This document shows, piece after piece, positions 1 to 64,000 of a DNA stretch of 64,000 nucleotides. Source of the DNA: Bacteroidota bacterium. Lineage in GTDB: Bacteria > Bacteroidota > Bacteroidia > B-17B0 > Aurantibacillaceae. Where the stretch lies: assembly GCA_021155905.1 (NCBI GenBank), contig JAJNBG010000027.1, positions 1 through 64,000 of the forward strand. The letters are read 5' to 3'. Numbering within the stretch: the stretch's first letter is position 1; the number at the start of each line of letters is the position of its first letter. A model generated the notes under the pieces. It saw only the letters and a program-made list of their open reading frames with translations. It did not search any database and was not told the DNA's origin. A program made the position numbers and the translations under genes.

Positions 1-1
1 T

Positions 2-223
<222 letters not shown>

Positions 224-230
224 TAGCTTT

Positions 231-287
231 GTCACACTGAGCTGTCACATTGAGCGGAGTCGAAATGCGAGAAGCGAAGTGTAGACA
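231..287. repeat. Dispersed intergenic repeat (GAGCGGAGTCGA type)
   Basis: A stretch between rpoC and its terminator contains CACTGAGC, TGAGCGGAGTCGA and GAAGCGAAGTG. Related words (AGTTCGAGCGAAGTCGAGAAC and its complement) recur at 7661, 16030, 26261 and 28390, always between genes. This is a dispersed REP-like element; similar words are common between genes in Bacteroidota. Its function is unknown. Confidence 0.6.
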
Positions 288-308
288 ATAATCTCAACAA
301 TATACATT

Positions 309-338
309 AAAACCCTGATAGAAATATCAGGGTTTTTT
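309..338 (+). terminator. Rho-independent terminator after rpoC
   Basis: AACCCTGATA (311-320) and TATCAGGGTT (325-334) form a perfect 10-bp stem with a four-base loop, followed by a run of T. It sits about 90 bases after the rpoC stop and separates the polymerase operon from the surface-protein array. Confidence 0.9.
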
Positions 339-346
339 GTTTCGCT

Positions 347-406
347 CAAATGTGCCAAAAACCCGTTTAATGGTAGGAAGATGGAGAAATAAATGGGGTA
401 TATTTG
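347..406 (+). promoter_or_regulatory. Array promoter 1: shared upstream element, palindrome and -7 box
   Basis: The -7 box TATATTTG is at 399-406 and fits the Bacteroidota consensus TAnnTTTG; the ATG follows at 426. Upstream, 347-376 repeats almost base for base at 7740 and 11432. It contains CCGTTTAATGG (363-373), a copy of the palindrome CCGTTTAACGG with one change that still allows G-T pairing. The centre lies 31 bases before the -7 box, as in the other two copies. No clear -33 TTG is present, which suggests an activator-dependent promoter. Confidence 0.7.
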
Positions 407-425
407 ATGCGGATTTACCAGAGCT

Positions 426-3400
426 ATGAAAAAACTATTGTCGATTTTTATTTTTATTCTATGTTCATCTGGAGCTATTTATGCGCAAGCACCTTCTGTA
501 TGCTTTAACGGAACAAACCAATCTAATTTATTTGGCCCTACAGGGTCTTCCCCCTTATCTTTAGCACACGCTGATTTTAATAATGATGGCAAATTAGATA
601 TTGCCACTGCAAATAGAGTGTCTAACGATATTTCTGTTTTGTTAGGAACTGGCACAGGATCCTTTGCAACAGCGGTAAATTATAGCTGTAATGTTGGGCC
701 TTATTCCATAATTACTTCTGATTTTAATGGAGATGGAAATGTGGATATTGCAACTGCAGATTATGATTCAAATAGTTTATCGGTGTTGTTTGGCTTTGGA
801 AATGGAACATTTTCTACTACTGTTAATTATCCAGTTGGATCTAATCCAATGTCACTAGCATCAGCTGATCTTAATAGTGACGGCAAAATGGATATAGTAG
901 TAGCAAATTATGGTAATTCCGGCATTTCTGTTTTATTGGGATCTGGTAATGGTATTTTTAATCCAGCTAATACTTATACTGTTGGATTTGGTCCAATGGT
1001 TATCAAAACTGTTGATCTTAATAATGATGGTAATAAAGATTTAGTCACTTGTAATTGGGGTAATAATACGTTATCAGTATTGTCGGGTCTCGGAAATGGT
1101 TCTTTTGGAAGTGTCGTGAGTTACAATATCGGCATACATCCGAAATCAATGACATGCGCTGATTTTAATGGCGATGGTAATACTGACATTGTTACTGCTA
1201 ACACACAGGACTACAGCGTTCTGCTTGGAACAAGTAGTGGTACATTCGGCAGTGCGATTACTTATACAGTTAACTCCTCGGGCCAATATTCAATAATATC
1301 TGATGATTTTGATAAGGATTTTAAGCAAGATATATTGATCGTTAATTCACGTAATCTCAGTTTTTTTCAGGGTAGTGGAACAGGCAGTTTTACCTTTCAG
1401 GTGAAATATAACTTGCACGCCTGGGAAGCAATTGTCGCAGATTTTAATGGAGATGGAAACCTAGACATAGCCGGCATATATACAGAGGGTGTTACCCTTT
1501 TATTTGGAAAGGCAAACGGAATTTTTGAATCTGCACTCAATTATGATATAGCGGGAAATGCGCCTTATAGTTTAGTCTCCGGAGATTTTAATAAAGATGG
1601 TCATACTGATATTGCAGCCTCAAGTATTGGCACACAGAACATCTCTGTAGTGTTTGGTTTGGGCAACGCTTCAATGTCTGCGCCTGTTAGTTATTCAACA
1701 GATATAAGTCCTCGATCAATTATTTCAACTGATTTAAATGGTGATGGTAATTTAGATTTAGTAGCATCAAATATGAATTCCAGTACTATGTCTGTTTTTT
1801 TGGGATCGGCTACTGGAGTTTTTGTTCAAGCGGTTAGTTACCCAATTAATTCTTCTATACCTTTAAATTTAATTAGCGCTGATTTTAATGCAGATAGCAA
1901 GGCAGATATAGCAATAGCAAGTGTTGGCGACATTTCTGTACTTCTGGGACTTGGAACGGGAGGTTTTTTACCGCCACTTAACTACGCTATCGGTCATTCT
2001 CCAATAGCTTTGACCAGTAATGATTTTAATAATGATGGGTATGTAGATATTACGTTTACTGATGCAAACTCTAATGAGGCAGTTGTCTTGCTAGGCGATG
2101 GAGCCGGAGCATTTACTACTGGTAATAGCTACAGTATCGGTCAGTATCCAGAATCTATAATTTCTGGTGATTTTAACGGCGATGGGAATCAAGATTTGGC
2201 AACTGCTAATAATACTTCAAACGACGTTTCTGTATTGTTAGGTTTAGGAACAGGTTTGTTTTCTGGCGCTGTAACTTATTCTGTTGGGTTAAATATAAAG
2301 TCAATAACCTCCGCGGATTTAAACAGGGATAATAAGCCGGATTTAATTGTTGCCAATAATACTTTTGGCCTGGGGAATGTCTCTATTTTAATGGGTTCGA
2401 GTACAGGTACATTTGGGCAGCCAATAAGTTATGCAGTAGGTTCAGCTCCCAATGCAGTTATTACCGCTGATTTTAATGAGGATGGGAATATAGATATTGC
2501 AACCGCAAATTTAGGAGCAAATAACGTAGGAATATTAATTAACAGTTCAGTCTCGCTGAATCCTCCTAACAGTATTTGTGCTGGCAATAGCGCTACGTTG
2601 ACCGCAATAAACGCTTCCTCATATGTCTGGAGCACTGGAGCAGTCTCTAATAGCGTTATTATTAATCCTACTGTAAGCACAGCTTATACAGTTACTGGTA
2701 CAAACCTAGGTGGTTGTTCGTCTGTAATTTCTTTTTCGATAGAGGTTCTGACATCTTTTCCGACATTGTCGATAACAGCTTCTGCAAATTCTGTTTGTGT
2801 GGGATCTTCAATAGATTTTACCGCAAGCGGTGCAAACACTTATTCTTGGAGTACAGGCGAATCGTCGCCAAATATTACAATTACTCCAGCAGTAAGCTCT
2901 ACATACACTGTTATCGGAGAGAATGTTTGTGGCAATTTATCACAATCTATTACTGTAAATATTGACTCAACATGTACTGATGTTTGGCCTGGCGATGCCA
3001 ATTCTGATGGTACAGCAGACAATCTGGACGTTCTGGAGCTCGGATTACATTATACACAAACAGGCCCGGCAAGAACAATGGCCAGCAATGCCTGGCAATC
3101 TTATTTTGCAAACAACTGGCCAGGAACGATCACTAATGGAAAAAATTTAAATCATAGTGATTGCAATGGAGACGGAATCATCAATGATAGTGATACGTTG
3201 GCTATATATAATAATTATGGCTTAATTCATACATTTAAAACAGCTCAAACAAATACAATTAACCCGGTGTTGACAATTATTCCTGATCAAGCATCGGTTG
3301 TAAAAGGCACATGGGGATCAGCTTCTATTAATATAGGAAGTGCAACGGATCCAATCAATAATATCAATGGCGTGGCTTTCACTATTGACTTTGATAATTC

Positions 3401-3947
3401 GTTAATTGAAACTAATAACATTTATATTGAGTATCAAAATTCCTTTCTGGACGCCGGTCAAAATTTATATTTCAGGAAATTAGATTTTGCAAATGGCAAA
3501 ATATATACTGCTATCACACACACTCTGGCTAATAATGCGAACGGCTTTGGTAAAATTGCGACCCTGCATTATCAGATCAAATCCAGTTTAACAACGGACG
3601 AAACATGTAGTCTCGGATTAATTCAAGCTAACAAATCAGATGCATCCGGTAATATCGTGCCGTTATCATCAGGAGTAGGAATTTTCTTAGTAAGTGGCAC
3701 AAGTGTTGGTTTTAATCTTATTTCCATAAGTCCAAATCCAACCAATGGTTTCCTAACCTTAAGCTCAAAAACTGACTTGCAAAAAATCGAAGTACTTTCA
3801 GTAACAGGACAGACCATGCTAACTGAAATTCCAACCGGCACTTCTCATACATTAAGTTTAGAAAGCTTTGCTAATGGCATTTACTTTGTTAATGTGCATC
3901 AAAACGATCGCATTGTGAAGAGAGAGAAAGTTGTATTGAATAAATAA
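426..3947 (+). CDS. Secreted FG-GAP repeat protein with dockerin-like, cohesin-like and T9SS domains (array member 1)
   Basis: A 1173-residue exported protein. A signal peptide (MKKLLSIFIFILCSSGAIYAQ) is followed by 14 FG-GAP/VCBS-type repeats at residues about 49-690, each with a calcium-loop core such as DFNNDGKLD or DFNGDGNVD, spaced about 49 residues apart; these should fold as beta-propellers. Two Ig-like repeats (about 705-850) follow. A dockerin-like pair starts near residue 852 (DANSDGTADNLD and DCNGDGIINDSD), then a cohesin-like beta-sandwich (about 945-1090), then a T9SS type A sorting domain (about 1098-1173, SPNPTNG to VVLNK). The product is expected to cross the outer membrane by T9SS and be attached to or released from the surface. 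FG-GAP proteins often act in adhesion, but the ligand here cannot be inferred. It is first of five tandem paralogues sharing the C-terminal module. Confidence 0.9.
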   Translation: MKKLLSIFIFILCSSGAIYAQAPSVCFNGTNQSNLFGPTGSSPLSLAHADFNNDGKLDIATANRVSNDISVLLGTGTGSFATAVNYSCNVGPYSIITSDFNGDGNVDIATADYDSNSLSVLFGFGNGTFSTTVNYPVGSNPMSLASADLNSDGKMDIVVANYGNSGISVLLGSGNGIFNPANTYTVGFGPMVIKTVDLNNDGNKDLVTCNWGNNTLSVLSGLGNGSFGSVVSYNIGIHPKSMTCADFNGDGNTDIVTANTQDYSVLLGTSSGTFGSAITYTVNSSGQYSIISDDFDKDFKQDILIVNSRNLSFFQGSGTGSFTFQVKYNLHAWEAIVADFNGDGNLDIAGIYTEGVTLLFGKANGIFESALNYDIAGNAPYSLVSGDFNKDGHTDIAASSIGTQNISVVFGLGNASMSAPVSYSTDISPRSIISTDLNGDGNLDLVASNMNSSTMSVFLGSATGVFVQAVSYPINSSIPLNLISADFNADSKADIAIASVGDISVLLGLGTGGFLPPLNYAIGHSPIALTSNDFNNDGYVDITFTDANSNEAVVLLGDGAGAFTTGNSYSIGQYPESIISGDFNGDGNQDLATANNTSNDVSVLLGLGTGLFSGAVTYSVGLNIKSITSADLNRDNKPDLIVANNTFGLGNVSILMGSSTGTFGQPISYAVGSAPNAVITADFNEDGNIDIATANLGANNVGILINSSVSLNPPNSICAGNSATLTAINASSYVWSTGAVSNSVIINPTVSTAYTVTGTNLGGCSSVISFSIEVLTSFPTLSITASANSVCVGSSIDFTASGANTYSWSTGESSPNITITPAVSSTYTVIGENVCGNLSQSITVNIDSTCTDVWPGDANSDGTADNLDVLELGLHYTQTGPARTMASNAWQSYFANNWPGTITNGKNLNHSDCNGDGIINDSDTLAIYNNYGLIHTFKTAQTNTINPVLTIIPDQASVVKGTWGSASINIGSATDPINNINGVAFTIDFDNSLIETNNIYIEYQNSFLDAGQNLYFRKLDFANGKIYTAITHTLANNANGFGKIATLHYQIKSSLTTDETCSLGLIQANKSDASGNIVPLSSGVGIFLVSGTSVGFNLISISPNPTNGFLTLSSKTDLQKIEVLSVTGQTMLTEIPTGTSHTLSLESFANGIYFVNVHQNDRIVKREKVVLNK

Positions 3948-4044
3948 ATCAATTCAACAGTACTAAGTTCTAAACAGTATATCATGTTTTAGGCCCTATT
4001 GCAGAAAATCTGCTTATCTGTAAGATTTGTATCTCTGTATTTTG

Positions 4045-4052
4045 TAAATTTG
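4045..4052 (+). promoter_or_regulatory. -7 box of array member 2
   Basis: TAAATTTG matches TAnnTTTG and lies 15 bases before the ATG at 4067. The palindrome and conserved block found before members 1, 3 and 4 are absent from the 119-base gap here. This gene therefore has a different upstream control region, or is partly read through from member 1, after which I see no strong terminator. Confidence 0.6.
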
Positions 4053-4066
4053 ATAAAAGATTTATT

Positions 4067-7000
4067 ATGAGAATTATTTTATTTGCTTTCTTGATTATAA
4101 GCACAAGATTTCTTGGTCAGGTATGTTTTGATTCTATTACATCACGGATCTCATACATACCTGGAGGCTGCCAAAAATTTGTTACTGGGGATTTTAATGA
4201 AGATGGAAAACTTGATGTAGTGGTGCCTAACTCATCTACTTATTATTTTGCAGTTTTATTGGGCAATGCACAAGGAGGCTTTACGAGCCAAACCACTTAT
4301 ACAACCTCGTATGCTGCAAAAAACGTAGTAAGCGCAGATGTTAATAATGATAATCATAAAGATCTTGTTTTTTTAAGTTATTACGGTACTCCAAGCATGC
4401 TCACGGTTGCACTTGGTAATGGCAACGGAACTTTTACTGAAGTAACCACATTTTCGGTTACAACTACAAATGGTAGTTATTTAGATGTGAGAGATATTAA
4501 TAATGATACGCATTTAGATATTGTTACATTAATTTCAGGGCCATCTTTTACGTCTGCATTTCAATATAATTATGGAAACGGAAACGGACAATTCCTAACA
4601 TCCAGCACTTTTAATACAGGAATTGCATTCAGTTATACCTATTTAAAAAATGATTTTAATGCGGATGGAAAAGTAGATTACGCGTCCGTTACACAATCAA
4701 ACAATATTTCATTTATTTATGGCACAACTAACGGCTCTTTTTCTTCACCCGCAAATATAATACCAATAAATCATCCGGTATCATTAGAAATTTTTGATTA
4801 CAATAATGATTCTAAGCAGGATCTTGCGATTGCGTATGGTAGCAATAACGATTCACTTGGTATTTATACAGGAGATGGCACAGGGCAGTTTACATTATTA
4901 AATGCGGTCAAAATACCGGGCGTTACAAACGGATATCCTTACACAACCGGTGTTTCTGTTTTACTTTCTTCAGATATAAACGGTGATACTTACCAAGATA
5001 TTCTAGTGCATACTCAAGGAAGTTTTTTTCTTGTTCTTTTAAATGATGGCGCTGGTAATTTTACACCTGGCGCTAAATTTTCAATTGGAATCGCATTGTA
5101 TGATGTGTTATTAAAAGATATTAATAATGACGGGAACAAAGATCTTTTGCAGTTATATAGCAATACATCGGGTAAGTTTGTGGTGAATTTAAACACACCA
5201 TCTTCGGCACGGTTCGAAAAATCAAGACATATTTTGGTTTCAGGTTCACCTTTTGAAATTTCAACCGCAGATTTTGATCATGATGGGCATAACGATATTG
5301 CTACAGCTGCAGATGGCCAAATAACGGTACTTTATGGAGCCGGTAATGGCGAAACAGATCAAATTAAAGGCCATGGTACTGCTTCTACAAACTGGGCCAT
5401 GGACGTTGCCGATTTTAATAACGATGGATGGATGGATATGTTTTCGGCATCAAAAGTTTATATTAACACTGGTAGCAGAACTTTTAGTTTAGCCTTAAAT
5501 GGACTAAATGCGTCAGCTTATGAAGTAGATAAAGGAGATTTTAATAACGATGGGAACATTGATATCTTAATCCCAAATGATATGTTTAATAATATTATTG
5601 TGAAATTTGGAAATGGGGCAGGGGCGTTTCCTACAAGCACTTCGGCCGTCGTGGGTTCTGCACCATTGTCTACAACAGTTGCTGATTTTAATAATGATAA
5701 TTTTGATGATGTAGCCACAATTATTAACACAGCTCAACAGTTAAGTATTAGCATGAATAATGGAGCAGGGCAGTTTCTAACTGCTGTTACATATACAGCT
5801 AATGCCAGACCATTAATTGTAAGAAGTGGCGATTTAAACAAAGACGGAAACGTTGATCTTGTTATAGCAAATTTTACTTCGGGTGGCACACAAGGTACAG
5901 TTAGATTGTTGTATGGTAATGGCACAGGAACTTTTCCGACGCAAACGTCTGTTATTTTTAACGGAACAGTTGCTCCACAAGGCATGGTGTTAGAAGACAT
6001 CAACAACGATTCGTATTTAGATGTTGCTGTTTCGCACGAAACTACAGTGCCTTTGTCTTTTATTACGCTGTACTATAGTGATGGTGCCGGCGGATTAAAA
6101 CCACCTGTATACTATTACAATACCAATAAATCATACGATGTTGCTTTTGTTGATTACAATGGTGATGGGGTAAAAGACATGATTTCGGCTGATAAAAAAA
6201 TTCAAGGCTTAAGTATATTATTTGGACGAACCCCGGTTATTAATTTTGGGATAAGTGATACGACCATTTGCGCCGGCATGCCCATTACAATAACACCTGG
6301 TGGGGCTATTACCTATACATGGTCTGGCGTTACACCTCCAACCGGTGTATTTACACCTACAACTTCCACAACCTATACACTCGTAGGCGAAAACGCCTGT
6401 GGTTTTGGAACAAACCAACTTACCATTAATGTCATTCAATCAACGCCTACATTATCGGTAACGCAAATTTCTACAACTGTTTGCGAAGGCTCCTCCGTGC
6501 AAGTGCAGGCTAGTGTTAGCGATAATTATACTTGGTTTAATGGAGCAACTACACAAAGCATAAGTATTGTAGGATATAATGATTCATTAGTAACCGTATC
6601 AAGTGTCAACATTTGTGGTGTTGCCACTTCGAGTTTGGCAATTATAACCAATACGCTATGCCAGGATGTTTGGCCGGGGGATGCAAACAGCGATGGAGTC
6701 GCAGATAACTTAGATGTGTTGGAACTAGGCTTGCATTTTACTCAAACAGGCTCTGCACGATCAACAACCAGCAATACATGGCAATCCTATTTTGCCAATA
6801 ACTGGACAGGTACCATCACTACCGGCAAAAATTTAAATCACAGTGATTGTAATGGGGATGGGATCATCAACGCTGATGATACTTTGGCTATTTATAATAA
6901 TTATGGTTTGAATCATGCATTTAAACCTGTTCAAACAGCAACGGTCAATCCGCAGTTAAGTATCATTCCTGACCAGTCTTCTGTTGTAAAAGGTTCCTGG

Positions 7001-7648
7001 GGAACAGCATCCATTTATTTAGGAGATGCGACGAATACCATTAATAATATAAATGGCATCGCTTTTACAATTGATTTTGATAATACACTGATCGAAACCA
7101 ATAGCATTTACATTGAGTACCAAAATTCCTTTTTGGATGCCGGACAAAATTTGGATTTCAGAAAATTGAATTTTGCCAGTGGTAAAATTTATACTGCCAC
7201 CACGCATACTGTAAATAACAATGTGAGTGGTTTTGGAAAAATTGCCACTCTGCATTACCAGATCAAATCCAGTTTAACAACCGACGAAGTATTGAATTTT
7301 GCATTGATTCAGGCTAATCAATCGGATGCTTCCGGTATTATTTCTCCATTAACCTCAGGAACCGGCACTTTAATGACTATTGGTTCAAGTGTTGGTTTCC
7401 ATGAGTTAAATGGAAGTATAGTTTCAATTAGCCCCAACCCAACCAATGGTTTTTTTACTGTCAAGTCAAAAACTGATTTGCAAAAAATTGAAGTACTTTC
7501 CATAACAGGACAGGCCATGCTAACTGAAATCCCAGCCAGCACTTCTCATATGTTAAATTTAGAAAGCTTTGCAAATGGCATTTACTTTGTTAATGTGTAT
7601 CAAAATGACCGTATTGTGAAGAGAGAAAAAGTTGTGTTGAACAAGTAG
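4067..7648 (+). CDS. Secreted FG-GAP repeat protein with dockerin-like, cohesin-like and T9SS domains (array member 2)
   Basis: 1193 residues with the same plan as member 1. A signal peptide (MRIILFAFLIISTRFLGQ) precedes 14 FG-GAP-type loops (DFNEDGKLD, DVNNDNHKD and so on to DYNGDGVKD) over about residues 45-710, then two Ig-like repeats. The dockerin-like pair starts near residue 866 (DANSDGVADNLD, DCNGDGIINADD), followed by the cohesin-like domain and the T9SS sorting domain. The passenger differs much more from member 1 than the C-terminal module does: long stretches of the last 200 bases differ from member 1 at only scattered, mostly silent positions. This suggests recent duplication or gene conversion of the 3' module. 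Role: a T9SS-exported surface or extracellular protein, possibly adhesive; the ligand is unknown. Confidence 0.9.
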   Translation: MRIILFAFLIISTRFLGQVCFDSITSRISYIPGGCQKFVTGDFNEDGKLDVVVPNSSTYYFAVLLGNAQGGFTSQTTYTTSYAAKNVVSADVNNDNHKDLVFLSYYGTPSMLTVALGNGNGTFTEVTTFSVTTTNGSYLDVRDINNDTHLDIVTLISGPSFTSAFQYNYGNGNGQFLTSSTFNTGIAFSYTYLKNDFNADGKVDYASVTQSNNISFIYGTTNGSFSSPANIIPINHPVSLEIFDYNNDSKQDLAIAYGSNNDSLGIYTGDGTGQFTLLNAVKIPGVTNGYPYTTGVSVLLSSDINGDTYQDILVHTQGSFFLVLLNDGAGNFTPGAKFSIGIALYDVLLKDINNDGNKDLLQLYSNTSGKFVVNLNTPSSARFEKSRHILVSGSPFEISTADFDHDGHNDIATAADGQITVLYGAGNGETDQIKGHGTASTNWAMDVADFNNDGWMDMFSASKVYINTGSRTFSLALNGLNASAYEVDKGDFNNDGNIDILIPNDMFNNIIVKFGNGAGAFPTSTSAVVGSAPLSTTVADFNNDNFDDVATIINTAQQLSISMNNGAGQFLTAVTYTANARPLIVRSGDLNKDGNVDLVIANFTSGGTQGTVRLLYGNGTGTFPTQTSVIFNGTVAPQGMVLEDINNDSYLDVAVSHETTVPLSFITLYYSDGAGGLKPPVYYYNTNKSYDVAFVDYNGDGVKDMISADKKIQGLSILFGRTPVINFGISDTTICAGMPITITPGGAITYTWSGVTPPTGVFTPTTSTTYTLVGENACGFGTNQLTINVIQSTPTLSVTQISTTVCEGSSVQVQASVSDNYTWFNGATTQSISIVGYNDSLVTVSSVNICGVATSSLAIITNTLCQDVWPGDANSDGVADNLDVLELGLHFTQTGSARSTTSNTWQSYFANNWTGTITTGKNLNHSDCNGDGIINADDTLAIYNNYGLNHAFKPVQTATVNPQLSIIPDQSSVVKGSWGTASIYLGDATNTINNINGIAFTIDFDNTLIETNSIYIEYQNSFLDAGQNLDFRKLNFASGKIYTATTHTVNNNVSGFGKIATLHYQIKSSLTTDEVLNFALIQANQSDASGIISPLTSGTGTLMTIGSSVGFHELNGSIVSISPNPTNGFFTVKSKTDLQKIEVLSITGQAMLTEIPASTSHMLNLESFANGIYFVNVYQNDRIVKREKVVLNK

Positions 7649-7660
7649 TCAGCGCCCTTT

Positions 7661-7683
7661 TCAGTTCGGGCGGAGTCGAGAAC
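7661..7683. repeat. Dispersed intergenic repeat (GTTCGGGCGGAGTCGAGAAC type)
   Basis: TCAGTTCGGGCGGAGTCGAG followed by AAC lies 12 bases after the stop of array member 2. It is one of at least five related copies in this window, all between genes. Confidence 0.6.
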
Positions 7684-7693
7684 AATATAAATT

Positions 7694-7730
7694 AAAAACC
7701 CTGTCCGCTAGCTATCGGGCGGGGTTTTTT
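7694..7730 (+). terminator. Terminator after array member 2
   Basis: AAAACCC and CCG on the left pair with CGG and GGGTTTT on the right around a loop containing CTAGCTAT, and a run of six T follows. The stem is imperfect. It ends the transcript of member 2 just before the promoter of member 3. Confidence 0.8.
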
Positions 7731-7737
7731 GTTTCGC

Positions 7738-7798
7738 TGAAATGTGCCAAAAACCCGTTTAACGGTAAGAAGTTGGAGAAATAATTGAATTATATTTG
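7738..7798 (+). promoter_or_regulatory. Array promoter 3: shared upstream element, palindrome and -7 box
   Basis: The -7 box TATATTTG is at 7791-7798. The perfect palindrome CCGTTTAACGG is at 7755-7765, with its centre 31 bases before the box. The block 7740-7769 is almost identical to those at 347 and 11432, and here the similarity to promoter 1 extends further downstream (GGAGAAATAA near 7775). A shared activator or repressor site is the simplest reading. Confidence 0.75.
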
Positions 7799-7816
7799 GA
7801 GAAATTTAGCGGACCC

Positions 7817-10800
7817 ATGAAAAAAATTATTTTTTTATTATTTATTGGACTTTTTTTTACTAAAGGAATAAAAGCACAAATTAGCGATTCATATTTTCCT
7901 GATATAGAACCTAAAGAAAATGGAAAAATTCTGTGCCATTTAAAATATCACAACAAAATTATTATTGGCGGTTCAAGTTTCATAAATGCGAAAGATTTTC
8001 CTTCGGTTATCTGTGTTGATACTCTTGGTAATACATTATGGAATACCGCTATAAATGATTCTAGTTCATATACCCTTTTTAGTGGCAATGGTATTTATAA
8101 ATTAATGGATTCTGGTGACGGATATGTGTTTGCATTATTTGATCAAGCTATGGCTAATGAGATATGGAAAATTGATGGAACAACGGGGATGATAGTTTGG
8201 AAAAAACAAATACCGTATTCCACTTATCGGCATATGATTAACTATGATGCAAATAAATTTATAATTTCATATTCAACTGCTACGACATCATCAGGAAAGA
8301 AGCGTATAGCTTTTTTTAGCAAATTGACGGGCGACACTTTATACACTAAAAGTATAGGCATTGCAAATCAGAGATATGGGTTAGCAATTGATTCACAAAA
8401 AAATATTTATTATACAAATGCTGATTCAATTCATAAATTGAATTTCAGCCTACCTCATAATAAAATATGGTCAAATGCTTTCCCTGTAGCTCAAATCAAT
8501 GAGTATCAGGGTATTTATTGTGATACTGTACAAAATGAGGTGTTTTATTTTGGTAACAATAGTGCCTCTTCCTGGAAAAATCCTAAAATTGTTAAAGTGA
8601 ATTCAACGACGGGAGCCTTTATTTCATATTTTTCCGTGCCTGTTTATGCGGATGCTGAATTTCAGAATCTTAGCGCAACGAACAGTTTTTTATATTTAAA
8701 TTGGCGACATTTGACCGTTGGAGGAGGGGTATACCCGTACATGATTACAAAGTACGATAAATCAAGTGGGACTGCCGCATGGCATACTAACTATTCATTT
8801 ATTGGAAATGGTGCTCCGCCTAGCACTTATCATAGTGGAAATGGTTCTTCTGCTATGTCTATTGATATTGATAATAACGGAGATATCTACGCTACGGGAT
8901 ATTATGGCGATGCGAATGATGCACCTGAGAATTGGGGCATAATTAAATTAAATGGTTCTACCGGTAATATTTCTTTTGAGAAAACGATAACAGAAGACAG
9001 TCTTCATGATAATAATATAAGTTCAGGGCTGGCTGCATGCGTTATTAACAATCAACCTTATTTTGTTGGTAATCTGGAAACCTCACATAAATTATATTTT
9101 GAACGATCCAAAGTAGCTTATGTTAAATTAGACGCATCTACAGGTAATACGGTTTTTAAAAAATATTTTGACGGCACTTATAAATTTCGTTCACGCGTTT
9201 TAGCAATTGAGCGTTATCCCCAAAACCAGACTTTGGTGTTAAGTCAGGTTGGACGGGCGATAAATGTTGAGATGCTGGATCCGGATAAAAACATTTTATG
9301 GAGAAAAACATTATCTAAAGATTATTATTTATTTGGATCAAACTTAAGTGTTTCCCAAAATGGAGAAATATATGTAAGTGGTTACTCTGCTAAAGAGTAT
9401 AATACTTTTCCATATTATAACGCTTCAACTGATTCAATTTTTATATTTAAACTTAATAGCGCTGGTAATCTGCTAGGATTCAGTTCCTTTTATGTGAATC
9501 AAACCAAAGTATCACCGATAGACTTAATAGCAGATAACTCTTCAGCATTTATTTTTTATCAGAAGAATTACACGAGTGTTTTTTACAGAAAATATAATGG
9601 GTCAACTATATCAGCTGAGTCTACCACAAGTATGAATTACGTGAAACTAAATCCTAATTTAACTCCTGGTACACCAACTGTGTTTTATAAACAAAATTAT
9701 TTAGTTGAGCAAAATTCTGCGATATTGCAAATTGCAGCAACTGGTCCTTCCGGTTCTGCATTGTATGAGATCGATAAAACAACTTTGGCTTTGAGCGTTG
9801 CGGCACCTCTTCCTGTTAGCAAGATCAATGCAATCAATTCTGTTTATAAGTTAGATCCTGCTAGAACGATTATTTGTGGACGTAATTTTATGAATTATGG
9901 ATCTATAGTTTGCTATAACGTTAATATACTTGACACAATTTGGACAAAAGTGTTAAATACGGGTTCATCAACCCAGGTGATTAAAGGTGTGGCAGATCCA
10001 CAGAAAAATTATTTTTACACTATAAGTTCTGATTCTTTAAATCTAGTTGTTAGGAAAGTTTCAGTTAATAATGGAAATTTAATTTGGACTTACACATATA
10101 ATGGACAAGTAAGTAATCAACATGATTTTCCAATGGATATTTCATACGATGATTTTAGAAAGAAAGTTGTCGTGTGTGGATTTAGAACTATTAATAATAA
10201 ACGCCAGTCTCTTACTATTATTCTCGATACCTTGGGTTCCGCTTTAGATACAATTATTAAGGTTGGAAGTTACGCTGGAAATAATGAAGCTCTTTGCGCA
10301 AGTACATTGTATGATGGTACAGAATGGATTGGTGGGTATGTAGATAATCACCCTGAGACTGGTTTTATTTCTGAAATTGCAGGTTCTTTTGCAAATGTCT
10401 GGCCTGGCGATGCCAACAGTGATGGAACCGCTGACAACTTAGATGTGTTAGAGCTTGGCTTGCATTTCACACAAACAGGCCCTGCCCGTGCAACAACAAG
10501 CAACACCTGGCAATCTTATTTTGCTAACAACTGGACAGGAACGATCACGAACGGGGAAAATTTAAACCACGCTGACTGCAATGGCGATGGAATCATCAAT
10601 GATAATGATACTTTGGCCATTTATAACAATTACGGAATGGCTCACTCTTTTAAACCGGTGCAAACTACCACAGTCAATCCGCAGTTAAGCATCATTCCGG
10701 ATCAATCAGCTGTTGTAAAAGGAACATGGGGAACAGCCTCCATTTATTTAGGAGGTACAACAAGTCCAATTAGCAACATCAATGGCCTTGCTTTCACTAT

Positions 10801-11377
10801 TGATTTTGATAATACCTTAATTGAAACCAATAATGTTTACATCGAATACCAAAATTCATTTTTAGATGCCGGACAAAACTTAGATTTCAGGAAAATGGAT
10901 TTTGCTAATGGAAAAATCTTTACGGCTACAACTCATACCTTGAATAGTAACGTCAGCGGTTTTGGTAGAATTGCAACTCTGCATTATCAAATTAAATCTA
11001 CGTTAACAAGTGCTCAGGTTTTAAATTTAGGAATATCACAAGCTAAACAATCTGATGCTTCCGGGGTAATTTCTCCTTTAACTTCAGGCTCTGGCTCATT
11101 AACAGCAACAATCGATGTTGGATTGGCTGAATTCTTAAATGCCAATGTAATTTCTGTGAGTCCAAATCCAACCAGTGGTTCATTAACAATAAATTCAAAA
11201 ACTGAAGTGCAAAAAATCGAGGTTGTTTCTATTGCTGGTCAGGTATTACTGTTGGAAGCCCCAACTTCCTTAAACCACCAGTTACATTTAGAAAATTTTG
11301 CGAATGGTATTTACTTTGTCAACCTATATCAAAATGATCGCATTGTGAAGAGAGAGAAAATTATTCTGAATAAATAG
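7817..11377 (+). CDS. Secreted PQQ-like propeller protein with dockerin-like, cohesin-like and T9SS domains (array member 3)
   Basis: 1186 residues from the ATG at 7817. An in-frame TTG at 7796 overlaps the -7 box, so it is not used, and the ATG gives a normal signal peptide (MKKIIFLLFIGLFFTKGIKAQ). The passenger (about 25-855) has recurrent segments such as KIDGTTGMIVWKK, KLNGSTGNISFEK and KLDASTGNTVFKK, the mark of PQQ-like beta-propeller blades; here they probably form a structural or binding propeller, not an enzyme. The conserved module follows: dockerin-like pair from about residue 859 (DANSDGTADNLD, DCNGDGIINDND), cohesin-like domain, and T9SS sorting domain ending IILNK. The cohesin-like DNA is close to that of member 4. 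Function beyond surface export is unknown. Confidence 0.88.
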   Translation: MKKIIFLLFIGLFFTKGIKAQISDSYFPDIEPKENGKILCHLKYHNKIIIGGSSFINAKDFPSVICVDTLGNTLWNTAINDSSSYTLFSGNGIYKLMDSGDGYVFALFDQAMANEIWKIDGTTGMIVWKKQIPYSTYRHMINYDANKFIISYSTATTSSGKKRIAFFSKLTGDTLYTKSIGIANQRYGLAIDSQKNIYYTNADSIHKLNFSLPHNKIWSNAFPVAQINEYQGIYCDTVQNEVFYFGNNSASSWKNPKIVKVNSTTGAFISYFSVPVYADAEFQNLSATNSFLYLNWRHLTVGGGVYPYMITKYDKSSGTAAWHTNYSFIGNGAPPSTYHSGNGSSAMSIDIDNNGDIYATGYYGDANDAPENWGIIKLNGSTGNISFEKTITEDSLHDNNISSGLAACVINNQPYFVGNLETSHKLYFERSKVAYVKLDASTGNTVFKKYFDGTYKFRSRVLAIERYPQNQTLVLSQVGRAINVEMLDPDKNILWRKTLSKDYYLFGSNLSVSQNGEIYVSGYSAKEYNTFPYYNASTDSIFIFKLNSAGNLLGFSSFYVNQTKVSPIDLIADNSSAFIFYQKNYTSVFYRKYNGSTISAESTTSMNYVKLNPNLTPGTPTVFYKQNYLVEQNSAILQIAATGPSGSALYEIDKTTLALSVAAPLPVSKINAINSVYKLDPARTIICGRNFMNYGSIVCYNVNILDTIWTKVLNTGSSTQVIKGVADPQKNYFYTISSDSLNLVVRKVSVNNGNLIWTYTYNGQVSNQHDFPMDISYDDFRKKVVVCGFRTINNKRQSLTIILDTLGSALDTIIKVGSYAGNNEALCASTLYDGTEWIGGYVDNHPETGFISEIAGSFANVWPGDANSDGTADNLDVLELGLHFTQTGPARATTSNTWQSYFANNWTGTITNGENLNHADCNGDGIINDNDTLAIYNNYGMAHSFKPVQTTTVNPQLSIIPDQSAVVKGTWGTASIYLGGTTSPISNINGLAFTIDFDNTLIETNNVYIEYQNSFLDAGQNLDFRKMDFANGKIFTATTHTLNSNVSGFGRIATLHYQIKSTLTSAQVLNLGISQAKQSDASGVISPLTSGSGSLTATIDVGLAEFLNANVISVSPNPTSGSLTINSKTEVQKIEVVSIAGQVLLLEAPTSLNHQLHLENFANGIYFVNLYQNDRIVKREKIILNK

Positions 11378-11393
11378 ATCTTGAAGCATAAAT

Positions 11394-11424
11394 TAAAACC
11401 CCGGTAGAGATGTCGGGGTTTCTG
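11394..11424 (+). terminator. Terminator after array member 3
   Basis: AAACCCCG (11396-11403) and CGGGGTTT (11414-11421) form a perfect 8-bp stem with a ten-base loop, followed by a short T-rich tail. It lies 18 bases after the stop of member 3. Confidence 0.8.
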
Positions 11425-11431
11425 TTACACT

Positions 11432-11491
11432 GAAATGTGCCAAAAACCCGTTTAACGGTAAGGTTTTCCTAATGTTTTATTTTTACATTTA
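11432..11491 (+). promoter_or_regulatory. Array promoter 4: shared upstream element, palindrome and -7-like box
   Basis: The perfect palindrome CCGTTTAACGG is at 11448-11458 inside the third copy of the conserved block (11432-11462). The best -7-like box, TACATTTA (11484-11491), differs from TAnnTTTG at the last base, and its distance from the palindrome centre is again 31 bases. Beyond about 11463 the sequence no longer resembles promoters 1 and 3. Confidence 0.65.
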
Positions 11492-11510
11492 CCAAAATAA
11501 AGTTTTTGGT

Positions 11511-13277
11511 ATGAAAAAAATATGTTTAGTCGTTTTATTATTTAGCCTTGTAAAAGGTAGCTATTCTCAATGTCCAACAATTCCTGTATCGGAATCGTCT
11601 GCGACATTAACATGTGTAAATCCATCCGCTTATATTAGCGTGACTACAACAGTGTCACCGGTAGATTATATATGGGTTGGACCAAACATTATTGGAGCTG
11701 ATAATACTTCAAGCATTATGGTTGGTTGGCCAGGAGCCTATAGTTACACTCTAACGGATATATCAAACGGATGCATGACAACCGGGACAATTAGTGTTTT
11801 CTCCAATACTTTAATACCATCTCTTTTTTTGATGTCGAATACAGCAACTTTAACCTGTATGAGCCCTACTGTGTCACTTGATGCCAGCTCGACTGAGCAA
11901 GATGCCTACTTCAACTGGCAAGGTCCCGGCATTTTGAGTAACCCATCTTTAGGATCAGTTTCTGTATCTCAACCCGGTGAGTATACTTGTACTGTAACCA
12001 ATACAATTAACGGATGTTCAAATACATCAATTGTGAGCGTAGATATGGATTTAATGGTACCTACAGGAACGATCATTGCATCTAGTTATACCGTATGCGC
12101 AGGCTCATCAGTAGTACTTTCGTCCACTAATAGTGTGACAGCCATTTCATATCACTGGAACACAGGAGAAATCACCCCGGTTATTACGGTTACGCCGTCA
12201 ATTACACAAATGTATGATGTTACTTTTACGAATAACACAAATGGTTGTAGCTCTAGTTCCCAAATAAATATCGCAGTTGATAATAGTTGCCAGGACGTTT
12301 GGCCGGGTGATGCCAACAGCGATGGAGTTGCAGACAATCTAGACGTATTGGAACTTGGCTTGCATTATACGCAAACTGGCCCGACAAGAGCATCAACTAG
12401 CAATAACTGGCAGTCGTATTTTGCCAGCAACTGGACAGGAACAATCACGAACGGAAAGAACCTGAATCACAGCGACTGTAATGGCGATGGAACGATCAAC
12501 AATAATGATACATTGGCAATTTTTAATAATTATGCATTGACACACACATTTAAACCGGCTCACACAACAACTGTTAGTCCACAATTAAGTATTGTCCCTG
12601 ATCAATCGGCGGTTGTTAAAGGTGCCTGGGGAACAGCTTCCATTTATTTAGGTGGTACAACAAGTCCAATTAGTAACATCAATGGCCTTGCATTCACTAT
12701 TGATTTTGATAACACACTCATCGAAACCAATAATATTTACCTCGAATATCAAAATTCGTTTCTGGATGCCGGCCAAAATTTAGATTTTAGAAAACCGGAT
12801 TTTTCCAACGGAAAAATATATACGGCTACGACACATACAATTAACGGCAATGTGAGCGGGTATGGTAAGATAGCTACCCTGTATTACCAGATTAAATCTA
12901 CTTTGTCGAGCTCGCAAGTTTTAAATCTTGGGCTCACTCAAACCGTTAAATCTGATGCTGCCGGTTCAGTCACTCCTTTAACCTCTGGTTCAGGATCATT
13001 AACAGCAACTATTAATGTTGGTTTACTGGATATTTTAGATAATAATGTTATTTCTTTTAGTCCTAATCCAACCAATGGTTTGTTAATAATTGATTCTAAA
13101 ACTGAATTGCAAAAAATTGAAGTTGTTTCTATTACTGGGCAATTGTTATTAAGTGAAATTCCAACTATGGTTTCTCACACATTGCATTTAGATAATTTCT
13201 CAAACGGTATTTATTTTGTAAATGTTTATCAAAACGATCGCGTCTTGAGGAGAGAAAAAATTGTTTTGAATAAGTAG
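11511..13277 (+). CDS. Secreted Ig-like repeat protein with dockerin-like, cohesin-like and T9SS domains (array member 4)
   Basis: 588 residues from the ATG at 11511, which gives the signal peptide MKKICLVVLLFSLVKGSYSQ; an in-frame ATG at 11472 lies upstream of the -7-like box. This is the shortest array member. The passenger (about 21-258) consists of three Ig-like repeats with spaced cysteines and the Y-x-W-x-G and Y-x-x-T/V-T patterns usual in Bacteroidota adhesin-like proteins. The dockerin-like pair starts near residue 260 (DANSDGVADNLD, DCNGDGTINNND), then the cohesin-like domain and T9SS sorting domain. It has no large propeller, so it may be mostly a linker or scaffold. The cohesin-like part shares long near-identical DNA with member 3. 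Confidence 0.87.
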   Translation: MKKICLVVLLFSLVKGSYSQCPTIPVSESSATLTCVNPSAYISVTTTVSPVDYIWVGPNIIGADNTSSIMVGWPGAYSYTLTDISNGCMTTGTISVFSNTLIPSLFLMSNTATLTCMSPTVSLDASSTEQDAYFNWQGPGILSNPSLGSVSVSQPGEYTCTVTNTINGCSNTSIVSVDMDLMVPTGTIIASSYTVCAGSSVVLSSTNSVTAISYHWNTGEITPVITVTPSITQMYDVTFTNNTNGCSSSSQINIAVDNSCQDVWPGDANSDGVADNLDVLELGLHYTQTGPTRASTSNNWQSYFASNWTGTITNGKNLNHSDCNGDGTINNNDTLAIFNNYALTHTFKPAHTTTVSPQLSIVPDQSAVVKGAWGTASIYLGGTTSPISNINGLAFTIDFDNTLIETNNIYLEYQNSFLDAGQNLDFRKPDFSNGKIYTATTHTINGNVSGYGKIATLYYQIKSTLSSSQVLNLGLTQTVKSDAAGSVTPLTSGSGSLTATINVGLLDILDNNVISFSPNPTNGLLIIDSKTELQKIEVVSITGQLLLSEIPTMVSHTLHLDNFSNGIYFVNVYQNDRVLRREKIVLNK

Positions 13278-13280
13278 TAA

Positions 13281-13324
13281 AATTCCGATAGTATCGGGCG
13301 TTTGTTTTTATTGAAGTTAATTTG
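13281..13324 (+). promoter_or_regulatory. Hairpin and possible -7 box before array member 5
   Basis: CCGATA and TATCGG (13285-13297) form a 6-bp hairpin with a one-base loop, followed by a T-rich stretch; this may be a weak terminator for member 4. TTAATTTG at 13317-13324 is a possible -7 box, off consensus at the second base. The conserved block and CCGTTTAACGG palindrome are absent. Confidence 0.4.
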
Positions 13325-13343
13325 GGTAAATAAAATTAAGATT

Positions 13344-16019
13344 ATGAAGATAGTGCTATCAGTGATTGTTTTTATTATTTCATTTTGCAATGTTGTTATC
13401 GCACAAACTGAATTATGGGGAATGACAAGTAGAGGAGGTGCAAATGGAAGCGGAGTCATCTTTAAAACTGATAGCGTTGGAGATAACCAAATAGTAGAAT
13501 ATAACTTTGACACAATTGATGGCAAATATCCAAATGGTTCATTGGTAAGAGCATCTAATGGCTTGCTATATGGCGTTACCGAAGAGGGTGGTTTAAATAA
13601 TCTAGGTGTTTTATTTGAGTACGATCAAGTAAATCATGTTTTTACAAAATTAATTGATTTTGCTAATACCTTTGGGAGTAATCCAAATGGTTCATTAATT
13701 CAGGCTACCGATGGTATGCTATACGGAACATGCTATAACGGCGCAGTGTTTGGGTCGATGGGAACAATTTTTCAGTTCAATCCTAATACCTATTCTTTAA
13801 GTACAGTATATTCATTTGGATCGTCATCATTTGGGCAAAATCCCCGAGGAGCTTTAGTACAAGCATCAAACGGATTGTTTTATGGCACAACAAGTTATGG
13901 TGGTTGGTACAATAAAGGAACTATTTTTGAGTTTGACCCCATATCAGGAGTATATAACGATAAATATAATTTTATTGATGCGGTAGGTAGAGCACCAATC
14001 GGATCATTAATTGAAGCTGCCGATGGAAATCTATACGGCGTAACTGCTTTAGGTGGAGTACTCGATCAGGGTACTCTTTTTCAATATAATTATGTGAACG
14101 ATGTATTTACAAAAAAAATAGATTTTTCAACTGTCTCTATAGGTAAGAGACCTGGCTTGGGCGCTTCATTAATGCAAGCTACAGATGGTATGATTTATGG
14201 AACTACTATGTATGGCGGCTTAAATAATTATGGCCTCTTATACAAATTCGTCCCCGACTCATCTTTACTATATGACAAAACAAGTTTTAATTTTATACCA
14301 AACGGATCATATCCATTGACTCCTCTAGTTCAAACCTCTGGCGGAAAATTAATTGGAACAACTTGGGCTGGTGGTACAAGTACAAATGGAGGAACATTAT
14401 TAGAGTATGATCACACATCAAACACCTCGGTAAAGAAAATAGATTTCTTAAACTCAAATGGATTTTTGCCGACCTCGGCTCTAATTGAAACTTCTAATCA
14501 TAAACAACTTTCGGCATCGGTTATCAATACGGTTATTTGCGTTAATAATATGCTGAATGTGAGTTATACGGTTACCGGCCTTTATAACATTGGAAATACT
14601 GTTAGTTTAGAATTATCTGATGCCCTTGGATCATTTGTTAGTGCCGTTGTAATTAAAACAATTAGTATTGTATCAAATTCTACAGGAATGGTTTCTGCTC
14701 AAGTACCCATATCCACTCCTTTGGGTTCGGGTTATCGTGTCAGATTTAAAAGTTCTGATCCAATATTAATAGGGAATGATAATGGTACAAATATTACTAT
14801 TTATACACTTCCTATAGTAAATGCTTTTTCTAGTCCTTCAGTTATTTGCTCAGGTAGTTTTTTTGATATAATAGCAAATGGAGCTAATGATTATGTTTGG
14901 GATAATTTCAGTACAAATGATACATTAAAACATATTTATTCCTCTTCAGGATCTTACACGGTGATAGGTACTGATGTAAACGGGTGTGTAAATTCTGCTA
15001 CACTTACTATTTTTCTTGATACTACTTGTCAGTACGTGTATCCTGGAGATGTGAATAATGATTGGGAGGTGTCTAATTTAGATATCTTGGAGTTAGGACT
15101 ACATTCTTTAAAATCCGGGTTTCCTCGCTCAAGCATTAGTAATATATGGCAACCTAATTTTGCTAATAATTGGGTAGATACTTTATCAAATGGAAGTAAT
15201 TTAAATCATAGTGACTGCGACGGGAATGGAATAATTAATATCGACGATACGCTGGCTATCTATAATAATTATAATATGTGGAGAAATTATAAACCACTTC
15301 TATCAACAACCACAAATCCACAATTACATATAGTGCCTAATCAAGCAGCTGTTGCAAAAGGTTCTTGGGGAAGCGCATCGATTTATTTAGGTGACGTGTC
15401 AAATTCAGTTAATGATATTAATGGTATTGCATTTACGGTTTATTTCGATCACACTTTAATAGACCCAAATGAAATTTGGTTAGAATTTCCGAACTCATTC
15501 ATCAACTCATCTAATCAAAATTTACATTTTCGTAAACTGGATTTTATCAATGGATATTTGTATACAGCAACTACACATACTTTTAATAACAATGTCACTG
15601 GCAATGGATTAATTGGAATTTTACATTATAAAATACTAACGAGCCTAACAACAGATGAATTATTGAATGTTAGTCTTTTTCAGGCTAAGAAATCGAATGC
15701 TACCGGTGCAATTTCTCCATTAACCTCAGGAGCCGGCACTTTAATGGTTATGGGTTCAAGCGTTGGTTTGCAGGAATTAAATGGCAACGTTATTTTTGTT
15801 AGTCCAAATCCAACGAATGGCTTTTTGACAATTCATTCTTTAAGCCAACTACAAAAAATAGAACTGGTGTCAATTACCGGACAGGTGTTGTTAGCCGAAA
15901 TGCCATCTGGTAATTCTCACATATTTCATTTAGAGAATTTTGCCAACGGAATTTATTTTGTGAATACCTATCAAAATAATCACATAGTAAAAAGAGAGAA
16001 GATCATTTTGAATAAGTAA
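13344..16019 (+). CDS. Secreted GloVer-type repeat protein with degenerate dockerin-like, cohesin-like and T9SS domains (array member 5)
   Basis: 891 residues from the ATG at 13344 (signal peptide MKIVLSVIVFIISFCNVVIAQ); the in-frame TTG at 13302 would add a poor leader. The passenger has seven repeats of the GloVer/TIGR03803 type at about residues 23-375, for example LYGVTEEGGLNNLGVLFEYD and FYGTTSYGGWYNKGTIFEFD, which should form a beta-propeller. An unassigned beta-rich region and one Ig-like repeat follow. The C-terminal module starts near residue 562. It is the most diverged of the five: the first calcium loop reads DVNNDWEVSNLD with Trp in place of the usual Gly, while the second (DCDGNGIINIDD) is kept. 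The cohesin-like and T9SS domains (ending IILNK) are present. Confidence 0.87.
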   Translation: MKIVLSVIVFIISFCNVVIAQTELWGMTSRGGANGSGVIFKTDSVGDNQIVEYNFDTIDGKYPNGSLVRASNGLLYGVTEEGGLNNLGVLFEYDQVNHVFTKLIDFANTFGSNPNGSLIQATDGMLYGTCYNGAVFGSMGTIFQFNPNTYSLSTVYSFGSSSFGQNPRGALVQASNGLFYGTTSYGGWYNKGTIFEFDPISGVYNDKYNFIDAVGRAPIGSLIEAADGNLYGVTALGGVLDQGTLFQYNYVNDVFTKKIDFSTVSIGKRPGLGASLMQATDGMIYGTTMYGGLNNYGLLYKFVPDSSLLYDKTSFNFIPNGSYPLTPLVQTSGGKLIGTTWAGGTSTNGGTLLEYDHTSNTSVKKIDFLNSNGFLPTSALIETSNHKQLSASVINTVICVNNMLNVSYTVTGLYNIGNTVSLELSDALGSFVSAVVIKTISIVSNSTGMVSAQVPISTPLGSGYRVRFKSSDPILIGNDNGTNITIYTLPIVNAFSSPSVICSGSFFDIIANGANDYVWDNFSTNDTLKHIYSSSGSYTVIGTDVNGCVNSATLTIFLDTTCQYVYPGDVNNDWEVSNLDILELGLHSLKSGFPRSSISNIWQPNFANNWVDTLSNGSNLNHSDCDGNGIINIDDTLAIYNNYNMWRNYKPLLSTTTNPQLHIVPNQAAVAKGSWGSASIYLGDVSNSVNDINGIAFTVYFDHTLIDPNEIWLEFPNSFINSSNQNLHFRKLDFINGYLYTATTHTFNNNVTGNGLIGILHYKILTSLTTDELLNVSLFQAKKSNATGAISPLTSGAGTLMVMGSSVGLQELNGNVIFVSPNPTNGFLTIHSLSQLQKIELVSITGQVLLAEMPSGNSHIFHLENFANGIYFVNTYQNNHIVKREKIILNK

Positions 16020-16029
16020 TTGTCCGGCA

Positions 16030-16084
16030 TTGCGAACGGAGTCGGGAAGCTATAATTGTTCTCGACTTCGCTCGAACTGACAAG
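16030..16084. repeat. Inverted pair of dispersed intergenic repeats
   Basis: GCGAACGGAGTCGGGAAGC (near 16032-16050) and TTCTCGACTTCGCTCGAAC (near 16059-16077) are facing copies of the repeat also seen at 231, 7661, 26261 and 28390. They lie between the convergent array and lipoprotein gene. Together they could fold into a long hairpin and act as a bidirectional transcription end. Confidence 0.6.
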
Positions 16085-16116
16085 TTCAATAATAGTTCGA
16101 ATTGCCCTGAACTCCT

Positions 16117-16596
16117 TTAGTTCACTTTAGTTGTGTCAGACAACTCTTTAAAAACCTTCGCTACTTCTTTCACCAGTTTGTTATACGACTCTTTTGCAGC
16201 ATTAATCTCCGGCTTCATCAGTTCCAGTTCATCCCGGTGAGAAGTAAATTCTTTCTCAACCTCTTTTGGATCAACTGAACTGTCACTTAATTGCGCAATC
16301 AACTCTTTGTTTTTTTGTATGATAATTTCCAAACGGGTGATCAAAGTATTTTGTTCGCCGGCCAGATTGGTGAGTGCCATTTCTTCAGGACTGACAGCTT
16401 CTGATTTCCCGGTTGTGTCTGTATACACTAACTGGGCAATTTCAGTACGCTGCGAGGTTAAGACAGAATCCTGTTGTTGAAGTTCTATCTGCGTTGTTTC
16501 AATTTTTTGAATCAATTGGGAGTAATCTTCTTTACAGGAAGCTAAACAAATTGCTAACGCAATAGTACTAACGATGGTGATGATTTGATTTTTCAT
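16117..16596 (-). CDS. Small coiled-coil lipoprotein of unknown function
   Basis: 159 residues. The N-terminus is a lipoprotein signal peptide (MKNQIITIVSTIALAICLAS, then Cys21 in the lipobox LASC), so the mature protein should be anchored to a membrane in the cell envelope. The rest is rich in Glu, Gln, Lys and Leu with heptad-like spacing (from about residue 25 and again from about 75) and is predicted to be mainly coiled coil. I do not recognise the family. It faces the array convergently and is separated from the next gene on its strand by about 110 bases, so it is probably transcribed alone. Confidence 0.75.
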   Translation of the reverse strand: MKNQIITIVSTIALAICLASCKEDYSQLIQKIETTQIELQQQDSVLTSQRTEIAQLVYTDTTGKSEAVSPEEMALTNLAGEQNTLITRLEIIIQKNKELIAQLSDSSVDPKEVEKEFTSHRDELELMKPEINAAKESYNKLVKEVAKVFKELSDTTKVN

Positions 16597-16706
16597 GTTG
16601 TGAGGTTTTATGGTTTAATGATTGATTACATCAACCATTATTTAGTAACCCGTCATTAACATATATTAGGAAGAGCCGGATAAAAATCAAGCGATCGAAT
16701 AGAAAA

Positions 16707-17717
16707 TTACAATTTTAGTTTTCTCAGACTTTTAAAAGCAGCACGTTCTACTTCTGAAATTTCATCCAGCATGTTCGCACTTTCCTCAAAGTCTTTTTGT
16801 TCATTTAATCTTCCTTTGTAAATACGACCCATGTGCACAGCGCTTGCGCGCCATAAATCTCCCGCTTTTGTAAATTCGTCAGAGATCTTTAAAAGCTGAT
16901 CATTATTGGTGTAGTTACTGGCTTCTTCCAAAAAGGCGGCATATAAAAACCTAAAGCCTCCGCCACCTGTTCCTATCTCTTCCTGCATCCTTACAATTTG
17001 TCCGAGGTATAAAGCGGCTTTACGCGGGCCTAACTTATCTCTCCATTTACGAATGTGATTGGCTGTATAGTGAATTCCTTTGGCGCCTACCATCGGCCCC
17101 GGTAAACTTAACATTTCAAAAGTAGTACGCTTTATAGCTTTTGGAATTGCTTGTGCTATTTGTTCTCTTGATACATCCTTTACATTCTCAGGATAATATA
17201 CATGTCCTCTTGGAGCCAAAGCCCCTTTAGCAAAACGTACTTTTAGCATATCCTCTTCCGAAAGCGTGGTAACTATTTCCATTACTGGATCACTCACTAA
17301 ATATTGTCCGTTCTCTTTTCCGTATACTACAATATTATGAGCATTAAAATGAAAACGGTACTCAGGTGGAAAGTAAGGTAAATTAAATACACCTACCTGG
17401 CATCCAACCGGATTGCCTATTTCTATTTGTTTATTTAAATAATCGTATGCTTCTTTTTCGTTGCTGAATTTTTTGCGGTTCACTTTTACTCCCAACAATT
17501 TACTGGCTCTGCTAAAGATCCAGCCCGGCATGCTACGGTAAGAAATAGCGGGCCCACCACTGATCTGTAAGAAAGGAATGTGTAAATAAAAAATACCATT
17601 GCCTAATCCAAATACTAATGGTTCCGACATAAAATCCATACCATGGTATTTTAGTAAACTCGTGGCTACACCATTTTCGCAGTGAGCGGATTGAATATGC
17701 TTAAACTGTTTTTCCAA
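16707..17717 (-). CDS. BtrH-like acyltransferase (BtrH N-terminal plus DUF4872-type region)
   Basis: 336 residues. The N-terminal half resembles the BtrH family, named after the butirosin enzyme that moves an acyl group from an acyl carrier protein to an amine. It has a papain-like set of candidate residues: Cys13 in AHCENG, His127 in FNAHN and Asp143 in VSDP. The C-terminal half (about 190-336) is helical, like the DUF4872 region usual in this family. The start is a TTG two bases after the stop of the upstream gene; no ATG is available before the conserved HCENG motif. It is the last gene of a four-gene operon with a ketosynthase III-like enzyme, so it may release or transfer a ketosynthase-made acyl chain. 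Substrate and acceptor are unknown, and no carrier protein is encoded nearby. Confidence 0.75.
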   Translation of the reverse strand: MEKQFKHIQSAHCENGVATSLLKYHGMDFMSEPLVFGLGNGIFYLHIPFLQISGGPAISYRSMPGWIFSRASKLLGVKVNRKKFSNEKEAYDYLNKQIEIGNPVGCQVGVFNLPYFPPEYRFHFNAHNIVVYGKENGQYLVSDPVMEIVTTLSEEDMLKVRFAKGALAPRGHVYYPENVKDVSREQIAQAIPKAIKRTTFEMLSLPGPMVGAKGIHYTANHIRKWRDKLGPRKAALYLGQIVRMQEEIGTGGGGFRFLYAAFLEEASNYTNNDQLLKISDEFTKAGDLWRASAVHMGRIYKGRLNEQKDFEESANMLDEISEVERAAFKSLRKLKL

Positions 17718-17719
17718 AA

Positions 17720-18118
17720 TTATCCTTTAAAATTCGTGAGTTCAGCAACGCTGATATCAAATGCTTTGGCATAAATGGCCAGTTTTTTTTCATTTAGTTT
17801 TCTAAACACTTCTGGTTTAAAATGGCGCTTGATATTAAATTTCCAAAATCCGGTGTAGCCCGAAAGTACCGCCAGATCCATTAAACGCAACTCCATAAAA
17901 TAAAACACCGGGCTTTTGTCACCGTTCTTTACGGCCAGTGCAGCTTCTTTCACGCGTTCGTGAATGTCTTCCCATGCGTTATCCAATGCATCTTTCTTCA
18001 CTTTCCAGCCTGTACTTAAACCTGTGCTATATTTTCCGTCTTTATCTTTTACATAACACAATTCGCGTGTCATGTGTGCCAGCGCTGATTTATCCTGTGG
18101 AAGATCTTCTTTTTTCAT
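17720..18118 (-). CDS. Uncharacterised 132-residue protein of the ketosynthase/BtrH operon
   Basis: 132 residues, no signal peptide or membrane segment, mixed charged and helical. Visible stretches include ALAHMTRELCYVKD, PVFYFMELRLMDLAVLSGYTG and IKRHFKPEVFRKL. I do not recognise a named domain. The gene lies between the DUF1702-like gene (13 bases upstream) and the BtrH-like gene, which starts two bases after its stop, so it is very likely co-translated and works in the same pathway, perhaps as a small helper protein. The LMDLAVLSGYTGFWKFNIKRHF segment with its run of aromatics is what I would use to find relatives. Confidence 0.7.
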   Translation of the reverse strand: MKKEDLPQDKSALAHMTRELCYVKDKDGKYSTGLSTGWKVKKDALDNAWEDIHERVKEAALAVKNGDKSPVFYFMELRLMDLAVLSGYTGFWKFNIKRHFKPEVFRKLNEKKLAIYAKAFDISVAELTNFKG

Positions 18119-18131
18119 TTTATAAAACTGT

Positions 18132-18935
18132 TTATATCAGCGTTGGTATAGTTACTTTTTCTATTTGAGATAACCATAAATTATGGTCACCCGCTTTGGA
18201 CCATGTATTGTATGCCAGCTTTACATCCTCTGTTAGTGCACTGGCTTGTAGCCTTGATTTAGTAGCCAACATCGCGCCTGTAATAAGATTGTTCTGTAAC
18301 TCTTGTGCTGATTCAAATAATGATGTCAATAAATCTTTATCACATCCTCCAACATAAGCACAGGCAACACCTATGCCTGTCCATAATGCTGCGCGACGCT
18401 CCAAAGAGAACGCTGAAACCAATTCGTGAATTTTAGTGACATCGCCTTTACTTATGTACCATAGGCTACGTCCGATACCCTGATCATAGGAGGATAACAT
18501 TTCGGGCTGTATGGCTTCCGGTATTTTTTGACCTTTAATACTGCTTCTCTGTCTGAAAATACCATCATAATAGCCGTAGCCGTCTAAAACCCTTGAGCTC
18601 AATAATACATCTGTAATTCCGAAGAATGGTAAAACCGAATAGTTTTGCTGAGCAACTGCCCAACCAAGTCCTACATGAATCTGAACAGCGTGTGCAGGCG
18701 CTCTTTCAGCAAATAAATTCCATGATGTCAATATTTCGTTTTTGTTAAGATCATTTAAAGCAATACCCATGGACGCGCCTTCGTACGCTGCTGATCTAAA
18801 CTCCGGCTCTGTTTGATCCAGTTGTAAAATAAGCTCCTTAAGATCAGGGGACGTTAATGTAAGATCCCTGGACACCTGAAAAATGGTTTTTATTTTTTCT
18901 ATTCTAAGAGAAATTTCTTTTTCACAACCCATCAT
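18132..18935 (-). CDS. DUF1702-like protein
   Basis: 267 residues, cytoplasmic, no signal peptide. The order of motifs matches DUF1702 as I remember it: FRSAAYEGASMGIAL (about 47-62), HVGLGWA, LDGYGYYDGIFRQR, DQGIGRSLWYI and ERRAALWTGIGVACAYVGG. Members of this family occur in some natural-product clusters, including enediyne-type ones, but no enzymatic activity is known to me. The start could be either of two consecutive ATG codons. It lies 24 bases after the ketosynthase-like gene and 13 bases before the 132-residue gene. Together these four genes look like a biosynthetic operon, not scattered housekeeping genes. Confidence 0.7.
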   Translation of the reverse strand: MMGCEKEISLRIEKIKTIFQVSRDLTLTSPDLKELILQLDQTEPEFRSAAYEGASMGIALNDLNKNEILTSWNLFAERAPAHAVQIHVGLGWAVAQQNYSVLPFFGITDVLLSSRVLDGYGYYDGIFRQRSSIKGQKIPEAIQPEMLSSYDQGIGRSLWYISKGDVTKIHELVSAFSLERRAALWTGIGVACAYVGGCDKDLLTSLFESAQELQNNLITGAMLATKSRLQASALTEDVKLAYNTWSKAGDHNLWLSQIEKVTIPTLI

Positions 18936-18959
18936 GTCTAATATAAATACCCGTATGAA

Positions 18960-20099
18960 TTAACAAACTGTAAGCAGGCAGTATGCGTAGGTAAAACGCG
19001 CACTCTCAGGAACCATCAATAAAATTTTCTGACCGGTTTTTAATTTTTCGGAATTCATTAATTCTTCCACCATCATGAAAATTGATGCAGAGCCAATGTT
19101 TCCCGTAGTGGTTAAATTCGTGAACCATTTTTCCTGTGGGATCTGGATGTCATACTTCAAAATTTCTTCGGCTATTTTTGCCCTGAAAAATTCAGATGAC
19201 AAATGAGGTAAAAAGTAATCGATGGTTGTAACATCAAAATTTCTTTTGTCTAATATTTCTTTCAGGTATTTGGTACCGGTAGGCACTATTTCCTTACCTA
19301 ATAATTTAGTATCCTGTTTGAAAGAGAAAATAGATTTCTGCAACCATTCTTCCGGAGAAAACTCTTTCCAGCCCTTTGTGCTTCCATCCTCGTTTTTATC
19401 TGAGCCAACATACATGCAGGTTTCCAATTGATTGGCATAGGAACGGATATCCAGCCATTCAATTTTTAAATTTACTGAGTTTGGACGAGGCTTGTTTTCT
19501 AACAATAACGCAGCGGCCCCATCGGAAAGCATCCAGCGCAAAAAATCTTTTTCAAATGCAATGATTGGATTTTGCTCCATTTCTGCCAGGCGCTCTGTTT
19601 CCTTTTCGAAATTAGAGGCCAGCATAAAGGAAGAAAGTTTTTCAGAACCAGTAACAACTGCATTCTTTGTATTCCCGGCAAGGATCGATAAATAACCTGC
19701 TTTCAGGGATTGCATACTGGCACAACAGGAACCTGACGGCGATATTAATTCCAATGGTTTACCATTTTTTAATTCTCCGTGAACCATGACTGCGTGTGAA
19801 GGCATGTGGTTATCAGGCGAAGCAGTGCCACAGGCTAACAATTCAATATCTTCTACCTTGAAATTTTCATCCGTTAATTTTTCAATTGCCAAAGCGGCCA
19901 TTTGCGCATTTGAATGCGTGGATTTGCCATTTTTGTCAATCGAATAATAGCGGGTTTTTATTCCGTTATTGCGAAGAGTCAACCTTTTCCCTTTTGAAGG
20001 AACGCCATCAATCATACCTAAATACTCCTCCATTTCGTCATTAGAAACGGGCTCATTAGGTAAAAATTTTGACGACTTCGTTATATAAACTCCTTGCAT
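18960..20099 (-). CDS. Beta-ketoacyl-ACP synthase III-like enzyme, StlD/DarB type
   Basis: 379 residues with a thiolase fold of the KAS III (FabH-like) group. The catalytic triad is visible: Cys125 or Cys126 in SGSCCASM, His299 in LPHLSS and Asn334 in GNIGSAS. The N-terminus (SKFLPNEPVSNDEMEEYLG, and LRNNGIKTRYYSID) is typical of the StlD/DarB ketosynthases, which join two acyl units to make dialkylresorcinol or cyclohexanedione precursors. It is too different from housekeeping FabH (PHQAN-type His motif absent) for that role. It heads a four-gene operon 59 bases after the trigger factor stop. The usual DarA and DarC partners and acyl carrier proteins are not in this window. The precise product is unknown. 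Confidence 0.82.
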   Translation of the reverse strand: MQGVYITKSSKFLPNEPVSNDEMEEYLGMIDGVPSKGKRLTLRNNGIKTRYYSIDKNGKSTHSNAQMAALAIEKLTDENFKVEDIELLACGTASPDNHMPSHAVMVHGELKNGKPLELISPSGSCCASMQSLKAGYLSILAGNTKNAVVTGSEKLSSFMLASNFEKETERLAEMEQNPIIAFEKDFLRWMLSDGAAALLLENKPRPNSVNLKIEWLDIRSYANQLETCMYVGSDKNEDGSTKGWKEFSPEEWLQKSIFSFKQDTKLLGKEIVPTGTKYLKEILDKRNFDVTTIDYFLPHLSSEFFRAKIAEEILKYDIQIPQEKWFTNLTTTGNIGSASIFMMVEELMNSEKLKTGQKILLMVPESARFTYAYCLLTVC

Positions 20100-20158
20100 T
20101 TTATATGTTAGCTGTTTTTAGGTATTAATTTACAGAGAATAGTTTATTCACTGTAATT

Positions 20159-21499
20159 TTATTCATTAATTCCAAAAAACTCATTATAGCTTACTTCCTT
20201 GGTATCTAATTTACAGGATGTTTTTAATACGTCCAATACTTTTTTGCTATAAAGACCTTCAAATATTTTTTGAGCTTCCTGCTCTTTACTCAAAATGCCA
20301 TCAACAATTTTAGACACTTCTTTTTCTTCAGGAACCTGGCCATAACGTGCAAATTGAGAACGCACATACTGTCCGGCCTCTTCTTTCGCTTCATCTGCGG
20401 TAACCGCAATGTTATTGTTTTTAATGATCTTGTTTTCGATTAATTTCCATTGCATGGATTTGGCATACGAAGGATATTCAGCTTCCAGTTGTTCTTTGGT
20501 TAGAGGCTTTTCATTTACGGCCATTAACCAACGCTTTAAGAAATCATCCGGTAAAGTAATATTCAGTTTTTCCACCAGTGTTTTTTCAACTCCTTCTACA
20601 AACTTACGGTCTGTATCCTGTGCAAACATTAAAGCTAATTCGCCTTTAATCTTTTCTTTAAATTCTTCTAAAGAATTTACGGTTCCTGCACCATATAATT
20701 TATCAAATAATTCCTGGTTCAATTCAGCATCTTCCATGCGGGCGATGTTACGAACCGTTAACTGCAAATTAGCATTAAAGCTCTCTGCTAATTCTTTATC
20801 AATGCCTAGAGAAATCGATTTATCAACGGCTGAATCATACAATTCGTTTGCATTGATAATGATCTTATCTTCTTTTTTAGCACCTGTTAATTTCGCTTTT
20901 GCCGCTTCATTCTTCAAACGGTCAATTCCGATACTGGTTGATTTGAAAACTCCACCCGGTACAATATTGTTATCGGCGTCCAATTCCACGATGTCTATAT
21001 ACAGAACATCTTTTCCTTCAGCTACTTCAGGATTAGAAGGTTTCCCGTAATTACGTTTTACGTCTTTCAGATATTTCTCAACTAACTCATCGTCAATTTT
21101 AACGGTGTTGTAAACGAACGTTTGAGAGTTATCCAGCTTCACATCAAATTGAGGAGTTAATCCTAATTCGTAGTTGAAGGTCCATTCAGTCTGGTTATCA
21201 AAGTCAATTTTATTGTCTTCTTTAGGCATTGGATTACCTAAGATTTCAATTTTATTTTCGTTGATGTAGTTATAAAGGGTTTCGTTTAATATTTTGTTGA
21301 TTTCATCCACCAAAATAGATTTACCATGTTGTTTCTTAATTAGTCCAACAGGCACTTTTCCAGGTCTGAAACCAGGCATAGCAGCTTGTTTTTGTACTTT
21401 TTTTATAGCGTTCTCAACTTTAGACTCATAATCAGCCGGAGCCAAAGTGATACTTAGTTCTGCAGTTAATGCGTTGATGTCTTTTTTAGATATGTTCAT
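20159..21499 (-). CDS. tig: Trigger factor, ribosome-bound chaperone
   Basis: 446 residues, the usual length. The N-terminal ribosome-binding domain holds the signature PGFRPGKVPVGLIKKQHGK (about residues 42-60), including the loop that contacts ribosomal protein L23. The middle PPIase-like domain is present but diverged (KDVLYIDIVELDADN), as is common in Bacteroidota, and the C-terminal helical arms follow. It binds nascent chains at the ribosome exit tunnel in the cytoplasm. A good promoter lies just upstream on the same strand. The four-gene ketosynthase operon starts only 59 bases downstream without an obvious terminator, so some read-through is possible. Confidence 0.93.
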   Translation of the reverse strand: MNISKKDINALTAELSITLAPADYESKVENAIKKVQKQAAMPGFRPGKVPVGLIKKQHGKSILVDEINKILNETLYNYINENKIEILGNPMPKEDNKIDFDNQTEWTFNYELGLTPQFDVKLDNSQTFVYNTVKIDDELVEKYLKDVKRNYGKPSNPEVAEGKDVLYIDIVELDADNNIVPGGVFKSTSIGIDRLKNEAAKAKLTGAKKEDKIIINANELYDSAVDKSISLGIDKELAESFNANLQLTVRNIARMEDAELNQELFDKLYGAGTVNSLEEFKEKIKGELALMFAQDTDRKFVEGVEKTLVEKLNITLPDDFLKRWLMAVNEKPLTKEQLEAEYPSYAKSMQWKLIENKIIKNNNIAVTADEAKEEAGQYVRSQFARYGQVPEEKEVSKIVDGILSKEQEAQKIFEGLYSKKVLDVLKTSCKLDTKEVSYNEFFGINE

Positions 21500-21528
21500 G
21501 TTATTTTTCTTAATAATTATAAGGGTTG

Positions 21529-21558
21529 CAAAAATACGGGATTTTAGCTAAAAATCAA
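21529..21558 (-). promoter_or_regulatory. Promoter of trigger factor
   Basis: On the minus strand TATTTTTG (21536-21529) matches TAnnTTTG, and TTG (21558-21556) lies exactly 19 bases upstream, the normal -33/-7 spacing of the Bacteroidota housekeeping sigma factor. The start codon of tig follows about 30 bases downstream of the box. This is the clearest complete promoter in the window. Confidence 0.8.
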
Positions 21559-21780
21559 TGCTTTAACTGAAATTTTAGTAAAATACCCGCTAATACTTAC
21601 AGCATTTTAAGAAATATTATAACAGTGTTTTTCACTATCATTTTGGGAAGCATTTCAAAGTCTTAGTACTTAAGCACTTAAAATAACCTGTAATTCAAAT
21701 GCTAAATAACGGAAATGCTGCTTTCTTCGGCAGTTTTTACACTTTTTTTGTGAAAAACTAATTGAGTCGCTTTATTCTTA

Positions 21781-23271
21781 TTGGAGAAGTATTTACCATC
21801 TTGCTGGTCTAAAACTTCGAAGACATTGCATAAGCCATTTCATACCCTTCTGTTCTTATCCTTCACATTTATTATGCTGGGAATAATTAGTATGGTGTTT
21901 CCGGAAAAAGGAATATTCATTAGTGAGAAATTCAGTATTCAATACCCCACTTTTGCTTCCTTATTTCTTGAAAAAAAAGCTGAGAAGACAGATATTTCAA
22001 ACATCATCGCCCTGGCGGACGCTGAGGATAAAGCTACTGAAAATGTGAATGACACCATAGAGGTGGCAAAAATTGAGTTAAGGGATTCTACGGTCAAACT
22101 GATCACTAGCATACAGTATAAAAATACCAATAAGTCAGCGATGGCTAGTTTCTTCAATTCTCTCGCCAATTTAAGTGCCGAAGAGAAAAGCATTCGTATT
22201 TTACATTACGGAGATTCGCAAATAGAAGGTGACCGGATCAGTGACTACCTTAGATTGAAACTACAAAGCCAGTTTGGAGGGGAAGGACCAGGCCTGATTT
22301 CTTTTATGCCGGTAGCGCCAAGCGTTGTCAATAAAATTTCCTGGAGTCCGGGCTGGGACCGTTACCCTGTTTTTGCCGGGAAAGACAAGCGGGTAAAACA
22401 TAATAATTTTGGAGCTTTAGCACATATTACACGCTTCTATAATTACGCTCCTATTACCGATACGACGCAATTTAAATCCGCCTGGGTGAAGGTAGTAACG
22501 AGTAAAAATGGCGGGCCAAAAGCGGCTGCCTATAAAAAAATAAAATTGTTTTATGGCGGTGCCCAGGCAAAAACGCATGTGGAATTGTACGAGAATGGAA
22601 CTCTGAACGCATCCGATTCTTTAGTTGCTGGCGGGAATTTTAATATCAAAGAGTTTAATTTGAACCAGGGCGCTTTGCTTCAGGAATTTAAATTCAGAGG
22701 AAAGGATAGCCCGGATTTTTATGGTGTTTCACTGGAGGGAAGCAAAGGTGTAATGGTAGATAATTTTGGATTACGCGGGAGCTCCGGTACTTTTTTTAAT
22801 CAGATTAATTTTGGACAGTTAAAACAATTTTATGATTACCTGAACGCAAAACTGATCATCTTACAATTTGGCGGTAACTCCTTGCCATACATTACCACGA
22901 AGGAACAAGCTGATGGATTTGGCGGTTATTTGAAATCACAGATTCTGATCATCAAAAAACTCGCGCCACAAGCTTCTATTTTGGTGGTGGGTCCCGCCGA
23001 TATGAGTGTGAAAATGGGGACGGAATATCAAACACACCCGCAACTGGAGAATCTGCGCGACGCCATCAGAAAATCAGCATTCGATACCGATTGTGCTTTT
23101 TTCGATATGTATAATTGCATGGGCGGGAAAAACAGTATGCTTGCATGGGTGGAGCAGGGGATTGGTGCTAAAGACTATATTCACTTTAGTTCAGGAGGCG
23201 CGCGAAAAATTGCAGTGTTGTTATATTCTTCGTTAATGAACGATTATAATGAGTTTACAAAGAAGAAATAA
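21781..23271 (+). CDS. Membrane-anchored SGNH/GDSL-type hydrolase or acetyltransferase partner
   Basis: 496 residues. One N-terminal membrane segment (about residues 20-40, HTLLFLSFTFIMLGIISMVF) anchors a periplasmic domain. SGNH features: the nucleophile block YGDSQIEGD with Ser146, a Gly/Asn block LIILQFGGNSLP, and the terminal Asp465-x-x-His468 in KDYIHFSSGG. The start must be the TTG at 21781, because the first ATG (21874) would cut through the membrane segment and a TGA lies 16 bases before the TTG. It leads a group with a second SGNH protein and an MBOAT protein, an arrangement like alginate O-acetylation (AlgI with AlgJ/AlgX). It therefore probably transfers or removes acyl groups on an envelope or exported glycan. 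The glycan is unknown. Confidence 0.82.
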   Translation: MEKYLPSCWSKTSKTLHKPFHTLLFLSFTFIMLGIISMVFPEKGIFISEKFSIQYPTFASLFLEKKAEKTDISNIIALADAEDKATENVNDTIEVAKIELRDSTVKLITSIQYKNTNKSAMASFFNSLANLSAEEKSIRILHYGDSQIEGDRISDYLRLKLQSQFGGEGPGLISFMPVAPSVVNKISWSPGWDRYPVFAGKDKRVKHNNFGALAHITRFYNYAPITDTTQFKSAWVKVVTSKNGGPKAAAYKKIKLFYGGAQAKTHVELYENGTLNASDSLVAGGNFNIKEFNLNQGALLQEFKFRGKDSPDFYGVSLEGSKGVMVDNFGLRGSSGTFFNQINFGQLKQFYDYLNAKLIILQFGGNSLPYITTKEQADGFGGYLKSQILIIKKLAPQASILVVGPADMSVKMGTEYQTHPQLENLRDAIRKSAFDTDCAFFDMYNCMGGKNSMLAWVEQGIGAKDYIHFSSGGARKIAVLLYSSLMNDYNEFTKKK

Positions 23272-23296
23272 GTTTAGGATTAAGCAGAAAAAATAA

Positions 23297-24544
23297 ATGA
23301 TAAAAGATAAAACAGTTCGTGCAAAAAACATCCATTTAATTTTCACTTGCCTTTTGTCATGTGTCTTTTATCTTGTGTCCCATCATTCAACTGCTCAGCA
23401 GTATCCTTTCATCAACTATGATCAGAGTAAATTATACATGGCAAAGGACAGTTCCCAGATCATGAAATTTTACAAAAAGATCGATGAGTTAAGGGATGGA
23501 AAGCGTAATAAAGTAACGGTGGTTCACTTTGGAGGATCACACATACAAGCAGGCTTCTGGACCGAAGTACTAATGGATGGATTCCAGGGAATGGGAAATT
23601 TTAAAGGTGGAGGTACATTTATTTTTCCGTTTCGGATTGTGAAGACTAACAGCCCGCATTTTTTCAAATCCTTTACAACCGGGAAATGGATCCGGAAGAG
23701 GAGTGCCCTGGCAAAGGAAATGTGCGACAATCTTGGTTTAGCCGGAATGGCCGGCATCACGAATGACAGCGCCAATACATTTGGATTTAATATTTTAAAA
23801 AACAATCATCACCAGTCGTTCAACTCATTAAGGGTATATCATAATTTCAACCCAAGTTTCGAATTTTCAATTCCCGAACGGGAAGATTTACATTTTGTAA
23901 GAACAGATGATGCGAAACTGGGATATACTGAATTTAAATTTGAAACATTTATTGATTCTGTAAATTTTAACCTGGTTAAAAAAGATACCCTTATTAAAGA
24001 TTTTATGCTCCGTGGATTTAGCATTGATAATACAAACCCCGGATTTTATTATGCGGCTATTGGCGTGAACGGAGCAAGTACTTCTTCTTATTTGCGTTGT
24101 CAGGAGTTTGTGAATGAATTGGCAACCATTCCACCCGACCTGGTTATTTTTTCTTTGGGAGTGAATGATACCCATGATGCTAATTTCTCTAAAGAGCGGT
24201 TTATTACGAATTACGATAGCTTAATTTCATTGATAAAAATCGCTTCACCACGCTGTGCTTTTTTATTCACCACGGTGACGGATAATTATATGAGCAGGAG
24301 GGTTGCCAATAAGCGCCCCATAAAAGCCGAAGAAGCTATGTTTGAATTAATGGAAAAACACAATGCGGCGGTGTATGATTTGTATGCTGTGATGGGCGGG
24401 TACAAATCCATTTACAAGTGGCAGAAGGCGGGCCTTGCTGCCAAAGATAAAGTGCATTTTAACGGCAGGGGTTATAGAATTTTAGCTGACCTGATGTTTG
24501 ACGCTATCAACCGAAGCTATCGATACAACAGCATAATCAAATAG
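23297..24544 (+). CDS. Periplasmic SGNH/GDSL-type protein
   Basis: 415 residues. A signal peptide or anchor lies at about residues 10-33 (HLIFTCLLSCVFYLVSHHSTAQ). The SGNH blocks are VVHFGGSHIQAG with the likely nucleophile Ser81, the GxND block SLGVNDTHD and the Asp384-x-x-His387 pair in KDKVHFNGRG. All catalytic positions appear intact, and this copy keeps the GxND motif that the upstream paralogue has as GGNS. It starts 25 bases after the first SGNH gene. Its TAG stop overlaps the GTG start of the MBOAT gene by one base, which ties the two by translational coupling. Likely role: the extracytoplasmic acyl-transfer or acyl-removal partner of the MBOAT protein. Confidence 0.83.
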   Translation: MIKDKTVRAKNIHLIFTCLLSCVFYLVSHHSTAQQYPFINYDQSKLYMAKDSSQIMKFYKKIDELRDGKRNKVTVVHFGGSHIQAGFWTEVLMDGFQGMGNFKGGGTFIFPFRIVKTNSPHFFKSFTTGKWIRKRSALAKEMCDNLGLAGMAGITNDSANTFGFNILKNNHHQSFNSLRVYHNFNPSFEFSIPEREDLHFVRTDDAKLGYTEFKFETFIDSVNFNLVKKDTLIKDFMLRGFSIDNTNPGFYYAAIGVNGASTSSYLRCQEFVNELATIPPDLVIFSLGVNDTHDANFSKERFITNYDSLISLIKIASPRCAFLFTTVTDNYMSRRVANKRPIKAEEAMFELMEKHNAAVYDLYAVMGGYKSIYKWQKAGLAAKDKVHFNGRGYRILADLMFDAINRSYRYNSIIK

Positions 24545-26211
24545 TGATCAACGATATTCTCACATATTTAAAACCACTGTTCGTTTATGTGAAGGGGCAG
24601 CCCGTAATTTTTACCCAATTGTATTTCTGGGGATTTTTTTCCGTGGTGCTCGCTATTTATTCATTGCTCTATAAGAAGAATAACTTACGCACCTTTTATT
24701 TATTGCTGGTAAGCTTTTTCTTTTATTATAAAACAAGTGGCATTTTCCTGATTCTCCTGATTTTCACAATCGTCAGTGATTATAATTGGGGAAGACTCAT
24801 TCATAAAACAGAATCAGTTAAACGAAAGAAACTCTACGTCACTATAAGTATGATACTCAATTTAACGTTGCTGTGTTATTTTAAGTACGCTTATTTCTTC
24901 GTGGAGAGTGTCAATCAGCTCGCGGGTTCTGATATTCATTTCTTTAATTATTTCACTCAGTTCAGTAACACTTATTTTTCCACCAATGATCCTTTAAATA
25001 AACTGATTCTTCCGGTGGGTGTTTCTTTTTTCACCTTTCAATCTATCTCCTATACCATTGATATGTACCGGGGAAAAGTAACGCCTGTAAAATCGATTTA
25101 CGATTATGGATTCTTTGTTTGTTTCTTTCCTCATCTGGTAGCCGGACCAATCGTAAAAGCCAACGAATTTCTTTACCAGATATATCAGCCTTACAATTTA
25201 ACACGAAAAGAATTTGGTTACGCTGTGTTCTGGATCATCAATGGTTTGGGAAAAAAGATCCTGGCCGATTATATTGCCGTTAACTACATTGATCGTGTCT
25301 TTGACAATCCTAATTATTATTCCGGTGTGGAAACGGTCTTTGGAATTTTCGGTTATTCTTTACAGATCTATGCAGACTTTAGTGGTTATACCGACATCGC
25401 CATCGGTATTGCATTATTATTAGGCTATCGTTTAAAAACAAATTTTAAATCACCTTACAAGGCGCAGGACGTGAGCGAATTCTGGAAGCGCTGGCACATT
25501 TCTTTATCCACCTGGTTAAAAGATTATTTATACATCCCGTTGGGTGGAAATAAACAGGGAACCATCGGATCATATATCTGTATTGCATTTTTGTCTGTTG
25601 TGTTGGTCATGCTCACCGGAAAGATCTGGCTGTTGCTGGTTTTGTTATTGATGGCGATAGTGCTTGTGCTGCTTGCTTATTTTTTTCCAAAGGTCAAACA
25701 AAGCGTGAACACCAATATCAATTTACTGGTTACCATGTTACTGGGAGGCTTTTGGCATGGAAGTTCCTGGCTGTTCATTATTTGGGGCGGCTTAAATGGC
25801 TTGGGGCTTGTGGTCCACAAACTATGGCATAAAATTTCTCCTTTCAAAGAATCCAATTCATTTTTTGTAAAAGGTTTTTTGGTATTGTTAACCTTAACGT
25901 TCATCAGCTTTACCCGTATTTTTTTCAGGAGCGACAGCCTTGAAACCGTTAACCTGATTTTTGACCGTATCACCAACCATTTTGGGGCCGCATTAATCTT
26001 TGATATTATCAGGGGATACGCTTTGGTGTTTTCCGTTATGTTGCTTGGTTATCTGATTCATTGGATCCCTGAATCAGCGAAAGAAAGATACCGTTCACGT
26101 TTCGCTGAGTTGCCATTACCTGCGATGAGTATCTCGGTGGTTGCTTTTGCATTTTGTATCTATCAAATGGTGAGTGGAGAAATGCAACCGTTCATTTATT
26201 TCCAATTTTAA
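24544..26211 (+). CDS. MBOAT family O-acyltransferase (AlgI/DltB-like)
   Basis: 555 residues with about a dozen membrane segments. Family motifs: LPVGVSFFTFQSISYTIDMY, FFPHLVAGPIVKANEF, YADFSGYTDIAIG, and EFWKRWHISLSTWLKDYLY. The catalytic His405 is in LLGGFWHGSSW. Such proteins pass an acyl group, usually acetyl from acetyl-CoA, across the inner membrane to a periplasmic SGNH partner that modifies a polysaccharide, peptidoglycan or teichoic acid. The start is a GTG overlapping the stop of the preceding SGNH gene by one base. With two SGNH proteins upstream this forms a self-contained O-acylation unit. Confidence 0.9.
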   Translation: MINDILTYLKPLFVYVKGQPVIFTQLYFWGFFSVVLAIYSLLYKKNNLRTFYLLLVSFFFYYKTSGIFLILLIFTIVSDYNWGRLIHKTESVKRKKLYVTISMILNLTLLCYFKYAYFFVESVNQLAGSDIHFFNYFTQFSNTYFSTNDPLNKLILPVGVSFFTFQSISYTIDMYRGKVTPVKSIYDYGFFVCFFPHLVAGPIVKANEFLYQIYQPYNLTRKEFGYAVFWIINGLGKKILADYIAVNYIDRVFDNPNYYSGVETVFGIFGYSLQIYADFSGYTDIAIGIALLLGYRLKTNFKSPYKAQDVSEFWKRWHISLSTWLKDYLYIPLGGNKQGTIGSYICIAFLSVVLVMLTGKIWLLLVLLLMAIVLVLLAYFFPKVKQSVNTNINLLVTMLLGGFWHGSSWLFIIWGGLNGLGLVVHKLWHKISPFKESNSFFVKGFLVLLTLTFISFTRIFFRSDSLETVNLIFDRITNHFGAALIFDIIRGYALVFSVMLLGYLIHWIPESAKERYRSRFAELPLPAMSISVVAFAFCIYQMVSGEMQPFIYFQF

Positions 26212-26260
26212 GAATTTATCCCAGGGCTGCTAAGATGCAGAAATTTTTTTAAAACAAATT

Positions 26261-26291
26261 TTTGTCAGTTCGAGCGAAGTCAAGAACATTT
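26261..26291. repeat. Dispersed intergenic repeat
   Basis: GTCAGTTCGAGCGAAGTCAA followed by GAAC lies between the convergent MBOAT and porin genes. It is a close copy of the elements at 16056 and 28390. Confidence 0.65.
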
Positions 26292-26298
26292 TTAATTT

Positions 26299-27378
26299 TT
26301 AAAAGGTAATTGCCAGTGAAGAAGTGATCGCATAATTTTCACGCGACGGCCTGTGATTCATTAAAAATATCGGATCCGCGCTGTTTAAGCCACGCCCTTC
26401 AATTCTCCATAAAACATTTTCGTTTACAACATAATCGAAATTTATGGAATATCCGAAAGTCTGAAATCCATTAGGTGTTCCCGTCACAACGATAATATTT
26501 TTTTCATCTGAGTAATATTCACCGCGCACCGCAATATGTATTCTTTTAGTGGGCTTATACTGAATGATTAAAACAGGGGAATACCAATTATTGTATACGG
26601 CCGAGTTATGTTTTATTTGTTGCATACCGATATCAAAACCTGCAGTAATGCCAATTTTTTCTGTGATTTGTAACTGGCCATACAGGTTATTGAATATCCT
26701 GAGTTGCGAAACACTGTCTGGTAAGTCACTGCCAGTATATGTGCTCCAGTTAAAGGAGTATTTTGAATTCGGTTTATAGGTTAGCTGAGTACCAAATGCG
26801 GGTGTTTGATTTCCCGGTCTTTTTTGAATCCTTTGCCATCCATTTAAGTACATTGCCGCCACGTACAATTTTTCATTCTTAGAAGTGTAACCCAGTTTAA
26901 CGCCGGCTTCATAATATGGGGAATTCTCTGCCAACATACTTCGGGTTAAGTTCCAGCAGTCTTTGCCAATAGCGCTTTCAAAACCAATGTGAGATGGGAA
27001 GACACCCGCATCTACCCAAAGGTTTTTGTTTTTTGAAATTCGAAAACCGGCATTTGCTTCAAAAATATTTTTCAGTAAGCCTGGCTCGTTCGCCATATTG
27101 TATTGAGAGTATGTTCCTGCCATTAAAGCAAAATTTCCCCGTACCTTATTTGTAAGATAACTTGCTTTTACAAATCCCAGATTTAAATTGACTTCATTAT
27201 GCCTGTTAAAGTTGTACAGGAATGAAGGTTTTTCGTGATTGGTGGGTTTACTCAAATCATAACTGTAATAGGTTTCAAGGTAACAGGATAACGTCAAGGG
27301 GCTTTCTTTAACGGAATCCTGCGCCCGAATCTCAATGAATCCAAAAGCCAAAACAATAAGTATGAGAAAATATTTCAA
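26299..27378 (-). CDS. Outer-membrane beta-barrel porin (OmpL-like/bbp2 type)
   Basis: 359 residues. A signal peptide (MKYFLILIVLAFGFIEIRAQ) is followed by alternating amphipathic strands rich in Tyr, Asn and Gly, ending in an aromatic residue (ITSSLAITF), as expected for an outer-membrane barrel. The segment SCYLETYYSYDLSKPTNHEK and the later LWVDAGVFPSHIGFESA and GRGLNSADPIFL fit the putative beta-barrel porin-2 family. The start codon is TTG at 27378, because a TAG lies two codons further upstream and no ATG is available before the signal peptide. Probable role: passage of small solutes; substrate unknown. It is convergent with the MBOAT operon. Confidence 0.8.
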   Translation of the reverse strand: MKYFLILIVLAFGFIEIRAQDSVKESPLTLSCYLETYYSYDLSKPTNHEKPSFLYNFNRHNEVNLNLGFVKASYLTNKVRGNFALMAGTYSQYNMANEPGLLKNIFEANAGFRISKNKNLWVDAGVFPSHIGFESAIGKDCWNLTRSMLAENSPYYEAGVKLGYTSKNEKLYVAAMYLNGWQRIQKRPGNQTPAFGTQLTYKPNSKYSFNWSTYTGSDLPDSVSQLRIFNNLYGQLQITEKIGITAGFDIGMQQIKHNSAVYNNWYSPVLIIQYKPTKRIHIAVRGEYYSDEKNIIVVTGTPNGFQTFGYSINFDYVVNENVLWRIEGRGLNSADPIFLMNHRPSRENYAITSSLAITF

Positions 27379-27505
27379 TTTGTTCTAATTCTTTAAACAT
27401 TACTCGGCAACGCTATTTATTAAAAATAACCTTTTGTTCGATTTATATTTAAATAATTCGTTTAGCCCTGATTCGTTTAGCCTGACTTATCAGTTTGGAA
27501 ATTTA

Positions 27506-28378
27506 TTATATAACCTTATAATTCTTGTACTCTCCTACCTTCCAGCCGGTTGTTTTTTCAATAAATAATAAGAATTTATCTTTTGAGCTGAGTTTTATCT
27601 GAGAAGGATCAAAGTTGAATTTCCAGTCAGCGCTGGCAACACGGTTTTGAAATACGTTTGGATGTGTACCTTTAAATTCTTCCAGGCTATCGATCTGTGA
27701 GTAATCAAACTCTGCAACCTGAGCAATGTTTTTTTTCATCCATTCATCATCATGCCACATCTTATGGAAATTTTCCTGCTTGGCCTGTTGCGCCTTCGGT
27801 GGTTTAACCCAACCGTAATGATAAATTTCCGCGTTAACCGGTTTGACGTTTAATTTGGAATTGTCCGTTTTACGAAAGCCCTGCGCGTCTTTATATGAAC
27901 GAATGGACTTATCATTTTTAATGATGCGAATCTCTTTTCTATACCAGCGCCTTGAATTGCCGACATAATAATAGGAACCATAAAAGTGAACGTAATTCAA
28001 CAGCAGGCCATCCACCTGTTTATCATCCTTGTATTTCAGCATGGCTTCTTTAATAGAAGCCAAATGTTTTTCGTGAACGCACTCGTCACTCTGAATGTAA
28101 AAGCACCAATCGGTATCAGGACTGACAGCGTCAAAAGCTTTGTTGGTCTCAATGGCTAATACCTGTCCCCCCTGGCGAAGTGAATCATCCCAGACTGTTT
28201 CAATGATTTTTATTTTCTGAGAGTTGATACTTTTGATCAATTGCAAAGTTTCGTCCTCAGAGTTTCCAACGGCTACAATAAACTCATCACATACAGGAAG
28301 GATCGAAGTGATCGCTTCCACAACCGGGTAGTCGTACTTGATGGCATTGCGTATGATGGTGAAACCGGTTACTTTCAT
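27506..28378 (-). CDS. Family 2-type glycosyltransferase
   Basis: 290 residues, cytoplasmic. It begins KVTGFTIIRNAIKYDYPV and contains FIVAVGNSEDETLQLI and WCFYIQSDECVHEKH, where the QSDE segment stands in the place of the DxD metal and nucleotide-sugar site of GT-A enzymes. The C-terminal part (about 180-290) has a conserved HYGWVKPP and helical segments. It probably adds a sugar to an envelope glycan or lipid, but donor and acceptor cannot be read from the sequence. It lies 82 bases downstream of purB on the same strand, with a dispersed repeat between them, so it is probably not tightly linked to purB. It might serve the same surface polymer as the nearby SGNH/MBOAT genes; that is only a positional suggestion. 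Confidence 0.82.
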   Translation of the reverse strand: MKVTGFTIIRNAIKYDYPVVEAITSILPVCDEFIVAVGNSEDETLQLIKSINSQKIKIIETVWDDSLRQGGQVLAIETNKAFDAVSPDTDWCFYIQSDECVHEKHLASIKEAMLKYKDDKQVDGLLLNYVHFYGSYYYVGNSRRWYRKEIRIIKNDKSIRSYKDAQGFRKTDNSKLNVKPVNAEIYHYGWVKPPKAQQAKQENFHKMWHDDEWMKKNIAQVAEFDYSQIDSLEEFKGTHPNVFQNRVASADWKFNFDPSQIKLSSKDKFLLFIEKTTGWKVGEYKNYKVI

Positions 28379-28389
28379 TTATTTGTTTT

Positions 28390-28454
28390 TTGTTCTCGAT
28401 TTCGCTCGAACTGACAAAATTATAATCTGCGTTTGTCTGCGAAATCTGCGGGAA
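28390..28454. repeat. Two dispersed intergenic repeats side by side
   Basis: TTGTTCTCGATTTCGCTCGA (28390-28409, continuing ACTGACAA) is the complement of the GTTCGAGCGAAGTCGAGAAC element. It is followed at 28424-28454 by a second type, AATCTGCGTTTGTCTGCGAA then ATCTGCGGGAA. An inverted relative of the second type lies at 33681-33710. Both types occur only between genes here. Confidence 0.6.
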
Positions 28455-28460
28455 CGTACT

Positions 28461-29816
28461 CTAAAACTCCGGATTTCGCCCAATGAAGTTTTGTGGGGTT
28501 ATCTGTAATAATTCTGTTTTGACTTCCTCGCTTACGTTTAATCCCTTGATGAACGTATGCATGGAATCTTTTGTGATAACTGAATTGGTTCTGGTCAGAT
28601 CTTTCAATGCTTCATAAGGTTTAGGATATCCTTCACGACGTAAAATAGTCTGAACGGCTTCAGCTACCACGGCCCAGTTATTTTCTAAATCGCGGTTAAA
28701 GATTTCCTCGTTTAAAATTAATTTGTCCAGGCCTTTTAAAATGCTTTTGTAGGAAATTAAAATATGCGCAACCGGAACTCCTAAATTTCTTAATACAGTG
28801 CTATCCGTTAAATCCCTTTGTAAACGCGATAATGGTAGCTTAGCAGATAAATGTTCCAGGATCGCATTCGCCATTCCTAGATTACCTTCTGCATTTTCAA
28901 AATCAATCGGATTCACTTTATGCGGCATCGCTGAAGAACCAATTTCTCCGGCTTTTAATTTTTGTTTGAAATAATCCATGCTTACGTAGGTCCAGATATC
29001 GCGGCACAAATCCAGTAAAATGGTATTGATTCGTTTCAACGCATCACAGTAGGCTGCAATGTTATCGTAATGTTCAATTTGTGTAGTGAACTGACTTCTG
29101 TTTAATCCTAATGTGTTATTGACGAATTCGTTTCCGAATTTAATCCAGTCATTCTTTGGGTAAGCCACATAATGTGCATTGAAGTTACCTGTGGCTCCGC
29201 CAAACTTGGCAGAGAATGGAATGGCATTTAACTGCTTGATTTGAATTTGTAAACGCTCCACAAACACATAAATTTCTTTTCCCAAACGGGTTGGAGAGGC
29301 CGGTTGCCCGTGTGTACGCGCCAATAAAGAAACGTTTTTCCATTCTTTCGCTAAGCCCAATAATTTGTCGCATACCTGTTTTAAATTAGGTAACACGACT
29401 TCGTTGTTCGCTTGTTTTAAAGATAGAGGAATAGAAGTATTATTAATATCCTGGGAAGTTAGTCCGAAATGAACGAACTCTAAATAGTTTTCTAAATCCT
29501 GTGCTTTTAATTTTTCTTTAATGAAATACTCTACCGCCTTTACATCGTGGTTGGTTGTTTTCTCTGTTTCCTTAATTACCTCTGCATCCGCAAAAGAAAA
29601 ATTTTGGTAAACTGATTTTAAGTTAGTGATCTGGCTTTCGTTTAATTTTGGTAACTGAGGCAGTCCCTGTTGCGACAACAGTATGAAATAATCAATCTCC
29701 ACTTGTACACGGTAACGGATCAATCCGAATTCAGAAAAATAAGCTGCCAGTTCGTTGGTTACCTTGCGGTAACGACCGTCAACGGGTGAAATAGCAGTTA
29801 AAGCATTTAATTCCAT
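28461..29816 (-). CDS. purB: Adenylosuccinate lyase
   Basis: 451 residues, fumarase/aspartase superfamily. It catalyses two steps of purine synthesis: SAICAR to AICAR plus fumarate, and adenylosuccinate to AMP plus fumarate. The N-terminus LTAISPVDGRYR is typical of PurB, and the superfamily signature GSSAMPHKVNP, whose flexible loop carries the catalytic Ser, is at about residues 292-302. Other conserved parts are TNHDVKAVEYFIK, HFGLTSQDINNT and LLARTHGQPASPT with a catalytic His. Length and motifs are normal. The enzyme is a cytoplasmic homotetramer. Confidence 0.96.
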   Translation of the reverse strand: MELNALTAISPVDGRYRKVTNELAAYFSEFGLIRYRVQVEIDYFILLSQQGLPQLPKLNESQITNLKSVYQNFSFADAEVIKETEKTTNHDVKAVEYFIKEKLKAQDLENYLEFVHFGLTSQDINNTSIPLSLKQANNEVVLPNLKQVCDKLLGLAKEWKNVSLLARTHGQPASPTRLGKEIYVFVERLQIQIKQLNAIPFSAKFGGATGNFNAHYVAYPKNDWIKFGNEFVNNTLGLNRSQFTTQIEHYDNIAAYCDALKRINTILLDLCRDIWTYVSMDYFKQKLKAGEIGSSAMPHKVNPIDFENAEGNLGMANAILEHLSAKLPLSRLQRDLTDSTVLRNLGVPVAHILISYKSILKGLDKLILNEEIFNRDLENNWAVVAEAVQTILRREGYPKPYEALKDLTRTNSVITKDSMHTFIKGLNVSEEVKTELLQITPQNFIGRNPEF

Positions 29817-29834
29817 AATTTTAAAAATAAAGGG

Positions 29835-29842
29835 TAAATATA
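29835..29842 (-). promoter_or_regulatory. Possible -7 box of purB
   Basis: On the minus strand TATATTTA lies 18 bases before the purB ATG. It matches TAnnTTTG except at the last base, as does the box before array member 4. No clear -33 element was found. Confidence 0.45.
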
Positions 29843-29894
29843 GGGAAATTTGAGAGAAGAACTCAGGGTTTTAAATTTTGAATAGCTTCGAAAC

Positions 29895-32696
29895 TTATTC
29901 TGCCACTACAATTTTCTTAAACTCCACTTTTCGATTTCCAATCAATTTCATAATATACATCCCTTCTGAAAATCCTGATAAATCCAATGTTTGAAGAAGG
30001 CCCTGAATTTTATTTTCATCAATACGTCTTCCGTTTACATCATAAATTTCATACTGATGAAAGATGGCTTCGGTTTGCGAAATCGTAGTGCTGTTTTTAG
30101 CCGGATTGGGATATAACTTCCAGTTGGAATTTGATAAAACAGATTCATTTAACTTGGTTATTAATCCGTCGTATTTAATCTGCGCCTGTTGAGCGCCGGT
30201 AATTAAGTTCGCTAAACTGTCGCCACCAATTAAGGCAAAAGCAACTTTCACAGAGTCACCCGGCGCCAGTTTAAACGGCCCTGAACTCATTACGTTGATC
30301 ACATCCGTGCCGGTTCCGGAAACCCCGGCCGCTAAACGCTGAGTAGAAAGACTTAAATATTTTTCCCTGGTGTCAAATCCATTGGCTACGTCGAGCCCTC
30401 CATTTCCACCGCTCACATGGTCAATGGCGTAAAAATTTGGCGGCGCCGTACCCGTCAACAATTTAATGCCGGCGTATTTTCCTCCGCTTGCGGTGTAATA
30501 ACTGTATCCCATTTTTGTGCCTACATCGTAGGCGCTCCTGTTTTGTGCAAACGTGCCGCCATCAATATCCCAGTCAGCAAAAATCCCCGCGTATAGTTTT
30601 TGAATTGTGTCAGTAGCATGACTGTTAGTTAAAACATATTCCCATATCACAAATTGCGTGTTCGGAACGGTTGCCCAGGCATATGTATTTTGCGCGATGT
30701 TAACTGGAATAGGTGAAACCGAAAGATTATCGTTCATCCTGGCTTTGGTATCAAAATCAGAAGTAACGGATGGGATCTGTAAAGCGATACGATTAACGGT
30801 ACTAAAATCAATATCACCCGCACTTGGATTTAATCCCCGCACGCAATCTGACACTTTCGTCGTATCGCGTCCAACCATTAATCCCCCCTCATATAGAAGT
30901 TCGACACTGTTATATTTGAACCCCAGTCCCTGAACCTGCGCATCCTGGTTATAACCGATTTTTCCCTTACTGGTGGCAGTTGTGCTCACATCATTGATAT
31001 CAATATTGATATAGTCCACATTGATGAAAAGTGTAAAAAATTGCTTGGCCTGGTAAGTTCCGTCATTCATGAGGACTTCAAAATCAATCGACTGATTGAT
31101 AGGAATGGATCCTGTCAGCTTAAATGTAAAAGGGTCCAGGGAATTGGTGGCAATTGCCAGTGTATTGATGGCCCCTAACGATGTGACATTATCCAATGCT
31201 GTGGCATAAACAGATAATGGTGTTACCGTAACGTTTAAGGCTGAAGTTGGATCCAGGTAGTTAATAAAGGTGCCCGCGATGAAAAGCGTATCTCCATTGA
31301 TAAAAGACAAATCATTATGATCCGTTACTGTTTTATTCGTCATTACAACACTGGGGCTGGATGGATCATTTAACGCTCTGAATAAATTGATCCGGCCATT
31401 GCCTAATTTGTTTAAATAGGAAGGATTTAAAGCATAGATATCATCAGAAGTAATTTTCAAACGTTCGCCAACCTGCAAACCGTTATAAGCCGGAAAATGA
31501 TTTTTAACGATGCCTGCTGCGCCGGCTACAATTGGAGAAGACATCGAAGTTCCTGATGATGTAATGTAAAGACTTCCGGGCCAGGTAGAATTGACATTGT
31601 CTCCGGGAGCACAGACATCCACCATATAGCCATAGTTAGAAGAGCCCTGTTTGGTATCGCTGATGGTCGTATTGCCCACAGACAATACATAGTTATATGC
31701 TGCAGGAAAAAAATCTCCATCGGCATTATTATTTCCTGCGGCGCACACCACCAGGCAATTTTTATTGATCGTAGCGTAGTCAATAATATCCTGGCCGAAC
31801 TGACTGGAACCACCTCCGCCCCAGGAGCAGTTAATGATCTGGCATCCGTGATCGGCTGCGTATTTTATTCCTTCATAAGCAGCAATTAAGGCGCCACTAG
31901 CATTTGAAATCTTGACTGGCAAAAACTTGCAATGAAATCCGACGCCTGCGCCACCTAAGCTATTATCGGCGCTAGCGGAAGCTAAACCGCAAACATGAAC
32001 ACCATGTGCATTGGTTTCCCATGAAGCATCCCGGTCATTCATACCCATATCCCAGCCAAGATAATTGTCCGTATAATTATCTCCATCGTTATCTATGCCA
32101 TCCACAACATCGGCGTAATTGCGTTTCACATTATTAAACAGATCCGGGTGAGTAAAATCAGTACCCGTATCCGTAATGCCAATCACGATCGCCGAATCTC
32201 CCCTGTTAAGATCCCATGCATTAAAAGCATTAATTGTCTGTAAATGGTACTGGCTGGAGGAGTTAGCCAATGGATCATTTGGACTATAGTTTGGTTTAGG
32301 AATAAAATGAGGTTCTGCATAAACAAGAATGTTGGATAATAATAATTTGCTGATCGCTTTTTCTATTGTAAGATCAGTCGTGTAATTCAATTCATAAATC
32401 AGGGAGAGGTCCGCGTAAGCTTGTCCGGCTTCGTTCTTTGTGGCTACAGGACTTTTTTCGAACGGAAATTTTTTATGAAGATTGGTTACTCCGATAAGAG
32501 TGGATAAAGAAGTGAAGGCAGAATGATCTATATGATTTACGGAGCAAACACTCGCAAATTGGGGCTTCACCTTGATAATAATGGTTTTAGGCATATAATC
32601 ATCTGCAACAATTGATGCAGGTAATTGATAAGTTTTTTGAGCAGTTGCCAGGAAACAAAGCAGAAGGAAAACGATAAAATGAAAGGCAGGTTTCAT
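29895..32696 (-). CDS. Subtilisin-like serine protease with T9SS sorting domain
   Basis: 933 residues. A signal peptide (MKPAFHFIVFLLLCFLATAQ) is followed by a propeptide-like region, then an S8 peptidase domain at about residues 150-440. The triad is visible: Asp near 174 in GITDTGTDFTHPDL, His near 231 in NAHGVHVCGLA and Ser near 384 in GTSMSSPIVAGAAG. The middle (about 460-840) is beta-rich with no domain I recognise. The C-terminal about 75 residues (WKLYPNPAKNS to FKKIVVAE) are a T9SS type A sorting domain, so the protease is exported to the surface or medium, probably for nutrient protein degradation or processing of surface proteins. It follows the HD-CoaD gene by 17 bases on the same strand and is likely co-transcribed with it. 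Confidence 0.93.
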   Translation of the reverse strand: MKPAFHFIVFLLLCFLATAQKTYQLPASIVADDYMPKTIIIKVKPQFASVCSVNHIDHSAFTSLSTLIGVTNLHKKFPFEKSPVATKNEAGQAYADLSLIYELNYTTDLTIEKAISKLLLSNILVYAEPHFIPKPNYSPNDPLANSSSQYHLQTINAFNAWDLNRGDSAIVIGITDTGTDFTHPDLFNNVKRNYADVVDGIDNDGDNYTDNYLGWDMGMNDRDASWETNAHGVHVCGLASASADNSLGGAGVGFHCKFLPVKISNASGALIAAYEGIKYAADHGCQIINCSWGGGGSSQFGQDIIDYATINKNCLVVCAAGNNNADGDFFPAAYNYVLSVGNTTISDTKQGSSNYGYMVDVCAPGDNVNSTWPGSLYITSSGTSMSSPIVAGAAGIVKNHFPAYNGLQVGERLKITSDDIYALNPSYLNKLGNGRINLFRALNDPSSPSVVMTNKTVTDHNDLSFINGDTLFIAGTFINYLDPTSALNVTVTPLSVYATALDNVTSLGAINTLAIATNSLDPFTFKLTGSIPINQSIDFEVLMNDGTYQAKQFFTLFINVDYINIDINDVSTTATSKGKIGYNQDAQVQGLGFKYNSVELLYEGGLMVGRDTTKVSDCVRGLNPSAGDIDFSTVNRIALQIPSVTSDFDTKARMNDNLSVSPIPVNIAQNTYAWATVPNTQFVIWEYVLTNSHATDTIQKLYAGIFADWDIDGGTFAQNRSAYDVGTKMGYSYYTASGGKYAGIKLLTGTAPPNFYAIDHVSGGNGGLDVANGFDTREKYLSLSTQRLAAGVSGTGTDVINVMSSGPFKLAPGDSVKVAFALIGGDSLANLITGAQQAQIKYDGLITKLNESVLSNSNWKLYPNPAKNSTTISQTEAIFHQYEIYDVNGRRIDENKIQGLLQTLDLSGFSEGMYIMKLIGNRKVEFKKIVVAE

Positions 32697-32713
32697 GTGA
32701 GAGGTTTAAAAAA

Positions 32714-33667
32714 TTAATCCAGCAGGTAGCTTTGATGTTTGTTATATTTTTCAAGAGTTCGGATACCGGAAGAGCTGATGTGTTCAAATTCTTTATCACA
32801 AAAGATATTGATGATCTTGATGTCAGGTTTCAATTCCTGGATATAGCGGTATTGGTTTTGTTCATATTGAAAGTCGGTGGAATTTCTTAAGCCCCTTACA
32901 ACTGTTACATCGTATCCGAATGCTTCGATATGATCAGTCAGCAAACCATGATACTCAGTCTGCTGGCGATTGGAAATTGTTTTAGGAATGGGCCAGCTGC
33001 GATCTGTTTTATCAGGGTTTTTCCCGAAGGCAATGATCACTTTGTCAAATAACCGTTCTGCTTTTTTTAAGACATTATAATGCCCTTTGTGAAAAGGATT
33101 GAAGCTTCCGGCAAAGACAGCGATTTTTGGTTCTACCGAATGAACGTAATCAATCAGATGATTTAAATTTCCACTGGTATTGAAATGTTTTAAAACTTCA
33201 ATACGTTTTGGTTTATAATCTTTATAGTCAACGAATTGAAATTCTTTAAAAATCTGTTTTTCGTAAGTTATTAATTTATCAAAGGACGAATTTAAAATAG
33301 CCAGATCGGCCTTAATAAATTCTTCCGAAAATTTAACTGTTGGCTTGTGATGTTTGGTGTCGAGTATTAATTGCCGGATGTGTTCTTTCTGATCAGTTGT
33401 TAACGAACTGGATTTAGCGGCATTTAAAAAAAGGTTTGCAGAATCCTCTTCGTTTGTATTTGACTGGGGATTATAAACAATATCATGAAAAACAGCCGCC
33501 AGAAATAATTCGTCATGTTTCAGCAAATCACTATCGTGGAGTTGTTTTAAAATATCTTCTATGTGTGCCAGAGTGTGATAGAAACGATGCGGCTCATCAT
33601 ACAGGTTAATCACATCAGAGTCAAACTGAAGATTATTTAAGCGAAAGGATATTTCAGATATGGTCAT
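32714..33667 (-). CDS. coaD: HD-domain protein fused to phosphopantetheine adenylyltransferase
   Basis: 317 residues in two parts. Residues 1-175 look like a small HD-type metal-dependent phosphohydrolase: HRFYH (27-31), His35, HD at 61-62 in AVFHDIVYNP, then a helical bundle. Residues 181-317 are a phosphopantetheine adenylyltransferase: the nucleotide-binding motif GSFNPFHKGH (187-196), VRGLRNSTDFQYE (257-269) and the ISSSGIR motif (297-303). CoaD transfers AMP from ATP to 4'-phosphopantetheine in coenzyme A synthesis and is normally a separate protein of about 160 residues. The reading frame is continuous across the join, so the fusion is real in this sequence. The HD part might hydrolyse a nucleotide or a pathway intermediate; that is inference. 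Whether another CoaD exists in the genome is unknown. Confidence 0.85.
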   Translation of the reverse strand: MTISEISFRLNNLQFDSDVINLYDEPHRFYHTLAHIEDILKQLHDSDLLKHDELFLAAVFHDIVYNPQSNTNEEDSANLFLNAAKSSSLTTDQKEHIRQLILDTKHHKPTVKFSEEFIKADLAILNSSFDKLITYEKQIFKEFQFVDYKDYKPKRIEVLKHFNTSGNLNHLIDYVHSVEPKIAVFAGSFNPFHKGHYNVLKKAERLFDKVIIAFGKNPDKTDRSWPIPKTISNRQQTEYHGLLTDHIEAFGYDVTVVRGLRNSTDFQYEQNQYRYIQELKPDIKIINIFCDKEFEHISSSGIRTLEKYNKHQSYLLD

Positions 33668-33680
33668 GTTAAAATTTTTG

Positions 33681-33710
33681 TCCCGCTGATCCCGGAGATT
33701 TTCGCGGATT
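33681..33710. repeat. Dispersed intergenic repeat (AATCTGCG...GCGGGA type), inverted copy
   Basis: TCCCGCTGATCCCGGAGATT followed by TTCGCGGATT is the reverse complement of a diverged copy of the element at 28424-28454. It lies between the HD-CoaD gene and the M16 peptidase gene. Confidence 0.5.
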
Positions 33711-33757
33711 TATTTTATATTTTTTTATCTGTGGCTTCTGCATTATCTGAGGTAAGC

Positions 33758-34996
33758 CTATTTCTTCTTTAAATAAAATAATGTTGAACAATTTGTTTTC
33801 TGTAAAATTTTATTCGCCTGTTCTCTGATTTGTTCTGCTGTTACTTTCTGGTAGTTTTCAATTTCAAGATTGATCAGGTTCGCATCACCCAATAGTTCTG
33901 AGATTGCCAGGTTAGTTGCTTTATTCAAAACATCCGCTTCACTATAGGTTACGGTTGATTCTACTTTATTCTTACATTTTTGCAGTTCATCCGCCGGGAC
34001 CAATTCCGTTTGCAGCTTTAGAATTTCAGCATCAAGGCCCGCTTCTGCCTGTTCGATGCTAACACCATCATTAATTTTACCAGAGATTACAAATAAACCC
34101 TTGTCAAAATCTCCCATCACATAAGCATTCAGGTCTGAAAATAATTGCTTGTCTTTGATCAGGGTTTTATATAAACGTGAAGAATTTCCTCTCGATAAAA
34201 TATCAGAAATCAAATCAATGGTATGGTATTCAGGATCAACTCTTGCGCACATGCGATAAGCTCTGTAAATGGAACTGATAGGCACATCACGCTCTACGGT
34301 CAGGCTTCTGTATTCTGTTTGTGGGGGTTCAGCAGGTAAATTGCGTTTTGGTTTTATCCCGGCGTCAATGGGTTCAAACCATTTTTCCGCCAGTTGTTTT
34401 ACCTGTTCAACTTCCACATCTCCAGCCACTACTAACACTGCATTGCTGGGATTATAATGTTCTTTAAAGAAGGATTTTACATCAGCCATGGTCGCGTCTT
34501 CAATGTGTTTGATCTCTTTACCAATAGTTGCCCATTTGTAAGGATGCACTTTATAGATCAATGGTCTTAGGAGTAACCACACATCTCCATAAGGTTGATT
34601 GAGATAACGTTGCTTAAACTCTTCGATAACCACACTGCGTTGAACTTCCAGGCTTTTAGTATCAAAGGCGAGGCTTAACATGCGATCACTTTCAAGCCAG
34701 AAAGCTGTTTCCAGATTTTCCGAAGGAACAGTACAATAGTAATTGGTAATGTCGTTGGTTGTAAAGGCGTTGTTCTCGCCGCCCACTAATTGCAACGGCT
34801 CATCATAGTTAGAGATATTTATACTTCCACCAAACATCAGGTGCTCAAATAAATGCGCAAATCCTGTTTTGTTTTCATCTTCATCACGCGCGCCAACATC
34901 ATAAATAATATTAAGGCAGGCCATCGGCGTACTTTTATCCTGGTGAACAATGACAGTAAGGTTATTCTTAAGTTTGAATTTTTCGAATTGGATCAT
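33758..34996 (-). CDS. M16 family zinc metallopeptidase
   Basis: 412 residues, no signal peptide. The inverted zinc motif HxxEH is present (His48-Leu-Phe-Glu51-His52 in GFAHLFEHLMFGG), with the downstream acidic helix and the C-terminal inactive-like half (PISSIYRAYRMCARVDPEYH). M16 enzymes of this pitrilysin/processing-peptidase type cut short peptides inside a clam-shell chamber. In Bacteroidota they often come as tandem active and inactive pairs, but here only the active type is present. The lack of a leader suggests a cytoplasmic location. It is read divergently from the small membrane protein gene at 35154. Confidence 0.88.
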   Translation of the reverse strand: MIQFEKFKLKNNLTVIVHQDKSTPMACLNIIYDVGARDEDENKTGFAHLFEHLMFGGSINISNYDEPLQLVGGENNAFTTNDITNYYCTVPSENLETAFWLESDRMLSLAFDTKSLEVQRSVVIEEFKQRYLNQPYGDVWLLLRPLIYKVHPYKWATIGKEIKHIEDATMADVKSFFKEHYNPSNAVLVVAGDVEVEQVKQLAEKWFEPIDAGIKPKRNLPAEPPQTEYRSLTVERDVPISSIYRAYRMCARVDPEYHTIDLISDILSRGNSSRLYKTLIKDKQLFSDLNAYVMGDFDKGLFVISGKINDGVSIEQAEAGLDAEILKLQTELVPADELQKCKNKVESTVTYSEADVLNKATNLAISELLGDANLINLEIENYQKVTAEQIREQANKILQKTNCSTLFYLKKK

Positions 34997-35153
34997 AAAT
35001 AACTAAAAAGGTAAAATTTATGAATAAAGATAGTAATTAATGCATTTGTTTCCATTAAAAAGCTTGTCAAAATAACCTGATTTTAGACTGGAAAATATAA
35101 AATATTAAAAATTTTTCAGGATACATACAAAAGCTTAATTTTAGTGTGATTTT

Positions 35154-35513
35154 ATGGATTTACTCAACAGAATAAAACATTACGAATACCTGCATATTGT
35201 TTTTTGGCTGATCAAAGACAGTTGCTGGATGATGGAGTTTAAAATTCCCGGTACCATTATGATACTTCCAACCATAGGGCTGGCCATTATGATAGTTTAC
35301 CATACCTGGAAAACCATTGACGTTTATATCAACATGGCTATTTTATTCTGGATCGTGGCCAACAGTTTCTGGATGTTACTCGAATTTTTTGACCATACCA
35401 ACATGAAAATGTATGCCTCGATTCCTTTCGTGCTGGGTTTTGTATTCGTTGGAATCTTTTATTACAAGCGCTGGACAGGCAAAGAACCACTTGATCGGTC
35501 ACCGGAAAATTAA
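35154..35513 (+). CDS. Small integral membrane protein of unknown function
   Basis: 119 residues with three or four predicted membrane segments (about 12-30, 34-50, 58-78 and 85-104) and a charged C-terminal tail ([17 protein letters not shown]). Two repeated W-x-x-x-x-S-x-W-M-M/L motifs are visible ([11 protein letters not shown] and [14 protein letters not shown]), which suggests an internal duplication of a two-helix unit. I do not recognise the family. It lies 92 bases before icmF on the same strand; the pairing may be chance. Confidence 0.7.
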
Positions 35514-35605
35514 TCATTTGCAGTCTCTTAAAATCGACTAAAATTTCTCCTGAAACCGGAAAAACTATTATATTAGTCAATTCTATTTTAATATTTTTTT
35601 CGTTC

Positions 35606-38600
35606 ATGGAAACTACACCTTATCAAACAAAACATAAAGTTCGTATTGTTACTGCCGCTGCCTTATTTGACGGACATGATGCCGCTATCAATATCATGCG
35701 TCGTATCATTCAGTCAAGTGGCGCCGAGGTTATTCATTTAGGTCATGACAGAAGTGCACAGGAAGTGGTAAACTGTGCGATTCAGGAAGACGCGAATGCG
35801 ATTGCTGTGACGAGTTACCAGGGCGGACATGTGGAATATTTTAAATACATGTATGATTTGTTGAAGGAACAAAACTGCACGCACATTAAATTATTTGGTG
35901 GTGGAGGCGGAGTAATTCTTCCTACGGAGATCGAAGAATTACATACCTATGGCATCACACGGATTTACTCTCCCGATGACGGAAGAGAATTGGGGTTGCA
36001 GGGAATGATTAACGATTTATTGCGCCAGTGTGATTACGCCACAGGTAAAGATATTAAGGAAGATGCAGCAAAAATTGCTGAAAGAAATTATAAATCCCTT
36101 GCGCGCATTATTTCCGCGGCAGAAAATTTCAATGATGAAAACGCGGGCTTGTTAAATGATCTAAAAGCTAAAGCTGAAAAGTCAGCAACCCCGGTTTTGG
36201 GAATTACCGGAACAGGGGGTTCAGGAAAATCAAGCTTAGTGGATGAATTGGTGCGTCGTTTTTTAATTGATTTTAAAGACAAACAAATTGCCATCATCTC
36301 CGTGGACCCTTCTAAACGTAAGACGGGCGGTGCCTTATTAGGTGACCGAATCCGGATGAATGCAATTAAGAACGATCGTGTGTATATGCGCTCTTTAGCA
36401 ACGCGTCAGAGCAATTTAGCATTGAGCAAATATGTACAGGATGCGGTAAACATTTGCAAAGCTGCTAATTTTGATCTAATCATTTTGGAAACATCCGGAA
36501 TCGGGCAATCGGATACAGAGATCATTGAACACTCTAATATGAGTTTGTATGTGATGACACCTGAGTATGGAGCCGCAACTCAATTAGAAAAGATTGACAT
36601 GCTGGATTTCGCCGATATCATTGCTTTGAACAAATTTGATAAGCGTGGTGCCCTGGACGCGATCCGGGACGTGAAAAAACAATACAAGCGCAATCACAAT
36701 TTATGGGACATTGCGGATGAAAATATTCCGGTATTCGGAACCATTGCATCTCAATTCAACGATCCGGGTATGAATCGTTTGTATAAAGCGGTGATGAATA
36801 AAATGGTTGAGAAAACAGGTAACAAAGCCCTGGCGTCTCAGTTTTTTATTACTGAGGAAATGAGTGAAAAAATTTATATCATTCCTCCTTCCAAGACACG
36901 TTATTTGTCTGAGATTTCCGAGAACAATCGTGGCTATGATAAGCGTGCGAACCAGCAGGCGGAAGTAGCTCAAAAATTATACGGTATTCAGAAAACCATT
37001 GAAACGATTTCTGAATCCAAGATGGAAGACAGGGACCGTTTAATCAAAGGCTTACGAGAAGCTTTTGAAAAAACAAAATTAGACCTGGATCCATATAATT
37101 TATTGATGATCGAGAATTGGGAAGCAAAGAAAAAATTATTCAGCAGTGAATTCTATGAATTTAAAGTGCGCGATAAGGTACTGAAGATTGCCACACATTA
37201 CGAGTCTTTGTCTCACACACAAATTCCAAAAATTGCTTCGCCGAAATACACGGCCTGGGGTGATATTTTGAAATGGAATTTACAGGAAAATTTCCCGGGC
37301 GATTTTCCATACACAGCAGGAATTTATCCGTTCAAACGTGAAGGCGAAGATCCAACCCGTATGTTTGCCGGCGAGGGAGGACCAGAAAGAACCAATAAGC
37401 GTTTTCACTATGTGAGTAAAGGATTGCCTGCAGCACGTTTAAGTACTGCTTTTGATAGCGTAACCCTTTATGGAAATGACCCTGATTACCGTCCGGATAT
37501 TTATGGTAAAGTGGGTAACTCTGGTGTGAGTATTTGTTGTTTGGATGATGCCAAGAAATTGTATTCAGGATTTAATTTAGCTGATCCAAAAACATCGGTA
37601 TCCATGACAATCAATGGACCGGCACCAACCATTGCGGCATTTTTTATGAATGCGGCCATTGATCAACAGTGTGAGTTATACATAAAGGAAAATGGTATTG
37701 AAAAGGAAGTAGAAGAAAAAATTACAGCCATTTATAAAACCAAAGGAACTGTAAGGCCAGCTTACCAGGGCGAATTGCCGGCAGGTAATGATGGTCTGGG
37801 ATTAATGCTTCTTGGTGTCACCGGTGATATGGTGCTGCCAAAAGAAGTTTACGAAACAATCAAGGCAAAAACTTTAACCCAGGTGAGAGGAACCGTGCAA
37901 GCGGATATTCTGAAAGAAGACCAGGCGCAAAACACCTGTATTTTCAGTACTGAATTCAGTTTGCGTGTGATGGGTGACGTACAACAATACTTTATCGATC
38001 AGAAAGTGCGTAATTTTTATTCGGTGTCAATTAGCGGTTATCATATCGCAGAGGCCGGTGCGAATCCTATTTCACAATTGGCATTTACCCTGGCTAATGG
38101 CTTTACGTTTGTGGAGTACTATTTAAGCCGCGGAATGAACATTGATGATTTCGCGCCGAATTTATCATTCTTCTTCAGTAATGGTATTGATCCTGAGTAC
38201 AGTGTAATTGGGCGTGTTAGTCGCCGTATCTGGTCAAAAGCCATGAAACTGCGTTACGGTGGAAACGAAAGAAGCCAGATGTTGAAGTATCACATCCAGA
38301 CTTCGGGACGTTCTTTACATGCGCAGGAAATTGATTTTAATGATATCCGCACAACGCTTCAAGCCTTGTATGCAATTTATGATAACTGTAATTCATTACA
38401 TACCAACGCATACGACGAAGCGATCACGACTCCTACGGAAGAATCAGTTCGTCGTGCAATGGCCATACAACTGATCATAAACCGTGAATTAGGTTTAGCG
38501 AAGAACGAAAATCCGTTACAGGGCTCATTCATCATTGAAGAGTTAACGGATTTAGTTGAAGAAGCTGTGTTAACCGAGTTTGATCGTATTTCAGAACGTG

Positions 38601-38986
38601 GCGGAGTGTTAGGTGCCATGGAAACTATGTATCAACGCGGACAGATTCAGGAAGAAAGTTTGTACTATGAAACTTTAAAACATAACGGAGAATACCCGAT
38701 CATTGGCGTCAACACATTCTTGTCAAGTAAGGGAAGCCCAACGGTTATTCCGCAGGAAGTGATCCGATCAACATCTGAAGAAAAAGAATATCAAATCACG
38801 ATGTTGAAGGAATTGCAACAGACCCATAAAGAAGAGCATGATGAATATGTAAAAAAACTTCAGCATGCGGCTATCCAAAATCAGAATATTTTTACGGAGT
38901 TAATGGAAGCGGTAAAGTATATGTCTCTGGGACAAATCACTCGAGCCTTGTTTGAAGTAGGAGGACAGTACAGAAGGAATATGTAG
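35606..38986 (+). CDS. icmF: Fused isobutyryl-CoA mutase/GTPase IcmF
   Basis: 1126 residues, matching the natural three-part fusion IcmF. Residues about 10-140 are the adenosylcobalamin-binding domain ([14 protein letters not shown] with the B12-ligand His, and the LFGGGGGVI loop). Residues about 190-430 are the MeaB-like G-protein chaperone with Walker [10 protein letters not shown] (about 200-208). After a linker, residues about 520-1110 are the substrate-binding mutase barrel with [20 protein letters not shown], which is typical of IcmF and not of methylmalonyl-CoA mutase. The enzyme interconverts isobutyryl-CoA and n-butyryl-CoA (some also act on isovaleryl-CoA/pivalyl-CoA), linking branched-chain amino acid and fatty acid metabolism, and needs vitamin B12. 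Cytoplasmic. All three parts appear intact. Confidence 0.94.
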
Positions 38987-38989
38987 GAT

Positions 38990-40519
38990 ATGAGAAAATG
39001 TATTATTTCTTGTTTTAATTTTTTAATGTGTTTTGGTTATAGTGCCTTTGGCCAAAATTCACCAGAGAATAGCCTGGTTTTTTTGAAAGCACCTATCAAA
39101 ATTATTGCCCATACTGATTCAAATATATTTTTGTTAGGTAAAAAACCTGATTCAAAAGGGCTAATAGATTTCTATGTTTCTAAACATGGGATTGGAAAAA
39201 ATTCTGTAAAGTTTGATGTTTGTTTGAACTATAATAAATTATTTGATGGAAAATTCGATCCTGATAATTTTAGGTATAAAACTTTTCAATGTAAAAATAA
39301 AATCATAATTCTTTTTGACGTAATTATTTCTGAAAAGAAAACGCTAATTGGCAAGTGGATTGATTTTAACGGGAATGTTTCTGAGGCTGTTGTTGTGGAT
39401 GATATAGATATGAAGGATGATAATTTATCTTCCTGCAAATATAATTTAGATATTACTGACAAAGGCGACCTATTTGTCTCCATAAGAAGGGTATATAAAA
39501 GTGGATATCAACGCGACAAATGTTTTTTAGTGGATGAGAATTTTTCTAAATTATGGCAGTATGATTTTCCGAAAATCAATAGTTGGAAGGAAGTAAATAT
39601 TATTTCGGATATTGATAGAAACTCGAACTTAATTTATTTTATTGCAAATGAAAAAAATATAATGTTTGAGCGAGATCCTAACAATAGAGATACAATCGTA
39701 GATAAAAAAATTGGCAGATTAGAATATAAATTGAAGGTCAGACAAGACAGTTTGGAACTAATTTCAGTAAATCCTATCACTTCGGCTGTCAAATCGTGCA
39801 GGGTTTACTATCCTTTTCTCGATTTTCCTTCTATTAGATCTATATCCTCTTCTCAGATATTATTGTATGATGAAGTTAACATTGATGACGAAAAATTTAT
39901 ATTGCCCTCTAAAAAAGGGATGTATTATAAAAGAATAGATATCAAGAACGGTATAACATTATTAGATACTCTTTTTGTTTTCGATGATATGGTTCAGCAA
40001 GGATTAACTTATTGGATGCCGGAAAAGACAAATCGTCCAACTAATAAAAGATTCTATTTGACATATGAAAAAATTATTGATGGAAAAATGTACTCTGTTT
40101 TTGAAAATCTGGGGTCAGAGGTAGGATGCTTGGAGATTTTCATCTCATGTTTAAATATTTCAGAGAATAAAATGGAGTGGGCCAATTTTATTCCTCGGAA
40201 AGTGATTCATTCTCAAAATATAAATGCTTTAACGCTTACTTATGTAAATAAAAAACTCAACATTTCTTTTTACGAAAGAAAAGAAAATTATGCTACGCAA
40301 AAAAACAGATATGATTTTGACAAGTACAAATTAGTTAAAAAGGAAGAGGATTCGAACTTTGTAACATATAGTATTTCTTCGACAGGAGACATGACTAAAG
40401 CGATAAGTAATGCTGATAGTGAAAGCTTTATTTTCCCCTGGCTAAAAGAAAATCAGAATAAAATTTTATTTGAAAGTAGGTCGTTTCTTCCAATTAATTT
40501 TTTGTATAATCATAACTGA
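38990..40519 (+). CDS. Secreted protein of unknown function
   Basis: 509 residues with a signal peptide (MRKCIISCFNFLMCFGYSAFGQ) and then a beta-rich, Lys- and Asp-rich mature part with no sorting domain or motif I recognise. Alternating strands and DKKIG/KKLNIS-type segments suggest a propeller-like fold, but no blade repeat is convincing. The ATG comes four bases after the icmF stop, so it is either co-transcribed with icmF or recently placed there. By eye it is clearly more AT-rich, with more Asn/Lys/Ile codons, than icmF, and it lacks an obvious link to B12 metabolism. This fits a transferred or fast-evolving gene. Confidence 0.7.
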   Translation: MRKCIISCFNFLMCFGYSAFGQNSPENSLVFLKAPIKIIAHTDSNIFLLGKKPDSKGLIDFYVSKHGIGKNSVKFDVCLNYNKLFDGKFDPDNFRYKTFQCKNKIIILFDVIISEKKTLIGKWIDFNGNVSEAVVVDDIDMKDDNLSSCKYNLDITDKGDLFVSIRRVYKSGYQRDKCFLVDENFSKLWQYDFPKINSWKEVNIISDIDRNSNLIYFIANEKNIMFERDPNNRDTIVDKKIGRLEYKLKVRQDSLELISVNPITSAVKSCRVYYPFLDFPSIRSISSSQILLYDEVNIDDEKFILPSKKGMYYKRIDIKNGITLLDTLFVFDDMVQQGLTYWMPEKTNRPTNKRFYLTYEKIIDGKMYSVFENLGSEVGCLEIFISCLNISENKMEWANFIPRKVIHSQNINALTLTYVNKKLNISFYERKENYATQKNRYDFDKYKLVKKEEDSNFVTYSISSTGDMTKAISNADSESFIFPWLKENQNKILFESRSFLPINFLYNHN

Positions 40520-40704
40520 TTTGAAAAAGAAGATTATGCCATTGTTTTCATTCATCCGGCGCCTTAAAAACAGAATCTATCTTAATTAGTGAAACTTAAT
40601 CTTAAAAGCTCTATAAATTCTGTTTTCAAGCTATCTAAGACAAACTTTTTTTGACATGTATACAGCCGCTCATCAATAAATCACTCACGTATATAATTTT
40701 TGTT

Positions 40705-40712
40705 TACTTTTG
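40705..40712 (+). promoter_or_regulatory. -7 box of the SRPBCC-GyrI gene
   Basis: TACTTTTG matches TAnnTTTG and ends 22 bases before the ATG at 40735. It lies inside the upstream extension that a start at the in-frame TTG (40651) would require, which supports the ATG as the real start. Confidence 0.65.
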
Positions 40713-40734
40713 CCCAAACATTAAAAACAAAACT

Positions 40735-41733
40735 ATGAAAAAAATTCTTTACGTATTATTAGGCTTAGTGGCCTTGTATTTTATTTTATGTATCGTTGGA
40801 CCGGGTCATGTTAAAGTGGAGCGTTCCATCGACATTAATGCTTCTACAGATTTAATCAAAGCTAAACTGGCTGATTATAAATTTTTCCACGAAAGCTGGA
40901 GCCCATGGACAGAAAAAGATCCGGGGATGAAAACAACTTATACAGGCGAAGCAGGTAAAGAAGGACATTCTATCGCTTGGGAAAGTGATAAAAAAGATGT
41001 TGGAAAAGGATCTATGACTTACAATGGCGCGCATGGTGATACTGTTATGCATACATTAAGCTTTGAAGGGCAAGGTGACGCTAAAATTTATCATGTTGTG
41101 GCAGCTAATGGTTCAGCTTCTAAAGCTACATGGGTTATGGAATCAGAAACACCTTTCATGTTCCGTGCCATTATGTTATTCATGAACATGGATAAAATGG
41201 TAGGACCTGATTTCGAAAAAGGTTTATCAAACTTGAAAAAGGCTATAGAAGCTTTACCTGCTGAAACAACTGTTCATTATGATGTAACGGAAATGAACTG
41301 GGATGCTAAAACATTTTATGGTAAAAAAGAAACTCTTGCTTTTGACAAGTTAGCAGCTTTCTTTGGAGCATCTTATGGAAAAATTGGCGAAGCCCTTGGG
41401 AAAGCAAAAGCTCAGCCTATTGGAATGCCAAAAGCGATTTATTTTACATTTGATGAAAAAACAATGACAACTGAAGTTGCAGCGGTTATGGAAGTGGCAA
41501 ACGGAACAAAACTGGAAGGCGTTGAAAAATTTGAAACTCCTGCAGGCAAAGTATTGAAAATAGAATATTTTGGAGCATACGATAAGTCCGCTAACGCACA
41601 TTATGCAATGGATGCATATATGAAAGAAAAAGGATTAACACAATCTTATGTGCTTGAAGAGTATGTAACTGATCCGGGAACTGAAAAAGATACTGCTAAA
41701 TGGCAGACGGATATTTTTTACCTGGTAAAATAA
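40735..41733 (+). CDS. SRPBCC (polyketide cyclase-type) domain fused to GyrI-like effector-binding domain
   Basis: 332 residues from the ATG at 40735. One N-terminal hydrophobic segment (MKKILYVLLGLVALYFILCIVG) is followed by an SRPBCC/START-type ligand pocket (about 25-165; VERSIDINAS, FFHESWSPWTEKDPGMKTTY, GSMTYNG). Then comes a GyrI-like or AraC-type effector-binding domain (about 175-332; FDKLAAFFGASYGKIGEALG, GKVLKIEYFGAYD, VLEEYVTDPGTEKD). There is no DNA-binding domain, so it is not a classical regulator. With the hydrophobic leader it is probably membrane-anchored and binds a small lipophilic ligand. A strong terminator follows, so the gene stands alone. Confidence 0.82.
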   Translation: MKKILYVLLGLVALYFILCIVGPGHVKVERSIDINASTDLIKAKLADYKFFHESWSPWTEKDPGMKTTYTGEAGKEGHSIAWESDKKDVGKGSMTYNGAHGDTVMHTLSFEGQGDAKIYHVVAANGSASKATWVMESETPFMFRAIMLFMNMDKMVGPDFEKGLSNLKKAIEALPAETTVHYDVTEMNWDAKTFYGKKETLAFDKLAAFFGASYGKIGEALGKAKAQPIGMPKAIYFTFDEKTMTTEVAAVMEVANGTKLEGVEKFETPAGKVLKIEYFGAYDKSANAHYAMDAYMKEKGLTQSYVLEEYVTDPGTEKDTAKWQTDIFYLVK

Positions 41734-41750
41734 TCTGAAACTATTTTTCT

Positions 41751-41782
41751 AAAAAGCTCCGGCGATTGTCGGGGCTTTTTTT
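41751..41782 (+). terminator. Rho-independent terminator after the SRPBCC-GyrI gene
   Basis: AAAAAGCTCCG (41751-41761) pairs with CGGGGCTTTTT (41770-41780), an 11-bp stem with one G-T pair, followed by further T. It lies 17 bases after the stop. Confidence 0.9.
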
Positions 41783-41857
41783 ATTCGATCTGGTGTGAAC
41801 TTCTTTTTTATAAATTAACATTTTCTTATACCTTAGTATATAATCAACAAGCCATTT

Positions 41858-43867
41858 ATTAAGCGATTACATTACATATTATTTGTATTCATTGCAACTT
41901 CTGTTTTTTCACAGAATATCGATAGCTTATATTCCAGCTATCGGAGTCAAACTGAATTAGCAAAAAAAGCAAGCGCATTGTTAGCTTATGGAAGAGAATT
42001 CCTCCATCAGGATATAGATTCAGCAATGACTTGCGGGACGATTGCACTGGCGAATGGGCGATCATTAAAAGATACTTTAATCATTGGAGAATCCCATATG
42101 TTATTGGCTTTCTGTCATGAGGCAAAAGCGAATTATAAAGCGGCATTGCAAAATTTTATGATTGCTACAGACCTTTTTAAAAGAAGCAGGAATAAGATTA
42201 AACTTGCCCAATGTTATACAGGAATGGGTATTGTATATTGGTACCAGGGCTTTTATGACAAGGCCATAGAGTATTATAAGAAAAATATTTCTATTTGTGC
42301 AGAACAAAAAGATGAAAGCGGCATGGCAACGGGCTATGGTAACATCGCAATCATTTTTGATGAGCGCGGAGAGCTGGACAATGCCCTGCTTTATTATAAT
42401 AAGGCCCTTGTAATTTTTGAAAAAGAAAAGCAAGCTATGCATACTGCGGCTTGCCTTGACAACATGTCATTGGTATATAAACAGAAAAAAGAGTTTAAGT
42501 CGGCTCTTGATTTAAACACCAGAAGCTACAAGTTAAGGGAAAGTATCGGTGACACATTAGGCATGTTGGCAAGTATGGAAAATCTGGGAAGTATCTTCAT
42601 TGCTTTAAAAAAGTACGATGATGCAATCGCTATTAGTGACAGGGTCGTTAGCATAGCCATTAGGCTTGGCGCAAAAGAAGATCTGAAATATGCCTACCTT
42701 AATTTAAAAGAGGCATATGAAGCCAAGAAGGATTACCTGTCTGCTAATCGGGTATTGAATAAGTTAATGGATATCAAGGACAGTTTGCGAAATGCGGACA
42801 ATGCCAATCAAATTGCGGAGCTGGAAGCTAAATTTAAAAATAAGGAGAAGGAAGTCGAGCTGACGGAAATCAAGTTGACGCAGGAGTTAAGGGAAATTGA
42901 AAATGCAGAACGATTGAAGAAAAAAAACTATTCGATAATTATTCTTTCCATTGTTGGTGTTTTTATTTTGCTGTTGGCCGTACTCTTATTAAAGCGTTTT
43001 AAAGAGAAAAAACAGGTGGCAGAAGAATTCAGCGAGAAGAACAAAGCGATAGAGCTACAGAAGACGATCATCGATACTGCTTACCATGAACTATCGGAAA
43101 AAAATAAGGATATTACCGATAGTATTAAATATGCTAAAAGAATCCAGGAAGCAATCTTTCCTTCAGTAGCGTATTTTTCGAAATTATTGCCGCAGGCGTT
43201 TTCTTACTTCAAGCCAAAAGACATTGTCAGCGGTGATTTCTATTGGGTAGATGAAGGATTGGATGGGTCAATCCTTGTAGCTGTGGTGGATTGCACCGGG
43301 CACGGTGTTCCGGGGGCTTTTATGAGTATTGTAGGATTTAATTTACTGAACAAAGCCATTCATGAAAATAAATGTGACGATCCGGCGGACATTCTGAACC
43401 AGGTAAACATTGATCTGAATGAAACCCTGAAGCAGACCTTAGAAGAAAGTGCAGTGAAAGACGGTATGGAAATCTCTTTATGTAAATGGAACAAGGAAAA
43501 AAATGAACTACTCTTTGCCGGCGCCAATACGATTATTTATCACATTAACAATGACCGGATAAATATCATCAAAGGCAATAAGCACCCGATTGGTAGTTTT
43601 TACGGAGAGACACTGAAGCCTTTCCAGACAACTAAAATCATAATAAATCCTGGAGATTGTGTGTATTTATTTTCAGATGGTTATGCCGATCAGTTTGGTG
43701 GTGAGAAAGGAAAAAAATACAAATACAAACAGCTGGAAGAGTTTTTATTATTGAACTCAACAAAGCCTATCCATGAGCAGGAACATTTATTAAATACTGA
43801 ATTTGAACGCTGGAGAGGTAACCTGGAACAGGTGGACGATGTCTGCGTGATTGGAATTAAATTTTAA
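41858..43867 (+). CDS. TPR-repeat sensor with SpoIIE/PP2C-type phosphatase domain, apparent ATT start
   Basis: About 669 residues if started at the ATT at 41858; the first ATG/GTG/TTG start in frame is TTG 41978. The in-frame sequence before 41978 codes a textbook signal peptide: (I)KRLHYILFVFIATSVFSQ, then NIDSLYSSYRSQTE. A TAG at 41834 closes the frame, and between them only ATA, ATC and ATT could initiate; ATT 41858 places KR directly after the start. The extracytoplasmic part has about six TPR units (GMGIVYWYQGFYDKAIEYYK, YGNIAIIFDERGELDNALLYY and so on). A coiled coil, one membrane helix (NYSIIILSIVGVFILLLAVLLL) and a cytoplasmic SpoIIE domain (DIVSGDFYWVDEG, VVDCTGHGVPGAFMS, LFSDGYADQFGG) follow. 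It probably dephosphorylates a Ser/Thr regulatory protein such as an anti-anti-sigma factor. Confidence 0.85.
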   Translation: MKRLHYILFVFIATSVFSQNIDSLYSSYRSQTELAKKASALLAYGREFLHQDIDSAMTCGTIALANGRSLKDTLIIGESHMLLAFCHEAKANYKAALQNFMIATDLFKRSRNKIKLAQCYTGMGIVYWYQGFYDKAIEYYKKNISICAEQKDESGMATGYGNIAIIFDERGELDNALLYYNKALVIFEKEKQAMHTAACLDNMSLVYKQKKEFKSALDLNTRSYKLRESIGDTLGMLASMENLGSIFIALKKYDDAIAISDRVVSIAIRLGAKEDLKYAYLNLKEAYEAKKDYLSANRVLNKLMDIKDSLRNADNANQIAELEAKFKNKEKEVELTEIKLTQELREIENAERLKKKNYSIIILSIVGVFILLLAVLLLKRFKEKKQVAEEFSEKNKAIELQKTIIDTAYHELSEKNKDITDSIKYAKRIQEAIFPSVAYFSKLLPQAFSYFKPKDIVSGDFYWVDEGLDGSILVAVVDCTGHGVPGAFMSIVGFNLLNKAIHENKCDDPADILNQVNIDLNETLKQTLEESAVKDGMEISLCKWNKEKNELLFAGANTIIYHINNDRINIIKGNKHPIGSFYGETLKPFQTTKIIINPGDCVYLFSDGYADQFGGEKGKKYKYKQLEEFLLLNSTKPIHEQEHLLNTEFERWRGNLEQVDDVCVIGIKF

Positions 43868-43876
43868 CGGGAACAC

Positions 43877-44938
43877 ATGAAAAAACGTATCAATTCAATT
43901 TGGACTTTATTGTTTGTATTTATTGTTACTATGATGTCGGCACAAATTGATTCGCTGGCAAAAGACCCTTTGTATACGAAACATCTGACCCTGAGTGAAA
44001 CATTTTTCGGAAATGAAGATATGTACCAGGTTTGTTATCCTAAAGATCACCGGTCTGTATTTTCATTTATCATCATTTTCTCAATCACGTCGGTGGTTTT
44101 GGGTTTATTAGTGATTTATGTTAAGCATAACAGCAATAGAAAGTTAAAGGAGAAAAACAACATTATTGCTGAGCAAAATAAAGATTTGATTGATAGCATC
44201 AATTACGCCAGAAGAATACAGCAGGCTATATTACCCGAGAGAATTTTGGAAGAACACATATTAAAAAATGGGTTTGTGCTATACAAACCGAAACACATTG
44301 TGAGTGGTGATTTTTATTGGCTGCATAAAGCGGGCAACGAAATTTTTATTGCCGTGATCGATTGTACAGGTCATGGGGTTCCGGGAGCACTATTGACAAT
44401 GCTCGCGCATAATGCCATTAACAGGGCAGTAATTGAGAAAGGATTAACGGACCCTACTTTGATCCTGGATGACATGAATACGGAAGTGAAGTCGTCACTG
44501 AAACAAAATCAAAACACGGAGATAAGAGATAGCATGGAGGTTGGTATTGTTCATCTTAATACTCTGACGAACCAATTGCAGTTTGCAGGAGCAAATACGT
44601 CCTTAACCTATATTCAGAATGACGAATTAAAAATTGCGAATGGAGGTAAATGTTCTGTTGGATCTGTTCAGGAGGGTGAAATTGCATTGCCGGTTACGCA
44701 CACCATTGGTTTGAAAGCGGGCGACAGTTTTTATTTGTATTCAGATGGTTTTGCTGATCAGTTTGGTGGCCCTAAAGGGAAGAAGTATAAATACAAACAA
44801 CTGGAAGAGCTAATGAAAGAAAATTGCCATAAATCCCCGCTTCAACAAAAAGAGAAATTAAGCAACAGTTTTGAAAACTGGCGTGGCGACCTGGAACAAG
44901 TAGATGACGTAACGGTCATTGGCTTCACCGTGAGTTAG
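43877..44938 (+). CDS. SpoIIE/PP2C-type phosphatase without TPR sensor (paralogue)
   Basis: 353 residues. A signal peptide (KKRINSIWTLLFVFIVTMMSAQ), a periplasmic segment of only about 40 residues, a membrane helix (about 62-85, VFSFIIIFSITSVVLGLLVIYV) and a short coiled coil precede the SpoIIE domain. That domain keeps the metal-binding motifs of its neighbour: HIVSGDFYWL, VIDCTGHGVPGALL, SMEVGIV and LYSDGFADQFGG. It begins nine bases after the TPR-SpoIIE gene and looks like a tandem duplicate that has lost the TPR part or never had it. The two probably act on the same or related phosphoprotein, with the short one lacking the sensor input. Its stop overlaps the aroB stop on the other strand by four bases. 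Confidence 0.88.
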   Translation: MKKRINSIWTLLFVFIVTMMSAQIDSLAKDPLYTKHLTLSETFFGNEDMYQVCYPKDHRSVFSFIIIFSITSVVLGLLVIYVKHNSNRKLKEKNNIIAEQNKDLIDSINYARRIQQAILPERILEEHILKNGFVLYKPKHIVSGDFYWLHKAGNEIFIAVIDCTGHGVPGALLTMLAHNAINRAVIEKGLTDPTLILDDMNTEVKSSLKQNQNTEIRDSMEVGIVHLNTLTNQLQFAGANTSLTYIQNDELKIANGGKCSVGSVQEGEIALPVTHTIGLKAGDSFYLYSDGFADQFGGPKGKKYKYKQLEELMKENCHKSPLQQKEKLSNSFENWRGDLEQVDDVTVIGFTVS

Positions 44939-45990
44939 TAATTTTGAATAGATTTTTTCACTGCATCGAGCTCCACGCCACAAAACAGTTCATATTCACC
45001 GATTCTTTTAGGTAAGGCAAAGCAAAGTTCAGAACCCTCATTTTTTTTATCATGTAAAATAAATTTGAGAAGCTGTGATTCGATTTCTTTGGTGATTTTT
45101 ATTTTTTCATAGATGGATTCAATATACCCGGTGATTTCTTTCGCCTCTTTAGCCGTGATTTTTTTCAAGGCATGTGCAATACGTGATTCCATAATCATGC
45201 CGGCGGCAATAGCTTCGCCATGTAAAATATCTTTCTTGGATTGGATTAGTGCACTTTCTAATGCATGGCCGATATTATGTCCAAAATTCAAAGATTTACG
45301 AAGATCTTTTTCATGCAGATCTTTTTTCGCGATTTCATTTTTTAAAGCGATGGCTTTTGAAATTACTTTCTCTGTTTGAAATTGTTTTGGTGTTTTTAAT
45401 TTTTTTAATTCCTTCCAGAAAACCAGATCGGCAATCAGAGCAACTTTAATAACTTCAGCATAACCGTTTCTGATCTGGCGCTCAGACAGTGTTTCTAAAA
45501 ATGTAGGGTTGACATAAATTCCTTTGGGTTCACTCGTTGTTCCAATGTGATTCTTAATGCCTTCAAAGTCTACTCCGGTTTTACCTCCTACACTCGCGTC
45601 CACCATGCTGAGTAAGGTAGTTGGAATATTAATAAAATCAAGTCCGCGTTTAAAGGTCGAGGCTACAAATCCTCCCAGGTCGCTAATAACCCCACCTCCT
45701 AAATTAATAACCAAACTTTTTTTGTCGGCGCCAGTATCCGTTAAAGCGCCCCAAACCTGTAAACAGGTATCCAGTGTTTTTTTATCTTCGCCGCTTTCCA
45801 GTTCAATGATCTCCGCTTCATTTAATATAGGCGAGTGAAAAAGCAGAGTGGGCAGGCAGTAGGTAAAGCTGTTTTCATCACAAATAATAAAATAGCCGGA
45901 ATACTTTGATTTCGAGAGAAAAGTATTCAGAGCATCAAAACAGTTGTCTCCAATATGAATGTTGTAGGTGGTTGATTTAATGATGGCCAT
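44935..45990 (-). CDS. aroB: 3-dehydroquinate synthase
   Basis: 351 residues, normal length. It converts DAHP to 3-dehydroquinate, the second step of the shikimate pathway to aromatic amino acids; cytoplasmic, NAD- and metal-dependent. Motifs: the NAD-binding LVINLGGGVISDLGGFVAST, then INIPTTLLSMVDASVGGKTGV with substrate-binding Lys, NGYAEVIKVALI with a metal-ligand Glu, and LNFGHNIGHALE and LHGEAIAAGM with metal-ligand His residues. Its ATG lies inside the 3' end of the upstream cytochrome gene, overlapping by 14 bases, so the two are translationally coupled. The 3' end overlaps the SpoIIE gene tail to tail. Confidence 0.95.
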   Translation of the reverse strand: MAIIKSTTYNIHIGDNCFDALNTFLSKSKYSGYFIICDENSFTYCLPTLLFHSPILNEAEIIELESGEDKKTLDTCLQVWGALTDTGADKKSLVINLGGGVISDLGGFVASTFKRGLDFINIPTTLLSMVDASVGGKTGVDFEGIKNHIGTTSEPKGIYVNPTFLETLSERQIRNGYAEVIKVALIADLVFWKELKKLKTPKQFQTEKVISKAIALKNEIAKKDLHEKDLRKSLNFGHNIGHALESALIQSKKDILHGEAIAAGMIMESRIAHALKKITAKEAKEITGYIESIYEKIKITKEIESQLLKFILHDKKNEGSELCFALPKRIGEYELFCGVELDAVKKSIQNY

Positions 45991-48082
45991 TTTGTGCTTG
46001 TTTTAGTTGTTGCAAAGCCTGCCTGGCTTTTCCATTTCCGGGATTTCGTTTCAGGATTTTATTTACATAGAGCTCTGCCTGTTTAAAATCTTTTTTATAC
46101 GCATACAGACCGGCGATATTCATTAATAACGGTTCATAGTCCGGATCCAGTGTCAGTGCTTTGAAATAGAGCTGTTCAGCTTCCTGAATACTGCCTTGTT
46201 TTAATTTCACAAAGCCCAGGTTGGTTAAAGCAGATACATGTTTTGGGTTTTCTTTGAGAATTTCCGTCAGTTCTTTTTCGGCATTCGGCAACAGACCTTT
46301 AGCCGCTAATGCAGTACCGAATTTATTTTTAAAATCCGGTTCATAAGGCGCTAAATCAACGGCTTTCCTGTAATAATTAATTGCCCTTTGCACTTCACCC
46401 AGGTTATAAAATGCTTCGCCAATCCTGTAACTCGTCCAGGCATGATCGTTGGAGTAAGATTTTCTAATTAGAAGATTGTTTAAAATATAGGTGTCTGTTA
46501 AACGATTCACATATTCGATCATCTTACCAAAATCATTTTTAATAAAACACAGTTGCACCAGCAGAGCAAAATTTGTTTTTAAATTTATTTCCGTTTGATC
46601 GTTTAGATAAGAGGCCGCACTGTCTAAATAGTAAGCTTTGTTTTCAAACTTTTCGTATTGATTCAAATAGGCTTTAGCCCTGGTATAATGACCTGGATTT
46701 TTATCGTTAATCGCATACAAACCAATAAATTCTTTAATTGCGTCTTTGTCTTTTTTTGTCATCGGTTTCCGTATGTAATGATCATGAACCGTTACGTGAG
46801 GAATGTCGATGGAACCTGACTTTGGCATATGGCAATTGACACAGTTGGATATTTTCGTAATTCCTTTTTTACTGCAAAACAATTTTGATATTGTTCCCTC
46901 CTTCTCTTCAATCCCTTTCGCCTCTCCAATCCCTTTTGTTTTTTGTGTCCCTCCATCATGGCACTTAAGACAGGCATCATTAAAAACGTTGGGATTCGTT
47001 TCTCTAACGCTCACGTGCGGGTTATGACAAGTTACGCAGGTCAGGGCATCTTTATAAGGTTTTAGCTTGTGACTTTCTTCCTTTGAAGTTTCTGATGTCG
47101 CTTTCTCTAAAGATTTAACAAAGCAGGCGCTTTGCTTCAACCGGTCCGCATGCGAAGCCATGATGAATTCATCATCCGCGTTTTTGTATTTCGGTAAAAA
47201 CACCGTCATGAAATCGTTCAGTTTCATTCCCGGTTTAAAATCATAAAATGATTTTCCTTCTTTCAAGATCGTATTACCCTGTAAATGGCATCTCTGGCAA
47301 ATATCAAACTGTGCGTCAATGCTTAATTTAGCCGGATTTACGATACTATAATCAATGTATCTGGAAGTGTCAATCCGGCTTCCCGTTTGCCGTTGAGCTA
47401 CATGGATGCTTCCAGGCCCATGACAGCGTTCGCAGTTAATTCCCTCGGGCACTGATTTAAATTTATTTTCGGATCCTATAACAAATTCAGGATAGGTATT
47501 ATGGCAACTCATACATTCAAGGCCGATCTTTCGCATAAAGCGGCTGTTATGCCCATCTTCAAATCCGGGGGGTAGATCCCACTTTTTTTTCTGCGTGTAA
47601 AAAGTCATAGGCATTTGATTCAGGTAACCATTTACCGACTGAATATGTGAATTTGTATGTTGGCCCGATCCGACAATGAAATCAACGGTTTCCTGTCGCT
47701 TGTAGATGGTGTCTTTTCCTTTTAGTCGGTATTCCAGAAATTGCAGACTATCATTCAGCCAGAATGCTTTATAATAAAAATCACCTATTTTATCATAAAT
47801 CGCAGCATGCTGGTAATCCCCGGAAGATTTTTCTTTCGTCGCTACATCAAATGATTGCCCCATTCCTGTTTTGATATAAGTGTTATAGATATCCTGGTGA
47901 CAAAGCTTGCAGGTGTTTATTCCTACATATTTTGCCGAGTCCGAATGGTTAAGGTACAGGAGCGTATCGTTTTTAACCATCGTTTGTTGCCCAGAGTTTC
48001 CTTCGGGGCTATGGCAGGAAAATACAATCAGGCCGATTGTTAAAATCAGCGTTCCGGTTAAATATTTAAAAGAATGGGCCAA
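45977..48082 (-). CDS. Seven-heme cytochrome c lipoprotein with TPR domain
   Basis: 701 residues. A lipoprotein signal (LTIGLIVFSC, Cys23) anchors it in the envelope. Seven CxxCH heme motifs are visible: CKLCH (58-62), CMSCH, CERCH, CQRCH, CVTCH, CLKCH and CVNCH, over about residues 58-420. About five TPR units fill residues about 540-695 (AWTSYRIGEAFYNLGEVQRA, SALTNLGFVKLKQGSIQEAE). A charged repeat (GIGEAKGIEEKEG) interrupts the region between the sixth and seventh hemes. The start is TTG at 48082; no ATG is available between the upstream TGA and the signal peptide. It resembles cytochrome c554-type multiheme proteins fused to TPR. Electron donor and acceptor are unknown. It overlaps aroB by 14 bases. 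Confidence 0.87.
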   Translation of the reverse strand: MAHSFKYLTGTLILTIGLIVFSCHSPEGNSGQQTMVKNDTLLYLNHSDSAKYVGINTCKLCHQDIYNTYIKTGMGQSFDVATKEKSSGDYQHAAIYDKIGDFYYKAFWLNDSLQFLEYRLKGKDTIYKRQETVDFIVGSGQHTNSHIQSVNGYLNQMPMTFYTQKKKWDLPPGFEDGHNSRFMRKIGLECMSCHNTYPEFVIGSENKFKSVPEGINCERCHGPGSIHVAQRQTGSRIDTSRYIDYSIVNPAKLSIDAQFDICQRCHLQGNTILKEGKSFYDFKPGMKLNDFMTVFLPKYKNADDEFIMASHADRLKQSACFVKSLEKATSETSKEESHKLKPYKDALTCVTCHNPHVSVRETNPNVFNDACLKCHDGGTQKTKGIGEAKGIEEKEGTISKLFCSKKGITKISNCVNCHMPKSGSIDIPHVTVHDHYIRKPMTKKDKDAIKEFIGLYAINDKNPGHYTRAKAYLNQYEKFENKAYYLDSAASYLNDQTEINLKTNFALLVQLCFIKNDFGKMIEYVNRLTDTYILNNLLIRKSYSNDHAWTSYRIGEAFYNLGEVQRAINYYRKAVDLAPYEPDFKNKFGTALAAKGLLPNAEKELTEILKENPKHVSALTNLGFVKLKQGSIQEAEQLYFKALTLDPDYEPLLMNIAGLYAYKKDFKQAELYVNKILKRNPGNGKARQALQQLKQAQNGHH

Positions 48083-48205
48083 TTGAAATTTATAGCTTCA
48101 AAATTAGCATAACAATTTGTAATTGCATTAAAACAGGAAAATGAGCGATATGACCTTAAATTAAGGATTATTTAACGATAAAGTGTAGATTTCCAGCAAG
48201 ATAAA

Positions 48206-48236
48206 TTGGTTTGTCGCTTAAAAATAACTACTTTTG
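48206..48236 (+). promoter_or_regulatory. Promoter of typA
   Basis: TTG at 48206-48208 and TACTTTTG at 48229-48236 (fits TAnnTTTG) are 20 bases apart, close to the usual Bacteroidota -33/-7 spacing. The ATG of typA follows at 48257. Confidence 0.7.
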
Positions 48237-48256
48237 CGCCCTTATTAAAATATAAC

Positions 48257-50068
48257 ATGTCAGAAATTAGAAACATTGCCATTATTGCCCATGTCGATCA
48301 CGGGAAAACTACTTTAGTAGATAAAATTTTACACCAGTGTAATTTATTCAGAGAAAACCAGGCTTCAGGCGAGTTAATCCTGGATAACAACGACTTAGAG
48401 CGTGAGCGTGGTATTACTATTTTAGCGAAAAACGTATCAGTTACTTACAAAGGAACTAAGATTAATATTATTGACACACCGGGTCACGCCGACTTTGGAG
48501 GTGAAGTTGAACGTACGTTAAACATGGCGGATGGTGTTATTTTGTTGGTAGATGCTTTTGAAGGCCCAATGCCTCAAACGCGTTTCGTTACTCAAAAAGC
48601 CATTGCAGCTGGTAAGAAAGCAATCGTTGTAATCAATAAAGTGGATAAACCAAACTGTCGTCCTGAAGAAGTTCATGATAACGTGTTTGATTTATTCTTC
48701 AATTTAGATGCGACTGAAGATCAGTTGAATTTCCCTACAGTATATGGTTCAAGTAAACAAGGCTGGATGGCTGGTGATTATAAAACACCAACAACAGACG
48801 TTACTTATTTATTGGATACAATCTTAGAAAGTATTCCTACAGCTCCTGAGCGCGTGGGAACTCTACAAATTCAGATCACATCATTGGATTATTCATCGTT
48901 CATTGGCCGTATCGCAGTAGGACGTGTTTTTCGTGGTATTATTAAAGAAAACATGCCTGTATCCGTTGTTAAGCGCGACGGCAGAATTCAAAAATCCCGT
49001 ATTAAAGAGTTATACGTTTTTGAAGGCTTAGGTAAAGTTAAAGTTACTGAAGTTCAAACGGGTGATATTTGTGCCTTTACAGGAATCGAAGGTTTTGAAA
49101 TTGGCGACACGGTTGCTGATTTTGACGCTCCGGAAGCAATGCCAACAATGAAAATTGATGAGCCGACAATGAGTATGTTGTTTACTATTAACAACTCCCC
49201 ATTCTTTGGTAAAGATGGTAAATTTGTTACTTCCCGTCATTTACGTGACCGTTTATACAAGGAATTAGAAAAGAATTTAGCGATGCGTGTTGAAGAAACA
49301 TCATCTCCTGATTCTTACTTGGTATTTGGCCGTGGTATTCTTCACTTATCAGTTTTAATTGAGACCATGCGTCGTGAAGGGTATGAGTTGCAGTTAGGTC
49401 AGCCACAGGTAATCGTGAAAGAAATTGATGGTGTGAAATGTGAGCCAATTGAGGTATTAACAGTAGATGTCCCACAAGAATCAGCATCAAAAGTAATTGA
49501 TCTGGTAACTCAGCGTAAAGGTAATTTACTGATCATGGAAGCTAAAGGAGATTTAACTCACATTGAGTTTGAGATCCCGTCTCGTGGAATCATCGGATTA
49601 CGTAATAATGTATTAACAGCGACAGCTGGTGAGGCGATTATGGCCCACCGTTTTAAGGATTACGAACCATGGAAAGGTCCAATCCCAAGCCGTATCGCGG
49701 GTGTATTGATCAGTAAAGATAAAGGAACTGCAGTAGCTTATTCTATTGATAAATTGCAGGATCGCGGTAAGTTTTTCGTTGAAGCAGGAGATGAGATCTA
49801 TCCGGGAATGGTTATTGGAGAGCATATCCGTCCGGACGATTTAGTAGTAAATATCTGTACAGAAAAGCAATTGACCAACATGCGTGCATCAGGGACTGAT
49901 GATAAAATGCGTATTGTACCAAAAATTAACTTCAGTTTAGAAGAAGCAATGGAATACATCCAGGGAGATGAGTATGTAGAAATTACCCCAACTTTCATCC
50001 GTTTACGCAAGATCTATTTAGATGAAAACGAGCGTAAGCGTATGGGTAAAACATTGGTTTCTAAATAA
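48257..50068 (+). CDS. typA: Ribosome-associated GTPase TypA/BipA
   Basis: 603 residues from the ATG at 48257; an in-frame ATG at 48206 overlaps the promoter. This translational GTPase acts in 50S ribosome assembly and stress adaptation. The G-domain motifs are AHVDHGKTTL (G1), RGITI (G2), DTPGHADFGGEVER (G3) and NKVDKP (G4). They are followed by the beta-barrel domain 2, domains III and V of EF-G type, and the BipA-specific C-terminal domain (KDKGTAVAYSIDKLQDRG, TNMRASGTDDKMRI). All domains are intact and of normal length. Cytoplasmic. Confidence 0.96.
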   Translation: MSEIRNIAIIAHVDHGKTTLVDKILHQCNLFRENQASGELILDNNDLERERGITILAKNVSVTYKGTKINIIDTPGHADFGGEVERTLNMADGVILLVDAFEGPMPQTRFVTQKAIAAGKKAIVVINKVDKPNCRPEEVHDNVFDLFFNLDATEDQLNFPTVYGSSKQGWMAGDYKTPTTDVTYLLDTILESIPTAPERVGTLQIQITSLDYSSFIGRIAVGRVFRGIIKENMPVSVVKRDGRIQKSRIKELYVFEGLGKVKVTEVQTGDICAFTGIEGFEIGDTVADFDAPEAMPTMKIDEPTMSMLFTINNSPFFGKDGKFVTSRHLRDRLYKELEKNLAMRVEETSSPDSYLVFGRGILHLSVLIETMRREGYELQLGQPQVIVKEIDGVKCEPIEVLTVDVPQESASKVIDLVTQRKGNLLIMEAKGDLTHIEFEIPSRGIIGLRNNVLTATAGEAIMAHRFKDYEPWKGPIPSRIAGVLISKDKGTAVAYSIDKLQDRGKFFVEAGDEIYPGMVIGEHIRPDDLVVNICTEKQLTNMRASGTDDKMRIVPKINFSLEEAMEYIQGDEYVEITPTFIRLRKIYLDENERKRMGKTLVSK

Positions 50069-50090
50069 TAAAATAATTCGTAAGCTTATT

Positions 50091-50130
50091 AAAAAGGCAA
50101 AGAAAACATTGGTTTCTTTGCCTTTTTTCT
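50091..50130 (+). terminator. Strong terminator after typA
   Basis: AAAAAGGCAAAGAAA (50091-50105) pairs perfectly with TTTCTTTGCCTTTTT (50113-50127), a 15-bp stem with a seven-base loop and a T-rich tail. Part of it (50103-50117) is an exact copy of the last codons of typA (50048-50062). Confidence 0.93.
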
Positions 50131-50203
50131 TTTTTATAAAAGCAATAAAATACAACCTTTTGAATTATATATTCTCTAAAATTTACTGATATTTACCAAT
50201 TAT

Positions 50204-50656
50204 ATGATAAAACCGAGTTACGAAGAAATATACATGGAGTTAGCCGAAAAGCTTGCTTTGCGATCTCATTGTGTGAAAGCACAGGTTGGAGCGGTTTTAA
50301 CCAAAGACACGCGTATTGTTTCGATTGGATATAATGGGCCTCCTGCCGGAACTCATAATTGTGACCAGGAATGGCCGGAACATGGATGTGCGAGAGACAG
50401 TAAGGGAAGTTGCTCATTAGCCTTACATGCAGAGCAAAATGCTATTTTGTATGCGGTTAAGAATAATATGGCAATAGAAGGAACAACCTTGTATGTGACC
50501 TTATCTCCTTGTATCGCATGTGCCAGGGTAATTTTTACCACTGGTATAAAAAAAGTGTTTTATAAACATAGTTACGCAGAATATAAAAAAATTGCCAGTG
50601 ATGAGGGAGTTGATTTTTTAAGGAAGTTTGGCGTCGAAGTCGTACATTATAAGTAA
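50204..50656 (+). CDS. Deoxycytidylate (dCMP) deaminase
   Basis: 150 residues of the zinc-dependent cytidine deaminase superfamily. His75-Ala-Glu77 (HAEQNAI) supplies one zinc ligand and the catalytic Glu; Cys103 and Cys106 (SPCIACA) supply the other ligands. GYNGPPAGTHNC and the following loop are typical of dCMP deaminase of the ComEB type. The enzyme turns dCMP into dUMP, the precursor for thymidylate synthesis, and is often controlled by dCTP and dTTP. Cytoplasmic. It stands 45 bases before a small basic protein gene and after the strong typA terminator. Confidence 0.93.
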   Translation: MIKPSYEEIYMELAEKLALRSHCVKAQVGAVLTKDTRIVSIGYNGPPAGTHNCDQEWPEHGCARDSKGSCSLALHAEQNAILYAVKNNMAIEGTTLYVTLSPCIACARVIFTTGIKKVFYKHSYAEYKKIASDEGVDFLRKFGVEVVHYK

Positions 50657-50701
50657 TTAGGCAATTCGTTAACCGTTATGTAAAATTAAAAAAATACAAT
50701 T

Positions 50702-51079
50702 ATGCTTTTAAGGTTATTACTTTTTTTATTTTTTAGCGCTGCGCTTCAAAATACTTGTCTATCACAGGAAGGCGGAGGAAAAGCAGATCCTCCTAAAAAA
50801 GATCAGTCTATCAAAAGCAAAAGAAAACAACATAAAGCGGATAAAAAAAAGTGGAAAGAAGATCGAAGAAATAAACGTGCTGAGGAGAAAAAAATCCGTG
50901 ACCATCACAAGCGCATTCAAACAAAAGAAGTGCGAAAAAGGATGAAGAAGAGTAAAGGCAAAGCAATTCGTAATAATACACATCAGCGCGAGCCTTTTTT
51001 CCAGCGCTTATTTCAGAAAAAGAGAGGCAAAGGGTCAAAGCAACCTAAGGAAAAGACATCGAAAGTACAGCAGTACTAA
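50702..51079 (+). CDS. Small, very basic secreted protein of unknown function
   Basis: 125 residues. A signal peptide (MLLRLLLFLFFSAALQNTCLSQ) precedes a mature part in which Lys and Arg make up close to half the residues (for example SKRKQHKADKKKWKEDRRNK), with almost no hydrophobic core; it is probably disordered. Short Lys/Arg-rich secreted proteins like this are often seen in Bacteroidota, but I know of no function. The strong charge suggests binding to anionic polymers such as LPS, DNA or exopolysaccharide. It lies 45 bases after the dCMP deaminase gene. Confidence 0.65.
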   Translation: MLLRLLLFLFFSAALQNTCLSQEGGGKADPPKKDQSIKSKRKQHKADKKKWKEDRRNKRAEEKKIRDHHKRIQTKEVRKRMKKSKGKAIRNNTHQREPFFQRLFQKKRGKGSKQPKEKTSKVQQY

Positions 51080-51384
51080 CAGGGGGTTAAAAAATCTGAT
51101 TTTTTTATTAAAAAGGCCTCTTTTTTACCACTTATTTCAAAAAACCCACCACTTATCAATTTAGTACCCCCATTTATTAGAACGCTAAATTTATGCTTTG
51201 GACTATTCGTAATATTGTGTTAATTCTTGTTAAGTTTTAATACCCTTTAACGAAAAAAAGTTGGAAAATAACAACCACATAATCAGAATATTACAAAAAT
51301 CTACTAGAAATATTTGCACTAGTTACCTATCATTTATATATTTATCCGCTCGTACAAATCGAACGTAATTAAAAAACTATCAAT
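51080..51384 (+). other. 305-base intergenic region before the receptor operon
   Basis: No gene is visible. Two AT-rich hairpins that could act as terminators lie at the left end: AAAAAATC and GATTTTTT near 51088-51106, and AAAAAGGCCTCTTTTTT near 51110-51126. On the right, AATATTTG (51309-51316) and TATATTTA (near 51336) are possible -7 boxes for the receptor operon. The leader would then be about 45-65 bases long. Confidence 0.5.
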
Positions 51385-51483
51385 ATGTTAAGAAAAATTT
51401 ACTTTTCAATCGTAACACTTTTAGGGGGTTGGAACAACGGATATGGACGGTTATGCCATGATCAAGCCACTGGCACCGGGTAA
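51385..51483 (+). pseudogene. Detached 5' end (signal peptide) of the TonB-dependent receptor
   Basis: ATG at 51385 opens MLRKIYFSIVTLLGG, a normal signal-peptide start, but the frame then reads nonsense (WNNGYGRLCHDQ) and stops at TAA 51481-51483. The next frame, one base over, continues the receptor with VGTTDMDGYAM. The N-terminal half of the receptor's carboxypeptidase-like domain, roughly 50 residues, should lie between these two pieces and is absent. The break is at the run of five G at 51424-51428. Confidence 0.75.
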
Positions 51484-54400
51484 ATACGATGTAAAGGGCA
51501 TTTATGTCGGATACCAGGCTCAGGAGATAAAAGGTATTGTAGTTGGAGAGTCAAAGACGGCTTATGTAACTATTGAATTATCAAGTGGTGATGGTGTGAG
51601 ACTGGATGAGGTTGTGGTAGTTGAATATCAGGAGCCTTTAATTGATAGCGATATGAAATCAGGTGGTACAGTAACACGTGAAGAATATCAGAATATGGCT
51701 ACAAAAAACATTAACTCGGTAGCGGCAACTACTGCCGGTGTTTATCAGGCAGATGAAGGTGGTTCTTTAAATGTTCGAGGTGGTCGTTCTTCATCCACCA
51801 TTTATTTTGTAGATGGTGTAAAAGTTTTAGGTGGCGCAACAGGTGTTCCTCAACAGGGAGTTGAACAAATCAATGTAATTACAGGGGGTGTGCCGGCCCA
51901 ATATGGTGACGCAACATCAGGTATCATATCTGTTACAACCCGTGGGCCACAAAGTAAGTTTTTCGGGGGCGTTGAATTAATTTCTTCTCAGTTAACTGAT
52001 AAATATGGCTACAACTCTTTAGGTTTCTCAATTGGTGGACCGATCTTTCAGAAAAGAGATTCAACCGGGCAAAAGAAACCGATTATTGGATTCATCTTAT
52101 CTGGACAAGGAACTTATGAAAAGGATCCGGACCCTTCTTATGTTAAAATGTGGAAGTTGAATGACGACAAACTAACTGAGTTGGAAAAAACACCTTTAAG
52201 GATAGTGACCGTTGGCGCTGAAGATAAATTTTACCGTCAATTGGATTATGTGACTAAATCAGATATGACTCAGACACCGGTACGCCAGAATGTAGCAAAC
52301 CGTTCAGTGCAATTAAACGGTAAATTGGATTTTAAAGTAGCGCCTAATACTAATTTAACCATTGGTGGTGCTGTTGATTATGGAAACAGGCACGATTTTG
52401 TTTATGAATATTCTTTATTTAATCCTCAAAATAATCCTCAAAGTATTAATACAACCTGGAGAACATTTGCAAATATTAGACAAAAATTTGGCACAAACCA
52501 GACAGGAGCTGAGAAAGAAAAATCTCAGGCATTAATCTCCAATGCCTATTTTACGTTCCTGGCGAGTTATGAAAAAGCTAAGTCAAAAACACAGGATGAT
52601 ACACATAAAGACAAGATTTTTAATTACGGTTTTCAGGGAAAATATAACTGGGCGCCTGATACTTCCAGTAATTATATAATGAAAAGTAATCCTTCATTAT
52701 TGTATTCATGGATGGATTATCAGGGGCCTAAAAAAGGTCCGGTTACATTTGAAAGAAGTGAGTTAAATCCTACTACAGCGAATTACTCATCACAGGTATT
52801 TGGTTTCAGAGGCTCTGTGCCAACTATTCTGGATGCACAAACCGATAATGCTTTTGTAAACGGAGATAGACCGGAAAGTATTAATAGTTTGTTTTTCCCT
52901 GTTGGACGCCAGTATGGTGGATATAGTTTTACTGAATCAACCCAATTACGTTTTGCTTCAAGTTTTTCAGCCGATTTTAAAAACCATGCCATCATGGTGG
53001 GGGTTGAGTACGATCAGCGCAATCAAAGCGGCTATTCTGTCAATCCCATTGGGCTATGGGAGAGGATGAGGAATTTAACAAACACTCATTTAACTACATT
53101 AGATAAAGAAAATCCGATCATCATCCCGGGACAAAACGGAGAATTAGATAAACATTATTACAGGTATATATATAATGCCGAGAGTCAAAACCAAATTGAT
53201 AAATCGTTAAGGGAAGCATTGGGATTATCGGCCGATAATCAAACCCTCATCAATTCTGATGCGTTTTCTCCGGATGATCTAAGATTAGATATGTTTAGTG
53301 CTCAGGATTTATTACAAAATGGGGCAAATTCTTTAGTGGATTATTATGGGTTTGATTACCTGGGTAACAAGGATAAGAATTCTACAAATCTCGATAAATT
53401 TGTAAATGATAAGGATGCCAATGGAAATCAAACACTGCATGTAGGTGCTTACAAGCCAATTTATGTGGCAGGTTACATCCAGGATAAATTTGATTTTAAA
53501 GACATTAAGTTCAACGTAGGTGTGCGTGTAGATCGTTTTGATGCAAATCAGAAAGTCTTGAAAGATCCGTATTTATTTCATGAAGCTTATACTGCCAAGG
53601 ATAAACCGGATGGAAAACCGGATAACATTGGAGACGATTACGTCGTGTACGTTGATAATTTGACTAGTTTGAATGTGAAAGGATACAGGCACACCGATGA
53701 AAAAACCGGGAATACTACCTGGTATAGCTCTGAAGGAAAGGAAACATCTGACCCTAAAGGTTTAGCAACTGATGGTAAATTAACTCCGTGGTTAAAAGAT
53801 GGTGATTTTGCCAGCAAAAATGCCTTCAGCGCCTCCGCCTTCAGAGATTATAAACCACAAATTAACGTCATGCCTCGTGTGGCTTTCTCTTTCCCTATTT
53901 CAGATGTCGCCAATTTCTTTGCCCATTATGATGTATTGACTCAGCGCCCTTCTGACGGGTTAATGCGTTTTGACCCGAAAGATTATTATTTTATATCTAA
54001 TTATAATACAGGAAGTATTATTACTAATTCAAACCTGAGACCGGATAAAACCATTGATTATGAAATTGGTTACCAGCAGGTATTAAATCAAAAGAAAAAT
54101 GCCTCTCTGAAGCTTACCGCATTTTACCGTGAATTGAGAGATCAGATTACACAGGTGTCTTTAACGAATGCTTACCCGAGAACTTACAGAACATACGCAA
54201 ATAAGGATTTTGGTACTGTGAAGGGTTTAAGTGCTGAATTTGATTTACGCCGCTCCGGTGGAGTATCTTTAACGGCTAATTATACTTTACAATTTGCAGA
54301 TGGATCCGGTTCAAATGCTAATTCAGGCGCGGAACTTGCATCATCCGATCAGCCAAATCTTCGTATCACTTTACCATTGGATTATGATCAGCGTCATACC

Positions 54401-54955
54401 ATTACCATTAATTTAGATTACCGTTTTGGTGAAGGAAAAGATTATAAAGGACCGCAATTTAACCGCAAAAAGAAAGATGCTGTGCAAACTGTACAGATCT
54501 TACAAAATGTTGGAGCTAATTTAAGTTTCCTGATTGGTTCTGGTACTCCGTATACGCGTGATGTAGCTGCCTCACCAGCTGGCGGTCGATCTCAGATCAA
54601 TGGTTCAATCAATGGATCATCCAAGCCTTGGCAGTTCAGAACAAACTTAAGAGTTGATAAGAACATTGAATTGACCTGGGGTAAAAAAGACGGGGATTCT
54701 AAAAAAACGGCCAATTTAAATATTTACATCCAGGTATTAAATCTATTGAATACAAAAAACATTCTGGGAGTGTATAACTATACCGGTAACCCGGAAGATG
54801 ACGGTTATTTGGCATCTTCTCAGGGACAATTGTATGTCAACAGTAACCCTGCAACCGCAGCTTCTTTCACTGACCAATACAATATTTATATTAATAACCC
54901 AGGCAATTACGGAAGACCCCGTACATTCAGAATTGGGGTATTATTAGATTTTTAA
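51443..54955 (+). CDS. TonB-dependent receptor, 5' end broken
   Basis: 1170 residues in frame. The frame opens after TAG 51422-51424 with the second half of a CarboxypepD_reg-like domain (VGTTDMDGYAMIKPLAPGKY, about 50 residues). Next is a TonB plug domain (SVAATTAGVYQADEGGSLNV, INVITGGVPAQYGDATSGII) and a large 22-strand-type barrel ending in an aromatic residue (RIGVLLDF). Such proteins import substrates across the outer membrane with TonB energy. As written it lacks a signal peptide, since the leader is in a different frame 40 bases upstream, so the product could not be exported. Either the gene is inactivated by a deletion plus frameshift, or the sequence has an assembly error. The rest is intact, without further frameshifts, and is followed closely by two co-oriented genes. 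Confidence 0.87.
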   Translation: MDGYAMIKPLAPGKYDVKGIYVGYQAQEIKGIVVGESKTAYVTIELSSGDGVRLDEVVVVEYQEPLIDSDMKSGGTVTREEYQNMATKNINSVAATTAGVYQADEGGSLNVRGGRSSSTIYFVDGVKVLGGATGVPQQGVEQINVITGGVPAQYGDATSGIISVTTRGPQSKFFGGVELISSQLTDKYGYNSLGFSIGGPIFQKRDSTGQKKPIIGFILSGQGTYEKDPDPSYVKMWKLNDDKLTELEKTPLRIVTVGAEDKFYRQLDYVTKSDMTQTPVRQNVANRSVQLNGKLDFKVAPNTNLTIGGAVDYGNRHDFVYEYSLFNPQNNPQSINTTWRTFANIRQKFGTNQTGAEKEKSQALISNAYFTFLASYEKAKSKTQDDTHKDKIFNYGFQGKYNWAPDTSSNYIMKSNPSLLYSWMDYQGPKKGPVTFERSELNPTTANYSSQVFGFRGSVPTILDAQTDNAFVNGDRPESINSLFFPVGRQYGGYSFTESTQLRFASSFSADFKNHAIMVGVEYDQRNQSGYSVNPIGLWERMRNLTNTHLTTLDKENPIIIPGQNGELDKHYYRYIYNAESQNQIDKSLREALGLSADNQTLINSDAFSPDDLRLDMFSAQDLLQNGANSLVDYYGFDYLGNKDKNSTNLDKFVNDKDANGNQTLHVGAYKPIYVAGYIQDKFDFKDIKFNVGVRVDRFDANQKVLKDPYLFHEAYTAKDKPDGKPDNIGDDYVVYVDNLTSLNVKGYRHTDEKTGNTTWYSSEGKETSDPKGLATDGKLTPWLKDGDFASKNAFSASAFRDYKPQINVMPRVAFSFPISDVANFFAHYDVLTQRPSDGLMRFDPKDYYFISNYNTGSIITNSNLRPDKTIDYEIGYQQVLNQKKNASLKLTAFYRELRDQITQVSLTNAYPRTYRTYANKDFGTVKGLSAEFDLRRSGGVSLTANYTLQFADGSGSNANSGAELASSDQPNLRITLPLDYDQRHTITINLDYRFGEGKDYKGPQFNRKKKDAVQTVQILQNVGANLSFLIGSGTPYTRDVAASPAGGRSQINGSINGSSKPWQFRTNLRVDKNIELTWGKKDGDSKKTANLNIYIQVLNLLNTKNILGVYNYTGNPEDDGYLASSQGQLYVNSNPATAASFTDQYNIYINNPGNYGRPRTFRIGVLLDF

Positions 54956-54973
54956 TTATAAAACGAACTTACA

Positions 54974-57900
54974 ATGGAAATTATGAATAAGTTAAACAAA
55001 CATCTTTTGATTGCAGCCGTAACACTAAGTGCGATGTCTGGAAATGCAAGAGAAAAATACGGAAACGTTTTTAGAACTGCAACAGCCCCTCAAAGAGTAT
55101 TGGCAGGTTGTAGTCCGGCTCAGTCATCTGCGGAATTAGCCGTGAATAATGTTAGAACCATTATCTTTTCCGGTTCTGATATGTGGTGGGATATGTTTGG
55201 TACCACAAATGCCTGGTATTTAGTTCCTAAGGTCGAGGATCGTTCAAAAGGCGCAAACTCCAATTTTGCCGGAAACGTATGGTTTGGCGGATTGGATGTA
55301 GGGGGACAATTGAAAATCGCAGCGCAAACCTACAGACAAAGTGGTGTGGATTTCTGGACTGGACCATTAAGTACCCAGGATGCAACCATTTCCTCGGATG
55401 TTTGTAATAAGTATGACAAAATATTCAGGTTAAAACGTTCAGAAGTTGATGCATTTGTATTAGAAGCAGGACCAATAACTGCGGGGATGAGAGACTGGCC
55501 GGGTAACGGAGACATTTCTTTAAATCAGTCCGAATTATTAGCACCGTTTGTGGATATAAATGGTGATAACCGATATGTTCCTGAAGAAGGGGATTATCCG
55601 TTTTATGATGTATATAACACAGGATTGAAAGATAATTTGGGTGTATGTAAAGCCCGTGTTTTTGGTGATGAAACTTTGTGGTGGGTGTATAATGATAATG
55701 GAAATAATCATATCGCAACCGGTGGAAAAGCGATTGGTATGGAGATTCGTGCTCAGGCTTTTGCTTTCAAAACAACGGATGAAGTGAATAATATGACTTT
55801 TTATAACTACCAGTTAGTTAACCGTTCTTCTTTTGCTTTATTAAACACTTACATGACTGTTTGGACAGATGCTGATATGGGTTACTATGGCGATGATTAT
55901 ATTGGCTGTGATGTGAAAAGAGGTTTAGGCTATATTTATAACTCGGTTGGACCTGATCCAACGGTCGGTACAGTTATTGGTTATGGTGCTTATGTTCCTG
56001 CTTTAGGTTGCGACTTCTTCCAGGGTCCAATTAATACAACAGATACAATTGACAACGATAATGATGGTCAAACTGATGAGCCCGGCGAACAAATGGGCAT
56101 GACAAAATTTTTGTATTTCAACAACGCTTTTCCAGGTGTGCCGATTCAAACAACTGACCCGGACAATGCAGCTCAATACTACCAGTATATGACTGGTTAC
56201 TGGAGAGATGGAACACCGTTTACATGTGGTGGAAACGGGTACGGCGGAAGTATTCCGACAAGTTTTGTTTATCCTGCTGATACTTACACATCAGGTGTTG
56301 GATCTTGTGGAGTTTGGAATGAATCAACTGTTGCAGGCGACAGACGATTCATGCAATCGTCAGGACCATTTACTTTATTACCGGGTGCCGTAAATTATAT
56401 TACGGTTGGTTTACCTTGGGCGCGTACCACATCAACTGATCCTAAAGCATCAATCCCTTTGTTGAAAATTGCGGATGATAAAGCTCAGGCATTATTTGAT
56501 AACTGTTTCCGTGTATTAAGCGGGCCTGAGGCGCCGGATTTAACGATCCAGGAATTGGAGAACGAATTAATTATTTATTTCTCTAACAAGCCGGCTTCAA
56601 ATAATTATTTAAATCAGTATAAAGAGTTGGATGTTTCTATTATTGTTGACCAGACTCATTTCCCTCCTACTCCAGAATATAACTATTATAAGTTTGAAGG
56701 GTATAAACTATATCAGTTAAAAAACAATTTGATTACCCAGGAAGAGTTAATTGATCCGTCAAAAGCGAAATTGATTTTCAATTGCGATGTTAAGAACGGT
56801 GTTACCCGCCTGGTGAATTACGAGTATGACGCTGCGACCGGCGGAGATGTACCTAGAGTTAAAATCGATCAAAATGATTTAAGCGATAAGGGGATAAAAT
56901 CTTCCTTCCATTTTACGAAAGATGAATTCGCAACGTCTCAGAGTAAAAAAGTAGTCAATAACAAAGAATATTATTTCTTTTGCGTAGCATACGGTTACAA
57001 TCAGTATGGAGAATACAAAGAAGATCAGATATTTACAACACAGGGAGTTGCCAGTAGCGAAGGTCAGAAAAAACCATATTTAGAAGGTAGAAAATCTAAA
57101 AAAGCTTTCGGTATTCCTCATAACCCGGCTCCGGAAAAATCAGGATCAATTATGAATTCTGCATATGGGTATGGACCAAAAGTAACGCGTTTGGAAGGAC
57201 AAGGAAATGGCGGAAATAATTTAGAATTAACTCAGGAATCCGTTAATGATATCTTAAACAGTCCTACCGGCAGACAAAAAACAATTACTTATGAGAATGG
57301 TCGTGGGCCAATCGGCATTAAGGTAGTGGATCCCTTGAATGTGCCTAATTCTGAGTTCACTTTGAAGCTCATCAGCAGAAATTACTTCTATAGAGGCGAT
57401 ACGCTTACCGGATCTTCAAATGCCGTTGCTTTGAATAATTATATCAACAGCGTAATTGATGCGGATCCGTGTAAGACATCTACAGTTTCTGTGATGTCTC
57501 AATCAGGCCCTCTTCCTCCGCACAGTTCGCTTCCGTTTCCTAAGTTGACGAAAAACAGCAATGTACACGGGCAGGTTAATCAGGATACTGCTACATGGGT
57601 GTTAACGGACTTAAGTACTCAGAAGAAATATTATTCCTGCAAATCCATTCGTATTGGGGAAGAGTATTATTTCAGTGACTTAGGCTTGTCAGTTTCAATT
57701 GGGGGCGCAAACGATATCGCTCACATCAGTAGTCCGTTTAACCCGGCAACAGACAGGTTTTTGAAGAACGATGATATTATCAGCGCGTCGATGAGTTTTG
57801 CAAATTCTAATGAGACCTGGTTAAGTGGTGTACCTGATGTGGATGGTGAAAATGCTTTTAACTGGATCCGTTCAGGACCCTTTAGAGATGATCTTAACTT

Positions 57901-59509
57901 TCCTGTCAGCGATTACCAAATGAGTAACGGGGCGACCGGTAACAATTTAGTTTTTGTAGATGAAAATCAGTATTTTGAGAATGTATTGGGTGGAACCTGG
58001 GCACCATATCCTTTAGTTGCGGCAAGCAAAGCGGGTGTTGCAAGTACAGATGCTGCTCCTGGTTTCTCTGGTCTAACCAATTCAACGGCTGCTATCGCTT
58101 CTGTATTTGATTTAAGAGCTTTAGCGAGTGTAGATATTGTTTTAACAAAAGATAAGAGCAAATGGACCCGCTGTTTAGTGTTGGAAGAAAGCGATGAACC
58201 GGCTGCTATTCCTACAAAAGCAAGCAAATTGGAAACCAGAAGACATAAGTCTGTTGATAAACAAGGAATTGCATTGGGCGATCCCGGATGTAATACCGCT
58301 GAAGCATCATACGATTCATTGCCTGGTATTCCTTTCCAAACAGGTTTAAGTTGGTTCCCTGGATACGCTATTAATTTAGAAACAGGAGAAAGATTAAACA
58401 TCGCTTTTGGAGAAGATTCCTACCAGATTAAAAATAATGGAGACGATATGATGTGGAATCCAAATGACGTGGTTTACGACCCTCTTTATAATTATTCTTT
58501 TGGTGGAAGACATTATATCTATGTTTTTGGAAATAACCGTAGTGGGACCAGATATGCGAAAGCTACTACAGGGCCTGTAGTAAACCAGTTTGTACCTGCT
58601 GATTTGGATGGTAAATTAATTGGTTCCGGAACATATGCTGATTTCCATGATTTTGCATATACCTACAAGTGGGGAGCCCAAAAAGCGTTGAGTACTAACA
58701 ATACAATCAAAAACAGCGGAAATGTTGTATTAACAAATACATGGGCGGATGCGATGTGGGTTAATATTCCTATCACAATTAATCCACGTTATAATTTTAA
58801 AAATCCTGCTGATATGCCTGGAGACGCGAAGGTTTCTTTAAGGGTTAAGAAGGCTTATAGGCCAAGTTTAGCGTCGCATGCAAAAACTGACCCGTCAAAT
58901 TTTACCCAGGCAGGATATGTTACCGCTAGTACTGCAGTAAATTCAAACAATTACTGCCCTGTAATTATGCCGGTTTTCCCTTACAGTAATGCTTCCGGAA
59001 CGACAATAAGTGGCGCTAATAATTTCATGAAAGCGAGCACAGATACAGTAACCGGTTCAGTAAATAATAACTATAACTTATACAGCTTTAATACATCGGA
59101 TATCTTTACGGAGATTAATAATGCGGATAAACTAAAATCAGCATTGGACCTGATCAATATTGTTCCAAATCCTTATTATGCTTATTCTACCTATGAAACA
59201 GGAAGGATTGATAACAGAGTAAGAATTACTAATTTACCAAACAGGTGCAAGATCAAGATCTTTACATTGAATGGTACATTGGTGAGAACGTTTGACAGGG
59301 ACTTGTCCGGTCAGGAAGACATCAATGTGAGTGAATCTGAGTTTATCCGTTCAAAAAGATTGCCTTTCCAGGATTGGGATATGAAAAATCAAAGCGGTAT
59401 TTCTGTTGCCAGTGGATTATACATCATTCATATTGATGTACCGGGTGTAGGAGAAAAAATACTTAAATGGTTCGGTGTCATGAGGCCTTTAGATTTACAA
59501 AGTTACTAG
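54974..59509 (+). CDS. Very large secreted surface protein of the receptor operon
   Basis: 1511 residues; start at ATG 54974 or ATG 54983, which gives the better leader MNKLNKHLLIAAVTLSAMSG. Near the N-terminus is a region rich in Trp and Gly (FSGSDMWWDMFGTTNAWYLV, NFAGNVWFGGLDVGGQL). Calcium-loop-like segments appear at DINGDNRYVPEEGDYPF and DNDNDGQTDEPGEQMG. The C-terminal about 110 residues (IVPNPYYAYSTYE, VRITNLPNRCKIKIFTLNGT, GISVASGLYIIHIDVPG, LKWFGVMRPLDL) form a FlgD/T9SS-sorting-like beta domain, so the protein is probably a T9SS substrate. I recognise no catalytic motif. It starts 18 bases after the receptor gene and is followed by a PorV-like gene; the three probably make one outer-membrane system. 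Confidence 0.82.
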   Translation: MEIMNKLNKHLLIAAVTLSAMSGNAREKYGNVFRTATAPQRVLAGCSPAQSSAELAVNNVRTIIFSGSDMWWDMFGTTNAWYLVPKVEDRSKGANSNFAGNVWFGGLDVGGQLKIAAQTYRQSGVDFWTGPLSTQDATISSDVCNKYDKIFRLKRSEVDAFVLEAGPITAGMRDWPGNGDISLNQSELLAPFVDINGDNRYVPEEGDYPFYDVYNTGLKDNLGVCKARVFGDETLWWVYNDNGNNHIATGGKAIGMEIRAQAFAFKTTDEVNNMTFYNYQLVNRSSFALLNTYMTVWTDADMGYYGDDYIGCDVKRGLGYIYNSVGPDPTVGTVIGYGAYVPALGCDFFQGPINTTDTIDNDNDGQTDEPGEQMGMTKFLYFNNAFPGVPIQTTDPDNAAQYYQYMTGYWRDGTPFTCGGNGYGGSIPTSFVYPADTYTSGVGSCGVWNESTVAGDRRFMQSSGPFTLLPGAVNYITVGLPWARTTSTDPKASIPLLKIADDKAQALFDNCFRVLSGPEAPDLTIQELENELIIYFSNKPASNNYLNQYKELDVSIIVDQTHFPPTPEYNYYKFEGYKLYQLKNNLITQEELIDPSKAKLIFNCDVKNGVTRLVNYEYDAATGGDVPRVKIDQNDLSDKGIKSSFHFTKDEFATSQSKKVVNNKEYYFFCVAYGYNQYGEYKEDQIFTTQGVASSEGQKKPYLEGRKSKKAFGIPHNPAPEKSGSIMNSAYGYGPKVTRLEGQGNGGNNLELTQESVNDILNSPTGRQKTITYENGRGPIGIKVVDPLNVPNSEFTLKLISRNYFYRGDTLTGSSNAVALNNYINSVIDADPCKTSTVSVMSQSGPLPPHSSLPFPKLTKNSNVHGQVNQDTATWVLTDLSTQKKYYSCKSIRIGEEYYFSDLGLSVSIGGANDIAHISSPFNPATDRFLKNDDIISASMSFANSNETWLSGVPDVDGENAFNWIRSGPFRDDLNFPVSDYQMSNGATGNNLVFVDENQYFENVLGGTWAPYPLVAASKAGVASTDAAPGFSGLTNSTAAIASVFDLRALASVDIVLTKDKSKWTRCLVLEESDEPAAIPTKASKLETRRHKSVDKQGIALGDPGCNTAEASYDSLPGIPFQTGLSWFPGYAINLETGERLNIAFGEDSYQIKNNGDDMMWNPNDVVYDPLYNYSFGGRHYIYVFGNNRSGTRYAKATTGPVVNQFVPADLDGKLIGSGTYADFHDFAYTYKWGAQKALSTNNTIKNSGNVVLTNTWADAMWVNIPITINPRYNFKNPADMPGDAKVSLRVKKAYRPSLASHAKTDPSNFTQAGYVTASTAVNSNNYCPVIMPVFPYSNASGTTISGANNFMKASTDTVTGSVNNNYNLYSFNTSDIFTEINNADKLKSALDLINIVPNPYYAYSTYETGRIDNRVRITNLPNRCKIKIFTLNGTLVRTFDRDLSGQEDINVSESEFIRSKRLPFQDWDMKNQSGISVASGLYIIHIDVPGVGEKILKWFGVMRPLDLQSY

Positions 59510-59536
59510 TTGTTAAACAGCATTAATAAAAATAAT

Positions 59537-60625
59537 ATGAAGTCATTTTTAAATATATCATTAGGAGTTGTTTTAACGGGTAGTTTCCTCATCTCCGGTT
59601 ATAATGCAAACGCGGGAAATCCGGAACGAGCCGGACAGGCCGGTGCCTCTCAGTTATTAATAAATCCCTATGGCCGATCTGCCGGATGGGCGGGTTGTAA
59701 TGGAGCGCGTTCAAGAGGATTGGAATCTCAGTACACAAATGTTGCAGGTATTTCATCAACCAAAAAAACGGAGTTAATGTTTATGCGTTCCGCATGGTTA
59801 GTTGGTACAGGGATCAATATCAATACCTTTGGTTTTTCACAACGCGTAGGTGAAACCGGAGCGATTGCTTTAGGGATAATGTCCATCAATGCAGGCAAAA
59901 TTGAAAGAACTACCGAAGATCTTCCGGAAGGCGGTTTGGGAACTTTCACCCCTCGTTTTACGAATATTGGTTTATCCTATGCAAAAGGGTTCTCTGATAA
60001 CATTGCCGGAGGGATTACGCTAAGAGTCATTTCTGAAGGGATTGATAACGTGAAAGCCCAGGGTGTTTCTATTGATGCGGGTATTCAGTATCACACAGGA
60101 AAATATGATCAGATTCATTTAGGGGTAGCTTTGAAAAATGTTGGACCAAAAATGCAATACAAAGGCGACGGTTTGTCTACTCAGGGCACTGTTGAAAATG
60201 CATACGGAACCGAGTATCAGTTAACTATCAATAATAAGTCTGCTGCCTTCGAATTGCCGGCCTTATTAAACATTTCCGGAGCATATGACATCTATTTGTT
60301 AAAAGATTCAACCGGCAGATCAAAAGCACACCGTGTGACTCTGGCAGGAAATTTTACATCTAATTCCTTCACTAAAGACAATTTTTTAGTTGGTCTGGAA
60401 TATGGCTGGAAAGACATAGTTATGGTGCGTGCCGGTATGGTTACTGAAAAAGGAATCTTTAAAGGTGAAGGAAATCGTACGACAGCTTTTACAGGACCTT
60501 CCTGTGGAGCGACTATTGAAATTCCTTTTGGAGAAAAGAAGTCAACCTTTGGTATTGATTACTCATACCGTTTCACAAATCCATTTGGCGGCGTTCACTC
60601 ATTTGGCGCGAGAATAAATTTATAA
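59537..60625 (+). CDS. PorV/PorQ-family outer-membrane barrel protein
   Basis: 362 residues from the ATG at 59537; the in-frame TTG at 59510 immediately follows the upstream stop and would spoil the leader. Signal peptide MKSFLNISLGVVLTGSFLIS, then the family signature ERAGQAGASQLLINPYGRSA and SRGLESQYTNVAGIS. The remainder alternates strands and ends in a barrel-type C-terminus (FGARINL). PorV shuttles T9SS substrates from the translocon to the attachment complex, and PorQ/PorV-family relatives are often paired with particular surface proteins. Here it lies 27 bases after the giant secreted protein and is probably its dedicated outer-membrane partner. It is not necessarily the main T9SS PorV of the cell. 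Confidence 0.82.
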   Translation: MKSFLNISLGVVLTGSFLISGYNANAGNPERAGQAGASQLLINPYGRSAGWAGCNGARSRGLESQYTNVAGISSTKKTELMFMRSAWLVGTGININTFGFSQRVGETGAIALGIMSINAGKIERTTEDLPEGGLGTFTPRFTNIGLSYAKGFSDNIAGGITLRVISEGIDNVKAQGVSIDAGIQYHTGKYDQIHLGVALKNVGPKMQYKGDGLSTQGTVENAYGTEYQLTINNKSAAFELPALLNISGAYDIYLLKDSTGRSKAHRVTLAGNFTSNSFTKDNFLVGLEYGWKDIVMVRAGMVTEKGIFKGEGNRTTAFTGPSCGATIEIPFGEKKSTFGIDYSYRFTNPFGGVHSFGARINL

Positions 60626-60629
60626 TTAC

Positions 60630-60637
60630 TATATTTG
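60630..60637 (+). promoter_or_regulatory. -7 box between the PorV-like gene and greA
   Basis: TATATTTG matches TAnnTTTG and begins four bases after the PorV-like stop. Transcription from it would start near 60643-60645, so the hairpin at 60656 would lie in the leader of the greA transcript. Confidence 0.55.
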
Positions 60638-60655
60638 TTTAACGCAAATTTTTAA

Positions 60656-60685
60656 GAGTCCCGAATTTATTCGGGATTCTTTTAT
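60656..60685 (+). terminator. Terminator hairpin before greA
   Basis: GAGTCCCGA (60656-60664) pairs with TCGGGATTC (60671-60679), a 9-bp stem with one G-T pair, then TTTTATTTT. It ends the receptor operon. Because a -7 box lies before it, it may also attenuate greA. Confidence 0.85.
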
Positions 60686-60703
60686 TTTAAAAAGAAATAG
60701 AAA

Positions 60704-61177
60704 ATGGCTACAGTTGCTTACTACACAGAAGAAGGATTGCAAAAACTGAAAGATGAATTACAACAATTAAAAACGGTTGAGCGTAAGTTGATTATTAAAG
60801 CAATTGCTGATGCAAGAGATAAAGGTGACCTGTCTGAAAACGCTGAATACGATGCAGCTAAAAACGATCAGGGATTATTGGAAATTAAGATCTCTAAACT
60901 GGAGGAAATTGTTTCAAACGCCAGGATTGTAGACAGCTCTAAACTGGATATCACTAAGGTGAGTATTTTAACAACCGTTAAAATCAAAAATCTGAAAAAC
61001 AACATGGAAATGAAATACACCATTGTTGCTGAAAATGAGGCTGACCTGAAAGCAGGAAAAATATCCATTGATTCACCTATAGGTAAAGGTCTGGTTGGTA
61101 AGAAAGTAGGAGACAAAGTGGATGTTACTGTTCCCGCAGGAGTTATTCCTTTTCAAATCATTGAAATTTCCATTTAA
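60704..61177 (+). CDS. greA: Transcription elongation factor GreA
   Basis: 157 residues, the normal length. The N-terminal coiled coil holds the acidic tip signature KGDLSENAEYDAAKNDQ (about 44-60), whose Asp and Glu residues reach into the RNA polymerase secondary channel and trigger cleavage of backtracked RNA. The C-terminal FKBP-like domain (SIDSPIGKGLVGKKVGDKVD) binds the polymerase. It shares a short transcript with the HIT gene eight bases downstream. Confidence 0.96.
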   Translation: MATVAYYTEEGLQKLKDELQQLKTVERKLIIKAIADARDKGDLSENAEYDAAKNDQGLLEIKISKLEEIVSNARIVDSSKLDITKVSILTTVKIKNLKNNMEMKYTIVAENEADLKAGKISIDSPIGKGLVGKKVGDKVDVTVPAGVIPFQIIEISI

Positions 61178-61185
61178 ATACAAAA

Positions 61186-61587
61186 ATGCCGAGTATTTTT
61201 TCTAAAATAATTAATGGCGATATTCCCTGTTATAAAATTGCGGAAAGTGAGCAATTCATTGCTTTTTTAGACGCGTTTCCGCTTAAGAAAGGACATGTTT
61301 TAGTCGTTCCTAAGAAAGAAGTAGATTATATTTTTGATTTAGAAAATGATACTTATATTGGTTTAATGGCTTTTGCCAAACAAGTGGCTATTGCTTTGAG
61401 AAAAGCAGTTCCCTGCAACCGAATTGCCGTTAGTGTTATCGGACTTGAAGTACCCCATGCCCATGTGCACCTGATTCCAATGAACACTACAAATGATGCC
61501 AATTTTGCCAATGAAAAGCTTAAGCTAACGCAAGGCGAATTTGAGGCGATAGCAGATCAGATTAAGAAACACCTTCCTTCGCTATAA
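61186..61587 (+). CDS. HIT family nucleotide-binding hydrolase
   Basis: 133 residues. The histidine triad motif HAHVHLIPM is at about residues 97-105, with the central His as nucleophile. The N-terminus IFSKIINGDIPCYKIAESE and FPLKKGHVLVVPKKEV are typical of the Hint branch. These enzymes hydrolyse nucleoside phosphoramidates or similar AMP conjugates in the cytoplasm. The gene follows greA by eight bases, an order common in Bacteroidota, and is probably co-transcribed with it. Confidence 0.93.
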   Translation: MPSIFSKIINGDIPCYKIAESEQFIAFLDAFPLKKGHVLVVPKKEVDYIFDLENDTYIGLMAFAKQVAIALRKAVPCNRIAVSVIGLEVPHAHVHLIPMNTTNDANFANEKLKLTQGEFEAIADQIKKHLPSL

Positions 61588-61643
61588 TCTGAATTTAAGG
61601 CTTATTTATGCTTTTTTGACGGATTCCCGTTAATAAAAACGCT

Positions 61644-61651
61644 TATATTTG
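61644..61651 (+). promoter_or_regulatory. -7 box of yidC
   Basis: TATATTTG matches TAnnTTTG exactly and lies 23 bases before the yidC ATG at 61675. No good -33 element is visible at the normal spacing. Confidence 0.65.
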
Positions 61652-61674
61652 CAGCCTAAAAAATTGTTCCCATC

Positions 61675-63567
61675 ATGGATAAAAAATCGCTTATTGGTTT
61701 AGGATTAATTGCAGCCATTTTAATTACCTGGCTTGCATTAACAGGACCAAGCAAAGAACAAATTGCCCGTAACAAACAAATCAAAGATTCAATTGAATTG
61801 GCAACCAGGATGAACCTGGTTGTTGAAGAAGCTCAAATAGCAGCGAAAAAACTGGCTGTAACAAAAGATACAGTGGCAAAAGTGCCGGTATCTGATTCTG
61901 TTCTGCAGATTGCCAATACTAATTTATACAAGGACTTTGCGGTTTCCTCAACAGGGAAATCAGAAGTAGTGACTATTGAGAATGAAAATATTAAAGTTTT
62001 TATTTCTACAAAAGGAGGACGGGTTGAGAAAGTTATTTTGAAAAACTTTAAGCGATACGGCTACACTCAGCCTTTAGTTTTATTCGATAAGGATTCTACT
62101 TCACAGTATCTGGAATTTAATGCATATGCCAATAATATGCGTTTCACTACGGATAGTTTTTATTTTAAACCTTCATCAGTTGCAGAAGTAACCAATGGGG
62201 ATGCCTCAAAATCTATTGTCCTGAAACTTGAAACATCAAAGCCTGAGAGTTATATCGAGTTTATCTATTCTTTAAAAGGAAATGAATACATGCTGGATTA
62301 TGATGTGAATTTCGTGGGTATGCAAAATATTATTTCTGCCAAGGATAATAAAATTAGCTTACACTGGTCACAGGCACTGCCATCTCAGGAAAAGCATATT
62401 ACTAAAGAGCGCGAAGCTGCTACGGTTTATTATAACGAGGTAAACGATGGCGTAGATTACATAAACGCCCGTAAAAATGAAGAAAAGTTCTTTGTAGAAA
62501 ATAATATAAAATGGGTGTGTTTTAAGCAACAGTTTTTTAATTCAACGTTGATTGCTGATACAGAATTTTTAAAGGAAGATAGTTACGTGAAAACTTCTGA
62601 GAACCCGGCGTCCAAGGATTTTGTTAAAACCATTACTGCTGAAGTTTCTATTCCATTTAAACATAGCCCATCTGAAAGATTCGGCATGGCTTATTATTTT
62701 GGACCTACGCAATACAGAGGATTGAAAGCTTACGACATGGATCTTGAAAAAATTATTCCATTGGGTTGGAGTGTTTTCAGTTACATCAATAAGTGGATGA
62801 TTATTCCATTGTTTAGTTTGTTATCCGGACTGAATAGCGGTATCATTATTTTAATTCTGACGTTGATTCTGAAAGCGCTGTTATTTCCGATTGCTTATAA
62901 AACATACATGAGTAGTTCAAAAATGCGCGTTTTAAAACCGGAGATCGATGAAATCAATGCGAAGTTTGAAAAGAATGACGACCCTATGAAAAAGCAGCAG
63001 GAAACCATGGCTTTATACAGAAGAGCAGGAGCCAATCCTCTTTCCGGGTGTTTGCCAATGTTGCTTCAGTTTCCAATCCTTATTGCCTTGTTTGGTTTCT
63101 TCCCTGCAGCAATTGAATTAAGACAAAAAGGGTTTTTATGGACGGACGACTTATCGACATATGATTCAGTATACAATTTCGGATTTGAAGTTTGGGGTTT
63201 TGGAGATCACGTGAGTATGTTCGCTATTCTGATGTTTGCCTCAACAATTATCTACACCTGGATGAATCAGGCAATGCTTCAGCCACAGCAAACGCAAATG
63301 CCGGGAATGAAGTACATGATGTATTTAATGCCGGTTATCTTTCTTGCCGTAATGAATAGTTATGCGGCAGGCTTAAGCTGGTATTATTTCTTGGCAAATA
63401 TTATCACATTCCTTCAAACATGGTTAATGAAAAAATTCATTGATGATGGGAAAATCAGGGAGCAGCTTTTAGCTAACATGAAAAAACCGGAGAAAAAATC
63501 CGGATTTCAGGCTAAGTTAGAAGAGATGGCAAAACAACGCCAACAGCTACCAAATAAAAAGAAGTAA
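61675..63567 (+). CDS. yidC: Membrane protein insertase YidC
   Basis: 630 residues. Membrane helix 1 is at about residues 5-22 (LIGLGLIAAILITWLALTG), followed by a large periplasmic beta-supersandwich domain (about 60-350) and the conserved insertase core of four to five helices (about 365-600). The core includes LNSGIIILILTLILKALLFP, YRRAGANPLSGCLPMLLQFP and SWYYFLANIITFLQTW. The cytoplasmic tail is Lys-rich. YidC inserts proteins into the inner membrane, alone or with SecYEG. The gene has its own promoter and a terminator six bases after the stop. Confidence 0.96.
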   Translation: MDKKSLIGLGLIAAILITWLALTGPSKEQIARNKQIKDSIELATRMNLVVEEAQIAAKKLAVTKDTVAKVPVSDSVLQIANTNLYKDFAVSSTGKSEVVTIENENIKVFISTKGGRVEKVILKNFKRYGYTQPLVLFDKDSTSQYLEFNAYANNMRFTTDSFYFKPSSVAEVTNGDASKSIVLKLETSKPESYIEFIYSLKGNEYMLDYDVNFVGMQNIISAKDNKISLHWSQALPSQEKHITKEREAATVYYNEVNDGVDYINARKNEEKFFVENNIKWVCFKQQFFNSTLIADTEFLKEDSYVKTSENPASKDFVKTITAEVSIPFKHSPSERFGMAYYFGPTQYRGLKAYDMDLEKIIPLGWSVFSYINKWMIIPLFSLLSGLNSGIIILILTLILKALLFPIAYKTYMSSSKMRVLKPEIDEINAKFEKNDDPMKKQQETMALYRRAGANPLSGCLPMLLQFPILIALFGFFPAAIELRQKGFLWTDDLSTYDSVYNFGFEVWGFGDHVSMFAILMFASTIIYTWMNQAMLQPQQTQMPGMKYMMYLMPVIFLAVMNSYAAGLSWYYFLANIITFLQTWLMKKFIDDGKIREQLLANMKKPEKKSGFQAKLEEMAKQRQQLPNKKK

Positions 63568-63572
63568 TAAAG

Positions 63573-63600
63573 AAAGTCTGCTACCTGGCAGACTTTTTTG
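63573..63600 (+). terminator. Rho-independent terminator after yidC
   Basis: AAAGTCTGC (63573-63581) pairs perfectly with GCAGACTTT (63588-63596), with a six-base loop and a run of T. Confidence 0.9.
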
Positions 63601-63748
63601 TTAAATACAAAGTCTACTACAATAATTCTACAGTTTATTCGCCGTTAAGAGCCCAATACATAGCTTAATTTAACTGTGTTTTCATTGGTTTTGAGAAATT
63701 ATTCTTTTAAATTAGTAGAATAAAAACAAAACATCAAATCCCCGATCC

Positions 63749-64000
63749 ATGAAGTTATTATTTCGACTCTTGCCCATCTTATTTTTATTGCTGCAATTCT
63801 CAGGTCATGCCCAAAGCTGGGTAGACAAAATGCAGGACTCATCACAAAACTTTTATACCATACAGCAGGACTTTAATAATTTCTGGAAAAACAAACCCTA
63901 TGAAAGAGGCAAAGGATATAAAGCTTTTAGGCGTTGGGAATGGTTCACAGAGCCAAGAGTTTATCCGTCGGGAGATTTAAAATACGGATCGCGCTCAAAA
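63749..64000 (+). CDS. N-terminus of a large secreted protein (partial)
   Basis: 84 codons, running off the end of the window. A signal peptide (MKLLFRLLPILFLLLQFSGHA, then QSWVDKMQD) precedes DFNNFWKNKPYERGKGYKAF and EWFTEPRVYPSGD. This N-terminal block, with its Trp-rich FRRWEWF segment, is one I associate with long T9SS-exported proteins of Bacteroidota that carry BNR or similar propeller repeats. The rest of the gene is needed to confirm that. It stands 180 bases after yidC and its terminator. Confidence 0.7.
   Translation, partial: MKLLFRLLPILFLLLQFSGHAQSWVDKMQDSSQNFYTIQQDFNNFWKNKPYERGKGYKAFRRWEWFTEPRVYPSGDLKYGSRSK

Follow-up and report, generated by a model that had tools for sequence, protein, structure and literature searches.

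What kind of locus places five adjacent genes directly behind rpoC, with widely differing N-terminal passengers on one common C-terminal module? The window (the whole stretch of DNA that was analysed, 64,000 nucleotides) is the start of contig C36 in the draft genome of an uncultured Bacteroidota bacterium (4.06 Mb, 67 contigs), and its first bases lie inside rpoC. The answer that we favor, with a probability of roughly 0.7, is that this is a site of turnover in the set of T9SS-exported surface proteins, where passengers have been recombined onto an interchangeable module over evolutionary time.

Five genes behind rpoC and their shared module

The ORF list bears out the first-pass annotation of five co-oriented genes after rpoC: five plus-strand ORFs occupy positions 426-16019 downstream of the rpoC 3' end, with 205 nt between the end of the rpoC coding sequence and the start of g1, and the likely ATG starts of g1 to g5 are at 426, 4067, 7817, 11511, and 13344. 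By the ORF list and profile matches, complemented by alignment for g1 and g2 and by a genus search for g3, the passengers are FG-GAP in g1 (426..3947) and g2 (4067..7648), weakly PQQ-like in g3 (7817..11377), short and Ig-like in g4 (11511..13277), and composed of GloVer repeats in g5 (13344..16019), each followed by the shared module. Among the passenger types originally proposed, FG-GAP (g1 and g2) and GloVer (g5; TIGR03803, 249.6 bits) scored over the curated cut-offs, whereas the PQQ-like match in g3 (26.0 bits, cut-off 27.6) and the Ig-like match in g4 fell below theirs. A search at E 1e-8 detected the g3 passenger in none of the genus's other 19 genomes. None of the passengers was recognised as an enzyme in Pfam; the propeller and Ig-like ones suggest a role in adhesion.

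Alignment places the modules, all on the plus strand, at 2973..3944 (g1), 6659..7645 (g2, also delimited in a predicted model), 10394..11374 (g3), 12288..13274 (g4), and 15027..16016 (g5, the most diverged of the five). At the protein level, the modules are 57-79% identical to one another, compared with 14-32% over aligned columns for the passengers, in line with the initial description of differing passengers on a common C-terminal part, although the module is slightly longer (324-330 aa) than the roughly 310 residues first estimated. The module consists of two dockerin-type calcium loops, a middle domain that is cohesin-like in the predicted model, and a Por_Secre_tail; in g2, profile matches and the predicted model assign approximately 6659-6934 to the dockerin-like part, 6935-7396 to the cohesin-like part, and 7412-7645 to the sorting domain. 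The T9SS sorting domain (TIGR04183 / PF18962) scored over the curated cut-off in all five genes, and the genome encodes the T9SS translocon component SprA (TIGR04189, 2414 bits). By this domain, the five proteins are predicted T9SS type A cargo, with export and surface anchoring predicted, and are presumably located on the surface. All five end in the domain typical of type A proteins, and the part that they share is about four times longer than that domain.

Eight of the 41 module matches listed for this genome are full-length, including three outside the array, two of which adjoin on C4 and one lies on C58. As a control, we compared the C-terminal 330 residues of the 12 other T9SS-type ORFs that passed the filter in eight genome stretches (150 matches to the sorting domain are listed for the genome). 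Within the 45 best pairs, those other than array-array pairs matched over 64-205 residues with 21-37% identity, the exception being a tandem pair on C3 (58%). No description of this module or array was recognised among the listed titles and abstract beginnings of open-licence papers.

To the right of the array, positions 16707-20099 encode BtrH_N/DUF4872, DUF1702, and KAS-III-like genes, largely conserved in the genus. Farther downstream, the window encodes a subtilase with a T9SS sorting domain (29895-32696) and a multihaem cytochrome with TPR repeats (45977-48082).

The dockerin-like and cohesin-like parts

Both calcium loops, scored with a pattern that we take to be that of dockerins, are kept in 37 of 37 modules, 12 of which had been picked partly by their first loop, vs none of 11,100 shuffled stretches. 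The Pfam dockerin profile (PF00404) matched 12 of 14 modules at E up to 1 and scored over its cut-off in g2, counted with its neighbours, and in the G006 protein, with the other members in the window below it; the cohesin profile (PF00963) matched four of the 14 at E up to 1. For the middle domain (residues ~94-244 of the predicted model), 27 of the first 29 structure matches ranked by Z are titled cohesin, cohesin-dockerin, or scaffoldin (Z 8.2-10.6), the remaining two being 3kcp and 2o4e; the model thus points to a cohesin fold, although sharing a fold does not by itself show function. We dropped the fold of the dockerin-like part from consideration because residues 1-90 were modelled mostly under pLDDT 50 and the model was too poor.

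These features raise the possibility, compatible with turnover, that members dock onto one another, dockerin-like part to cohesin-like part, in which case the module would be common to all of them because a mutual fit on the cell surface requires it. The retention of the loops, the cohesin-like model, and the fact that at E 0.01 the genome has a single cohesin match and three dockerin matches, all of them inside modules of this family, argue for such docking. Against it stand the subthreshold scores (23.1 bits for the cohesin match, in the C58 copy, vs a cut-off of 24.1, and the scarcity of dockerin scores over the cut-off), the poorly modelled N-terminal residues, passengers that are not known enzymes, and members in G004 and G009 that keep the sorting domain only; on balance, we consider docking possible but doubtful. 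More speculatively still, the exchangeable end module might combine a plug (dockerin-like), a socket (cohesin-like), and an export and anchor signal, such that recombined passengers would join a self-complementary, calcium-dependent surface lattice and the array would amount to an evolvable parts list. If docking is real, this would be an unusual natural display system. Dockerin-like and cohesin-like parts are united here on surface proteins other than recognised enzymes. Peer et al. are said to have described, in 2009, non-cellulosomal cohesin- and dockerin-like modules, and the likeness to the present case is the occurrence of such modules outside cellulosomes.

By the features tested, namely the single cohesin and three dockerin matches, all in family modules, and the lack of recognised enzymes, the array is not a cellulosome. 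The closest parallel of this kind is the predicted cellulosome-like system of Candidatus Stygibacter (Cloacimonadota), in which, according to the available part of that paper (PMC8542988), dockerin and cohesin are likewise predicted together with a conserved C-terminal surface-attachment domain. As presented there, however, the dockerins are on enzymes and the cohesins on a separate large scaffoldin-like protein, whereas here every protein combines both parts, and its passenger is not a recognised enzyme.

Probable turnover among relatives and the conflict between passengers and modules

In a set of species representatives (one genome per species), the rpoC end was found in 18 of the 20 genomes of the genus, our own included (G010 and G018 gave no rpoC match), and the BtrH_N/DUF4872 right-flank gene in 16 of 20, the G012 copy lying elsewhere (27% identity). 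The first-pass annotation had named identical gene order and passengers in all relatives, with congruent passenger and module trees, as evidence against a variable locus; instead, where the interval between rpoC and a right-hand flank lies on one contig, as in nine genomes, it contains 0 to 5 members, with differing passengers, between co-linear flanks. There are five members in our genome, three in G009 (one with the sorting domain only), two in G012 (where lipoprotein-like and trigger-factor genes flank the interval), one each in G006, G007, G013, and G004 (in the last, the sorting domain only), and none in G003 and G005; a decayed member in the G005 interval was sought by blastx, with no convincing match. 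If contig overlaps are followed, G017 has five members, and G019 has at least one on two contigs, whereas the stretches fetched for G001, G002, G008, G011, G014, G015, and G016 contain no module gene adjoining rpoC. Outside the genus, G024 carries two members directly after rpoC. The full module was detected at E 1e-60 in 28 of 87 family genomes, and linkage to rpoC by coordinates was seen in this genus and G024 only, contig breaks possibly hiding more.

A second genus of the family has similar arrays at other sites, with differing passengers on alike modules: three genes on C13 of G078 (passengers 32-37%, modules 78-82%), those on C37 of the same genome (35% and 72%), those of G060 (41% and 85%), and one pair in G087 (34% and 79%). 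The two G061 genes, separated by 7 kb (35% and 48%), and the outlying one of the three G087 members (49-51% in the module) do not fit this pattern. The range from 0 to 5 members between fixed flanks, together with the arrays of the second genus, provides a comparative series for change in the T9SS surface repertoire of Bacteroidota.

Several relatives have an ORF6N-type gene in the rpoC interval (by Pfam, L079:1477-2079 and L085:3559-4071; look-alikes by eye, L077:6961-7467 and L092:728-1351), and none was noticed in the window. Carriage on viral contigs was also considered and rejected, as none of the 38 stretches that matched a pattern encodes a relative.

Each of the two trees, passenger and module, contradicts the other. 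In the passenger tree (seven FG-GAP rows, several with long end branches), g2 groups with G017c59_3101 (support 100/99) and a g1+g2 group is rejected (p-AU 9.5e-5); in the module tree (25 rows), g1+g2 (97/97) and g3+g4 (98/90) are recovered and g2+G017c59 is rejected (p-AU 5.5e-4), each group tested having been named by the opposite half of the protein. With the module data of the seven rows alone, g2+G017c59 is rejected only at p 0.049, and g1+G013 is not rejected (p 0.43). Site patterns supporting g2+G017c59 and g1+g2, respectively, number 23:8, 25:13, 26:13, and 24:11 in the passenger with four different fourth taxa, and 2:14, 1:12, 2:8, and 5:12 in the module, flipping at the module border, where identity in the six pairs compared, 18-52% across passenger windows, rises abruptly to 78-85% in the first window of the module. 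Passenger class requires 15 changes on the module tree vs a shuffled mean of 14.9, that is, it does not cluster. The g3 module belongs to a starred clade with the modules of g4, G012_4008, G017c40_4043, and G019c258.

Traces of recombination through the conserved 3' ends, as had been proposed, are visible in relatives. Two G017 contigs whose passengers are 39% identical share their terminal 141 nt, and each of these ends has a 51-nt overlap with the start of a third contig. The first 141 nt of one of the two recur in the third contig at nt 707-847, and the paths separate at the stop codon of the module. These metagenome contig overlaps, in an assembly where the middle of the repeat is present once, would imply a two-copy repeat of ~937 nt, bounded by the first calcium loop and the stop codon. 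Reading L084 (G017 C59) in reverse, there is a frame break at ~700-730, before the sorting domain of the collapsed module copy, with the rest of that domain in another frame, which is either a real change or a consensus artefact. The two members of G024 have 97% identity over their final 111 nt; a 56-nt run is common to two other members of G017; and G012_7960 and g1 share a 47-nt exact run across genomes. At four-fold sites, g1 and g2 are 0.52 identical in the modules and 0.33 in the passengers, with saturation at 0.29, a weak test (p 0.029, one of 14 pairs, uncorrected). Gene 3 of G009 was examined as a chimera of a gene-1-like passenger (41%) and a gene-2-like tail and was too close to call, since over 219 nt its tail matches gene 2 at 85% and gene 1 at 83% identity.

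Taken together, these comparisons of species representatives support the view that the 3' module mediates exchange and copy-number turnover over evolutionary time, and we infer that homologous recombination is the agent. Each gene carries a separate passenger, in most cases made of propeller or adhesion-type repeats, on a C-terminal module that is interchangeable in this view; homologous recombination in the ~1-kb module would duplicate or delete whole units and join different passengers to one module lineage. Unequal recombination between modules would leave chimeric modules behind as units are gained or lost, and an exchange entering upstream and leaving inside the module would replace the passenger, with a species-specific set of surface proteins as the outcome. 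Tandem homology suffices for such recombination, and no special enzyme is necessary; no recombinase or reverse transcriptase was noticed on reading the ORF lists of the window.

Plain tandem duplication without recombination would also produce an array; the duplicates would be old, with passengers that diverged fast and a module kept similar by its role in export and anchoring. Consistent with this scenario, branch lengths of the passengers exceed those of the modules several-fold, and the window array contains no recent tract: the longest exact run among its 10 module pairs is 24 nt, against mean maxima of 23 and 21 in shuffles, and recent gene conversion inside the array was rejected, with none of the 10 pairs having an exact run beyond the shuffles. 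Within the genus, the dockerin-like and cohesin-like parts are also equally alike within and between arrays (72 vs 73% and 64 vs 62%); only the sorting domain is more similar within arrays (69 vs 57%, p 0.014), and therefore no general homogenisation is seen. Clustering of modules by genome within the genus was not significant (15 changes vs a shuffled mean of 16.0, as low in 47 of 200), whereas clustering by array over 37 modules from the two genera and G024 is strong (21 vs 28.0, as low in 0 of 200) but confounded with taxonomy. What makes duplication alone unlikely is that topologies named by the other half are rejected on both halves, that the sister modules of g3 and g4 lie under unrelated passengers, that the near-identical G017 modules deduced from contig overlaps lie under dissimilar passengers, and that in a pair at matching single-gene loci the module (58%) is no more conserved than the passenger (61%), compared with 79% and 32% for g1 and g2. 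An active diversity generator, in which frequent recombination makes cells of one population differ in the passengers displayed, could draw on the tandem homologous 3' ends, the near-identical G017 pair from the overlaps, and the changes in member number, but is highly improbable given the lack of a recent tract in the window array, modules only 63-78% identical in nucleotides, and no silent or partial cassettes seen there, so that the earlier suggestion that the locus lets the cell vary its surface is not supported.

Turnover by exchange over evolutionary time would, by analogy, work like domain rearrangement in Porphyromonas gingivalis Kgp, RgpA, and HagA, T9SS surface proteins for which domain rearrangement and allelic exchange are reported in the available part of PMC5266723. 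As described there, those proteins also combine a conserved C-terminal domain with combinatorial domains, and recombination is proposed as the source of variants; the variants occur among strains of one species and adhesin domains are exchanged, whereas the array analysed here is tandem, whole passengers differ between species, and the shared part is a dockerin-like/cohesin-like/sorting module.

Intergenic hairpins, the 5' block, and a short repeat

Terminator-like hairpins on the plus strand follow rpoC (309..336, by scan) and g2 (7704..7723, by scan and folding), a further one follows g3 (11396..11420, approximate ends, by folding), and a weak one follows g4 (13284..13298, by scan and folding), matching the hairpins originally read after members 2, 3, and, more weakly, 4; the scan found 16 hairpins vs 9.7 expected from shuffles. 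A 77-nt 5' block precedes g1 (330..406, motif at 348-375) and, with 90% identity, g3 (7722..7798, motif at 7740-7767), and its counterpart before g4 (11415..11491) is 65% identical in register with an exact motif at 11433-11460, all on the plus strand. The block is made up of a terminator end, a motif with a palindromic core, and TAnnTTTG. The latter lies 22-27 nt upstream of g1, g2, and g3 and is absent before g4 and g5, such that the promoter-like box once ascribed to each member stands for the first three; a sigma-70 promoter scan was uninformative (59 found vs 70.0 expected).

At up to three mismatches, the motif has 12 copies in the genome, none read backwards, which precede five module genes (g1, g3, g4, and two on C4) and other genes, some of them secreted or lipoprotein-like by eye. 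At up to five mismatches of 24, it was found for 10 of 29 module or tail genes, in nine cases 45-50 nt before the start, and was missing in the other 19, whereas none of 2000 control stretches reached five mismatches; G019 has a weaker copy. Sites before module-less genes occur in L119, L120, L121, L122, L123, and L124 and at L096:7087, with a gene that by eye is response-regulator-like directly upstream of one site in L122. The motif is a candidate operator of a small regulon, through which these genes would be jointly regulated. The 5' block shared by some of the genes could be a further recombination site, serving as a second homology arm that aids passenger exchange.

A short palindromic REP-like repeat lies at array edges or beside rpoC, at 252-263, 7668-7683 (a variant), and 16062-16073 in the window and, in other stretches, at L096:6570, L076:3834 and 3880, L078:7365, L079:1210 and 12530, and L092:1430. 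In a tally that is not genome-wide, because the stretches had been chosen for other reasons, the 64-kb window has two copies of its strict 12-mer, one at each array edge and oppositely oriented. A single copy, next to the C4 array, was counted in 182,747 bases sampled from elsewhere in the genome, and the 260,476 bases from relatives yielded six, every one of them within the rpoC interval.
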